A DNA stretch of 64,000 nt, taken from contig NC_056005.1 of assembly GCF_018446385.1 (NCBI RefSeq), positions 65,012,239-65,076,238 on the forward strand, given 5' to 3'. Each line of letters opens with the position of its first letter. Positions within the stretch are counted from its first letter, which is position 1. The position numbers and the translations under genes were made by a program. This DNA comes from Zingiber officinale. Taxonomy: Eukaryota > Streptophyta > Magnoliopsida > Zingiberales > Zingiberaceae. Below the pieces are notes generated by a model. That model had not been told where the DNA came from. It saw only the letters and a program-made list of their open reading frames with translations, and ran no database searches. Of the stretch, positions 1 through 64,000 are shown piece by piece.

Positions 1-1110
1 AGGGTTAAAGTAGAACATCAGAGACCAGGAGGAGTTTTGCAGCCTATTCAGATTCCAGAATGGAAGTGGGAAGACATTTCTATGGATTTCATAGTGGGAT
101 TACCCAGAACCACGAATGGTTTTGATACTATCTGGGTAATAGTCGACAGATTGACCAAATCAGCCCACTTTTTAGCTATCAGGATATCTTACTCCATGGA
201 GCAGCTAGCACAGTTGTATCTCAAGGAGATCGTTAGATTACATGGAGTCCCACGAACCATTATTTCAGACAGGGACAGCAGATTCACATCACACTTCTGG
301 GAGTGTGTATAGTCAGCTTTGGGCATGATGTTGAAGTTTAGCACAACCTTCCATCCTCAAACAGATGGACAGACGGAGCGGGCAAATCAGGTACTCGAAG
401 ATATGCTCCGAGCATGTGCCCTAGATTTCAAAGGAAGTTGGTGTAAATATCTGAGTCTAGCAGAATTTGCATACAACAACAGCTATTAGGCCACTATCGG
501 TGTGGCACCTTATGAGGCTCTCTATGGGCGGAGGTGTAGATCTCCAATCTGCTGGTATGAGAGTGGTGAACAGAAAGAACTAGAACTACAGACAGATCTA
601 GTGGCAGATACCACGGCAGCTATACAGCAGATCCGCCAGAGGATAGAGACAGCTCAGAGCCGCCAGAAAAGCTATGCTGATACACGGCGTAGATCTTTAG
701 AGTTTTCAGTTGGGGATTCAGTGTTCCTCAGAGTAGCTCCCATGAAGGGAGTAATGCATTTTAGGAAGAAGGGCAAGCTAAGTCCCAGATATGTGGGACC
801 ATACCTCATCAGCAGAAGAGTGAGCAAGGTAGCATATGAGCTAGAGCTACCCCAAGAAATGTCAGCTGTCCACAATGTATTTCATGTCTCTATGCTGAAG
901 AAGCATACCCCAGATGCCACCCAGGTGATTGAGCCTCAGTCGGTACAGATCCATGATAGTCGGCCTATTCAGATAATAGACCGAGCAGTTAAGAAATTGC
1001 GGAATAAGGAAGTACCATTAGTCAAAGTCATTTGGCACAGTCACACAGCAGAAGAGGCAACTTGGGAGACAGAAGCTAGTATGAGACAGAAGTACCCAGA
1101 GTTATTCTAA
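1..1110 (+). pseudogene. Chromovirus pol remnant: integrase core, C-terminal domain and chromodomain
   Basis: Integrase would join the element's cDNA to host DNA, and the chromodomain would steer insertion to heterochromatin. The integrase core is recognised from runs such as [14 protein letters not shown] and [14 protein letters not shown] (roughly 60-160) and [14 protein letters not shown] (about 245-285). The GPY/F-type C-terminal region includes KLSPRYVGPYLI near 780-810. The chromodomain lies at about 960-1110 (VPLVKVIWHSHTAEEATWE). The remnant is broken in a few places and lacks everything upstream of integrase in this window. The reading ends 35 bases before the LTR, as usual for the family. 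Confidence 0.88.
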
Positions 1111-1131
1111 GTTCGAGGATGAACTTTTTAT

Positions 1132-1145
1132 AAGGTATGGGGGAT
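1132..1145 (+). other. Polypurine tract before 3' LTR of Ty3-1
   Basis: The purine-rich run AAGGTATGGGGGA lies directly before the LTR start TGTAACG and is the expected plus-strand primer of reverse transcription. Confidence 0.75.
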
Positions 1146-1271
1146 TGTAACGCCCGAAAATTCTCAAAACTATTTTTAGAAATATTCTACAATTTTTCTG
1201 GAATTTTAGAATATTTTTATGAAATTTTTAGAGTAGCGGAAGTAGCAAAAATATATAGAAAACGAAAATAG

Positions 1272-1350
1272 CCTACGCAGGAATTGAACCCGAGACCTAT
1301 TGGGTCTTACGACTTATAGTGGACTCTAGTAACCAAGTGAACCCAGCAGG
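1272..1350 (-). other. Antisense tRNA-like module in U3 of the Ty3-1 LTR
   Basis: On the minus strand, GGTTCAATTCC at 1280-1290 fits a Pol III B box, and 1321-1344 contains an A-box-like stretch with TTGGTTACTAGAG. Spacing is about that of a tRNA. No cloverleaf can be closed by eye, so it is a tRNA-derived or tRNA-mimicking segment rather than a tRNA gene. Confidence 0.45.
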
Positions 1351-1414
1351 GTCGTGCTGAAAGGAAAGGGAAACAATTTTATTTAAGTTAGGGTTGGGTT
1401 AATTAATCCCTTAA

Positions 1415-1422
1415 TATAAATA
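1415..1422 (+). promoter_or_regulatory. TATA box of the Ty3-1 LTR
   Basis: TATAAATA lies about 270 bp into the LTR and is followed within 100 bp by a C/T-rich stretch typical of a plant 5' leader. This would mark the U3/R transition; the exact start site cannot be read. Confidence 0.5.
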
Positions 1423-1696
1423 GGGAATTAAGTGAGGAGTTTTAATTTTACCGTGACTTACCTCTTCTCCTCACCCTAACCTCACGCCGCCTCCCTCTCC
1501 TCTCTTCCTCTCGGCGCCAACCACAAGAACAAGCAAGGGTTCCGTCCCAAGGGTTCCAAGGGCAAATTCCGGCGACGACTTCGACACGTGGGCGCTCCCC
1601 TCCGCGAGAGGAACGCTTAGACGCGAGAAGATCGTCGAAAGGATCGTCTCCTCCGGAAATCTAGCGATTAGAATCGTAAGAAACTTCGAGCAGGAG

Positions 1697-2533
1697 GTAA
1701 GAAACCCCTCACCTGCAGTATAAGTAGCTATTCGTGTGATTTTTATGCATTAGTTTAGTCGTATGCAAATTTTGGCACATAGGGTGTGCACTAGCATACA
1801 CCAAGTGCTCGATAGAATGTTTAGCACAGTCGAATGCAATTAGGCATTTTATTAGCTTGGATAAATGCACTAGAAGCATTTACACAGCCTATTTAGTCTT
1901 GCTCCAGCTTTTACAGGACTAGATGTCCAATGGGTGGGCTCCCACAGTCGCCTCTAGGTTTAGATAACCTAGTTCTAGGTCTAGACAACCTAGTAAAAGC
2001 AAGACAAGAATTTATTAGCTTATGTTCAGTATTTTATTTTCAGTAGGGGCACTGTACAGGATTAGATATCCATTGGGCTGGGCTCCCATAGTCGGTCCCT
2101 AGGTTTAGATAACCTAGTAAGCCTTACTAAATTTGGGATTTGCAACCCCGGGTTTAGTTAAGGATGCGCGCATAGCATGTACAGTTGTCGGCCCATTAGC
2201 AGTATGATTATGTATTTTAATCTATTATTTATAGTTTTTCAAAACTCACAAGGGTTAGTTATGATAGTTGAGTTTGAATTCAGTTCCAGCTTAGCTCAGT
2301 TCATGTTCAGTTCAGCTTCCTTTATTGATACTCATGATAGTTTATGATTAGCTTGTATGCCATGCTTTAGTGTTCATGTTCAGTGATTTCAGTATGTCAT
2401 GTGTTAACAAGTTCATCATATGTTTGATAGCATGTTTTAAAAAGCATAAATGCATCGTATGCATGTTTTAGTGAGGTAGATGGTTTCTTACTAAGCGAAA
2501 GCTTATAGATACTTTCTTTTCCTTATACTGCAG
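1697..2533 (+). other. Intron-like block in the Ty3-1 LTR leader
   Basis: CAGGAG|GTAAGAAA is a strong plant splice donor just after the pyrimidine-rich leader. TTATACTGCAG|ATAAAGG is a good acceptor 837 bp downstream. The interval is T-rich, with runs around 2225-2460, as plant introns are. The related LTR of element C has the same acceptor context (TTACTGCAG|ATAAAAG on its own strand) and a comparable donor. Splicing itself is inferred. Confidence 0.45.
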
Positions 2534-2863
2534 ATAAAGGTAAAGGAAAGATGGACTAGCGGAGGCTGGAGGACAATGCTACGAAGATGTGTGTGGGCAG
2601 GAACTTGGGATAGAGATCTAAGGAATTTTAGCAAGCTTGGTTTAAGCATTAAAACCTTTCAGTATTTTATCATTTGCACTTTAATATGATAATTGCTACG
2701 AATTAGTTAACCATGCACTTTATTATGCTTAGAACACTGTTTTTATAATGATAGAATGTTAGTTATTATTGTTAGAGTGTTTCTTAATCATTTTAGAACC
2801 TGTAATGAGTTTGAGGCACGAAATAGTGCTTAAATCAGATCATTGGCACGAAATCAGAAACTC

Positions 2864-3113
2864 GAATCGATCAGCTGATCGATTCGAGAGTTTCCAATCG
2901 ATCGATGGATCGACTGGGCAACTCGTCTCGTGAACAGTAGGCGTCTGGATCGATCAGCCGATCGATCCAACCAATTTCGTCGCGAACAGAAGGCTCTGGG
3001 ATCGATCACTGGATCGATCAGCCGATCGATCCAGAATATTGCCCGAGCACAGTAGCGTGCTGGATCGATCACCGGATCGATCCGACATTCCAATCGATCA
3101 ATGGATCGATTGG
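2864..3113 (+). repeat. GATCGATC palindrome array in the Ty3-1 LTR
   Basis: At least five inverted units built on GGATCGATC..GATCGATCC or GAATCGATC..GATCGATTC are spaced 40-60 bp apart, separated by short segments such as GAACAGTAGGCG. Each unit could fold as a hairpin. The array lies in the last 500 bp of the LTR. Confidence 0.8.
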
Positions 3114-3358
3114 GAGGTCTGATATCAGCGGAAAAATGTTTAAGTTCAGTTCCTTGACCATGGGGAAGGTAAAACATGTCATGAATAGTTAGTTTACACC
3201 CCTTAGCATGTATAGTACCAAGAAATGTTAGTAGTTTAGCAAAATTTCAGTTAGTATAGCTTCCGCACTTAGTATTTAATGATGGTCATGGATTAGTTAG
3301 CACAGATTAATGTAACGATTGGCCTCACAGCCTAGTTAGTAGAAGGTGGGTCGTTACA

Positions 3359-4180
3359 TTAATGGAGCTAACTTCTTGGACTAGTATAGGAACCTGAGAA
3401 TTGTTCTCACACAGGAACGAAAACTGTACGTCCTGGAGCAACCCATTCCCGAGGCACCTCCTGCCACTGTCACGCGAGCTGACCGTGATGCTTATAAGAA
3501 GCATCAAGATGACGCATTAGATGTGTCCTATCTTATTCTCGTGACCATGAACTCTGAGCTTCAGAAGCAACACGAGTTGATGGGTGCTTATGATATAGTT
3601 GAACATCTTTGTCAACTATATCAAGGACAAGCTAGGCAAGAGAGATTCGAGATCTCTAAGGCACTGTTTCAGTGCGAGATGCAAGACGGGACTCTCGTAG
3701 GTCCATATGTACTCAAGATGATTGGGTACATAGAAAACCTACAGAGGTTGGGATTCCCCCTTGGCCAAGAGCTAGCCACTGATTTGGTCTTGCAATCCTT
3801 GCTAGAGAGCTACAGTCAATTCGTCATGAACTACAACATGAATGAAATTGACAAGTCACTGCCTGAGCTTCTGAGTATGTTGAGAACTGATGAGATCAAC
3901 CTTAAGAAAGTTAAGCCCAACTCCATTTTGATGGTGCAAAAGGGCAAAGGCAAGGGAAAGCCTAAAGGTAAGGGAAAGTCCCAAGCCAAGGGCAAAGGTA
4001 AGGCACTGAAACCCAAAGGAGGGGTCACCAAGGATGCTACCTGCTTCCACTACGGTCAGACCGGGCACTGGAAGAGGAACTGTAAAGTCTACCTGGAAGA
4101 TCTTAAGAAGAAGAGAAGTGAGACTTCTACTTCAGTTATATATGTTATAGAAGTTAATCTCTCTATTTCTTTATCATGAG
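3359..4180 (+). pseudogene. copia-1 gag remnant
   Basis: Gag would form the virus-like particle. The copia gag helical domain is recognised from NSELQKQHELMGAYDIVEHL (near 3550-3610) and IGYIENLQRLGFPLGQELAT (near 3720-3780). A Lys/Gly-rich basic stretch (about 3930-4020) and a zinc-knuckle region ending GHWKRNC (about 4040-4085) follow. Its 5' end lies beyond the Ty3-1 insertion. The copia-2 gag at 25.3-26.2 kb is closely similar. Confidence 0.85.
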
Positions 4181-4184
4181 TATT

Positions 4185-7100
4185 AGATACCGGATGTGCT
4201 TCTCACATTTGTACTAATGTGCAGGCGTTGAGAAATAGCAGGGCATTGACGAAGGGCGAGGTGGACCACGGGTTGCTGCTGTTGCTGTAGGCACTTACCA
4301 TCTATCTCTGCTATCTGGGCTTGTACTAGAACTAGATGAATGTTGTTATGTGTCTGCTCTTACTAAGAACCTAATTTCAGTTTCTTGTTTGGACAAGAAA
4401 GATTTTTCATTTATAATAAAGAACAAATATTTTTCAGTTTATTTAAATGATATGTTCTATTGTAGTGCACCTCTGATGAACGGACTCTACATTCTAGACT
4501 TAGAGAACCCCATCTATAACATAAATACCAAGAGGTTCAAATGAAATGAAATGAACCAAACCTATCTCTGGCACTGTCGCTTAAGTCATATAAATGACAA
4601 ATGCTTATCCCAGCTCCATAAAGATGGTTTACTGGACTCATTTGATTTTGAATCATATGAGACATGCGAGTCATGCCTACTGGGCAAGATAACCAAGACT
4701 CCCTTTAGTGGACACAGCGAGAGACTGACTGGCTTGTTAGGACTTATACATAGTGATGTATGTGGACCTTTCAATGTCGCTGCTAGAGGTGGTTATAGGT
4801 ACTTCATTACATTTACTGATGACTTCAGTAGATATGGTTATATGTATTTGATGACACATAAGTCAGAATCTTTTGAAAAGTTCAAAGCATTCAAGAATGA
4901 AGTACAAACTCAGCTTGGTAAGAGTATTAAGATACTTCGATCAGATCGAGGTGGAGAATACCTTAGTCATGAGTTTCGTGACTATCTAGCTGAGTGTGGG
5001 ATCTATCCCAACTCACTCCTCTTGGAACACCACAGTGGAATGGTGTATCTAAAAGGAGGAATCGTACCCTATTAGATATGGTATGGTCTATGATGAGTCA
5101 CACAGATCTTCCTATCTCACTTTGGGGCTATGCTCTAGACACAGCAGCCTTCATACTCAACCGTGTTCCATCCAAGGCTGTGATAAATACACCATATAGG
5201 ATATGGACTAGGAGAGATGCCCAGGTGTCTTTTATGAGGATTTGGGATTGTGAGGCTTACGTTCGACGTCAAGTCTCAGACAAATTGGGACCCAAATCTG
5301 ATAAGTGCTATTTTATAGGATATCCCAAGGAAACGAAGGGATATTACTTCTACATTCCCAGTCAACACAAAGTAGTTGTGGCTAAGACTGGGGTTTTTCT
5401 AGAAAGAGACTTTGTTTCTAGAAAAACTAGTGGGAGTACGTTCAATCTTGAAGAAGTTCAAGATATGGACCATAGCACTGAAGCCTTGATGGAAGTTGAA
5501 CTGGAACCACAAAGTGTTGTGGATGATGAGATTGTTCCACAAGGAGTTGAGGAACAACAACCAGTTCAAGTAGACATACCTCTTCGCAAGTCTTATAGGG
5601 TACATCGTCAGCCTGAGATATACTCATTTCTCTTGTCTGACCATGATGACGCTATGCTCATTGAGAATGAGCCTACCTCCAATCAGGAAGCTGTGATGAG
5701 ACCAGATTCTGAGAAATGGCTAGAGGCCATGAGATCCGAAATGGAATCCATGTACACTAACCAAGTATGGACTTTGGTTGATCCACCTGTAGGGGTAAAA
5801 CACTTTGGGTGTAAGCGGGTCTTTAAGAGAAAGACTGATATGGATGGACTTATATATAAGGGTCATCTGGTAGCTAAAGGTTTCAAGCAAATTCATGGTA
5901 TTGACTATGATGAAACCTTTTCTCTAGTAGCGATGTTTAAGTCCATTTGGATCATGCTTGCTATTGCAACATACCATGATTATGAGATCTGGCAGATGGA
6001 TGTCAAAACCGCGTTTCTGAATGGAAACCTGCTCGAGGATGTGTACATGACACAACCTGAGGGTTTTGTAGATCCACAACATACTGGCAGAGTATGCAAG
6101 CTGCATAAGTCCATTTATGGACTAAAGCAAGCTTCTCGGAGCTGGAATCTTCGATTCAATGATGCAATCAAACAGTTTGATTTCATCAAGAATGAAGATG
6201 AACCTTGTGTCTACAAGAAGGTTGTAGGGAACACAGTTATCTTCCTTGTATTGTATGTGGATGACATACTACTCATTGGGAACGACATCCCTTTGCTGTA
6301 GTCTGTAAAGACTTGGCTAGGGAATTGTTTCTCAATGAAGGACTTAGGTGAAGCAGCCTGCATTCTAGGCAAAAAGATCTATAGAGATAGATCTAAGAGA
6401 TTGCTTGGCCTAAGTCAGAGTACATATATTGACAAGGTATTACTACGGTTTGCCATGCAGAATTCCAAGAAAGGATTTCTGTCGATGTCACATGGTGTGA
6501 GTCTTTCGAAGACTCAAAGTCTCTCTTCTAGAGAGGAGAGAGACCGCGTGGAACAGATCCCTTATGCTTCAACCATAGGATCTATCATGTACACCATGCT
6601 CTGTACTCGTCCTAATGTCTCGTATGCTTTGAGCATGATGAGCAGATACCAGTCAGATCTAGGTGAAAGTCACTGGATAGCAGTCAAGAATATTCTTAAG
6701 TTCTTGAGAAGGACTAACGAATATTTCTTGATATATGGAGGTGATGACGAGCTAGCTGTAAGGGTTATAGTGATGCCAGCTTCCAAACTGACCAGGATGA
6801 TTGTAGATCGCAGTCTGGGTTCGTGTTTTTCTTGAATGGTGGTGCTGTGAGCTGGAAGAGTTCAAAGCAGGACACAGTTGCTGATGCTTCAACAAAGGCC
6901 AAGTATATTCCTGCATCAGAAGCAGCAAAGGAGGCAATTTGGATCCGCAAGTTCATTACTGAGCTTGGGGTGGTTCCTAGCATAGCCGATCCGATAGAGC
7001 TCTATTGTGACAACAATGGAGCAATTGCACAGGCTAAGGAACCTCGCTCACACCAGCGTACCAAACACATACTACGACGCTTCCATCTCATACAAGAGAT

Positions 7101-7287
7101 CATCGATAGAGGAGATGTGAAGATTTGCAGAGTACCCACAGAGGCTAACATCGCAGATCCCTTGACCAAGGCTTTGGCACAAAGAAACATGATGGTCACA
7201 CTAGGTCATTGGGCCTTAGAGCCTACACTAATTGACACTAGTGCTAGTGGGAGATTGTTAGTTAGAGCCCTAGAGCCAATCATATGA
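4185..7287 (+). pseudogene. copia-1 pol remnant: protease end, integrase, RT, RNase H
   Basis: A short protease stretch around the DTG-like site (about 4180-4240) comes first. The GAG-pre-integrase domain follows (LWHCRLSHINDKCLSQLHKDG, about 4565-4710), then the integrase core (HSDVCGPFNV, TDDFSRYGYMYL, ILRSDRGGEY; about 4740-5400). The RT spans about 5710-6330 with QMDVKTAFLNG, SIYGLKQASRSW and LYVDDILLIGND. The RNase H spans about 6840-7200 with KSSKQDTVADAST and EANIADPLTKAL. The domain set and order are those of a Ty1/copia pol; it is broken in several places. Confidence 0.88.
7246..7255 (+). other. Polypurine tract of copia-1
   Basis: AGTGGGAGA lies immediately before the LTR start TGTTAGTTAGAG, in the position of the plus-strand primer. 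Confidence 0.75.
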
Positions 7288-8474
7288 TGATTGTTGTATG
7301 GACTCATCGTATCATATTCCTATGTATATAAAGGAATTTGTTTGGTTATTATACTTACTTGTATTGGTGCCAAATAACTAAGTATAGTAGCGTCCTTGAG
7401 TAGAATGTTCTGAGCTATATCAATCGATTGATTGAATCGATAGTGAGATGATATATGGAACACTACTCATAATCATTCCTAGTCAAGTATTAAAATTCAG
7501 GGACAATTTTAATGCGATGAGACTAGCATGTAGATCAACTCGATGACTTGATCTCACAAGTCATGGATATAGAGATATCAAGTTGACACATGGGTATGCA
7601 TTGGAGAATTATACTGAATGACACGCCATAAGAAAGTATCATAGATCATTATATTAGTGTCATATACTTTCTTATGTGGCTATTAGTATGACTATTAGTC
7701 CTTGGACCTGAAGTTACTATGGTTCCCTACATAAGGAGTTGCATACTTTGGCTTCATCAAACTTCGCCCGTAAATGGGTGGACTATAAAGACGATTACTG
7801 GGTATGTAACAAATTATGCGGAGGGATTTGAGTGATGTAGATGAGATCTATCCCTCCTATATACCGGGAGTGACATCGTTATTTTTGATAGAGTGAGACC
7901 ACTAAGTGCATGACCATGCCCAAGTGAGTCAATATGAGATATTGAGCTCATTTGATTATAGTGAGTCTACTTAGAGTTCAAGATTTAGATTGATTAGAGG
8001 ATGACACGGTCTATGCCTCACATTGATCAATCTAGGTGTCAAGGATAGAAGGACACTTGTCATATATTGTGAAGAGTCACAATTAGTAGTCACAAGGTGA
8101 TGTTGGATCTCAACATTCTTGTAACTTGGGTAGTAATGATGTGTTGCTAGATACCGCTCATTACTTATTCTTCTAAATGGGTTTAGAAGCATTGTCAACG
8201 TTACAAGAACCTATAGGATTACACACAGAGGGCAATTAGATGGAGATTAGGTTCATTTGATGTACCTAGAGGATTAGGTTCATGTGATGAACCAAATTGG
8301 ATTAAGAGTAATCTAAATTAGACTAATTGAGTTGGACTCAATTTGGTTCATGTATTAAATGAGTCTAATTTGGACTTGGATTCATTGAGTTAATTTAATT
8401 CAATGAATGAGATTCATTAAATTAAAATTGACTTGAACTAATGGTTAGATTTGATCAACCATGGGAGAGAAGAG

Positions 8475-8529
8475 TTCAAGTTTGACTTGACTTGAGAAGG
8501 GAAGATGGAAGGTCAAGTTTGACTTGACC
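8475..8529 (+). promoter_or_regulatory. Palindromic TTGAC (W-box-like) cluster upstream of the TATA box
   Basis: GTCAAGTTTGACTTGAC at 8512-8528 is an inverted repeat, and a related AAGTTTGACTTGACTTG lies at 8479-8495. Together they hold several TTGAC(T/C) cores, the site known for WRKY transcription factors. The matching region of copia-2 (about 23190-23310) has even more copies. Binding is inferred. Confidence 0.5.
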
Positions 8530-8657
8530 ATTGCCACCTCATTTGTGAGTTGGCATAGTGTTGGCCAATGATGATGTTCCACATCATCAATGTTAGCACA
8601 TGTGTGTGCCACCTCATGAGGGAGATCAAGAGTTGTTACTCTTGTATCCCATGGAGG

Positions 8658-8664
8658 TATATAA
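8658..8664 (+). promoter_or_regulatory. TATA box of the copia-1 LTR
   Basis: TATATAA sits in GGAGGTATATAACCTC, about 420 bp before the LTR end and just upstream of a C/T-rich leader. A weaker TATATAAAGG lies near 7325 but has no such leader. Confidence 0.55.
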
Positions 8665-9080
8665 CCTCTTTCTAAGGTGGCCGACCACTTTATTCCATGA
8701 GTTACAATTGTGTAAACTCATTTAAGTCATCTTCTTCCTCCTCTCATCTTTCTCCCTCTCCTCCTCCTTGGCCGAAACCTCCATGAGTGCTAGCACACTC
8801 TAAGGTTTCTTCTCCACTTTTTTTGTTCGTGTGGATACACATAGAGGGGTGTTCACTTGACACCCTTGAGATCCAGCGAACATTGGACGAGCGGGATAAG
8901 CGAAGGGCTTCGCATCAAAGGTATAAACTCCTTAACATGTAGATCTAGTGTAGATCTAGGTTAGAAAACATGTACACGAATTTTTTTTTCTTCTTTTTAT
9001 CTTCGCACGGATCCGGTGGCATGGGACTTCAGGGTTTCCGCAATGCCAAAAGCGGTTTTTGTGGCTCGAAAATCCCAATA

Positions 9081-9244
9081 TTCCATGGAGATAAGTCCTT
9101 GAGGATAGGAGCAGGGGAGAGGAGGAATAGGGGATTAGCTTCTTTTTCCAAAGTTTTGGCTTGGGAATGTGTTAGATCTCGATGTAGATCTAAGGAAAAG
9201 TGGACTCTAGTGGGAGAAATTTTGGTTAGATGAGGTGTATTGGG
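9081..9244 (-). mobile_element. Left piece of Athila-like LTR region, between copia-1 and SIRE-1
   Basis: This 164 bp stretch lies between the copia-1 LTR end and the SIRE-1 LTR. It rejoins the sequence at 16271 across the SIRE-1 target duplication. It is G/A-rich with no gene. Assignment to the 3' LTR region of the Athila-like element is inferred from continuity only. Confidence 0.4.
9240..9244. repeat. Target site duplication of SIRE-1, left copy
   Basis: TTGGG lies directly before the LTR start and is repeated exactly at 16271-16275 after the other LTR. Confidence 0.9.
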
Positions 9245-9697
9245 TGTTGGATCGAGACGCGCTAGAGGGGGGGGGGGGGGGGGAATAGCGCTCGTGGCTA
9301 TTTTGTACGTATCGGAATCGAAAACAGCGTTAGAGTAATTAAAGCAGCAGAATTAAAAACAAACAAACACAAATAGAAGGACATAGAGATTTACTTCGTT
9401 CGGAGCCTGTGACGACTCCTACTCGAAGGCCCGCGATCCTTGATCGCTTCCGGTGGGAAACAACTATAAGCTCATTAAAAGATTACAATTATGAGTACAA
9501 TTAAAAGCTATAAGTATTATACCGACAACAAGAAATGCTAAATCTGAAGCTTCGGGTCGTCGGGCACTTGTAGCAGCACTTCGGAGTGTCTTTTGGAGCA
9601 GCACGTTGATGAGAGATCACTTGATATTCGTTGTTTTGAGCAGCACGCAACACTGGAATAACTTCAAACATGATTGATTCAGGTGCTGGTCGAAACC

Positions 9698-9710
9698 CCC
9701 TTATAAAGGG
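9698..9710 (-). promoter_or_regulatory. TATA box of SIRE-1 3' LTR
   Basis: CCCTTTATAAGGG on the minus strand is near-palindromic and lies about 1.07 kb into the LTR. The second LTR has the same box at about 15231-15243. Confidence 0.5.
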
Positions 9711-9940
9711 TGTTCAAGGCGGCTTGAAGGCTGTTCAAGGCGCCTCCATGCTGCCTAGTCTTCCGCGTGGATCAAATCTCATCTGGTCGAACTTCATCCA
9801 TTCAAGGCACCTTATAGCCTTCTCAAGGCGCCTTCCAAGGCGCCTTATACTCCCATGAAGGCGCCTTCGATGAACTTTCACAGCCAGGTCATCCTTTGCA
9901 CCCGAGGCGCCTCCAAGCTCCACGGAGGCGCCTCGGATAC
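9711..9940 (-). repeat. GGCGCC palindrome cluster upstream of TATA, SIRE-1 3' LTR
   Basis: About seven copies of AAGGCGCCTT or GAGGCGCCTC variants lie in 230 bp, some as back-to-back pairs. All are on the U3 side of the TATA box. The other LTR carries the same cluster at about 15245-15470. Confidence 0.8.
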
Positions 9941-10212
9941 TGTTCATCCGAGGTAAATCATCGTTATTCTGTACCGGCAAGATATGTTAGTCCCAAACAA
10001 CATCCTGCAACACCAGGTTAGCACAAAATAACAGCACAAATAATAAAGAATATTACGACAGTCTCCGGACTGTCCGGGTCTGACTTCGGATTTCCAACCG
10101 GAAACCCTAGGTCGACCCGACGCCTACTGTTCCCTCTACAGGGAACACGTCCTCACCTACTCCCCTCAGGAGAGATTACCTGATGCCAGTCCGGTCCTCC
10201 AGACCGACTGGA

Positions 10213-10655
10213 CTTTCCGCGTAGGGTTACCACCCTCTAGGACCTAGGGTTACCGCCCCTAGGGGTTTTCTCCACCTAGGGTTACCACCCCCTAGGACTT
10301 AAGGTTGCCGCCCCTTAGGATTTTCCTCCACCTAGGGTTACCGCCCCCTAGGACCTAAGGTTGCTGCCCCTTAGGGTTTTCCTCCACCTAGGGTTACCGC
10401 CCCCTAGGATTTTCCTCCACCTAGGGTTACCGCCCCCTAGGACCTAAGGTTGCCCCCCCCCCCCCCCCTTAGGATTTTCCTTCACCTAGGGTTACCACCC
10501 CCTAGGACCTAAGGTTACCCCCCCTTAGGATTTTCCTTCACCTAGGGTTACCACCCCCTAGGACCTAAGGTTACCCCCCCTTAGGATTTTCCTTCACCTA
10601 AGGTTACCACCCCCTAGGACCTAAGGTTACCCCCCCTAGGATTTTCCCTTGCCTA
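10213..10655 (-). repeat. Tandem repeat array in U3 of SIRE-1 3' LTR
   Basis: A composite unit of about 55 bp repeats roughly eight times with small variations. It is made of two half-units, CACCTAGGGTTACCGCCCCC and CTAAGGTTGCCGCCCCTTAG. A run of about 16 C interrupts one copy near 10455. Confidence 0.88.
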
Positions 10656-10778
10656 ACCGCAGTTAGGACTTTCCTGAAACCTTATTTAACCACGTTAGAT
10701 AACAAGGAATCTTAACTTTGAATCCCTTTGCCATTATCAAAACTGAGGTTCGATTGTCGGATGCTTACTGCACCAACA

Positions 10779-13267
10779 ATCTCCCCCTTTTTGATTATGG
10801 CAACCAAAATTCGAAGTTAAGTAAAAATGCAATAAAGATACGCATAAATAAGCACAGGCATAAATAAAGCATAGGCACATTCACAACACAATTTTCATTT
10901 TAATTTTAATTTATAATATTCTTTGAATTTCTTCCTACTCTCCCCCTTTGCCATATATCAAAATACCCAAGAGAGTGAAGAAAATCTGGGCCTTAGCTTA
11001 ACTTTCAAAGATAATTTTCAATCTTATCTTCCAATCTTTTAATTTACTTTTGATAAACACTTAGTTTTTCTTGTAAGACTTTTAGATAGGTGAAATCATA
11101 ATTTTGAAAGCAAATTCTTCCTTTAGTTTGAGAGATACTTTTAGCTGAGATAAAGTTATTTTGTCTTTAAACAGTAACTTAGCAAATTTTTGTGATTTCA
11201 AAAAGATTTAGTTTTTTTAAAAAAATTATTTTGATGAAATTTTGAGAATGCTTTGGAAAATACTTAGCATTTTCAGCAGAACTTAGCATTTGAAAACAAT
11301 TGCTTTGAGAGATACTTAGCTAAATTTGTTTTTTGTTTTAAACACTTTAAAAAGTACTTAGCTAAATGTTTTTGAAAAAAAATATTTAGCTATATTTGAA
11401 AATACTTAGCTATGTTTTCAGCGTAAAAATGATTGCGTTGAGAAAATATCTTGCCAAGTAGCTAAGTTTAGAAAATAATTTAACTAAGTTTAGTTAGAGA
11501 AAACTTAATTAAGTACTCAGCTTTGAAAACATTTAGCTTATAGAGGAGTTATAATTTAAAAGTCAGGTCATAAATAATTTTAATTTTAAAGCTAAGTTAA
11601 AAATAGCTTGAATTTTTGAAGATATGCCAAAAATAGTTTTTAAGGTCAAGTTAAAAATTTTAAAGAAAAACTAATTTTAGAACCGACTCAAAATCACTCC
11701 CCCTTAATTAATGCCTTAATAAATTTTTGAGTTCAGGAGTTCAAGCATGAGAGGTTAAAAAATTATTTTCTAATTTTCCATCTCACTCATTCTAGATTAA
11801 CAAGCATGTTTAGCATATCAGTGAGTGTGAGATGGAGTTGTCTTTGCAGTTGATATAAAACATAAGTTTTGAATTTCAAATAATTTTGAACCATATTTTT
11901 AAAATGATTTTGGAATTAATTTTTGAAAGGATTTTGAAATTAATTTTTGAAAAGGTTTTAAAATGATTTTGAAATTAAGTTTAAAATGATTTTGAAATGA
12001 AGTTTTGAAAAAGATTTTAAAATGATTTTTGAGAAGATTTTAAAATGATTTTGAAATTAAGTTTTGAAAAGATTTTAAAATGATTTTTGAAAAGATTTTA
12101 AAATGATTTCGAAATTAAGTTTTGAAAAGATTTTAAAATGATTTCGAAATTAAGTTTTGAAAAAGGTTTTAAAATGATTTTTGAAAAGAATTTTTAAATG
12201 ATTTTGAAATTAAGTTTAAAATGATTTTGAAATGATTTTGAAATTATTTAAAATGATTTTGAAATAATTTTGAAAGATTTTAAAATTAATTTTTGAAAAG
12301 GTTTTAAAATGATTTTGAAATTAAGTTTAAAATGTTTTTTTCTTTAAAGATTTTTCAAATTGATTAATTGATTATAGAATTATAGTTATGAGTTTAATTT
12401 GAATTTTAAATTCCTTAGTCATCTCACCCGATCTAAGTTTTCAATCAGGTAATCCTATAATTTTTGTGAGATGAATTGAGGTTCAATTTAAGGATTTGGT
12501 TTAACTTTGTGTTAGATTTAGATTTAGTTTTGGGTTCAACAAGTAAGCATTCTTGGGATAAACTTCTGGATTATGGTGAGTCACAAGGAACTCATTAAAG
12601 TAACCATGTCTTCGAGGTTTTCCAAATAGTCCTACCCACTGAACTTAATACTAAACCTTGGTCTAACTAGTTAGGATCCATTTAAGGGTAGCTTCGGTCA
12701 GTTCCACTTGGCCAAATGCACCAGGTCGAAGTCATATCTTCCAAGACATGCGATGCCCAAGCTTCCCTAACGTACTATCATCCAAAAACTTCACCAGTAC
12801 CGTGGGTCAAGTTAAACCTCGCCCATTTATCTAACCTTAATTACCCTGCCGGGTAGTCTACTCTTGTTTACCCATTCCGGGTAGATTAAGTTCAGTTACC
12901 CAGTCGGATAATTTAGTTGGGGGTGCCAGCTATTCTGGATCCTCCTTCTATTGACTTTTGAATTTTTGAATTTTAATTTAATTTTAAATTTTGAATTTGT
13001 AATTTGAATTTTGAATTTTTGAATTTTAATTTAATTTCGAATTTTGAATTTATAATTTAAATTTTGAATTTTTGAATTTTAATTTAATTTCGAATTTAGA
13101 ATTTGTAATTTCATTTTTGAATTTTTGAATTTTATTTTAATTTCGAATTTAGAATTTGTAATTTGATTTTTGAATTTTATTTTAATTTCAAATTTAGAAT
13201 TTGTAATTTGAATTTTGAATTTAATTTTGAATTTTTAAATTTAAATTTTTTAATTTTGAATTTTGAA
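10779..13267 (-). other. SIRE-1 interior, non-coding: purine tract and A/T-rich repeats
   Basis: The complement of a purine tract lies at 10779-10795. About 11890-12345 is an irregular tandem array of GATTTTAAAATGATTTTGAA-type units. About 12400-12950 is unique sequence with no long reading frame. About 12955-13265 repeats GAATTTTGAATTTTTGAATT-type units. No polymerase domain is visible where a complete SIRE element would have one. Confidence 0.75.
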
Positions 13268-14470
13268 TTAAGTTAGTTTGATTAATATCGTTTTTCTTTT
13301 TGCTCCCCTTGGATCATGGCCTCGATATGGTCTATCGAGGTAGTGTATTTGATCATTCGGATCCCAGTATTGGCCAAGTCCAACTTGATTGATCAATTTG
13401 GACTTGGGGACCCATGCTTGGACTACCTTTATATTATTTCTATTAACTAATGATAAATACGATTTGTATTTCGTTTTGGTCTTAAATCCAAGTCCGGCTT
13501 TGTTGTAAACGGCTCGCTGTTTTCCAAGAATCAGATCCAGATTCTTGGTACCCAAGGTGAACCGTTCCAATGTGTTCTTGGGTTCTTTAATTTGAGCTTT
13601 CAGATTGGAATTTTCTTCCTCAAGTTGTTGGAGTTGAGTTGAACTTCCAATTTGAACTGACTCAGTTAAAGAACTCGAGTCAGTCGCTTCCTTAAGGGTT
13701 GTTACCTCCTTTTGGAGCGACTTAACCCGGACGTTGGATTTAGCCAACTTCTTAAGCAAGTATGGAATTAAATTTTGTGAGTCATCTAAGTTAATACTAG
13801 ACATTAAAGCACTTACAGTGGTTTTGGGTCCTTCTGAAACGGATACGGATCCATGGCTTCGCTCGGACTCGGTGTCTGATTCGCTCTCGATTTCTGAATC
13901 GGACTCGAACTCGGACTCTGTTTCAACATGTGCTAGTACTGGTAGAGCGAGGAGGCTTGCTTGTTCTTCTTCATCGGATTCAGATTCGTCTGATGACTCG
14001 GACCATGTTGCCTTTAACACTTTCTTCATCTTTTTCTTTCTAGCTTCCTCTGTCTTGCTTGTACCTGCAACCAATGTAATACCTTCCTCGACCGAAGTAG
14101 TATCATACTGTTCATCTAATTCAAATAAATCGTCTATTAAATTATGCTTACTTACTTGGGTACCTTCGTGTAACTGAATCAGATTCTCCCACAGCTCCCT
14201 GGCGCTTGAGAATAGGCCGGCGCGAATCAGCTCCTTATTCGTTAAGCCGCACTGAACTGTATATGCGCGTCCCAGTTCTCGAACGGTAGTGGCATGCCAG
14301 CGCCGTCAGTTGGTATTTCGAGCCCGGTCTTGGTGATCATCCAGACATCGAACTCGGTTTGTAGGTACGACTCCATTCGACCTTTCCAGTAGCCGAAGTC
14401 TTCGCCGGAGAAGAGCGGTGGTCGAGTGGTGCTATAGCCTTCTTGGAGAGCCATTGAATCTTGCACGAAA
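13268..14470 (-). pseudogene. SIRE-1 gag-type remnant
   Basis: Reading from the right, the start region (about 14240-14460) carries MALQEGYSTTRPPLFSGEDF and GYWKGRMESYLQ, the conserved beginning of SIRE-type gag. The left part (13268-14074) has a Ser/Glu/Asp-rich acidic stretch, a predicted coiled coil (QQLEEENSNLKAQIK) and the GSKTLD/QRAVYNKAGLGF-like stretch found before the protease in SIRE polyproteins. It is broken and lacks the zinc knuckle and the whole of pol. Confidence 0.8.
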
Positions 14471-14760
14471 AATTGAGCAAAAAACTTATCCCAGGACTTA
14501 ATCCTGGATTAGTAGTGTGGTAGAAGGATAGAAAAAGAAATTTACGAGTTTCAAGAAAAAATAATAAAATATTATTAAAAAAATATTTAAAAATATTATT
14601 TCAAATTTTGTCAAATTCAATATTTTATCAATACTAATAAATCGTGAAAGGAAGAAAATGTATTTTTCGAAAATAATTTTGGAGGGAAAAAACGAAAGGC
14701 GTATAAACACGACAAAGCCACGAAAAAATGCTTGAATGGTGGTTGCACCAGTTCAAAGCG

Positions 14761-14778
14761 ACCCCGCTCTGATACCAA
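14761..14778 (-). other. Primer binding site of SIRE-1
   Basis: TTGGTATCAGAGCGGGGT on the minus strand, one base inside the 5' LTR, matches the 3' end of plant initiator tRNA-Met over TGGTATCAGAGC. Confidence 0.85.
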
Positions 14779-14779
14779 T

Positions 14780-16270
14780 TGTTGGATCGAGACGCGCTAG
14801 AGGGGGGGGGGGGTGAATAGCGCTCGTGGCTATTTTGTACGTATCAGAATCGAAAACAGCGTTAGAGTAATTAAAGCAGCGGAATTAAAAACAAACAAAC
14901 ACAAACAGAAGGACACAGAGATTTACTTCGTTCGGAGCCTGTGACGACTCCTACTCGAAGGCCCGCGATCCTTGATCGCTTCCGGTGGGCAACAACTATA
15001 AGCTCGTTAAAAGATTACAATTATGAGTACAATTAAAAGCTATAAGTATTATACCGACAACAAGAAATGCTAAATCTGAAGCTTCGGGTCGTCGGGCACT
15101 TGTAGCAGCACTTCGGAGTGTCTTTTGGAGCAGCACATTGATGAGAGATCACTTGATATTCGTTGTTTTGAGCAGCACGCAGCACTGGAATAACTTTAAA
15201 CTTGATTGATTCAGGTGCTGGTCGAAACCCCCTTATAAAGGGTGTTCAAGGCGGCTTGAAGGCTGTTCAAGGCGCCTCCATGCTGCCAAGTCTTCCGCGT
15301 GGATCAAATCTGATCTGGTCGAACTTCATCCATTCAAGGCGCCTTATAGCCTTCTCAAGGCGCCTTCCAAGGCGCCTTATACTCCCATGAAGGCGCCTTC
15401 GATGAACTTTCGCAGCAAGGTCATCCTTTTCACCCGAGGCGCCTCCAAGCTCCATGGAGGCGCCTCGGATACTGTTCATCCGAGGCAAATCATCGTTATT
15501 CTGTACCTGCAAGATATGTTAGTCCCAAACAACATCCCGCAACACCAGGTTAGCATAAAATAACAGCACAAATAATAAAGAATATTACGACAGTCTCCGG
15601 ACTGTCCGGGTCTGGCTTCGGATTTCCAACCGGAAACCCTAGGTCGACCCGACGCCTACTGTTCCCTCTACAGGGAACGCGTCCTCACCTACTCCCCTCA
15701 GGAGAGATTACCTGATGCCAGTCCAATCCTCCAGACTGACTGGACTTTCCGCCTAGGGTTACCACCCCCTAGGACCTAGGGTTATCGCCCCCTAGGGTTT
15801 TTCTCCACCTAGGGTTACCACCCCCTAGGACCTAAGGTTACCGCCCCCTAGGACCTAAGTTTGTTACCCCTTAGGGTTTTCCTCCACCTAGGGTTACCGC
15901 CCCCTAGGATTTTCCTCCACCTAGGGTTACCGCCCCCTAGGACCTAAGGTTGCCCCCCCTTAGGATTTTCCTTCACCTAGGGTTACCAACCCCTAGGACC
16001 TAAGGTTACCCCCCTTAGGATTTTCCTTCACCTAGGGTTACCACCCCCTAGGACCTAAGGTTACCCCCCCCTTAGGATTTTCCTTCACCTAAGGTTACCA
16101 CCCCCTAGGACCTAAGGTTACCTCCCCTTAGGATTTTCTCTTGCCTAACCGCAGTTAGGACTTTCCTGAAACCTTATTTAACCACGTTAGATAACAAGGA
16201 ATCTTAACTTTGAATCCCTTTGCCATTATCAAAACTGAGGTTCGATCGTCGGATGCTTACTGCACCAACA
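14780..16270 (-). repeat. 5' LTR of SIRE-1 (right copy, 1491 bp)
   Basis: It matches 9245-10778 from TGTTGGATCGAG to GCACCAACA. TATA box near 15231, GGCGCC palindromes about 15245-15470, and tandem CCTAGG array about 15745-16140. It is followed by the TTGGG duplication. Confidence 0.92.
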
Positions 16271-16275
16271 TTGGG
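16271..16275. repeat. Target site duplication of SIRE-1, right copy
   Basis: TTGGG matches 9240-9244 exactly. Confidence 0.9.
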
Positions 16276-16339
16276 GAGGGGAAGGGTTTTGGGAGAGAAG
16301 ATGGTAGAGGATAGGGTTTCTTGTAGGGTGTAGGCGACA

Positions 16340-16640
16340 CCGCACGGGATGGGGCACGACCGTGTCTTATAGACACGGTCGGGTTAGATCAGATTGCACG
16401 ACCGTGCTGAATGACACGCCCTCTTCTTTCCTCCCCTCGTCCAGGCTCGCACGGCCGTGCCGAATGGCATGGCCCAGGGCTTCCTCCTCTATGGACTCTC
16501 CTGCACGGCCATGTCGAATAGCACGACTACTTTCCTTTTCTTCTATGCACTAGCCACACGACCGTGCAAGGGTGCACGACCAGTGGCTTCTGCTTCTCTA
16601 CAAGCTCCGCACGGTCGTGCAGGGTCGCACGACCACCTCC
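16340..16640 (-). repeat. CACGACCGTG palindrome cluster, left LTR region of Athila-like element
   Basis: About eight copies of GCACGACCGTGC or GCACGGCCGTGC variants, several as inverted pairs 10-20 bp apart, resemble the cluster at 20404-20707. This is the main reason to treat the stretch as LTR. The rest of the two regions cannot be aligned by eye. Confidence 0.65.
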
Positions 16641-16740
16641 TTTAAGCGCGGGATGACTCGTCCTCTGTTGTTTTGGCTCCTCTGATGCCTCCACACCCAT
16701 GAAACGCTCACGACCAGCTCGTGGAGATTATGCACATCCT

Positions 16741-17200
16741 GAAAATGAACACGAATTAAGTAATGCTACTTGATTGAATCTACTTAAAGAAATAAAAGGA
16801 AATAAAATGGATGACGAGACATTAAATCGAAATGAAAAGAAAACCCTTGGGTTGCCTCCCAAGAAGTGCTTGTTTTAGGTTATAGCTCGACCCCGTTTCA
16901 GTCAGTGTGTGCTGAACCCATTGGAGGACGGCTCTCCTTCTAGGGTTGATGCTCTAGCCCGCGCCTTCAGTTTCGCTCATGCAGGACAGATGTATTTCTT
17001 ACTGCTTGTTGGAGGGGAACTCTCATAGAAACCGTACTCCCCTTCTTTGTATATGCTGATTTTGTGAGAATTTCCCTGAGAAGAGGGGTTGCATATGGAA
17101 AAATTGGACAATCAAATTCAATCTTTCCCTTGTCGATCTCCAAGGATAACTTATGGATTTTTACATCGATGATGGCTCCAGCCGTGGCAAGGAATAGTCT
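16741..17200 (-). other. Athila-like 3' non-coding stretch
   Basis: No gene is visible. The stretch contains GGGTTGCCTCCCAAGAAGTG near 16850, a sequence I associate with the 3' untranslated part of plant Athila-like elements, and degenerate sequence continuing the protease region up to about 17200. Confidence 0.45.
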
Positions 17201-17638
17201 TTAAAGGATGATTGATATCTTGGGATCTTCTTCCATGTCCAAGATAATTAAATCTGTAGGAACTATGCATCCACCTACTTCAACTGGCACATTCTCCACT
17301 ATTCCCATCGGGTACCTGCATGAATAGTCAACTAGTTGCAGTGCCATCGTGGTCAATTTAATGTTCTGGAAACCCAGCTTCTTGCATAGAGAGTGCGGGA
17401 GCAGGCTGACACTGGCTCCCAAGTCACAGAAAGCTCTTGGTATAAGTTCAGAACCAATTTTGCACGGTATGGAGAGACTTCCTGGGTCCTGAAGCTTGGG
17501 TGGAGGATTCGCCATAAGGAGGGCGCTGCAATTCTTTGTCAATGCTACAGTCTCGAAGTCGTCTTTCTGCCTTCTATTGGATAAGATTCCCTTTAAAAAT
17601 TTTACGAACTTCGGCATCTGGTGTAGCGCATCTAACAA
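17201..17638 (-). pseudogene. Athila-like aspartic protease remnant
   Basis: The retroviral-type protease would cut Gag-Pol. The motif CDLGASVSLLPHSLCKKLGF carries the DLGAS form of the active site usual in Athila. The chain continues with YPMGIVENVPVEVGGCIVPT and LIILDMEED, the beta strands of the fold. No polymerase follows, which is unusual for a complete Athila element. Confidence 0.8.
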
Positions 17639-17866
17639 TGGTACTTCAATTCAAAGCTCTTTGACTTTTTTCAGAAACCGGTGGGACTCTTCATCCCTTT
17701 GGGATGCTATAAGCTTTTGAGGAAAAGGAATCGTGCAATTTTATGGGGTAGTCTGAAGAGCTTCTTCAATTTTTTTAGTAACCACTTCTCCATCCTTGTT
17801 TTGTGTCTGATTGGGCATTAGGGGAGTGGGTTCCTTTTCTGAGTCAAGCTCCATTTGAGTCATGAT

Positions 17867-19287
17867 TTAGGGGTTTCCCACAGTATGTCCGCTCCGCAGC
17901 TCAATGCGATTGCAATGTTCCACTGAATTTAAATCTGATTTCCCTGGGAATGTACCCTGTGCTCTCGAGACGGACTGAGCTATCTGGCTGTCTTGCATCT
18001 TCTGGTGTTTTTCTGAGTTCTCCAGCCTCAGAGTCAGTTGTTTGATCTCGCTCCTCATCTCCTTTTGTTCCGAGAGCTCTTCCTCAAGCATCTTTTCAAT
18101 CTTAGACAGCTGTGTAGGTTGCTGCTGTTGATGAGTCTACTTTCCAGGTTGGTAGGTCTGATGTGCTGGCCCCTGGTCCTGATTATTTTGGTATGAAAAG
18201 TTGGGGTGGTTCCTCCATCCAGGGTTGTATGTGTTGGAGTACGGATTGTTTTGCATCTGATTGTAGCCTGTTATTGCATCGCATTGCTCAAGCTGGTTTA
18301 TCTGTGCCTGCATTGGCCCAAGGGGGCAAGTGTCTTTAGCGTGGTCCGTACTTCCGCAGATGTTGCAAGCCCATGGCTTCAAATTTCTTAGTCAGGGTGT
18401 CCAGCTTTGCAGACATGAGTGTGAATGCATCCACCTCGAATTTCCCTGACGCCTTCATCTGATTTCCTGAGAAAGCACCGTTATATCTTTCAGATGCCCA
18501 CTGATGGTGGTTTAGTGCCACATTCTCTATTCTCTCTTTGGCTTCATCAAGTCTTTTGTTCATCAGTGCTCCTCCTGCCACAGAATCTAATGATACCTTC
18601 GTGTGATAATTTATTCCATTGTAGAAGGTGTGTAGAACCAGCCACTTCTCAAGGCCATGATGGGGGCATTGTCTCAGCATGCTCTTGAATCGGTCCCAGG
18701 CTTCAAATAGGGATTCTGAGTCTATCTGCTTGAAGCTGGCAATCAGGTTCCTCATGTGGGCAGTCTTGCTTGGGAGGGTAGAACTTGTCTAAGAATTTCT
18801 GCTCACATTGCTCCCAAGACGATATGCTATCTGCTGGTAGAGAATTCAGGCACTGCTTGGCCCTGTCTTTCAGAGAAAATCCGAAAAGAAGCAGTCTCAC
18901 CGATTCTGGAGGAACCTCATTCACCTTCATCGTGCCACAAATTTCATAAAATAGCTCTAGATGATGATTCAGGTCTTCGTGTGGTCCTCCTCTGAATTGA
19001 TTTTGCTGGACCATGCGGATTACTGCGGGCTTGATCTCAAAGTTGTTAGCATCGATGGGTGGTCGGGTGATACTGGATTGGACCCCTCGTGCATATGGTG
19101 CCACATAATCTTTCAGCAGTTTATCGGCCATTCCTGAGGATTCTTTTGCTTCTTGGAAAGCTTTATGTAAATTCCTTCTCCTCAGAAAGGTCCTGTCAAT
19201 CTCTGGAACAAATGGTAGTAGCTGTCCTGAAAGGTTAGCTCTACGCATGCAAAAGAAAAGAGAACAAGATAGAAAATATGACAGCAA
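17867..19287 (-). pseudogene. Athila-like gag remnant
   Basis: The capsid region (about 18700-19290) has FEIKPAVIRMVQQNQFRGGP, LELFYEICGTMKVNEVP and SISSWEQCEQKFLDKFYPPK, the usual Athila gag signature. The next part (about 18336-18755) has FEAWDRFKSMLRQCPHHGLE. A zinc knuckle, CNICGSTDHAKDTC, lies near 18330-18375, followed by a Gln/Asn-rich linker and a coiled-coil-like stretch (17867-18091). The order is as in Athila. It is broken in several places. Confidence 0.85.
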
Positions 19288-19432
19288 GAAATAATAAAAA
19301 AAAAATGAATGCAGTAAGGAAGAAGAGTGAAAATATTTTATTATTGGTAGATTTTTTTTATATATATGCAGAGAATAAAGAAAACAAAGCCTAGTCTAAT
19401 CCAATATGACTTAGCTAGTGTTATGGACGCAG

Positions 19433-19450
19433 TCTCTGGCAACGGCGCCA
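19433..19450 (-). other. Primer binding site of the Athila-like element
   Basis: TGGCGCCGTTGCCAGAGA on the minus strand lies seven bases inside the LTR and matches the 3' end of plant tRNA-Asp with about two differences. Athila elements characteristically use this primer. Confidence 0.85.
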
Positions 19451-20380
19451 AAAACTTGTTACGCTTCCGCAAGTACACGGATTCATCGTCAGTAATAAAA
19501 ATATCGATCCCATAGGGACTGGCTATAAGAACTAACAATCGTTCACTTATGGTTAGCTAGACTACAAATGGTTTTGAATAAGCTAAGGAAAAAGAAAGGT
19601 CGAGAGTCGCAAGGTCGAAATATTCACTTGGTGATGAGGAGTTCTAGGGGGTCGATTTCGTCATGGTAGTATTGATGTGTCTCGTTTTATCTTACTCTCG
19701 CTGTCCTTATTCATGCTATTATCGGAAGCTAAGCGGGTATTCTTAAGTGCCAAAATAGGGTAATGACCTAAGAAGTCCTGTCACGGTTTACCCTTGTCAC
19801 TAGGGCACCTCGGTAAATCTTGAGGACATGACTCTACCTGGTAAATTAAGAATAGTGAGTAAAGCTAAGCCTAGTCTCTCGCTCCCTTGGGGAGAATTTG
19901 CCTTTCCTCTCAAGGAACTATCCTAGATGTCCATGAACGGGTTACCCCTGTCACTAGGGCCCCTCGGGTATATGATCTAGAGGTAATCCTCTATGAAGCT
20001 AACAAGTTCTTCACAATCAAAAGTAAGCAATTAGCAATTGAAACAAAGCATGAATGTTCATCCAACAAGTATAAACACAATACGAGTTTTACATCAATCC
20101 GTACCATGACTACTCCCTAATCCCAGAACAAGGGATCTACTCCATGAATTCTAGAGAAATATCTGAAAACATAGTATGGGCAAACATATAATTCTCAGCA
20201 AGTAAGAGGGAATATGCTTATCGGATGTCGAAGAGTGGCCTTCAGATCCAACTCTCTGCTTCTGGAGTCGATGCGGTGGTGAAAGTTCGCTGAACGACGG
20301 TCCAAAACGACGTAGAATTGATCCAAGATCCTTTTCTCCCTGACGGCTCGCCTCCCCCTTGGGGAAAAAGGGTTAATACC

Positions 20381-20390
20381 CTTTTATAGC
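20381..20390 (-). promoter_or_regulatory. TATA box of the Athila-like LTR
   Basis: GCTATAAAAG on the minus strand, about 530 bp into the LTR, is a canonical plant TATA box. Confidence 0.65.
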
Positions 20391-20403
20391 TTAGGTTTTG
20401 GCC

Positions 20404-20707
20404 ACAGCGGCACGACTGTGTAAGGGTGGCACGACCGTGCCCTTCTTCGGTTCTAGTGTGGCTACACGGCCGTGCAGGGTCGCACGGTCGTGTAGTCCTT
20501 AGGCTCTGTCTCCTAGGGCACGACCGTGCAGGGGTGCACGACTGTACAAGTCTTCTTCTCTGCTTGGGGTGGCATGGCCGTGCAGGGTTGCACGGCCGTG
20601 TACTAACTGGCTGCTGTTTTGGTCGCACGGCTGTGCAGGGTTGCACGGTCGTGTACTGTTCCTCTCCTGTTTGGCCACACGACCGTGCAGGGTTGCATGG
20701 CTGTGTT
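20404..20707 (-). repeat. CACGACCGTG palindrome array upstream of TATA, Athila-like LTR
   Basis: About a dozen copies of GCACGACCGTGC and variants occur as six pairs, each joined by an AGGGT(T/C) spacer. Each pair can fold as a long hairpin. The array ends about 15 bp upstream of the TATA box. Confidence 0.85.
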
Positions 20708-21309
20708 GTTTAGTTGGTTCCGGTGCATCAATACTCTCTGTTCAAGTTCCGAAAATCTTCCCTGTCAACATAAAACCAAACAAAGAGCAGATATTCGAAT
20801 AAAACAATAGATATGATGAATACAAGATAAAAGATGCGATCATGTGAAGAATATATGTGCATAAGTCAAGTGAATGTGCGCTAAAACATGCGTAAAAGAT
20901 CATAATATTTGCGCACATCAAGCTCACGGAGTGGCCGAGCCACGTGGTCCATGTTGGATCGTTGAGTTTCGCTAGAGGGTGGGGTGAATAGATATTTAAA
21001 ATTTTTTGAAAGAGAAAGCACAGTGGAAAAGTAAACAAGCCAAAGGGAACACAAGGATTTACTTGATTCAGAGCCTTTGGTGACTCCTACTCAAAGGCCC
21101 GCACACATGGGTTCTTTCGATGGGTAATTCACTAGCAATTTAAAAATGTTTACAACTTAAAGTACACGAATGCTAATAAAAAAAAGAATACTGACAAGAA
21201 AAAATAGTAATGAAAAAGCATAGCATTGTCAACAGTGTTGCAGGAGCACCAGAGATCGAATCGTGAGTTGATGTTGAAGCTTCAGCCTTGACCCTCCTTA
21301 TATAGGAGG

Positions 21310-21480
21310 TTCGGGGTGCCTGAAACCTTCAGGGCACCCTGATTATGACATAGCTGAGCCAACCAGGGAGCTCCATGCGGCGAAATGACGTTGAGGATAA
21401 TTTTTCACCTCCGAGCGCCCGGATCCCTCCCGGGCGCTCGAACCTCCTGGCGCCTGGAACCATCCCGGGTGCCTGGAACC
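21310..21480 (-). repeat. GGGCGC/GGCGCC palindromes upstream of TATA, SIRE-2 LTR
   Basis: Four to five inverted motifs such as GAGCGCCCGG..CCGGGCGCTC and GGTGCCTGAA..TTCAGGGCACC lie just U3-ward of the TATA box, in the position of the SIRE-1 GGCGCC cluster. Confidence 0.65.
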
Positions 21481-21734
21481 TTAGTTTTCAGCAAATTCCT
21501 TCCTACAAGAAAATGTTAGTCCGTAGGAAAATATAAGATATATCCTGCAAAATAGAGTATTAGCACAGTTTAAAATTAAACAAAATATTAGTTAGATTCC
21601 TCTCTTCGAGACCGGAATCTAGTCAAGATCTCAACTTAGAGTTTCGATATGGTTCTAAGTCGGATCGACACCTATGTTCCCTTCCCGGGAACGCGCCCTC
21701 ACAGTCACTCCCTTCCAGTGACTTACCTCCACTT

Positions 21735-21945
21735 ACCCGCTAGACATCCGGTCAGCCCTTCAACCAGTCTAGGCTTCGTGCCAGCTATTCGGTCAGCCCG
21801 TCGACCTAGCTGGTCTTCGTGCCAAATGTCTGGTCAGCCCGTCGACCCATTTGGACTTCGTGCCAGCTATCCAGTTGACCCGTCGACTTAGCTAGGCTTC
21901 ATGCCAGACATCAGGTCAGCCAGTCGACCTGTCTGGGCTTCTCCT
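21735..21945 (-). repeat. Tandem repeat array in U3 of SIRE-2 LTR
   Basis: About five copies of a roughly 40 bp unit contain GGTCAGCCCGTCGACC and CTTCGTGCCA. It occupies the place of the SIRE-1 CCTAGG array but has an unrelated unit. Confidence 0.8.
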
Positions 21946-21967
21946 GCACACTCGATCAGAGTGTTAG

Positions 21968-23773
21968 TGTTAGTTAGAGCCCTAGAGCCAATCATTTGAT
22001 GATTGTTGTATGAGCTCGTTGTATCATATTCTTTTATATAAATAAAGACATTTATTTTGGTGATTATACTTACTTGTATTGGTGCCAAATAACTAAGTAT
22101 AATAGCGTCCTTGAGTAGAAGGTTCTTACCTATATCAATCGATTGGTTGAATCGATAGTGAGATGATACAGGGAACACTACTCTTAATGATTCCTAGTCA
22201 AGTATTAACATTCAGGGACAATGTTAATGCGACGAGACTAGCATGTAGGTCAACTCGATGACTTGATCTCACAAGTCATGGATATGGAGATATCAAGTTG
22301 ACACATGGGTATGCATTGGAGAATGTATACTGAATGACCCGCCATGAGAAAGTATCATGGATCATTATATGAGTGTCATATACTTTCTCATGTGGCTATT
22401 AGTATGACTACTAGTCCTTGGACCTGAAGTCACCATGGTTCCCTACATAAGGAGTTACGTACTTTAGCTTCGTCAAACGTCACCCGTAACTGGGTGGACT
22501 ATAAAGGCGATTACTGGGTATGTAACAAATTATGCGGAGGGATGTGAGTGATGTAGATGGGATCTATCCCTCCTATATGACAGGAGTGACATCAATATTC
22601 TTGATAGAGTGAGACCACTAAGTGCATGGCCATGCCCAAATGAGTCAATATGAGATATTGGGCTCATTTGATTGAGTGAGTCTACTTGGGATTCAAGATT
22701 TAGATTGATTAGAGAATGACACGGTCTATGCCTCATATTGATCAATCTAGATGTCTAGGATAGAAGGACAATGTCATATATTGTGAGGAGTCACAATTAG
22801 TAGTCACAAGGTGATGTTGGATCTCAACATTCTTATAACTTGGGTAGTAATGATGTGTTGCTAGATACCGCTCATTACTTATGCTTCTAAATGGGTTTAG
22901 GAGAATTGCCAACATTATAAGAACCTATAGGGTCACACACAAAGGGCAATTAGATGGAGATTAGGTTCATTTGATGAACCTAAAGGATTAGGTCCATGTG
23001 ATGAACCAAATTGGATTAAGAGTAATCCAAATTGAGCTAATTGAGTTGGACTCAATTTGGTTCATGTGTTAAGTGAGTCTAATTTGGACTTAGACTCATT
23101 TAATTAATTTAATTCAATGAATAGAGATTCTTTAAATTAAAATTGACTTGAACCAATGGTTAGATTAGATCAACCAAGGGAGAGAAGTGGTCAAGTTTGA
23201 CTTGACTTAAGTAGGAAGATGAAGAGTCAAGTTTTGACTTGACTTTGACTTGACCAATGCCACATCATCAAGGCTTCTTCATTTGGTCAAGTTTGACTTG
23301 ACCAAATGCCACCTCATGGAGGAGATCAAGAGACTTGACTCTTGATATTCCATGGGGGTTACAAGCCATGATGTGGCCGACCACTTTTAGTGTGGAATGG
23401 ATTGATTTTCATTCAAGGTAATTCATTTCTTCTTCTTCCTCTCAAGGCTTCTTCTCTCCCTCTCCTCCTCCTTGCCGTGACCATCAAAGGTGCTAGCACA
23501 CCTTTTGTGTGGTTTTTCTCCATCTCTTGCTTGTGTGGATACACATAGAGGAGTATCTACTTTGATACTCTCGAGATCCGGCGAACCTAGGACGAGCGGG
23601 ATTATGCGAAGGGCTTCGCATCAAGGGTAACCTCTTTATCTTGTAGATCTAAAGTAGATCTAGGCTTAGAAAACATGTATATGAAATTTTATTTCTTCGC
23701 ACGGATCCGTGGCATGGGGATTTCAGGGTTTCCGCAACGTAAAAGCAGTTTTTGCGGCCCGAAAATCCCAACA
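21968..23773 (+). repeat. 5' LTR of copia-2 (1806 bp)
   Basis: It starts TGTTAGTTAGAGCCC and ends CCCAACA immediately before the primer site, matching the copia-1 LTR. The TTGAC palindrome cluster lies at about 23190-23310 with more copies than in copia-1. Confidence 0.9.
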
Positions 23774-23774
23774 G

Positions 23775-23787
23775 TGGTATCAGAACC
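23775..23787 (+). other. Primer binding site of copia-2
   Basis: TGGTATCAGAACC lies one base inside the LTR and matches initiator tRNA-Met with one difference. Confidence 0.85.
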
Positions 23788-25324
23788 ATGTGCGAAGCAT
23801 ACACATGTTTTAATTTGTATTTTTATGAAAATTACAGATTTATAACTTTCTGTGATTTTATGTTTTTTTATAGTTTTTATGGGTATTTTTCTCGTAGAAG
23901 CGAAGAACAAGTGTTTAGACACTTGTAGGCTTCGACTATCGAGAAGATATTTCCGAAACGGCAAGGTTTCGTCCCAAATCATTTTGGGACAGAGTGCTAA
24001 GGCGCTGTAGGATCGCTAAGGAACACTCGCGATGGTTATATCGCGGGTAGGGGTGCTGCCCCTGATCCCGCAAGGGGATTCGTTACGCAATTGCCCTCGA
24101 AAATCGCTAAACGGGTCTGCCGGGAATTTTTACTCATAAAAATTATAAAAATTGTAAGAAAAATTATATAAATTTATAAAACTTATATAATTTAGAATTA
24201 TGTATTATTTTGTGATGGTCATGGCCCAAAAGACCCAATTAGATTGGAAAAATTGTGTTGTAATTCATAATATGGCCTGCGTGCCATTTTGTGTTTGTGC
24301 GTGTTGTACTTGATTAACGCGACCTGCGCGTCGTGCCTTCCTCTATTATATTCCTGTTGTAAAATAGTTTTTAGACTCGAATGTAACTCGAGTTTCACCT
24401 TTGTAATGTACAAATTGGAGCGGTGGAAGATCCACTAAAGACGATGTTACGAGGAGGGCGCGAGCAACACAAGGTGGTCAAGGAAGGAGCTTGAGAAGCT
24501 GTTGACCTTAGGTTGACCATCTGATCTTCTCATTGGCTTGAGAAGATCGTAGTAGGGTCATGACTAATCACAAAATATTTAATTAATTGCTTGTGTGTGT
24601 ATATGTGATGCATGCTAGAATAAGTAATTAATTAGCGCTTTAACGATTCGATTCGATCAATCGTGTATATGATACACCTCGACGATTAGATTAGATCTAA
24701 ATCGCATACATGATGCGCCCTAACTATTAGATTAGATCTAAATCGTGTATATGATACACCTCGTCGATTAGATTAGATCTCAATCGCGTCAACTCGAAAG
24801 ACTTACCATGCCGTGATACCCATCACTACCTCGATCGCATGTTGTTGTTGAATCTGCCAAAGCAGAGCAACGCATACTATCTTGGTAGGGTGCGGAGGGA
24901 CAATCTTGGTCCCACCTATCAACGCATGGGTGAGTACAACTCAATTAGATTGAGTAACTAGTTAACTCAATTGGATCGAGTTTAACTATAGGCATTTTCC
25001 AATGGTTGGTAGATATGTCAACATCACGTTTATATTAACTCTTGGGTGTATTAGCCAAAGCTAACTCGAGTTTTAATATAAATGCGGATCTTGATCCTAT
25101 AAACAAGAGTTGCATAGAGATGTAATTGGTAATTAGTTACCTACCGATCATACTAAGTCTTGGGCGATTTAGCCAAAGCTAACTCAAGGCGTAGTATGAT
25201 GTGGATCTTGTCCCACATGAATTATAGAATTCAGTGGGAGCATGATTTAATTAAAAGGCCTAATTAAATGATTAATAGAATATGATGTTTATTTATTTTC
25301 TGCATTTTTCTGTTGTAGATAACC
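23788..25324 (+). other. copia-2 leader with short repeats, no gene
   Basis: This 1.5 kb stretch lies between primer site and gag. About 24655-24792 holds three to four units of roughly 40 bp, each with ATTAGATTAGATCTAAATCG and a palindrome such as GTGTATATGATACAC. A second pair, TTAGCCAAAGCTAACTC, recurs near 25053 and 25171. No coding region is supported. Confidence 0.75.
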
Positions 25325-26193
25325 ATGACGTCAAATACGAACTCTTTCTCCCTGCGTTTCATCCTTGAGAAGGACAAGCTCAACGGAGCAAATTTCCTGG
25401 ACTGGTATAGGAACCTGAGAATCGTTCTCACACAAGAACGTAAACTGTACGTTCTGGAGCAGCCTATTCCGGAGGCACCTCCTGCCACTGCCACGCGAGC
25501 TGATCGTGATGCTTACAAGAAGCATCAAGATGACGCATTAGATGTGTCATGTCTTATGCTCACGACCATGAACTCTGAGCTTCAGAAGCAACACGAGTTG
25601 ATGGGAGCTTATGATATGGTTGAACATCTTTGTCAACTATATCAAGGACAAGCTAGGCACGAGAGATTCGAGATCTCTAAGGCACTATTTCAGTGTAACA
25701 TGCAAGACGTGACTCCCGTAGGTCTATATGTACTCAAGATGATTGGGTACATAGAAAACCTACAGAGGTTGGGATTCCCCCTTGGCCAAGAGTTAGCCAC
25801 TGATTTGGTCTTGCGATCCTTGCCAGAGAGCTATAGTTAGTTTGTCATGAACTACAACATGAATGAAATTAACAAGCCACTACCTGAGCTTCTGAGTATG
25901 TTGAGAACTGCTGAGATTAACCTTAAGAAGGTTAAGCCCAACTCCATTTTGATGGTGCAAAAGGGCAAAGGCAAGGGCAAGCCTAAAGGTAAGGGAAAGT
26001 CCCAAGCCAAGGGCAAAGGCAAGGCACTGAAATCCAAAGGAGGGGTCGCCAAGGATGCTACCTGCTTCCACTGCGGTCAGACCGGGCACTGGAAGAGGAA
26101 CTGCAAAGTGTACCTGGAAGATCTTAAGAAGAAGAGAAGTGAGACTTCCACTTCAGGTATCTATGTTATAGAAGTCAATCTATCTATTTCTTC
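25325..26193 (+). pseudogene. copia-2 gag remnant
   Basis: It starts with ATG soon after the leader. FILEKDKLNGANFLDWYRNL is the typical copia gag start. NSELQKQHELMGAYDMVEHL, GYIENLQRLGFPLGQELAT, a Lys/Gly-rich stretch and a complete zinc knuckle, CFHCGQTGHWKRNC (about 26060-26103), follow. The region is cut at its 3' end by the solo LTR. It has very few breaks. Confidence 0.87.
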
Positions 26194-29100
26194 TGTCACG
26201 CCCCCAGAGGAGTCCTTATCGAAAAATTTCGGCAGCATCTCCCCTGTACGGGTGACAATATGAGGCATACATACATACAAAATACATCAGCCACATACGG
26301 CTGGAATATATTTACACAATCACGCAGTTATAAAAATATATGAATCAGCCCACACGGCTGTACTAAAATCAACACAGCGGAAATAACAAACAACGATCAC
26401 AAAACACAAAGTATCTAACTGCGAGCCGTCTCGGCTTGACACAATGATATCAAACCAAATACAAGAGAACTCAAATACATAAACAAGTACAAAACCCAAA
26501 ATACAAATAGCGTAAGAAATACCAAAATCGTAAGGTCGTCCTCGAATGTGACGTGGGACTGGCGGACAAGATCTCCAGATGACTCCATAAATCCTTTATC
26601 TGCTACCTGGTGAAATTACCAATATACGGGGTGGTGAGTATAAAGACTCAGCGGGTAATAGACAGATAGTGCATGAGTATAGTAAAGAACTAGAGATGCA
26701 AAGGTATACAGTCTCGTATGGAAATAGCAGATACTACAGTGATATCATAAAAAGTGTCCATACCTGAAACGATATCCTAGGCTAGTAGTAAAAGGTAAAG
26801 TGTAGCAAAGTCCTGCTACAGTACTGCTCATAACTACATGGTATCATGTGAGGTATATACATGTCTACAGTAAGTAAGTCAGTGTCTAAACACATATCAC
26901 AGGTATAAATCTCAACCTATGTAAACATAACAGCATAAATAAACGACAACAGCATAATCTAGCAACAGTAGCATAAGAAACAGCAGTATCAGCAGGTATA
27001 ATAATAACAGCGTATGCACGGATGGTCACTCCCACCTACCCCTCAAGTCCATGACCCCAGTATGGACGAGAGGTCGGGACAATGACAGACTGTACACCAC
27101 TCCAGCTACCACTACTCTCGAGTGGTCGAGGGGACGGTTGCATAGTAGCTAAATAGCTACGTCTGCGATGGGGGTCCCTGCTGCCCGCGACTCCAGCAGA
27201 CACTACCCATGAGTGTACGAGTGGGGGGCATGACAGGACATGCGGCACGCTCCAAGCTACCACTACCCATGAATGGCCGAGCATGCGACCCTGGCCAACA
27301 ACCGCCTCAACCACAAGGGAGACAGGATCGTCGGCAATGCATGCAATGACATGATGCGAACAATGCAACAGTCATCATATATATATAAACAGAAACAGGT
27401 ATGCTACATGAAGCCAGCATGCTCAGTAAGGTGTGTAAATAAACAACAATCAAAGCATGTAAACATGGTATCAGGTGTCTATATATCCAATACCTAATAT
27501 CTAATGTCTGGCATCTGGTATTTGGTATCTGATACCTAGTAATATAGTATCTGCTAAATATCATCGATAACAATAAGAGACTGTATAGAAACAGACACGA
27601 GTAGCTCAAAGATTGAGTGGAAGTATCAAGCACAGGAAAAATAAGAGTGGAGTCAAGATAAACATAGTAGACATCTAAACATATAGCTCATGCACTAAGA
27701 TCAATGTGCTAAAGAGATAAAGTAAGAAATACCCGCCTTTATACATAGATCGTGTCCAGTATTCCCATGTCGAGACGCTTGTCCCGAAATCCAAGTCCTG
27801 TGATCACAATACGCATAACGTAACTAATCAATTATGAACTAGTAAGCTGAATCCATCATGAACCAAATCACCACCTTAACATCGGTATGATCAAGAATCT
27901 ATAAACTCTTATCATTCCATAACCCAATCTGTAGCTCAATTCAAATAAACTAATCCATGACTAAATCATTCATCCTCTAGACTAATCAATTTCAAGCCTA
28001 ATTACTCATATAACTAACTAAGTCCATAATCTAATAGATTAGACTACACATATATCAATGCTAACCACTCACCGGAACGGATGGCTCCGCCAATGACTTA
28101 TAGCTAGTATAACTCTCTGCCCGCGAAGATGTAATCACTGTCCCTCCTAATCAAACATATGAAAAATAATCCAAATCAATTGCTAACTAACCTCTATTCA
28201 ACATATCATATCTGAATATCTAACACAGATCAACCAAACTTAGATCAAGTAATTTGTTACCTATGGCTCCATCTTCTTCTCCAAGGTTGTTCATCAATCC
28301 AACAACTACTCACTGAAGTGGAGGCCGTTGACAGCATTGATGACACGAACTGCGGCAGCAAGAGAAATTAAGCGTTTCATCGAACATATGATCTGCATCA
28401 TCTCATGACCAAATGAGTAATAAGTCGATACAAGAGTGGTGATGATAGATACCTCTGAATCATAGCCATGGCAGAGAAATACAACTACTATCTTCACCGG
28501 ACTGGTGGTTGTAGTGACACGGAGTTAACCAAAGCTAGGGCACAACCCAGCAGAGCTTGCAGCAATGAAGTCGGTAGAGACGTGCGAGGGGGAGGTCCGG
28601 CACTGGACCGGGACGCCGGGATCACTCCGCAAGGGGCTCGAATCGGCAGAGGAGGACATCAACGTGCGGTGGAGTCGTGAGGGTTCAGCACCGAGAGGTA
28701 CAGAGAACACCACTCGGTTGTCGACGATGGCGGATCGAGAGCTTGCTGTGCCTGGTGGCTTCGATTGAAGCGACTCCGGCGATGAATCTGTGCCAACGAC
28801 GAAGTGGACTCAGGGAGAGAAAGAGTGACGGCTAGGGCACGGTGAAGAGGTAGCTCGTGTGCCTGGTTTTCCGGCGAGTATCCGCGGCTAGGGATGAAAG
28901 AACAATGGCCGGATTGAGGCTTGGGCAGTCGGCGCCGGTGAGAAGAGATGGAGGCTAGGGCATGAGTGAAGAAGATGAGAATGGGGATCGGGTGAGAAGG
29001 CGTGCGGCAGTGAGGGAGAAGGAAAGAAAAGAATCGGGAAATTTGTACTTAGGTTTTAAATTCATTAAAACCTAAGTTAACTCCTCAATCACTCCCACTT

Positions 29101-29273
29101 AAATGGTGCTCCAAACAGGTCTTTTCCCAAACATATAATTGATCCCCTTAAAATACGCCAACTGGGCTCTGAAAAATTCTCAGAAAATTTCTAAAAATTC
29201 CTGAAAAATCCAATAAGATTATTTGCCAAATAACTTTATTATTTACTTATAATTTTGGGCATCGTATTTTACA
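26194..29273 (-). repeat. Chromovirus solo LTR (3080 bp) inside copia-2
   Basis: It is bounded by TGTCACG and TTTTACA, with a perfect TCTTC duplication at 26189-26193 and 29274-29278. There is no interior and no second LTR, so it is a solo LTR left by recombination. It shares the U5 block beside TGTCACG (AAATTTCGGCAGCATCTCCC) and the post-acceptor block with the LTRs of A, B and D. Nothing in it looks like a gene. Confidence 0.93.
27798..28260 (-). other. Intron-like block in the solo LTR
   Basis: On the minus strand the donor is GCCATAG|GTAACA and the acceptor GATCACAG|GACTTGGA, 463 bp apart. The bases after the acceptor match those of A, B and D (GACTTGGA then a CGGGACAAGCGTCTCG inverted motif and AAAGGCGGGTA). 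Confidence 0.4.
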
Positions 29274-29899
29274 TCTTCATCATGGGTATTAGATACCGGA
29301 TATGCTTATCACATTTATACTAATGTGTAGGCGCTGAGAAATAGCAGGGCATTGACAAAGAGCGAGGTGGACCTACGCGTAGACAATGGAGCACGGGTTG
29401 CTGCTGTTGCTGTAGGAACTTATTCTCTATCTCTGCCCTCTGGGCTTGTATTAGAATTAGATGAATGTTGTTATGTGACTGATTTAACGAAGAACATAAT
29501 TTCAGTTTCTTGTTTGGACAAGAAAGGTTTTTCATTTATAATAAAGAACAAATGTTGTTCAGTTTATTTAAATGACATGTTCTATTGTAGTGCACCTCTG
29601 ATAAACGGACTCTATATTCTTGACCTTGAGAACCCTATCTATAACATTAGTACAAAGAGGTTCAAGTCAAATGACATGAACCAAACCTACATCTGGCACT
29701 GTCGCTTAGGTCATTTAAATGACAAACGCTTATCCCAGCTCCATAAATATGGTTTGTTGGACTCATTTGATTTTGAATCATATGAGACATGCGAGTCATG
29801 CCTTCTAGGCAAGATGACCAAGACTCCCTTTAGTGGACACAGTGAGAGAGTGACTGACTTGTTACTTCTTATACATAGTGATGTATGTGACCCTTTCAT
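29274..29899 (+). pseudogene. copia-2 pol remnant: protease end and GAG-pre-integrase
   Basis: It continues copia-2 after the solo LTR. The LTR insertion removed nothing, as shown by comparison with copia-1 around 4170. NIISVSCLDKKGFSFIIKNK and LWHCRLGHLNDKRLSQLHKYG are as in copia-1. The zinc-binding start of integrase is present (CESCLLGKMTKTPFSGH), then the sequence passes into a different element. Confidence 0.82.
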
Positions 29900-30590
29900 C
29901 CTTATTTTTTAAGAATTTTACCCAAGTGAACCTAGAGTAGTCATCTACTATTACTAGACAATATAAACTACCGTTTATTGATTTGACCCCATGGGAGTCA
30001 AACAGGTCTAGATGTAAAAGTGAGTATTGAATTAGTTTGAGATTGATTAATTGGTTTGTGGGTATATTTTGTTTGTTTGCCTTGTTGACATGCATTACAT
30101 ATTGTTGAGTCTAAGTTAGGTGATTTTGTTAAGCCCCTAACTAATCCATTTAATTTGCTTATATTTCTGAAATTTGTGTGTGACATTCTTCTATGCCATA
30201 ACCAAGTTTCTTCTTTTTGTGTTAAATAACACTTAATTGAAGAAGTGGTTAAGTTAATTGCATAGATGTTATCTTTTCTAAACCCTTTTAGACTCATAGT
30301 AGGGTTATCTAGGTGTTTGATTAAGCATTCTGTAGATAAGAACCTAACCTTATACTTAGTGTCACACAATTGATTGATACTTGAGAGATTATACTTGAAA
30401 TTTTCAACAAGTAAGACATTTGTAATAATGAAGTCAAATTTTAGCTCAATGTTACCTATACCAATTACCTTAAGTTTGCCATTGTTTCCAAAGGTAACGG
30501 TTCCTAAGCTTTTGTAAGTAAGTTGGGTGAATTTGGTGTGATCTCCAGTCATATGTTTGAAGCAATCACTGTCCAAAATCCACTTGGTTT
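29900..30590 (-). pseudogene. SIRE-like pol remnant: protease end, GAG-pre-integrase, integrase start
   Basis: SDCFKHMTGDHTKFTQL at the right end is the stretch after the protease in SIRE-type polyproteins. LWHRRMSHTNFRNISKLNGL is the GAG-pre-integrase domain, CNACQQGKQTKYTHKP the integrase zinc-binding end, and HLDLFDSHGVKSINGS followed by LVIVDDYSRFTWV the start of the integrase core. The rest of integrase and the RT are absent. Confidence 0.82.
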
Positions 30591-30639
30591 CTTACAATAG
30601 GTAGGAACTAGAATTAGTCTAAGTTCAGACTGATAAAAT

Positions 30640-31245
30640 TTTTAGGTTAGTTTTAAAATAAATCTTAAAAAAAATTTAAATTAATTTTAAAATGAATAAA
30701 TTTTTAAGTCAATAAATTTTTAAGTTGATAAATTTTAAAGTTAGAAAGAATATTTAAAGTAATTTAATGGTTTTTTTTAAAAGAATTTTTAAAAGTTTTT
30801 AAAATAAATTTTAAAATAAAATAATTTTTTAAAGATTTTTTTTAAAATAATTTTTAAAAGTTTTTTAAAATATTTTTTAAAATATTTTTTTTTAAAAAAA
30901 CTTTTTTAAAAGTTTTTAAAATCATTTTTAAAGAGTTTTTAAAAGAATTTTTAAAGAGTTTTTTTTAAAGAATTTTTAAAAGAATTTTTAAAATAAAATA
31001 ATTTTTTAAAGAATTTTTCAAAATAATTTTTAAAAGTTTTTTTTTAAATAATTTTTAAAATAATTTTTAAAGTGTTTTTAAAAGAATTTTTAAAAGTTTT
31101 TTAAAATAATTTTTAAATAGTTTTTAAAAGAATTTTAAAAATAATTTTTAAAAATTTTTAAAATAATTTTTAAAGAGTTTTTAAAAGAATTTTTAAAAGT
31201 TTTTTTTAAAATAATTTTTAAAGAGTTTTTATAAGAATTTGACAA
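30640..31245. repeat. Low-complexity TTTTTAAA repeat stretch
   Basis: About 600 bp consist almost only of T and A runs in units like GTTTTTAAAAGAATTTTTAA, 18-30 bp apart and largely self-complementary. It resembles the A/T-rich repeats inside SIRE-1. No gene. Confidence 0.8.
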
Positions 31246-31257
31246 TATTGAAATTAT

Positions 31258-34069
31258 TAATATACAAAAAAAATATAAATAAGGATGTAAATACTTGGAA
31301 TTTGACAATATTGAATTATTATAAGGAAAATAAATATATTGGTTAGATAATTTATCCGGAAATATGTTCGTGTGAATTTTGGAGAATTTATGGAATTTTT
31401 CTAGATTTTTAATGAGATGTTTTAGATTTTATAGGGATCAACGGGTATGATTTAAGGCCTGTTTAGAATAACCGAAGGTGGGAGTTGATTGGGGAATGAA
31501 TCTAGGGTTTAATTTTAAAACCCCTAAGTTATAAGAGTTGCCCGTGCCCTAGCTTCCCACACCGCGCTGAGTTCTCCTTCCTCGAGCCTTCCCTTGCCCT
31601 CACACGAGCACCAAAACCACCTTAGCACCCGATTGTGCTGGTGTTGCTCATTCCGGCGTCAGCCGAACCCTAGGTTGGGGGTGAACGTCGAGCCGGTTGC
31701 TCCCCCCCCCCCCCCCCCTCGTGCCTTGATGTCAAAACGCCACCGTCGATCTCGTCTTCGCTGGTCTCCACAGCCGCTGGACCTAGGTTCCAGTCGGAGA
31801 GGAAGTTGTGAACACAAGCCTTACTTTGGCCATGGGTTTTTGCAGCCTTGCTCGGGCCACAGTAGCTTCACCAGCAGCTAGTCCTGATGGGTATCGCAGT
31901 TGATCATCATGGGTTGCCACCATAGAGGAAGCTCGATGTTTGATTTAGGTAACGAACTAAACCTGAATAGATTAATTAGTTAATTAATCTACATCTCATT
32001 GATAACCTCGGATTGATTGGGAATTTATAAATGGAGTTTTGTTATCAGGTTGGGGTAGTTAACAATTGATCATCATAGATTTGTTTTGGATCATTGGGTG
32101 TATTAACAGAAGATTATTTTGATTTATTGGTTATCCATGTTCATGATTGATAGTAGCATGTGTATGATTAATAGTTGGATTGTTAGCTCATTCTAATTGG
32201 TAGGATAATCAATTATAGTCATAAGAGCTAATTGATTAGTTGGATTGTCAGTTTCATGTCTTGATTGGATAATTAGAGTATGTTAACTAGAATTGTTAAC
32301 TAATTGATTTGGATTAATTCATAAGGAGATTAGTTGTGAAAGAAATGTTGGAGCATTAAATGAGATTAAAATGTAGATTCTTAATCAGATTAGGATTATG
32401 ATTAACTATTTGGTTTATGATAAATCTTAGCTATACTATGCATGCTATGTGATTTGCAGGATGTTGATTTGAGATGAGCGTATCGACATGAGATTATTTA
32501 TCACGATCGACAGATAAAGGCGGGTATTTCTTACTTTGTCTCTTTAGTTCTTTGAACTTAGTGCATGAGCTATGTTTAGATAAGGACTGTTTTACCTTGA
32601 CTCCACTCTTATTTACCTACGCTTGATACTTCCATGTGATCTTTGAGATATTCGTTTCCATATCTATACAGTCTCTTGTTGTTGTCCATCATAAGTAGCT
32701 GATATTAGATACCATGTTTGTGTGCTTTGATTGTTGTTTATTTATGTATTATATTGAACATGCTGGCTTCATGTAGCATACCTAATTTTCTGCTTATATT
32801 TGTATGATGACTGTTGCATTTGGCGCATCATATCATGGTATGCATGTCAACGACCAATTCTCCCTTGCGATCGAGAGAGTTGTTGACCAGGGCCGCATCC
32901 TCGGCCACTCTAGAGAGTGGTAGCTGGAGGTGATGCCGCTTGTCCTGTCGTGACGCACTCGACCACGTATGGGTAGTGGTTGCTGGAGTTGCGAGCAGCA
33001 GGGACCCCCCCTTCGCTGTGTAGCTAGTTAGCTACTTAGCACCTGTCCATCCGGTCACTCGAGAGTAGTGGCGGCCTTTGGGTGGTACAGTTATCATCAA
33101 TCTGGCCTCTCGACCATACAGGGGTCGTGGTGTAGAGAGGTGGGCGGGGTGACCATCCGTGCATACGCTGTTATTATGTCTGTTTTGGCTGCTGCTGTTA
33201 ACATATGTTATTATTGCTTACTTATGCTGTTGTGGTATATTTATGTTGCTGTTGCTTCTTGCTATTGTTCACTTATGCTGATATGCTACCTTATGTTGAG
33301 ATATGCTCTTGTTGTAGGTGGTTAGACCTTGGTTTATTTATTGAAAATGTTTATATACCTTACATATTACCTCTGTAGTTATGCCTCTGTAGTTTGTGCC
33401 CTTTCTGATCATCTATTACCTAGCCTAGGATATGGTTTCAGGTATGAGCATTTATTATGATTTTATTTTTTATATCTGCTATTTCTCTTATGAGACTGTA
33501 TTATTTTGGCATTCTCTATTGGTTTATTTTGTTCATGCACTATCTTATCTTTAACCGCTGAGTTCCAATACTCACCACCTCGCAAATTGGTTTTTTTTCG
33601 CCAGGTAACAAGTAGATGAGTCATGGATGCTTGGAGAGTCTCGGTTGCCGGTCCCACGTCACACTCGAGAATAGTTTTCTTTTTGGGTTTTGTTACTGTT
33701 TGGGTGGTATGTTAATTTTGCGTATTTTGCTTTTGAGCAAGTCACTGTGGATTTTTGGAGTCTAGTCTGGTGGTTGCAGGTATTTTTGTTAGTACCATTG
33801 TTGGTCTTACGTTCGTATTGTTTTGTGTTTTTCGCTGCGTTTACGCTATTGTGTGTTTACTTTCAGCCGTGTAGGCTTATTAAACTGCTTGGTTGTGTTT
33901 ATTTTATTCTAGCCGAGTGGGCTGATGAAATAAACTGTGTGGTTGTGTATATATTCCAGCCGAATGTGGCTGATGTATATTTTGTATGTAGAAATGCTTC
34001 AGATTGTCATCGGTACAGGGGAGAAGCTGCCGGATTTTTGCCTGGCACAGACTCCTCTGGGGCGTGACA
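31258..34069 (+). repeat. 5' LTR of chromovirus A (about 2812 bp)
   Basis: It ends GGGGCGTGACA directly before the primer site. Its start is set by alignment with the 3' LTR start at 36301 and is slightly uncertain. About 31270-31600 and 32450-34069 match the 3' LTR closely, but 31600-32450 does not match its counterpart. A run of about 18 C lies near 31700. The terminal block 33995-34069 matches the U5 block of B, D and the solo LTR. Confidence 0.87.
31949..32460 (+). other. Intron-like block in A 5' LTR
   Basis: Donor TGATTTAG|GTAACG and acceptor GTGATTTGCAG|GATGTTG are 512 bp apart in T-rich sequence. The acceptor side is shared with the 3' LTR, the donor side is not. Confidence 0.42.
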
Positions 34070-34075
34070 ATTTAG

Positions 34076-34088
34076 TGGTATCAGAGCC
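34076..34088 (+). other. Primer binding site of chromovirus A
   Basis: TGGTATCAGAGCC matches initiator tRNA-Met and lies six bases inside the LTR. Confidence 0.9.
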
Positions 34089-34160
34089 AAGTTGCGAAGC
34101 CTATCTTTATGTTTCAGATTTTGCGATTTATTTTTATGTTTTGGATTTTCGAATTAATTT

Positions 34161-34272
34161 GATACCAATTTAGTGGTATCAGAGCAGGTTTTCGATGTCT
34201 GATTGTTTTTCCTTGTTCTGGATTTTTTTTTAGTTAATATGATACCAATTTAGTGGTATCATAGCCTGGTTC
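34161..34272 (+). repeat. Two extra primer-site-like repeats in the A leader
   Basis: AATTTAGTGGTATCA recurs at about 34168 and 34248 after the genuine site at 34070. Each extra copy is preceded by GATACC, giving the inverted repeat GATACCA-ATTTAG-TGGTATC. Spacing is 98 and 80 bp. Confidence 0.85.
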
Positions 34273-34484
34273 GAGTCAAATGCTGTGTTTTGTGTTTTGA
34301 GATTTCGACCTTGTTTCGAATTATGATTTTCGGTGCTCCGATTGTTTTGTTTGCTCTTTGTAAGTTGATCTCTCAACGTGATTCTCAAGTTTTGGGACCA
34401 AGCAGTGGCAGGATATCTCCGAGCTATAGGATGTACGTTGTGTACTGCTAAATCATTTTCCTTACATACTTATTACTAACAGGA

Positions 34485-35750
34485 ATGGCACGAAAAGGGT
34501 CGACTGCTATGCGTAACCATGGACAAGGTCGACCACGAAAACAACCCACGGTGTCGATGGGTCCCGAACCTACTGGACAAGGGACGGAGTTTACAGGAAA
34601 CCCGAATGAGGTTGATTCAGGTAGCAGTGATCGGAATCCTCCAACCTCTACTACGGAGCATGAGTTACAAATGTCGGGAGTACCATCTTCTATACCTGCT
34701 CCAGACACTACTGGTTGGGTGATGGATCGAGCCCGAATACCATTGTTGGCGAAGTCTGTAAAAGATCGAACTACTATGTTCCCTGGGGGTGTTGATCCTT
34801 GGGTGGCTCGTAGCTGGTTGAAGAATTTGGAGGGCACATTTGGGTACATGAAGTGTACAGAGGAAGAGGAGGTGGAGTTGGCCGCATATCATCTTCAGGA
34901 TCAGGCCATCACTTGGTGGGACATGCAGAAGACGATCTTTGGGGCACAACACATCACGTGGCCGATGTATCAAGAGGCGTTTGAAAGGCAGTATTTTCCG
35001 GCTACATTTTGTCTAGCTCGTCGTCAGGAGTTTCTGAACCTCAAGTAAGGTGACCGTTCTGTGATGGAGTATAATGCAAAATTTAGTAGATTGGCTGAAT
35101 TTTGTCCTCATCTGGTGGCTTAGGATTGTGATCAGATGTATTAGTTTACTCAGGGACTTGCAGCGTACATTCGGCTCAAGATGTCAGGATTTCCGGGTAG
35201 TTCTTATCGAGAGGACATTGTTCATTGAGATGACTCAACAACAGGTGACTCTGGAAAAGAATAATGACAAACAGATGATGCGGAAGAAAGGAAAAAGAGG
35301 TCAGAGCTCACAGGTTATTCCTGGAGGGTCTCCTCAACCTCAGAAGTCAAGGCGAACCTCGGATGGAGGTTCTCGTTCCCCTCAGCGAGACCGGAAGAGT
35401 GACAGTAGGGGAACTAGATGTTTCCAGTGTGGCTCGAAAAGTCACCTCAAACCCAATTGTCCATTGGGCCACTCTATATGCTTTTATTGTAAGCGTCCGA
35501 GCCATGAGAGTCGAGATTGTACTCTGAAGGCTCAGTTGGAGACTACTAAAGTCACCTCTCAGGAAGGTCGACCCACTCAGCCATGGCAGCAGGGAAGACC
35601 TCAGAGGACTCAGCACGCTTCATATCAGCCGCAATTGACGGGGCCCCAGGGAAAGGTATATCATATCCAGAGTCAGGAGTGTCCAGTGATGCCAGCTTCC
35701 ACGCAGTACTCTACTGCAGCGTCTCCTTATCAGACATATCCTGTATAGCA
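34485..35750 (+). pseudogene. Chromovirus A gag remnant
   Basis: The retrotransposon gag domain is recognised from VARSWLKNLEGTFGYMKCTE, VELAAYHLQDQAITWWDMQK and WPMYQEAFERQYFP (about 34795-35000). A basic region precedes two zinc knuckles, CFQCGSKSHLKPNC (about 35418-35460) and CFYCKRPSHESRDC (about 35480-35520). A Gln/Pro-rich linker leads toward the protease. This is the usual Tekay gag layout. It is broken in a few places. Confidence 0.87.
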
Positions 35751-35859
35751 AGACCCTTCCTTTCCATCTCAGCCTTATCTAGCATTCCAGCCGCAACCTC
35801 AGCCGCAGTACCACCAGCAGCAGCAGGGTGTCGCTCCTCCGATTCCACGTCAGTCTACT

Positions 35860-36280
35860 TCAGGGATGCCACCATCGAGTGTAGAGGTTGGACGTGGTTA
35901 TACCATCCCACGGGAGGAGGCGCAGCGGGCTGACGGATTGGACTTCAGAGGTACTAGTTCACTTTATACATTTAGTGTAGATCTATTGATAGATACTGGT
36001 AGTTCTCATTCGTTCACATCTCGGGTATCTTTGGATAAAATCGGGGGGTTACCTACACCCCGGACACCTGAGTTAGCAGTATCTGTACCATCTAAAGGGG
36101 TACTTATTATTAGTCAAGAAGTCAAAGAATGCTCTTTGGACTTGGATGGTCAGACACTTGTGATGGATCTACAGGTGTGGGAAATGGTGGGATTTGACAT
36201 CATCCTAGGCTTAGATTGGATGACTATAAAACATGCTATTTGTTGTTTAACGCACTTAGGTCGTAAATTTGGGGACCAAA
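35860..36280 (+). pseudogene. Chromovirus A protease remnant, joined to the 3' end
   Basis: LLIDTGSSHSFTSRVSLDKI carries the DTGSSHSF active site, and GFDIILGLDWM is the conserved distal strand. Shortly afterwards comes RKFGDQIFI, whose DNA (GGGGACCAAATTTTTATTAG) is the sequence that in complete relatives lies after the chromodomain, just before the purine tract. RT, RNase H and integrase are therefore absent as a block. Confidence 0.85.
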
Positions 36281-36287
36281 TTTTTAT

Positions 36288-36300
36288 TAGTGGGGGAGAA
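36288..36300 (+). other. Polypurine tract of chromovirus A
   Basis: TAGTGGGGGAGAA lies immediately before the LTR start TGTAATAT. B and D have the same tract on the minus strand. Confidence 0.8.
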
Positions 36301-36797
36301 TGTAATATAAAAAAAAATATAAATAAGGATGTAAATACTTGGAATTTGACAATATTGAATTATTATAAGGAAAATAAATATATTGGTCAAATAATTTATC
36401 CGGAAATAAGTTTGTGTGAATTTTAGAGAATTTATAGAATTTTTCTAGATTTTAAATGAGATGTTTTAGATTTTATAGGGATCAACGGGTAGGATTTAAG
36501 GCCTGTTTAGAATAACCGAAGGTGGGAGTTGATTGAGGAATGAATCTAGGGTTTAATTTTAAAACCCCTAAATTATAAGAGTTGCCCGTGCCCTAGCTTC
36601 CCACACCGCGCTGAGTTCTCCTTCCCCGAGCCTTCCCCTCACGAGCACCAGCCGAACCTCTTCTCCTCCTCTCACGTCGCCTTGACCACCAACCGCCGAG
36701 TTTCTTTTCCCCTCTTCTCCTCGCAAATTCCTGCAACCACATCCGATGATCTCCTCCTCACGCGAGCAGCAAAGTCGCTGACCCTCTCCTTTCCGAG

Positions 36798-37459
36798 GTA
36801 TGCTCTAATTGATCCGACAAGTAGTTTCCCTAGTAGTTATGGGTGACGATTTGAGTTAGGGATCAAGTTCTGGGTAGTCTCGGCTAGTTGCGATGGTGTT
36901 TCGCTTTCTCCTTGAGCTATTGAAAGCTTTGGGCAGGTTGTTGGTGCTTTACGCCTTGATTTATAATGCTCTTGCCACTTCTTGTTGTCTCTAAAATGCG
37001 GGACAGATTCGGATGCTTGGTTTCTTATTGAGGTTGTTGTTGTTCGCCGATTAGCTGTGGATATAGTTCGGATTCTATTCAAGGTTGCTTTGTTCCTTTG
37101 TATGGCTATGGATTTCTAAGATTTATTCAATAGATTTTAATGTGTTACCTGAGGGCTTCTTGGCTCTTTAGTGTGCTTTTGAATCCTAGGACAATTTGGG
37201 CGTGATTGGAGGTTTGTTCTGTGGTATTCTTGTTTTTGAGTTAGCGGTGAACTTGTGGTCTGATCTAGTAAGTTGAAGGGTGAACCCAATATGGTTTTTG
37301 CTCTTGGTATTGGATCTTGAAAAGTAGTTGGGAATTTTGATAGATTTGGGTGAATCGAGGTTCATAGTTGGATTAGGGTTTTTCCCTAATTAAGTTGGGT
37401 TTCGGTTTAGCTAGTGTCGTTTATGAAATTAGCTAAATTGTACATCATGTGATTTGCAG
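36798..37459 (+). other. Intron-like block in A 3' LTR
   Basis: Donor TTTCCGAG|GTATGC after a C/T-rich leader and acceptor GTGATTTGCAG|GACGTTG are 662 bp apart. The interval is T-rich and unlike the 5' LTR interval, though the acceptor context is the same. Confidence 0.45.
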
Positions 37460-38774
37460 GACGTTGATTGAAGACGGTTGACACGATCTACATATAAAGG
37501 TGGGTACTTCTTGCTTTGTTTTCTTTCAGTACTTTGACCTTGGTGCATGAACTATTTTAGATAAGGACTATCTCACCTTGACTCCACTCTTATTTTTCCT
37601 GCGCTTGATACTTCCATGTAATCTTTGAGATATTCGTTTCCATATTTATACAGTCACTTGTTGCTGTCCATCATAAGTAGCCGATATTAGATACCATGTT
37701 TGTGTGCTTTGATTGTTGTTTATTTATGTATTATATTGAACATGCTGGCTTCATGTAGCATACTTAATTTTCTGCTTATATTTGTATGATGACTATTGCA
37801 TTTGGCGCATCATATCATGGCATGCATGTCAACGACCTATTCTCCCTTGCGGTTGAGAGAGTCGTTGACCAGGGCTGCATCCTCGGCCACTCGAGAGAGT
37901 GGTAGCTGGAGTTGATGCTGCTTGTCCTATCGTGCCGCACTCGGCCACGTGTGGGTAGTGGTAGCTGGAGTTGCGAGCAGCAGGGACCCCCCTTCGCTGT
38001 GTAGCTAGTTAGCTACTCAGCACCTGTACATCCGGTCACACGAGAGTAGTGGCGGCATTTGGGTGGTACAGTTGTCATTGGTCTGGCCTCTTGACCATAC
38101 AGGGGTCGTGGTGCAGAGAGGTGGGCGGGGTGACCATCCGTGCATACGCTGTTATTATGTCTGTTTTGGCTGCTGCTGTTTACATATATTGTTATTGCTA
38201 ACTTATGCTGCTATGGCATATTTATGTTGCCGTTGCTTCTTGCTGTTGTTCACTTATGCTGATATTCTGCCTTATGTTGAGATATGCTCTTGTTGTAGGT
38301 GGTTAGACCTTGGTTCATTTATTGGAAATGTTTATATACATTACACATTACCTCTGTAGTTATGCCTCTGTAGTTTGTGCCCTTTCTGACCATCTATTAC
38401 ATAACCTAGGATATGGTTTCAGGTATGAGCATTTATTATGGTTTTATTTTTTGTATCTGCTATTTCTCTTATGAGACTGTATTCTTTTGGCATTCTCTAT
38501 TGATTTATTTTGTTTATGCACTATCTTATCTTTACCTGCTGAGTTCCAATACTCACCACCTCGCAAATTGGTTTTCTTTCGCTAGGTAACAAGCAGATGA
38601 GTCATGGATGCTTGGAGAGTCTCGGCTGCCTGTCCCACGTCACACTTGAGAATAGTTTTCTTTTTGCATTTTGTTACTGTTTGGGTGGTATGTTAATTTT
38701 GCGTATTTTGCTTTTGAGCAAGTCACTGTGGATATTTGGAGTCTAGTCTTGTGGTTGCAGGTATTTTTGTTAGT

Positions 38775-38779
38775 GCGGC
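38775..38779. repeat. Target site of element B, left
   Basis: GCGGC here and GTCGC at 49750-49754 sit exactly where the uninterrupted 5' LTR of A has ACCAT between TTAGT and TGTTGG. This fixes the insertion as a 5-base duplication although only three of five bases now agree. Confidence 0.6.
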
Positions 38780-41726
38780 TGTCACGCCCCAGGTAGTCCC
38801 TGTCCGAAGAAATTTCGGCAGCATCTCCCCTGTACGGCGGACAATATGAAGCTCAGTATACATATATCTCCATACCTCATAATTCAACATATAATCAATC
38901 CACGCAGTTTAATAAGGAAAGACGATATAAAATCTCGAAAATATATGTACACATCCTACTCCACTACATCGAAGAAAAACCAAATCCACGAAGTAATGAA
39001 AATATTTGCAGCGGAAAACAATAGTAGTAAACCCGAATGTTCAATGTAAAGTCCACAATACAAACCCACAATACAAGTATATAAGATGCAAAAGCAAAAT
39101 ATAATCCAACAAAGAAAATCCTCGCGATAACGGGGCTAGCGACTGGAATCTCTCCTGACGGCCTCAACCTGAAAAATAATAACAACGGGGTGAGTTCAAA
39201 GAACTCAGCAGGTAATCTAATAGATATGTACAGCAACATATAACTACCAGTAATATCCTAAGGTACAGTCTCCTAAACCATAGAATATAACAGGTATGCA
39301 TAACTGAATAAACTGTAATGAGTAACCAGAAGCATGTAATACAGTTTACAGCAAGAATAATAAGAAATGCATAACTGAAATAAACTGTACTCACCTGCGA
39401 GGTTTGGGCGAATGACTGTGGACATACACAGATAAAGATAGTCAGAACAAATACGCATGTATCCTGTATGCATGTCAATCAAATGCAGTCACCCAAGTGC
39501 ATCATCCAATATGCAACAATCACAATAAATGCAATCATGCATATGATGCGATATGACATGGTCACCCCCGACGCTAGTCAACCGTGATGGCGAGACCGAG
39601 TAGGTAGGGCTATGACACGTGCACTCTGTCGTCACTACCCCTGATGAGTGACCGGGATGCTGTCGAGTACACCTATCCTCCTACCTCAAACATAGTGAGG
39701 GGCGTAACGCTCAACTCCCGATACGCAATGACGGGAGGGATCCATGGCACACTACGTGGCGGACCAATGGAGCACCACAGCAACCGCCATACACACCACA
39801 GGTGCGTGCCACTACCCATGGTGGTCACGTTGTGTCGAGCCCTCATGTAGCCGTGGCCGGCTCAACAATAATGGAGTCGTCCATCGCCCCATGCAATCAT
39901 GCGGTATGGTGCATGCGGCTACAATATGACATACCTGAACAAAGGTAAACGTAGATATATAACAGAGATATAAACAACATGAATCCAACAATATATAACA
40001 AGTATCTCCAACATCTAATCATGGGTAGATAAGCACTATAAGTAACCATAACCACGAACACATATACACATGGCAGGAGATATAAGTAAACCAGACTAAT
40101 GTAAAGCATCTAACAGTAGAAGCATGTGATAGGTATCAACTAAGCTAAGACCAGGGAAGAAATAAATCTACCATCTATCACTAGTAACTATATATAAACT
40201 ATACATATCATAAGACAGTATCAAAAGATAAGTCAAAGAGTACCCGCCTCAAATAGAAGGTACAATCCAGTCCTAATCCAATATCGAGATGCTCGTCTCG
40301 AATCAGAGTCCTGTGTCAAACAACATATATATTTTATTTAGCTAAATTCAAATGAAATAGCTAAATAAAATTCCTAAAAACTAAATTAGGGCAAAACCCT
40401 AATCACCACAATCACAACTTACCAATTTAAATCTAATGGTCGATTAGGGTTAGTTACCTAATCCCTAACCACCAATTAGATTAGAAATCCAACGGTTGAT
40501 TAGGGTTAATTACCCTAACCCTAACCATTTCATTGGATTTATTCTACACAATTACATCTACGCAATTTAACAACTAGTTACAACATGTATCAAAATCCCT
40601 CCACATAAACTACTAAGTAAAACTCTAATTCCAATCTAGAACAAGATCATCTAGAATTCAACTCCGAAACATGATCTACAACAAGATCAATTATCCTATT
40701 CCTTACCTCAAATCCAGTTGTTGTTGCTGCTGGATGGTTTACTGCCGAAATCAGAAAGTTCACAAATAGAACAGAGCAGATCGAACCTACTGTTGATGCT
40801 GGATTGAGGTGATTGTTACTGCCGGAACCAAACACAATTCCACAGCAAGAATGGAACCTCACCTCCCCTCACTGGAATCAATAGGATCAAGAAGGAATCA
40901 AAACAAAGATCACATATCAACATGAAATGATGATCTCTGATCAAGCAACACATAATTCCAAATAGAACTCACCTTCAACCAGGACCTCAGTTAGCAACAA
41001 GGAAGAGATCCAAGATCTAATCAAGAAAAATCCAACACAATTGATCCGATACCTTTCCCTAACCAGAACAGAAGAATCAATGAGGAACATAACCTAATCG
41101 AACAGAAACCTTGAATCTATGAAATTCCCGACAACTCTTACCTCTATCGATCACCTCCGGACGATGTCGCACAACCCGATCCGGCGGAGAAGACGCTGAT
41201 TGCTCTGTGAGCAGCTCGTGGAGATGGAACGAAGGGTTGATAGGCTAGGGACGACACAGATCGCGCACCTGTCGTGCCCTAGCCACCTCGTCGGCGTCGC
41301 TCAGCCGTAGAACTCACTGGACAGAACCCTCGGCCGAAGAAGATCTAGGCTCCGCCGTGCTCCAGCAAGCTCCGGCGAACGAAGATGATCACCAAAGGAG
41401 AAACTCCGCTCCCGTCGCCTCCGATTCGTCCGCGAGAGAGAGATCAAAGGAAGGGGAGAAGAGAGGATCGGGAAGGAGGAGAAGGTTCGGGTGAATAGGG
41501 TTCGGCGATGGGTTTGGGTAAGGAAAAGAAAGGAATTTATAATTTAAAACTTTTTCTCACTTAAACAGGTATCCCAAACAGGCTTTATCCGCGCCCGAAA
41601 TTGATCCCCTCAAAACCCGTCGTACGAGCTCCGAAAAATTCCCAGAAAATTCCTAAAAATTCCGGAAAAATTCTATAAGGCTATTTTCCAAATAACCCTA
41701 TTAATTGAATTTTCCGAGATCTCACA
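38780..41726 (-). repeat. 3' LTR of chromovirus B (2947 bp)
   Basis: On the plus strand it is bounded by TGTCACGCCCC and GAGATCTCACA. It matches 46772-49749 except in a patchy segment at about 39560-39930 and some differences near the left end. A minus-strand TATA-like TTATAAAT lies near 41540, followed by a C/T-rich leader. Confidence 0.92.
40311..41141 (-). other. Intron-like block in B 3' LTR
   Basis: On the minus strand the donor is GATAGAG|GTAAGAG and the acceptor TTTGACACAG|GACTCTGA, 831 bp apart. Another strong donor, TTTGAG|GTAAGG, lies inside at about 40709. The other LTR has the same signals at the same spacing (48374-49204). Confidence 0.48.
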
Positions 41727-41760
41727 TCCTCCCCTACTAATAAAAATTTGGTCCCCAAAT
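41727..41760 (-). other. Polypurine tract of chromovirus B
   Basis: The plus strand TCCTCCCCTACTAATAAAAA is the complement of a purine-rich tract directly before the 3' LTR. It is preceded on the element strand by the conserved GGGGACCAAATTTTTATTAG. Confidence 0.8.
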
Positions 41761-41835
41761 TTTGCTATAACCAATAGCCAACACTGAAATATAACCATAC
41801 AGTATAAATGCTGAAGAAACTCTAACCCACATACC

Positions 41836-43080
41836 TCAAGTAAAAAGATGGGGGTATCGAGCTCGGATCGTATCCTCCAGCTCCCAAGTAGCCTCCTCGT
41901 CAGAATGATGCTGCCATCTGACTTTAACCAGTCGGACAGTCTTGTTCCGCAGCTGACGCTCTCTATGGTCCAGAATCCACACCGGAGCCTCCTCGTAAGT
42001 AACATCTGGCTGAATAGGAACAGATATATCTGACAGAACATGTGCCGGATCGGATACGTATCTCCTCAGCATAGATACGTGGATGGCAATGGTGCCAAAC
42101 GATAAGCTACCGCTCCAATCCTCTCTAAGATCCGGAATGGTCCAATATATCGGGAGCTAGCTTACCTCGGAGACCAAATCTCTTCACCCCTTTACGTGGG
42201 TGAAACTCTAAGAAATACATGATCACCAATGGAGAACTCCGGGGTCTCGTCTCGATCGATAACTCTTGGCGGTCCCGAGCCTCGACATCCTCCGTCGATA
42301 GTGCGAACTAACTCGCATCCTGAGCTCGAGGTCCTATGGTGGGCCTCCCAACCTCTTCCCGGAGGATGGGTGTCCGACAAGGCCTACCATACAACGCCTC
42401 AAGGTGCCATCTGGATACCGAATGATAGCTGTTGTGGCGAACTCCACTAATGGCGGTGGTCCTCCCAACGCCTCCGAAGTCCATGACACAAGACCTCGCA
42501 AGTCCTCCAGTATATCCGCTCAGAGCGATCAGATCCCATGGATGGAATGTCGTCTTGAAGTGTGTGCCCAAGGCGCACCGGCGAGAATCGGGCGTGAACG
42601 TGAACGTGGGTCTCTATCGAGATATGATGCTCAATGGAACTCCATGCAATCGATAATCTCTCTCGAAAGATTCAGCTAATCGATCAGGAGAGGTCTTCGG
42701 AGGATCTATAAAATGTGACGTTAATCGGTCAGCGATTACCCAAATCGCATCATAACCTCGACGAGTCTAGGCAAACCAACCACGAAATCCATAGTAATGT
42801 GCTCCCACTTCCACTCTGGAATAGGGATCCTCTGAAGTAAACCGGTCTGTGCTCGGCTTGACAAAAAGACATCTAGCTACAATGCGATGTCTTTCTTCAT
42901 CTTAGTTCCACCAATAGGAGCGTCTCAAATCGGATACATCGAGTCCCACGGTGGATAGCAAATCTAGAGCGATGAGCCTCCTAAAGTAACTCCTCCATGA
43001 CCGGGTGAGACTGAGGTACACATAATCTGCCTCGGAAATAAATAATACCCTCATATCGTGTAAACTGATTTTATGGAAGC
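41836..43080 (-). pseudogene. Chromovirus B integrase and chromodomain remnant
   Basis: The chromodomain is clear at about 41840-42010: VWILDHRERQLRNKTVRLVK followed by VRWQHHSDEEATWELE. The integrase core and C-terminal region span about 42190-43080 with short recognisable pieces (ALYGRPCRTPI, FSIGDHVFLRVSPT). It is heavily broken. Confidence 0.82.
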
Positions 43081-44500
43081 TATTCACAGCTAATGCTATA
43101 ATCTCGGCTGGGCCTCTCGATCCTCATCACGATCGGTGAGCAACCATAGTAACAAGAATACCCTGCTCTGTCTGGTCCCCGCTCCTCAAGGCCCAACTCG
43201 GAGAATCCACAAATCAAGTTCGTGACTAAAACTCGGTGACAAGCTAAAGTCCCTCTGGACTTTCTGCTAAGTGCATCAGCAACCACATTAGCTTTACCCG
43301 GATGGTAGCTAATAGTACAATCATAATCCTTCAGGAACTCCATCCATCTCCTCTGTCGGAGATTAAGCTCCTTCTGGGTGAAAATATATTTGAGACTCTT
43401 ATGATCAGTAAGAATCTCAAAAGTAATACCATAAAGATGATGTCGCCAAATCTTCAAAGCAAAGATAATAGCGGCTAGCTCTAAGTCATGTACTGGGTAG
43501 TTCTTCTCATGCTCCTTCAACTGACGAGAAGCATAAGAGACTACCCTACCGTGCTGCATCAGAACAACACCCCTCAAGAGATGCGTCTGTATAAAGTATG
43601 AATCCGTCATCACCAGAAGGTAAAACCAACACTGGTGCTGATACTAATCTCCGCTTCAGCTCCTGGAAGCTGGTCTCGCAAGCCTCTGACCACGTGAACT
43701 TCACGCCTTTCCTAGTCAGACGTGTCAATGGCATAGCAATACTGGAGAAACCCTCAACGAATCGTCGGTAATATCCAGCCAGTCCCAAGAAACTGCGGAT
43801 CTCCTGGACTGACTTTGGTTGCTCCCAGCTAGTGATAGCCTCGATCTTCTGAGGATCTACAGAAATACCTCGGCTAGACACCACATGTCTCAGAAAACCA
43901 ACTGAGGATAGCCAAAATGCACATTTGCTGAACTTCGCATATAGATGATGTCGTCGAAGAGTCTCCAAGACTATGCGAAGGTGCTGCGCATGTTCCTCCT
44001 CGGAACGTGAATAGATCAATATGTCATCGATAAACACAATAACGAATTGATCTAGATACTCTAGAAAGACACGGTTCATCAAATCCATAAATACTGCGGG
44101 AGCATTGGTAAGCCCAAATGGCATTACCAAAAACACGTAATGTCCGTATCTGGTGCGGAAAGCTGTCTTCTGAATATCAGAATCTTTAACTCTCAGCTGA
44201 TGATATCCAGACCGCAGATCAATCTTAGAATACACTGATGTATCTCTAAGCTGATCAAATAAATCCTCAATCCGTGGCAAGGGGTACTTATTTCTGATAG
44301 TCACTACATTCAACTGCCTATAATCGATGCACAACCTCAGAGTACCATCCTTCTTCTTGAAGAATAGTACAGGAGACCCCCACGGAGATACACTAGGGCG
44401 AATAAATCCCCTATCCAGTAACTCCTAGAGTTGGACCTTTAGTTCGTCCAACTCTTTCGGTGCCATACGATAAGGAGCTTTCGATGTTGGTGCAGTCCCT
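43080..44500 (-). pseudogene. Chromovirus B reverse transcriptase and RNase H remnant
   Basis: The RT has [56 protein letters not shown] and the catalytic [15 protein letters not shown] (about 43800-44340). The connection and RNase H follow with [40 protein letters not shown] and [15 protein letters not shown] (about 43250-43560). These are canonical Ty3 chromovirus motifs. It is broken in a few places. Confidence 0.9.
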
Positions 44501-44699
44501 GGAATCAGCTCAATAGCAAACTCCACTTGCCTTCGGGGAGGCAAACCTGGTAACTCGTCTGGAAAAACGTCTGGATAGCTGAGGACTACTGATGTCGTCA
44601 GTAGTAATCAGCGATAATAGAAATCCCGACATCCATGCGATAGCGTTTCTGCGCTTGTATCGCAGAAATGGTCGATATCCCATCGTCTCCGATGCGGTG

Positions 44700-44980
44700 A
44701 AATCCCAAGAGGGTTAGTTCGGAGGTCGAAAAGTAACCACCCTCTTCTGGCAATCAACTGTGGCATGGTATGCAGACAACCAATCCATGCCAAGGATAAT
44801 ATCGAACTCGACCATTTCCAATACTAACAAATCTACCGTGAGTATAATGCTACCAAAATCTAACGGGCAACCTCTGACCTCCTGAGTGACATCCAAGGTA
44901 TCACCGGATGGTAAGGAGACGGTCGGTCGTCGCGGTCTACAAGAAGGTAGTCTACCAATCTCTCTCATAAATGCACAAGA
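44700..44980 (-). pseudogene. Chromovirus B protease remnant (C-terminal part)
   Basis: REIGRLPSCRPRRPTVSLPS, TQEVRGCPLDFG and FDIILGMDWLSAYHATVDCQ match the distal half of the Tekay protease in A and D. The active-site stretch upstream is less clear. Confidence 0.78.
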
Positions 44981-45149
44981 TATAAAGAATGTGAACTATA
45001 TCAATTAGCATATCGAAAATGCATAAAGTAAAACCGTGCATCGGAAGCGGATCCGTCGGCGTCCTCTCGGTGATCGCGTACTCGTCGACGGACGGTGGTA
45101 GCGCTGCGTCGAGCGAGCACGCCAGTCGGTCTTGGATCTTGAGTCGAGA

Positions 45150-46420
45150 TGGGACTAGGCTGCAATCGTCTTGAATCGGTGGTCTAAGCGTCTCTGCGCC
45201 AATGGTGACCAAGCGATCGCTCTGAGTCGGATCTGAGGTCCAGTAGAACTCAGGACTCCATAAGGGCCTGAGCGCTCGACCACAGAATGCCAGCGATTCT
45301 TTGCGGTGGGAGTTGTCCTCTGGCGATGGCGATTGGGCTTCGGCCCTCCTCGCTGAGTCCCACACTGACCAAGTGGTCCTCCCGACACAGAAACTCCGGA
45401 AGCTACATGCTGGGCCTTCAGCGAACAACCTCGGCTGATGTGCCCAGGCAGTTTGCAATAATAGCAAACTGACTGTCCCAGAGTACATGCAGAGGTGATG
45501 TGATCTCGGGATCCGCATCGGGTGCAGTGCTGTCCAGTAGTCTGTGGCTGCTGGCTCTGTCCGGAAGTCCGATCAGTCTGCTTCTCTTCTTATCTGCATT
45601 CACTCTCCACTGAGCTGACTCAATCATAAGAGTCATATCCAGTGCCTCCGTGTATGATGCTATATCAAGACCGACAATCTTCACCTGAAGATGTCCATCC
45701 AATTCCGATGATTTAACACTAGATGGACTACATCAATCTCAACACATTGAGCTGATTTTCTGGGAAGAAATCCCACGACGTGTCATCTGTTACGCGCGGG
45801 GAAAATCTGACTCTCAAATGCCTCCATAAATCTCGTCCGGGTAATATGTTGCTCGCCTATAATCGAGCGTATCGCAGCCAGCTCGGCCTTCTCCCACTCG
45901 GAGCGGGCCATGTAAAAGAATGTCCGCTCCATAGACTCTATCCAAGATTGAGCCACGCTCGGATCAGTCTCCCAGCGAAATAGCATGAATTGGCTTTTCA
46001 CCAACTCCGCCAAGGCTAGGATCCATGCTCGTGCCACAACCATATCCGTAGATATCGCTGCGGTACTAGGCAGAATCACTGGAGTTGATCTTATGGGTGG
46101 TACTGATGGATAGGTTGGAAGAGGTACCACTGGTGTTGCCACATAAACAGGGTAGGAACCTCTAGTGGAACTATAGAGTAGGCATAAGTAGGGACAACTA
46201 AAGGTACGATGGGCGGTACCGGGTAAGATGTAACCGATACTGCTGGTGCAGGTACCGAGTATGTAGTAACCCGCACAGATGTCTGTGGTGGTACCGAGTA
46301 CGTAGTAGGCACGGCTAGAGAAGGTGCCGAGTACCCTGTAGGTACTACTGGCGGTACCGGCGAGGTAGGTACCTCTGAAGTCGGAACCGTCAGGATCTGA
46401 CAGTCTAACGTGGTCACAAT
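45150..46420 (-). pseudogene. Chromovirus B gag remnant
   Basis: DPSVAQSWIESMERTFFYMA and RSEWEKAELAA (about 45880-45990) are the start of the gag domain. A Val/Pro/Thr/Ser-rich N-terminal region (about 46090-46417) precedes it. Zinc-knuckle sequence lies near 45420-45480 (plus strand GTTTGCAATAATAGCAAACT). It is heavily broken. Confidence 0.75.
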
Positions 46421-46752
46421 ACCCTAAGGAGTCTATCCCTGACGGACAGGCTCAACCCTAACAGAACTCTCTGGAGACTCTGTCTCTAGAGAATCGATCG
46501 CCCTCGTACATGTGCGACCACGTTTAAGTACTAAAACACGTATCATATATGTAAAAAAATATTATTCAGATATCATACCTATTTACCGTCTGGAGATATC
46601 CTGTCGCTGCTTAGCCCCAAATAGAACCAATAAAATCTCATCAAAATACCTCGAAATTCCGAAACGATAAAATCGACGGAAATCCGTACAATCCGAAAAT
46701 ATCCAGATAAGCTCGTAAACTACAGAACACGAGAAACAAGTATCAGAAATCC

Positions 46753-46764
46753 GCTCTGATACCA
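46753..46764 (-). other. Primer binding site of chromovirus B
   Basis: TGGTATCAGAGC on the minus strand matches initiator tRNA-Met and lies a few bases inside the 5' LTR. Confidence 0.88.
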
Positions 46765-46771
46765 AATAAAT

Positions 46772-49749
46772 TGTCACGCCCCAGGTAGTCCCTGTCCGAA
46801 GAAATTACGGCAGCATCTACCCTCGATATACATATATCTCCATACCTCGGCCACACACGGCCGGAATAATACAATACAAAAAAACAAGCCACGCAGTTTA
46901 TATCAACATTCCATATAATTCAACATATAATCAATCCACGCAGTTTAATAAGGAAAGACGATATAAAATCTCGAAAATATATGTACACATCCTACTCCAC
47001 TACATCGAAGAAAAACCAAATCCACGAAGTAATGAAAATATCTGCAGCGGAAAACAATAGTAGTAAACCCGAATGTTTAATGTAAAGTCCACAATACAAA
47101 CCCACAATACAAGTATATAAGATGCAAAAGCAAAATATAATCCAACAAAGAAAATCCTCGCGATAACGGGGCTAGCGACTGGAATCTCTCCTGACGGCCT
47201 CAACCTGAAAAATAATAACAACGGGGTGAGTTCAAAGAACTCAGCAGGTAATCTAATAGATATGTACAACATATAACTACCAGTAATATCCTAAGGTACA
47301 GTCTTCTAAACCATAGGACCTACATACAGTCTCCTAACAATATAACGTACAACAATAAGCATATAATACAATTTACTGCAAGAATAATAAGAAATGCATA
47401 ACTGAAATAAACTGTACTCACCTGCGAGGCTTAGGCGAATGACTGTGGACATACACAGATAAAGATAGTCAGAACAAATACGCATGTATCCTATATGCAT
47501 GTCAATCAAATGCAGTCACCAAGTGCATCATCCAATATGCAACAATCACAATAAATGCAATCATGCATATGATGCGATATGACATGGTCACCCCTGACGC
47601 TAGTCACGATGGCATGACCGAGTAGGTAGGGTCGTGACACAGTGCACTCTGTCGTCACTACCCTTGATGAGTGACCGAGTGGGCGGGATGTTGTCGAGTA
47701 CACCTATCCTCCTACCTCAAACATAGTGAGGGCGTAGCTCTCAACTCCCGATACGCGGGAGGGATCCTGTCGCCACTGCTGTCACACTACGTGGCGGACC
47801 ACCGGAGCACTGCAGCGCCATACACACCACAGGTCTGTGCCACTACCCATGCGGTGGTCACGTTGTGTGCGAGCCCTCATGTAGCCGACGAGCTCAACAA
47901 TAATGGAGTCGTCCATCGCCCAGCATGCAATCATGCGGTATGGTGCATGCGGCTACAGAATGTCATACCTGAACGTATCCTCCTCCATATACGTAGGTGC
48001 CAAAAAGGTAAATGTAGATATATAACAGAGATATAAACAACATGAATCCAACAATATATAACAAGTATCTCCAACATCTAATCATGGGTAGATAAGCACT
48101 ATAAGTAACTATAACCACGAACACATATACACATGGCAGGAGATATAAGTAAACCAGACTAATGTAAAGCATCTAACAGTAGAAGCATGTGATAGGTATC
48201 AACTAAGCTAAGACCAGGGAAGAAATAAATCTACCATCTATCACTAGTAACTATATATAAACTATACATATCATAAGACAGTATCAAAAGATAAGTCAAA
48301 GGGTACCCGCCTCAAATAGAAGGTACAATCCAGTCCTAATCAAATATCGAGATGCTCGTCTCGAATCAGAGTCCTGTGTCAAACAACATATATATTTTAT
48401 TTAGCTAAATTCAAATGAAATAGCTAAATAAAATTCCTAAAAACTAAATTAGGGCAAAACCCTAATCACCACAATCACAACTTACCAATTTAAATCTAAT
48501 GGTCGATTAGGGTTAGTTACCTAATCCCTAACCACCAATTAGATTAGAAATCCAACGGTTGATTAGGGTTAATTACCCTAACCCTAACCATTTCATTGGA
48601 TTTATTCTACACAATTACATCTACGCAATTTAACAACTAGTTACAACATGTATCAAAATCCCTCCACATAAACTACTAAGTAAAACTCTAATTCCAATCT
48701 AGAACAGGATCATCTAGAATTCAACTCCGAAACATGATCTACAACAAGATCAATTATCCTATTCCTTACCTCAAATCCAGTTGTTGTTGCTGCTGGATGG
48801 TTTACTGCCGAAATCAGAAAGTTCACAAATAGAACAGAGCAGATCGAACCTACTGTTGATGCTGGATTGAGGTGATTGTTACTGCCGGAACCAAACACAA
48901 TTCCACAGCAAGAATGGAACCTCACCTCCCCTCACTGGAATCAATAGGATCAAGAAGGAATCAAAACAAAGATCACATATCAACATGAAATGATGATCTC
49001 TGATCAAGCAACACATAATTCCAAATAGAACTCACCTTCAACCGGGACCTCAGTTAGCAACAAGGAAGAGATCCAAGATCTAATCAAGAAAAATCCAGCA
49101 CAATTGATCCGATACCTTTCCCTAACCAGAACAGAAGAATCAATGAGGAACATAACCCAATCGAACAGAAACCTTGAATCTATGAAATTCCCGACAACTC
49201 TTACCTCTATCGATCACCTCCGGACGATGTCGCACAACCCGATCCGGCGGAGAAGACGCTGATTGCTCTGTGAGCAGCTCGTGGAGACGGAACGAAGGGT
49301 AGATAGGCTAGGGACGACACAGATCGCGCACCTGTCATGCCCTAGCCACCTCGTCGGCGTCGCTCAGCCGTAGAACTCACCGGACAGAACCCTCGGCTGA
49401 AGAAGATCTAGGCTCCGCCGTGCTCCAGCAAGCTCCGGCGAACGAAGATGATCGCCAAAGGAGAAACTCCGCTCCCGTCGCCTCCGATTCGTCCGCGAGA
49501 GAGAGATCAAAGGAAGGGGAGAAGAGAGGATCGGGAAGGAGGAGAAGGTTCGGGTGAATAGGGTTCGGCGATGGGTTTGGGTAAGGAAAAGAAAGGAATT
49601 TATAATTTAAAACTTTTCCTCACTTAAACAGGTATCCCACCTCCGTACGAGCTCCGAAAAATTCCCAGAAAATTCCTAAAAATTCCGGAAAAATTCTATA
49701 AGGCTATTTTCCAAATAACCCTATTAATTGAATTTTCCGAGATCTCACA
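46772..49749 (-). repeat. 5' LTR of chromovirus B (2978 bp)
   Basis: It is bounded by TGTCACGCCCC and GAGATCTCACA like the left copy. The telomere-like ACCCTAACCCTAACC near 48575 is in both LTRs and lies inside the intron-like block (48374-49204). Confidence 0.92.
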
Positions 49750-49838
49750 GTCGCTGTTAGTCTTACGTTCGTATTGTTTTGTGTTTTCCGCTGCGTTTAC
49801 GCTGTTATGCGTTTACTTTCAGCCGTGTAGGCTTATTA
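49750..49838 (+). repeat. 3' LTR of chromovirus A, second part
   Basis: GTTAGTCTTACGTTCGTATT through AGCCGTGTAGGCTTATTA continues the LTR of A after element B, matching about 33797-33881. It is then cut by the LTR of element C. Confidence 0.88.
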
Positions 49839-50741
49839 TGTAACGACCACCCTTCTTACTACTACTACTCTCTAAGGATGATCGTTATTTAACTACTAAC
49901 TCTATTTAACCGGTATGATTAAAAATCATATGGAAACCCTACCGAAAAATTTCGACAGAGTCTCCCCTGTACCGGTGACCATATTCAACAATACATGCAA
50001 TATATACTCAGCCACAAGCGGCTGGAACACATATCAATCGACCACGCAGTTAAATAAGTATCAAACACACAAATATCTACTTACTAAACTGAACTCATCC
50101 TACATGCAATCTAAACAGAATAATCTCAAATGACATGAACTTAAAATACAACTCGAATGTTTACAATTACTAAAATGCGGAAACTAAAATTAAAACTTCT
50201 TTCCTAGTCCCAAGGCTTCCATAGTCCAGGCATCACACACCATCCGCACCTCCTCGTCGTCTTCTTTTATCTGCAGTAAGAGAAAATGCAAACTATAAGC
50301 AAAATGCTTAGTAAGCATTATCTAACTCACAAAAACTCGATATGCATGTGCATATACTGAAAACTAAAACTGAATGCTCAAAAGGAAAACTACTCATGCT
50401 CATCTACTAGTAAATAAACAAACATACTGAAGTGTTAAACATGTAAAGCTACTCATGCTCTTCTAATAGCAAAGAACAGTAAGATAATTTAAATAACATG
50501 CTAACATAAAAGGAAACTAAACTTGCTGATTTTAAAACAATGTGAAACTTAATTCATTTGTTCAAAACTTATTCTTTTATACTTTTATACTTATGTGAAA
50601 CTTGTTTTGTTTGTTCAAAAACTTATACTTATAATACTTCAAAATAATAATCAACTTCTTCTTGGGCCCGGCAACTGTACTTACTATGCGCGCATCCCTA
50701 ACTAGACCCGAGATAGCTGGTCCCGAATCTAGTAGGATTTG

Positions 50742-50875
50742 CTAGGTTATCTAAACCTAGGGACCGACTATGGGAGTCCAGCCCAAGGACTACTGAGAGT
50801 CCTGCATACTAGGTTATCTAAACCTAGGGACCGACTATGGGAGTCCAGCCCAAGGACTACTGAAAGTCCAGTACA
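50742..50875. repeat. 67 bp tandem duplication in the C LTR
   Basis: Two adjacent copies differ at only a few positions; each includes GACCGACTATGGGAGTCCAG. Ty3-1 has two diverged, separated copies of the same segment. Confidence 0.88.
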
Positions 50876-51288
50876 GTGCCACTGATAAAAGTAAAATACT
50901 TGTTATCTTTTAATACTTCTAATATATAATGCCTTGGCATTTTAATAAGCACCTTGTGTGCCAAAATCCCTAAAGTCTTGACTTTGGGATCTTCTTAAGG
51001 CCTTGGCCTTTTTCTTTCTTTTCTTTATCTGTCTTATACTTGTTAATACTTCTAAAAGAATTTAATGGAACTCTTATTTTTCCACTAGAATACATGGCTG
51101 TTCATGCTTGTTAAAATCGCAAATGAAAACTAGAAAATCTGCATATCATACAAGCTTAAACTAAATCTAAAACTTGTTAGAACTAAAACCTTAAAGCTTG
51201 CTACAACAGAATTAAATAACAACATGAACTTAGAACTAAACTTGGGTATAAACAGTTAGAGCTTAAGGTAAATCATGTATAGGAATAT

Positions 51289-51293
51289 GATGG
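51289..51293. repeat. Target site duplication of element D, left copy
   Basis: GATGG is repeated exactly at 62236-62240. Confidence 0.92.
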
Positions 51294-54029
51294 TGTCACG
51301 CCCCAGAGGAGTCTCTGTCCGAAGAAATTTCGGCAGCATCTCCCCTGTACGGCGGACAATATGAAACTTTCTACATATCACATATACATCAGCCACAGGC
51401 GGCTGGAATGATAACAATAAAATAAAAACAAACACCACGCAGTTTATAAAGATATTCAGCCTCTGGCTGTCACAACCACGCAGTTAATAATAGTAATCAA
51501 TAACAATAGGACTCTGACTCGAAATCCACCCTACTCCACTACACTCGTAAAGCTCAAATCCAACGAACTCACCTCTTCTGCCGTCCAGGCAGGCACGTAG
51601 TAAAAATGAAATCCAATATCATATCAAAATCCATCAAAAGGTGTCACTCCATACAATATTCATAGGAAAAATCCAAAGACAATACTAAAACAAAGTCTGA
51701 TATAGAAAAAGGCCAAAATAAAACAAATAACGAACTAGTAGAGAACTAGCTCTACGTGCATATGGGGGGGCCAGCGACTGGAACTGCTCCGGACAGCCTC
51801 AACCTGAAAATATCAACAATGGAGGCGGGGTGAGTCCAACACTCAGCAGGTACAACTGATATGCATAATAAAACAAATAACAGACAACACTAATCATGCG
51901 TACAGTCTCCTGAATACGAGAAGGAATAAATGCAACTGAAACGAAATCAGGAGATAACTGTACTAACCGGAATCAAGGTACAAAGGTAACAGGTCGTCAG
52001 ACCGAAGAAATCATAATCCTGTATGCATGTCAATCAAATGCATCCATACAAATGCAGCATATAAGTGCAGCAATCACAACAATAAAATGCAATAAATGCA
52101 TATGGTGACCGTGCACTCGGACATCACTGCTCCTGACAGTGACCGAGTGGACGGTATCTTCGAGTACTCCTGTCCTCTGGCCCCAAATCATAAATGGGGA
52201 GCTCAATGCTCTCATCTCCCAGACACATATGACGGGAGGATATCTCCACACTACCGAGTCTCCGACCAACGCAGCCAAGCAGAGTCCACCATCGCAGCTA
52301 CCATGCGCTACACTAAATGCCAGCGGAGCCAAGCAGGCGGGCGCACGCGGCTACCACGCTCGAGTCCTCGAGACCAGCGGAGCCAACAGCAGAACCACCA
52401 CACTCCAGCGGATATACAACTAATCCATGGGTGGTGTGTGCAGTACATGTAACTGGCGATGGGCTCAACCAAAGTGGAGCCGACAATCGCACAGCATGCA
52501 ATCATGATGCATGACACTAAAAACATGGCATAGTCCATATAACTAGATACAAGTGTGTACCACTGGAAGAAGTATCAAATAGAAGGTACACCAATCAAAT
52601 AGGGTATCAAATAAACCCTAGATCCAGAACATATCATAGCATGTGGTTGGTTCACTACCTAAAGCATATGTGATCAGGTAGATATCATGCAGTGCAGCAT
52701 AAATAAACAAACAAACATGTAACTAATCATGTAGCGACCAACCGAAACAAACAGATAACACAATTATTGTTATATGTTAAACATATTATCATGCATATCA
52801 AAAGACATAAGTCAAAGTACCCGCCTCCGAAAATAGAAAGGTCCGATCTGACTCCGAGATACTCGTCTCGCGTCAAAGTCCTGTGTCACATATAAATAAA
52901 TATATTTTATTTAGCTACAATTTACATAAATAGCTAAACAAAATTCCTAAAACTATTTAGGGCAAAACCCTAAACCAAAAACACATAAACATAATCAATA
53001 TACACATGATCGTCTAATTAAACCCTCCAATTCAGAACAAGATCTACCACAGAACTCAAATACACTTAATCCTCACCCTAATTCACAATCCAAAAGATTA
53101 CGGTGAAGGTTGCTTGCTGCTAAAACATTGAACAAGCAATTGTTTGTTGATCCACAGCACACAGAAACTCACGGTAATTCTTCCTTCAACTCACAACCCT
53201 CATTTCTGTGTACTAAGTCTACTGTTGCTGATCAACAAACACCACAGCCCCACTTCCTCTCCAATTCCGTGACCTAAATTGGTAGCAAAGAGAAATTCGA
53301 ACTAGCTTACCTCCTTTGATCAATTAGGGCACGTGAATTGAACACACAGTGCTGGCTCGATCAAACTGACAGAGAGATCAGTGAAGGAGGTGCTCTGCCG
53401 AGGTGCGTCCGTGCAGAGATGGCCGAAGAAGTGAGGAGACACGAGCGGTCAGAAATCGGGCGGCGCCGGCAGTGAAGTCGGCAGTGTACAACAGATGTGA
53501 GACTCGGCGATGTGGCGGAGATACTAGGGCACACTGAAGAGGAAATCAGGAGTCGGGGCAGAGGCTAGGGCACCGGCGATTGGGTCGGCGTCGGCTTCTG
53601 TGGTCGACGTCGGGTGGCTAGAGCAGGCGGTCGGGCGGCGGTGATTTGCGGCGACGGCGCTAGGAACTCCACGGCAAGGCTAGGGCAGAGGATGGATCGC
53701 CGGCAATGGCTTGCGCTCGCCGGCGCTTGGGCAGGGCTCGGGAGAAGTAATCGCCGCCGGCGGTTAGGGCAAGGAGGAAGAAGGGAGACGGCGTCGGGCT
53801 CGGGTGTGAGGAGGGGAAGAAACGAAGGTTTTAAAGAAATTAAAAGAAAAGAAAAGGAAAAGGAAAAAAAAAATAAAACTTTTCCTTATTAAAATGGGTA
53901 GCCTAAGCAGGCTTTTTCCTAGGACCCGTTCTTATCCCCATCAACTCGTCTCACGAGCTCAGAAAAATTCGAAAATGTCAAAATTCGGAAAATCCCTTAT
54001 TAAAAATCGTCATTTTCCGGTATTTTACA
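51294..54029 (-). repeat. 3' LTR of chromovirus D (2736 bp)
   Basis: It is bounded by TGTCACGCCCC and GGTATTTTACA and matches 59535-62235. A patchy segment at about 52110-52440 differs by many short gaps from about 60330-60640. A GC-rich leader-like stretch lies at about 53390-53830 (minus strand). Confidence 0.93.
52881..53310 (-). other. Intron-like block in D 3' LTR
   Basis: Donor AAAGGAG|GTAAGC and acceptor GTGACACAG|GACTTTGA on the minus strand are 430 bp apart. The second LTR has the same pair at the same distance (61083-61512). The acceptor is followed by the inverted motif CGAGACGAGTATCTCG. Confidence 0.5.
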
Positions 54030-54065
54030 TTCTCCCCACTAATAAAATTTGGTCCCCAAATTTGA
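54030..54065 (-). other. Polypurine tract of chromovirus D
   Basis: Plus strand TTCTCCCCACTAATAAAATT is the complement of AGTGGGGAGAA, directly before the 3' LTR. Confidence 0.82.
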
Positions 54066-54149
54066 TATCTACCATCGCAAGTACTAATAACGAGATAATA
54101 ATAATAAATCTTTGAGCGGTAAATAAACTCACTTACCTCAAGTGAAAAG

Positions 54150-55425
54150 ATGGGGATATCGAGCTCGGATAGTATCCTCGAGCTCCCAAGTAGCCTCCTC
54201 GTCCGAAGATGCCGCCATCCGACTTTGACCAGTAGGATAATCTTGTTCATAGCGACGCTCTTTCGGTCGAGAATCCGTGGAACCTCCTCATATGTAATGT
54301 GGCTTAACTGGAACTGGAATATCTGCCAGCACATGCGTCGGGTCGGACACGTATCTCCTCGGCATAGATACGTGAAATATATCGTGGGCCGACAAGGACG
54401 GTGGTAGTGCCGGTCGGTAAGCTCTTGCTCGATCCTCTCAAGATCTCGAAGGACCAATGTTGCAGCAGGAGCTAGCTTACCTCGATGCCAAATCTCTTCA
54501 CCCCTTTCGTGGGTGAAACTTCAATACATGGTCATGTGAGAGAACTCTAGTGGTTTGCGTCTCCGATCAGCATAACTCTTCTGGCGGTCCTGCGCCTCTG
54601 ACATCCTCCGTCTGATAGTACGGATCAACTCTGCATCCTGCTGAACTCTATGAGGTCCCAACAACTGGGCCTCTCCAACCTCATCCCAAAGGACGGGTGT
54701 CCGACAAGGTCTACCATACAACGCCTCAAACGGTGCCATCTGGATAGCCGAATGAAAGCTGTGGTTATAGGCAAACTCTACCAACGGCAGATGGTCCTCC
54801 CAACTGCCTCCGAAATCCATAACACATGACCTCAGCAGATCCTCTAAAGTCTGAATGGTCCGCTCTGACTGTCCATCTGTCTGTGGATGGAAAGCTGTAC
54901 TAAATCGGAGCTGTGTGCCCAAGGCCTGCTACAGACTCTGCTAGAAATGAGACGTGAACCGTGGATCTCTATCCGAAATGATACTCAACGGAACACCATA
55001 TAGTCTGAAGATCTCCCGACAATACAAATCGCTAATCGATCCAGGGATCGGTCCTCCGAATCGCTAAAAGTCGCGGATTTGGTTAATCGGTCAACGATTA
55101 CCCAAATCGCGTCATGGCCTCGTCGTGTCCTCGGCAATCCTACCACAAAGTCCATGGTAATGTGATCCCACTTCCACTCGGGAATAGGAATCCGCTGAAG
55201 TAATCTCTGGTGCTCGGCCTTCACCTGCTGGCAGACAAGACATCTAGCTACGAAATCCGCGATGTCTTTCTTCATCCGTTCCACCGGTAGGAACGTCTCA
55301 AATCTCGATACATACGGGTTCCGCTGGATGGATCGCAAATCGAGAACAGTGAGCCTCCTGAAGTAGCTCCTGTAAGACCGGATGAGACCGAGGTACGCAT
55401 AATCTGCCTCGGCAGTATATAACAC
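54150..55425 (-). pseudogene. Chromovirus D integrase and chromodomain remnant
   Basis: The integrase zinc finger shows [17 protein letters not shown], the core [20 protein letters not shown] and [15 protein letters not shown], then FHPQTDGQSERTIQTLEDLL and APFEALYGRPCRTPVLW (about 54560-55330). The chromodomain remnant lies near 54160-54330 and is more degraded than in B. Broken in several places. Confidence 0.86.
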
Positions 55426-55558
55426 CCTCCTCGTCTCGTGGAAACTTGGTCTGCTGCCCGGAAGTTATTTGACTGCCAATGAACTGCCAAGGCTCATCTC
55501 CAGCCTGAGCCTCTCGGATCTTCGTCCCGATCGATCGGCCAGCAACCATGGTAACGGG

Positions 55559-56820
55559 TCATGTACGTATCTCCTCAAGGTCTAACTCGGAAAAACTCTG
55601 AATCAAGTCTGTGACTGAAGTCCGGTGGCAAGCCAAAGTCCCTCTGGACTTCCTGCTGAGTGCATCGGCAACCACATTAGCTTTCCCCGGGTGGTAGCTA
55701 ATGGTACAATCGTAGTCCTTCAGGAACTCCATCCATCTCCTCTGTCGGAGATTAAGCTCCTTCTGAGTGAAAATATATTTGAGACTCTTATGATCAGTGA
55801 GAATCTCAAATGTGATACCGTATAAATGATGTCGCCATAGCTTCAGAGCAAAAATGATGGCGGCTAACTCTAGGTCATGAACTGGATAGTTCTTCTCATG
55901 CTCCTTCAACTGACGAGAAGCATAAGAGACTACTCTGCCGTGCTGCATCAGAACAGCGCCCAAACCCTGAAGAGATGCGTCGGTGTAAAGTACAAACCCA
56001 TCCTCTCCAGAAGGTAAAACCAAAACTGGAGCCGACACTAATCTCCGCTTCAGCTCCTGAAAGCTGGTCTCGCAATCCTCGGTCCACGTAAACTTCACGC
56101 CTTTCCTGGTAAGGCGTGTCAGCGGCATAGCAATACGTGAGAAACCCTCGACAAAGCGTCGGTAATATCCAAGCCAATCGAGCTGCGAATCTCACCTTGA
56201 CTTTGTTCCCAACTAGTGATGACCTCGATCTTTTGAGGATCAATGAAATACCTCTACTAGAAACCACGTGTCCCAGAAAACCGAGGATAGCCAAAAGCAC
56301 ACTTGCTGAACTTGCGTCAGCTGATGTCGCTGAAGAATCTCCAAAACTGTGCGAAGATGCTGTACGTGCTCCTCCTCGGAATGAGAGTAGACCAATATGT
56401 CATCAATGAAAACGATAGCAAACTGATCCAAATACTCCAGAAATATGCGGTTCATCAAGTCCATAAACACCGCTGGAGCATTGGTAAGCCCAAATGGCAT
56501 TACCAAAAACTCATAATGACCATATCGAGTACGGAAAGCTGTCTTTTTTCTTGACAAATAATACCGGAGAACCCCATGGGGAAACACTAGGGCGAATAAA
56601 TCCCCTGTCTAAAAGCTCCTGGAGTTGAACCTTCAGCTCGTTCAACTCTTTTGGTGCCATACGATATGGAGCTTTAGATGTCGGTGCGGTTCCCGGAATT
56701 AACTCAATAGCGAACTCCACTGGCCTTCTGGGAGGCAAACCTGGCAGCTCCTCTGGAAATACATCTGGGTACTCCCGGACTATAGGAACGTCGGAGAGCT
56801 GCGAACTGCTGCTGTACTCA
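55559..56820 (-). pseudogene. Chromovirus D reverse transcriptase and RNase H remnant
   Basis: The RT thumb/palm region shows [40 protein letters not shown] and the catalytic [15 protein letters not shown]. RNase H shows [40 protein letters not shown] and [15 protein letters not shown] (about 55640-56010). It is broken in a few places; the RNase H part is the best preserved. Confidence 0.9.
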
Positions 56821-57330
56821 GTACTGATCAAAGATAACAGAAAACCCTGACAGCCATGTGACAGCAACCTCTGAGCCTGTAACGTCGAAATGATCGATAA
56901 GCCGTCGTCTCTGATGCCAGTGAAATCCCACGAGGGTTGGTTCGGAGGCCGAAAAGTGACCACCCTCGTCTGACAATCAACTGTGGCATGATATGCTGAC
57001 AAACAGTCCATGCCAAGAATAATATCAAAATCGACCATTTCTAATACTAAAAGATCCACTGTAAGTATTAGGTTGCCAAAATCTAACGGGCAACCTCGGA
57101 CCTCCTGGGTGACATCCAATGAATCACCGGACGGTAGGGAGACGGTCAATCGCTGGGGTCTGCAAGTGGGTAATCTACCAACCTCCCGCATAAAAGTGCG
57201 AGATATAAATGAATGCGAGCTACCAGTATCTATCAGTATATCTGCAGATAAGGCATAAATAGAAATCATACCGCGGAAAACGGATCCGTCGGCTCGCTGC
57301 GCATCCTCTCGGGTCATCGCATGAACACGT
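56820..57330 (-). pseudogene. Chromovirus D protease remnant
   Basis: ILIDTGSSHSFISRTFMREV carries the DTGSSHSF active site at about 57185-57245. PTVSLPSGD-like and EVRGCPLDFGNLILTVDLLV follow, then FDIILGMD and the linker into RT ([20 protein letters not shown]). This is the best-kept part of D's coding region. Confidence 0.87.
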
Positions 57331-59000
57331 CCAGTCTCTGGCGGAGGAGGAGGAGGTAACACTGCCAGCGGCTGCTGCGGCTGAGCAGAGGTCTGCCACT
57401 GAGGAGGTGCAGGATACTGCGCCATAGAAGACTGGGAGGATGGTGACTGATACTGGGCAGCTGGCTGGGACTGAGGCTGGTACTGGCCTATAGGCTGAGG
57501 CTGCATCTGATACTGCCCCTGCATCGGATAATAAAGTCCCGGAACAGAACTCTGAGATGCTACGGAAGCACTGGAATACTCCTGTCCAAACATACCAAAT
57601 GCCGCTGCTGCAGGTGAAGCACTCGGCTGCTGGCCAGGCAAAGGTTGGGCTCTTCGCCCTCCTCGATAAGTTCCGGACTGACTGGACTGTCCTCCATGAT
57701 CAGATCCTCCGGAAGTCATATGCTGAGTCTTCTGCGGATAATCTCGACTCTGGTGCCCAGGCAGTTTGCAATAAAAGCAAACCGACTGTCCGAGTAGCGA
57801 GATGATATGATCTCGGACCCACATCTGAAAGAACGAATGTTGGCGGGTTGTTTCGGTTCTTCGGGAAGACAGGAGCGTCGAAGTATCACGATTAGGGTTC
57901 GTGATCCCCGGATATACTCGATCGGACCGACTCACACTGTTGGCGTGGTGTAGCTCGAGGGCTGCCGGATCTGTCGGATGGTGACTCATTGCTTCCTTTC
58001 CTATCCCGGAAAAACTCTCTTTGGTGACTCAATAATGAGGGCTCGTCCAACATCTCGCATAAGATGTGATACCAAGACCGACAAGTCTTAGTTGCAAATG
58101 TCCATCCACCCACGAATGAGCTGCTGCATCGTGCTGTCCTCCAACTAGCTCGGACAAAATCGGCAATCTGTCAAACTCGCATTATACTCGATCCTTGTCC
58201 GATTATTACAGAACTCGGAAATCCGTGAGCCATCGATAAGCTCGTGGAAAAGCGACTCTCAAAAGCCTCTCTGAACCCCAAGTGATGTTCGCTCACCGAT
58301 GATGGAACGATGGGTGAGCCACCATGTATCAGCAGCGTCTCGTAAGTGAAAAGCAGCCAGCTCCGCTTTCTCCCACTCGGAGCAAGCCATATAGAAAAAG
58401 GTACGCTCCATCGTCTCAATCCAAGACAAGGCCACACTCGGATCTCTGTCTCCTCGGAAAAGTGTGAATCGACTCTTCATCGATTCCGCCAATCGGATCA
58501 CGGCTCATGGCCGGCAATGCCGGTGGTGTGCTCGGGCGTCAGGCTCTGGGGCTGGTGCTACGGTGGTATCTGGTGCATAAGCGGGAGGAGGTACTCCGGC
58601 TTTGGGTAAACAGGGCATATCTTTGTCGGTGGAGGGTGAACATAGGTGGTCACACTGAGAGATGCAGTGAGCCGTGGGATGTGAATCAACCGGTATCCCT
58701 AATCTGAGGGCTCTTTGGGTACACGATGATCTTGGGGCACAAGTGCCGATCTGCTGTACTGCTGTAGGCCCGGTGGTGGTGGTCTGAGAGCAATGAATAT
58801 GTGGGCTGGTGTCGGATATGCTAATGGTATCTCGGTGGTGGGAATCAAGGAATGGGTGGATGGATCTTGTCGGAGGTGAGGCACCTCTAAGGGAGCCATC
58901 GGTCTGAAGGCCCGCGCTTTCGCGATATCTTGAGTGCAAGCAGCGGCTCGGCCTCGTGTGCATCTACGGTATATCGAGATCCGATCTCGTATGCGTGCTC
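57330..59000 (-). pseudogene. Chromovirus D gag remnant
   Basis: DPSVALSWIETMERTFFYMA and AAFHLRDAADTWWLTHRSII (about 58310-58450) are the gag domain. The zinc knuckle remnant VCFYCKLPGHQSRD lies near 57745-57785. A long Gln/Pro/Ser-rich linker (about 57340-57640) leads to the protease. It is broken in several places. Confidence 0.84.
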
Positions 59001-59333
59001 GTCCACACACCGTCTCGCACAATACGGCGTAGATCGCCTCATATTTGTTAAATTATATTACAGATATTACTACAGGTATAAACAATTACCAAAATGACAT
59101 CATACCTAATTGCTGTCTGGAGATGTTCCGTCACTGTCCAGCCCCCAAATTGACCTCGGAATTCCGTACGAGAAAAACAAACACCGGAAATCCATATAAA
59201 CCCAAAACGGAAGTTCATAACAAAATCGAAACGGAAAATCCGTGCAACCCAAAATAACTGCCCAGACTAATCTGTCTCGCAACTAGGGCTAGTATAAAAA
59301 TGTCCAAAATACTAAAAGCAGGTATCACACTCT

Positions 59334-59358
59334 GCTCTGATACCAATGAATTGGTATC
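59334..59358 (-). repeat. Extra primer-site-like palindrome in the D leader
   Basis: GCTCTGATACCA at 59334-59345 repeats the complement of the primer site. It forms the inverted repeat GATACCAATGAATTGGTATC, 170 bp inside the genuine site, as in element A. Confidence 0.8.
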
Positions 59359-59516
59359 AGATAAATCCCGAAAATCCAACACACGGAAATCAAATAAATA
59401 TCGCCAAACTTTGGCGAGCTGATACCTAATAAACTGATATCAGATTATTCAAAGTATCCATAATACGAAAACAAAGATCATATAAATCTAGAACACACAG
59501 CAAGTATCGTATACCT

Positions 59517-59528
59517 GCTCTGATACCA
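59517..59528 (-). other. Primer binding site of chromovirus D
   Basis: TGGTATCAGAGC on the minus strand matches initiator tRNA-Met, six bases inside the LTR. Confidence 0.9.
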
Positions 59529-59534
59529 CTAAAT

Positions 59535-62235
59535 TGTCACGCCCCAGAGGAGTCTCTGTCCGAAAAAATTTCGGCAGCATCTCCCCTGTACGGCGGACAA
59601 TATGAAACTTTCTACATATCACATATACATCAGCCACAGGCGGCTAGAATGATAACAATAAAATAAAAACAAACACCACGCAGTTTATAAAGATATTCAC
59701 CTGTCACAACCACGCAGTTAATAATAGTAATCAATAACAATAGGACTCTGACTCGAAATCCACCCTACTCCACTACACTCGTAAAGCTCAAATCCAACGA
59801 ACTCACCTCTTCTGCCGTCCAGGCAGGCACGTAGTAAAAATGAAATCCAATATCATATCAAAATCCATCAAAAGGTGTCACTCCATACAATATTCATAGG
59901 AAAAATCCAAAGACAATACTAAAACAAAGTCTGATATAGAAAAAGGCCAAAATAAAACAAATAACGAACTAGTAGAGAACTGGCTCTACGTGCATATGGG
60001 GGGCCAGCGACTGGAACTGCTCCGGACAGCCTCAACCTGAAAATATCAACAATGGAGGCGGGGTGAGTCCAACACTCAGCAGGTACAACTGATATGCATA
60101 ATAAAACAAATAACAGACAACACTAATCATGCGTACAGTCTCCGAAATACGAGAAGGAATAAATGCAACTGGAACGAAATCGAGATAACTGTACTAACCG
60201 GGATCAAGGTACAAAGGTAGCAGTCGTCGGACCGAAGAAATCATAATCTTGTATGCATGTCAATCAAATGCATCCATACAAATCTATAAGTGCAACAATC
60301 ACAACAATAAAATGCAATAAATGCATATGGTGACGTGCACTCGGACATCTGCTCGGCGGTGGTAGGAGAGTGGGCGGTATCTTAGTACTCTGTCCTCTAG
60401 CCCCAAATCATAAATGGGGAGCTCAATGCCATCTCTACCTGATGACGGGAGGATATCTCTGCAAGCTACCACTTTGAGTCTCGACCAGCGGAAAGAGAGT
60501 CCACCATCTGCGCCACCTGCTACACTAAATGCCAACGGAGAGAAGGAGAGCGGCGTGCGGCTACACGTTGAGTCCTCGGAACCAGACCAAGCAGAGAACC
60601 ACCACACTCCGGCCGGATATACAACTAATCCATGGGTGGTGTGTGCAGTACAAACTGGCGATGGGCTCAACCAAAGTGGAGCCGACAATCGCACAGCATG
60701 CAATCATGATGCATGACACTAAAAACATGGCATAGTCCATATAACTAGATACAAGTGTGTACCACTGGAAGAAGTATCAAATAGAAGGTACACCAATCAA
60801 ATAGGGTATCAAATAAACCCTAGATCCAGAACATATCATAGCATGTGGTTGGTTCACTACCTAAAGCATATGTGATCAGGTAGATATCATGCAGTGCAGC
60901 ATAAATAAACAAACAAACATGTAACTAATCATGTAGCGACCAACCGAAACAAACAGATAACACAATTATTGTTATATGTTAAACATATTATCATGCATAT
61001 CAAAAGACATAAGTCAAAGTACCCGCCTCCGAAAATAGAAAGGTCCGATCTGACTCCGAGATACTCGTCTCGCGTCAAAGTCCTGTGTCACATATAAATA
61101 AATATATTTTATTTAGCTACAATTTACATAAATAGCTAAACAAAATTCCTAAAACTATTTAGGGCAAAACCCTAAACCAAAAACACATAAACAAAATCAA
61201 TATACACATGATCGTCTAACTAAACCCTCCAATTCAGAACAAGATCTACAACAGAACTCAAATACACCTAATCCTCACCCTAATTCACAATCCAAAAGAT
61301 TACGGTGAAGGTTGCTTGCTGCTAAAACATTGAACAAGCAATTGTTTGTTGATCCACAGCACACAGAAACTCACGGTAATTCTTCCTTCAACTCACAACC
61401 CTCATTTCTGTGTACTAAGTCTACTGTTGCTGATCAACAAACACCACAGCCCCACTTCCTCTCCAATTCCGTGACCTAAATTGGTAGCAAAGAGAAATTC
61501 GAACTAGCTTACCTCCTTTGATCAATTAGGGCACGTGAATTGAACACACAGTGCTGGCTCGATCAAACTGACAGAGAGATCAGTGAAGGAGGTGCTCTGC
61601 CGAGGTGCGTCCGTGCAGAGATGGCCGAAGAAGTGAGGAGACACGAGCGGTCAGCAATCGGGCGGCGCCGGCAGTGAAGTCGGCAGTGTACAACAGATGT
61701 GAGACTCGGCGATGTGGCGGAGATACTAGGGCACACTGAAGAGGAAATCAGGAGTCGGGGCAGAGGCTAGGGCACCGGCGATTGGGTCGGCGTCGGCTTC
61801 TGTGGTCGACGTCGGGTGGCTAGAGCAGGCGGTCGGGCGGCGAGTGAGGCTAGGGCAGAGGATGGATCGCCGGCAATGGCTTGCGCTCGCCGGCGCTTGG
61901 GCAGGGCTGGAGAAGAAGAGAAGAGGCTCGGGAGAAGTAACCGCCGCCGGCGGTTAGGGCAAGGAGGAAGAAGGGAGACGGCGTCGGGCTCGGGTGTGAG
62001 GAGGGGGAAGAAACGAAGGTTTTAAAGAAATTAAAAAGAAAAAGAAAAAGGAAAAAGGAAAAGAAAAAAAATAAAACTTTTCCTTATTAAAACTGGGTAG
62101 CCTAAACAGGCTTTTCCGGACCCCGTTCTTATCCCCGTCAACTCGTCCGTACGAGGTTCGAAAAATTCCCGAAAAATGTCCAAAAATTCCAGAAAATCCC
62201 CTTATTAAAAATCATCATTTTTCCGGTATTTTACA
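59535..62235 (-). repeat. 5' LTR of chromovirus D (2701 bp)
   Basis: It is bounded by TGTCACGCCCC and GGTATTTTACA, matching the left copy. Intron-like block at 61083-61512. Nothing codes for a host protein here. Confidence 0.93.
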
Positions 62236-62240
62236 GATGG
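62236..62240. repeat. Target site duplication of element D, right copy
   Basis: GATGG matches 51289-51293 exactly. Confidence 0.92.
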
Positions 62241-63539
62241 ACTTAAAGCTATACATACCAGAAGCAATAAATTCATATTGAAATAAAACCTATGTCATGC
62301 TTAAAGAATTCAAAGATCTGCATTGCTTCTACAGGCTGTTCATGTTATTCCAATAGCGAATAAATCTAGAAATCTGCTCGTGCACATTTAATAGTAAGGA
62401 AACTAGAAATAAAGGAATCAAATGCTTAAAGAAATCTAAGTTTCTGCACTGCTACTGAAAGGAACTAAAACATGAATCACCATCTTGTTATGTGCCATGG
62501 CTGTAATGGAAAAACACAGAAAAGTGCCTCTGTTTCAATCCACAGCAAAAATGGAAGAAAAGAAAACAGAAAAGTGCCTCTACTTTAATCTATGGCAAGG
62601 AAGGAAAACCACAATACCACCAACCTCCTATTCAGTGCTACGGTAGGGAAAACAAAGAGACCAAATTTGCTACTTATAGCCATTCCAACCTAAAACCTAC
62701 TGAAGCTTAAAAACTATGTGAGACTTATGCAAAACCTGTACTTTCATTAAGTAATATAGAGATCTTCAAGCTTACTACAGCAGGGATGCAAGGGAAAAAG
62801 CAAACACCCAAAGCTACACTTCCTCCAGCAACCCTATTCTGCATAGCATAATCCGAATCCCAAAAAGGAAACTAGATTCTTAGCAAACCACAACTTTTTC
62901 TACAGCATGTTTTGGAAACCCAAAAAAAACAGATATCTAAATCCTTGGACAAACCCAACATTCCTCACGGCAAAAATGACAAATTCACCATCTTAACAGC
63001 TTAAATTCGAACATTCATCCTCTACTTCATGGAGTTCATATCAATATATAGGATGTACTTGGTCAACTATATAATCATCCTCTTTCTCGTTCTTTCTTTG
63101 AACCTCACGGCAACAAGCCCTAAACGGAAATCCCCATAGCAAAATTTGAAAACAAGGAAGAAACGAGAACTCGGAGCTACTCTACTGCAGGTGAGAAAGT
63201 GCTTACCCCTTGTTTGCTTGGACTTACAACCGAGAGGAGGAAGGCGGTCTAGGGTTCGGGTGAAGCTTCAAACCTCGAGATTTCAACCCTTCCTCGTGCC
63301 CATGAGCTCTCTTCGACTAGGGAACCTCGAATCTGTAAAGACCGGCCGGAAAAAGGCCTTCGCCGGCGCCGGAGAACAAAGCCCTAGCTTTTCTAAGGTT
63401 CCGCCGATCACCGTCGCGCTCGTGAGGGAGGAGGAGAAATTTGGTTTCGGCTAAAACCTAAGTTCTCCTTTTAATACTCTCATATTTCTATTAACTAGTA
63501 CTACTTAAATATATTTCAATATAGATTTAGATAAGAAAA

Positions 63540-63606
63540 GTTCGGCTGGTCTGTTGGTGGGCTGCGTTCTGCTTAAGGCCAGGCGCATTGGTTCGAATCC
63601 CGGCTG
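63540..63606 (+). other. tRNA-like module 1 in U3 of the C LTR
   Basis: GGTCTGTTGGTGGGCTGCG resembles an A-box arm and GGTTCGAATCC (63590-63600) is a perfect B box. It is antisense to the LTR. A full cloverleaf with an acceptor stem is not evident. Confidence 0.5.
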
Positions 63607-63803
63607 GAATCTATTTTCTTCCAATTATTTCTTGCTATTAACTTCTATTACTTAAATAAAATTCTTCCTTTACTTAATCAAATAACTATTGCTAGCCCAG
63701 TTGGTTAGCCAGATCCGATTTAAGCTTGATTCCTCCGCAGTTCTCTTATTCTAATTTATGCTTAAACATTTTTTTGTCGAAACTTCTTTCATTTAGTAAA
63801 AAA

Positions 63804-63862
63804 GTTGGTTAGGATGGTTTTGACCGAGTCAAAGGTCGTTGGTTCAAATCTCGGCTTGGATA
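63804..63862 (+). other. tRNA-like module 2 in U3 of the C LTR
   Basis: GTTGGTTAGGATGG, then GGTTCAAATCTCGGC about 35 bp later, resemble A- and B-box arms. Between the two modules, 63692-63715 (CTAGCCCAGTTGGTTAGCC) looks like the start of a third one lacking its B box. Confidence 0.45.
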
Positions 63863-64000
63863 TTTTTTTGTCAAAACTTCTTTCGTTTAGTAAAAATACC
63901 AAACGACCTCCAAAAATTGCATAAAAATACTCTAAAAATTTCTAAAAATCTCTAGAATTTTTCTATAGCATTTATAAATATTTTTAAGAACTTTTAGAAC

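Follow-up and report, generated by a model that had tools for sequence, protein, structure and literature searches.

Splice signals and rare intron-less copies indicate leader introns inside chromovirus LTRs of Zingiber officinale

The long terminal repeats (LTRs) of a family of chromoviruses in Zingiber officinale carry one, and sometimes two, candidate introns in the leader, and comparisons of genomic copies indicate that these introns are really spliced by the plant. The complete explanation that we favor, and that we regard as very probable, is that the LTR would provide a gene-like leader, that splicing of this leader would be partial, that intron-bearing RNA would serve as the main template, and that the exon-intron module could drift or be swapped. 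The elements described first reside in a stretch of 64,000 nucleotides, called the window here (NC_056005.1, positions 65,012,239 to 65,076,238 of the forward strand, assembly GCF_018446385.1), which belongs to a genome of 3.09 Gb. For the families of this window represented by elements A, B and D and by a solo LTR, splicing is proposed by homology only.

Element B occupies 11 kb of the minus strand of the window, with LTRs at positions 62235-59535 and 54029-51294 and the sequence CCATC at both outer flanks. Its 3′ LTR (51294..54029, minus strand) is 2736 bp long and has TG...CA ends, and its 5′ LTR (59535..62235, minus strand) is followed, in minus-strand order, by the primer binding site TGGTATCAGAGC at 59528. 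The open pieces of B match protease, reverse transcriptase, RNase H and then integrase, in that order, with the integrase zinc domain scoring 23.4 bits, which is under the cut-off of 25.5; matches to reverse transcriptase and RNase H are also present in A. A Chromo domain near the end of pol scores 27.1 bits in A (Pfam cut-off 25.1) and 17.2 bits, below the cut-off, in Ty3-1, and none was found in the open pieces of B. These domains fit Ty3/gypsy chromoviruses, and the clade name Tekay (Del) is a label taken from the first-pass annotation of the window. Repeats of other kinds are also present in the window, including two AT-rich regions of similar make-up with a repeat period of ~11-12 nt (11838-12394 and 30738-31248) and 56-nt tandem repeats in each copy of a duplicated region (10197-10675 and 15730-16166).

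The layout of these LTRs resembles that of the 5′ end of a gene. A TATA-like promoter is located ~190 nt into the LTRs of both A and B, and in B it reads TTTAAA (53830..53835, minus strand), ~194 nt from the start of the LTR. Judging from its position, transcription of B would start ~30 nt downstream of TTTAAA, and the putative exon 1 spans 53311..53805 (minus strand), with an approximate 5′ end. The 500 nt preceding the donor have a GC content of 62% and zero ATG triplets.

The first-pass annotation had claimed a donor and an acceptor at 53310/52881, 41141/40311, 28260/27798, 36798/37459 and 1697/2533, and direct reading of the sequence finds all five pairs in place. The predicted intron of the B 3′ LTR (52881..53310, minus strand) is 430 nt long with 36% GC and has the boundaries GAG/GTAAGC...ACACAG/GACTTT, where slashes separate exon and intron. 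Its counterpart in the B 5′ LTR (61083..61512, minus strand) has identical spacing and is likewise 430 nt, as had been claimed for this pair. The two LTRs of A also match each other in the spacing of donor and acceptor, with the same 831-nt intron predicted in the 3′ LTR (40311..41141, minus strand; GAG/GTAAGA...ACACAG/GACTCT) and in the 5′ LTR (48374..49204, minus strand). The solo LTR (26194-29273, flanked by GAAGA) has a predicted intron at 27798..28260 (minus strand; TAG/GTAACA...TCACAG/GACTTG), and the Ty3-1 LTR has one at 1697..2533 (plus strand; GAG/GTAAGA...CTGCAG/ATAAAG) that is missing from a diverged relative, described below. In A, B and the solo LTR both splice sites fall within the LTR, and the predicted intron is thus neither in nor between coding regions. 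A search of window positions 51200-54100, which cover the B 3′ LTR only, gave no match to a self-splicing intron or any other Rfam family at E values up to 1.

Identical spacing had also been claimed for the two LTRs of element D (window 31258-34069 and 36299-38779, separated by only ~2.2 kb), and this claim does not hold. The D 3′ LTR has a predicted intron at 36798..37459 (plus strand; GAG/GTATGC...TTGCAG/GACGTT), and the D 5′ LTR keeps the acceptor, with its intron end at 32440..32459 (plus strand). However, the donor of the 3′ LTR has no counterpart in the 5′ LTR, and from exon 1 through the greater part of the intron the two are unalignable. The LTRs are 96% identical over their first 336 nt and 93% identical over 1,295 nt from just after the acceptor, and between these regions nothing aligns except ~90 nt at the acceptor (71%). 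As we read this comparison, the apparent element D is probably a recombinant or the product of a module swap. A pair of LTRs that are alike on either side of an unrelated stretch fits the earlier suggestion of a first exon and intron that are free to diverge or to be exchanged.

Conservation after the acceptor had been claimed as well, and CAG/GA(C/T) is indeed found in A, B, the solo LTR and both D LTRs. The inverted motif said to follow it is restricted, in the form CGAGACGAG(T/C)ATCTCG with up to 3 mismatches, to A and B, and is degenerate in the solo LTR and D; in B this hairpin motif reads CGAGACGAGTATCTCG and lies just inside exon 2 (52855..52870, minus strand). A later exon motif, (A)GG(C/T)GGGTA, is shared by A, B, the solo LTR and D as proposed, and the conserved AGGCGGGTAC occupies 52817..52826 (minus strand) in exon 2 of B. 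The statement that the sequence before the acceptor differs widely was too strong, since A and B can be aligned over roughly the final 105 nt of the intron and are 74% identical from -104 to +110 around the acceptor.

The same arrangement recurs throughout the genome. The exon-2 start together with the hairpin motif was found at 7,919 + 7,866 sites with up to 2 mismatches, compared with 0 for a reversed-pattern control, and the exact motif is absent from the viral contigs and prokaryote genome contigs searched. Among 5,324 sites with the exact exon-2 start, 5,004 (94%) are preceded by YAG, 56 by RAG and, by subtraction, 264 by no AG; a reversed pattern again gave 0 sites, and the near-invariant letters before exon 2 are those of a splice acceptor. 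For the upstream region we used 59 sites, which fall into 41 LTR clusters by single linkage, with ≥80% identity required across 300 nt or more of the 500-nt upstream segment; they are not a random sample, as eight came from the search with B and 51 were among the first 100 listed places on contig C1, the last 21 of these from hand-picked stretches.

Within the interval 100-800 nt ahead of the acceptor, 31 of the 41 clusters contain the donor word AGGTAAG, compared with an average of 1.14 in shuffled sequences (maximum 4 in 100 sets) and with one of 41 on the antisense strand. Among 7-mers AGGTAAG ranks first by enrichment score and fourth by raw count, where it is outranked by three overlapping words of GTGCCCTAG. 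Nine of the ten clusters that lack it have weaker donor candidates. The positions flanking the donor carry 0-0.75 bits each, and conclusions on the donor are based on the word counts instead of on an untrained donor weight matrix. GC content is lower in the intron than in exon 1 in all 31 clusters measured of the 41 (means 0.314 and 0.504), and the AG/GTAAG donor and CAG/G acceptor are those of a U2-type GT-AG spliceosomal intron.

Two further words are common in the same clusters. The words GTGCCCT (34 of 41) and GCCCTAG (33 of 41) of GTGCCCTAG lie upstream of the acceptor in exon 1, for example upstream of position 1503 in locus L085, and shuffles predict them in about 2-3 clusters. Downstream, 31 of 41 clusters carry GG(C/T)GGGTA(C/T) at a distance of 53-65 nt from the acceptor; it might act as a weak second donor, as a poly(A) element or in some other way.

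Near its 3′ end the intron can form a hairpin. In the B 3′ LTR this element spans 52904..52944 (minus strand), with arms at 52930-52944 and 52904-52918 that covary across LTR clusters, and its 3′ arm includes CTAAA, which resembles a branch site, and stops 23 nt short of the intron end. The best stems in the last 80 nt of the intron average 11.4 Watson-Crick pairs over the 41 clusters, compared with 6.7 after mononucleotide shuffling. In 36 of the 41 the 3′ arm has a CTAAA-like core, located 20-36 nt ahead of the acceptor. When the arms were anchored independently, 438 of 504 positions in 36 of the 41 clusters (the five without anchors being dropped) formed standard pairs; one pair is A-T in 24 clusters, G-C in eight, G-T in three and unpaired in one. 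Arms permuted between clusters gave a mean of 414 and a maximum of 430 in 2,000 trials, and slid arms gave at most 255; the covariation is modest evidence, because permuting the arms leaves the relatedness of the clusters in place.

This region might instead be mainly a poly(A) site at the R/U5 border, with AAUAAA held in the hairpin and cleavage near ACACAG. The poly(A) hairpin of HIV is an analogue for such an arrangement, and 20 of 41 clusters do have AATAAA no more than ~50 nt ahead of the acceptor, often in the 3′ arm of the hairpin. However, AATAAA is absent from the other 21 clusters, the near-invariant letters match a splice acceptor, and the precise joint copies described below require splicing in any case. 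We therefore consider it unlikely that polyadenylation is the main role of this stretch, and as a substitute for splicing the proposal fails. A poly(A) site may overlap with a spliced intron, in which case splicing may take a premature poly(A) signal out of the 5′ leader.

If the leader is spliced and the product reverse-transcribed, some LTRs should lack the intron exactly. We read all 56 RAG-preceded sites individually. In 41 of them, which fall into 15 exon-1 clusters, the end of the intron is missing; the other 15 sites retain it and are acceptor mutants. The number 41 is a lower bound, as the search was limited to RAG joints and YAG joints would hide among the 5,004. Of the 59 sampled sites, 55 fit the intron-end pattern, three are variants judged by eye and one (L055) is ambiguous, with no clear intron-less copy among them. 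For 25 of the 41 intron-less copies, a neighboring intron-less copy lies within 20 kb. At G000:C5:11981122-12018286, six consecutive intron-less LTR copies are spaced ~7.4 kb apart, as if LTRs and internal parts alternated in tandem.

An exact joint could be proven base by base against close intron-bearing siblings in two of the 15 clusters. Compared with L089, locus L085 exactly lacks two introns, of 83 and about 194 nt, and both absences are seen alike in its partner LTR. This partner, L086, has the joint as well, lies 7.0 kb away and is 97.25% identical to L085 over 1,200 aligned nt. The outer ends of the pair are flanked by ATATT, the LTR of L085 is broken off 358 nt past the joint, and a canonical primer binding site was not found in a 601-nt piece of this pair. 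The second case is L077, which exactly lacks one intron that is present in L090 and L091, with flanks that are nearly or fully identical.

Other clusters are informative to differing degrees. L059 aligns to L051 up to a few nucleotides from the joint. In the L062 joint family, 23 or more LTR copies span the joint, but only the exon-2 side of this joint is proven, because the match to its relatives L121 and L122, which have their own donor and acceptor, ends 88 nt before it. In the cluster of L087 and L100-L102 the joint ends in GGTAAG, which makes the donor ambiguous. By eye, the ending TTGAG is seen in 13 of the 15 joint cluster examples (in the example or in a member of the cluster) and in ten of 36 listed donors. 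AGGTAAG is still present further upstream in 14 of the 26 joint copies examined as 3-kb loci, and upstream introns may therefore often stay, or else the word is unused.

For Ty3-1, the sole match to the predicted joint, with 3 mismatches, is the diverged relative L118. It is 78.6% identical to Ty3-1 over 817 nt that stop no more than 4 nt from the predicted donor, and the alignment resumes at the first base past the predicted acceptor with 63.8% identity over 439 nt. No joint copy with up to 3 mismatches was found for B or the solo LTR, and none was found for A in the exact RAG search, where the sole match to GAG/GACTCTG (L113) has a different exon 1. The comparisons of L085 with L089, of L077 with L090 and L091, and of L118 with Ty3-1 support the splicing of the leader within the LTR that the first-pass annotation had proposed, and copies with exact joints imply that spliced RNA was made and reverse-transcribed.

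These copies also bear on whether the intron matters to the element. A spliced intron could be a useless passenger, and the fact that intron-less copies multiply, to at least 23 LTR copies in one joint family, is what such an intron would allow. We find this improbable, given that the donor is the most enriched word, by score, inside an otherwise unalignable module, and that intron-less copies are rare (at least 41 among 5,324 exact sites, and none clear in the sample of 59). It is highly improbable that the joints are DNA deletions between short AGG...AGG repeats and that the conserved motifs serve a role other than splicing, for although the donor and acceptor junctions have AG(G) in common and microhomology deletion could yield the same product, and although the search pattern dictated the acceptor side of each joint, with the donor side checked against close siblings in only two of 15 clusters, like joints occur in 15 exon-1 clusters, two separate introns are exactly absent from L085 and likewise from its partner LTR, and the GTAAG donors, the U-rich introns and L118 all speak against deletion.

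Systems with features in common are known from both viruses and plants. In retroviruses such as HTLV-1 and the foamy viruses, the major splice donor is located in the R region of the LTR and the unspliced RNA is the genome. These viruses share a donor inside the LTR with the elements described here, but their acceptors are in the internal region, whereas here donor and acceptor are within one LTR. In plant genes, introns in the 5′ UTR support intron-mediated enhancement, with a promoter, a GC-rich first exon and a U-rich first intron. The plan of promoter, exon and intron is the same, but those are host genes and not reverse-transcribed genomes.

Excerpts of a 2025 review (PMC12786077) describe plant LTR retrotransposons as generally without introns, with Ogre and EVADE as exceptions, and excerpts of another paper (PMC3735527) include Bagy2, Ogre and CRR among the spliced elements. 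The barley Ty1/copia element BARE1, as portrayed in the latter, resembles the present case in its partial splicing, its U-rich intron and its separate RNA pools for translation and replication (pools that we infer here), but its intron, of 104 nt, is located in the gag part and gives rise to a Gag-only mRNA, whereas here the intron is inside the LTR leader. Ogre, a Ty3/gypsy element of the Tat lineage, has a gag-pol intron removed from a subset of transcripts (PMC6317226, in part), although that intron is outside the LTR and the lineage is another one. EVADE, CRR and Bagy2 are likewise plant LTR elements with spliced subgenomic RNAs, but according to portions of the same papers (PMC12786077; PMC3735527) their splicing serves coding regions. 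The available part of a reference survey that covers Tekay (PMC6317226) mentions an intron for Ogre only, the terms ‘splic’ and ‘intron’ have zero occurrences in the main text of a machine-learning paper on plant LTRs (PMC11656987), and an LTR-internal intron is not described in the accessible sections of PMC7010299, PMC10309623, PMC7828637 and PMC2832683. We recognized no description of such an intron for Tekay elements in the open-licence PMC literature, judged by titles and the starts of abstracts.

We propose that these LTRs are organized as a plant gene is at its 5′ end. Behind a TATA-like promoter would come a non-coding, GC-rich exon 1, then a single U-rich GT-AG intron or two of them (83 to 837 nt where measured), and lastly a conserved exon 2 that would continue across the LTR in the direction of the primer binding site. 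A portion of the transcripts would lose the intron or introns to the plant spliceosome, as the genomic copies with exact joints indirectly show. Nearly all new copies would derive from intron-bearing RNA, to judge from the counts. Spliced RNA that is reverse-transcribed would give rise to a new element with intron-less LTRs, and such copies can apparently multiply. Splicing may mark an RNA pool for export and translation, as host 5′ UTR introns do, and its partial nature would leave an intact pool for replication, with the hairpin over the branch site perhaps tuning or limiting the reaction. Exon 1 and the bulk of the intron would be free to drift or be swapped between families, because only the splice signals must persist.

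Splicing as a means of removing upstream ATGs was considered and rejected, as exon 2 of B still holds 43 of them, with seven in the intron. A first intron that enhances expression or export seems a more likely explanation. A broader proposal, which we put forward only tentatively, is that a whole chromovirus lineage uses the LTR intron as a sorting device. Here, a structured branch site would keep splicing partial, spliced leaders would become mRNA fit for export and translation, and only intron-bearing RNA would serve efficiently as the genome. The intron would then be a mark for packaging or proofreading that outlasts reverse transcription, and the splice signals would allow exchange of promoter-proximal exons between families.

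A retroelement that copies itself via RNA should shed any intron that is spliced, and thousands of LTRs in this genome keep one. Rare intron-less copies are the record of that splicing, and together with the thousands of intron-bearing LTRs they suggest that unspliced RNA is favored as the template. The question of how plant retrotransposons divide their RNA between mRNA and genome thereby becomes directly testable. Annotation, dating and promoter studies take the LTR as a single block, and an LTR of the kind proposed here would be a mobile unit of promoter, exon and intron that is able to splice, which would be relevant to the origin of new exons near genes.
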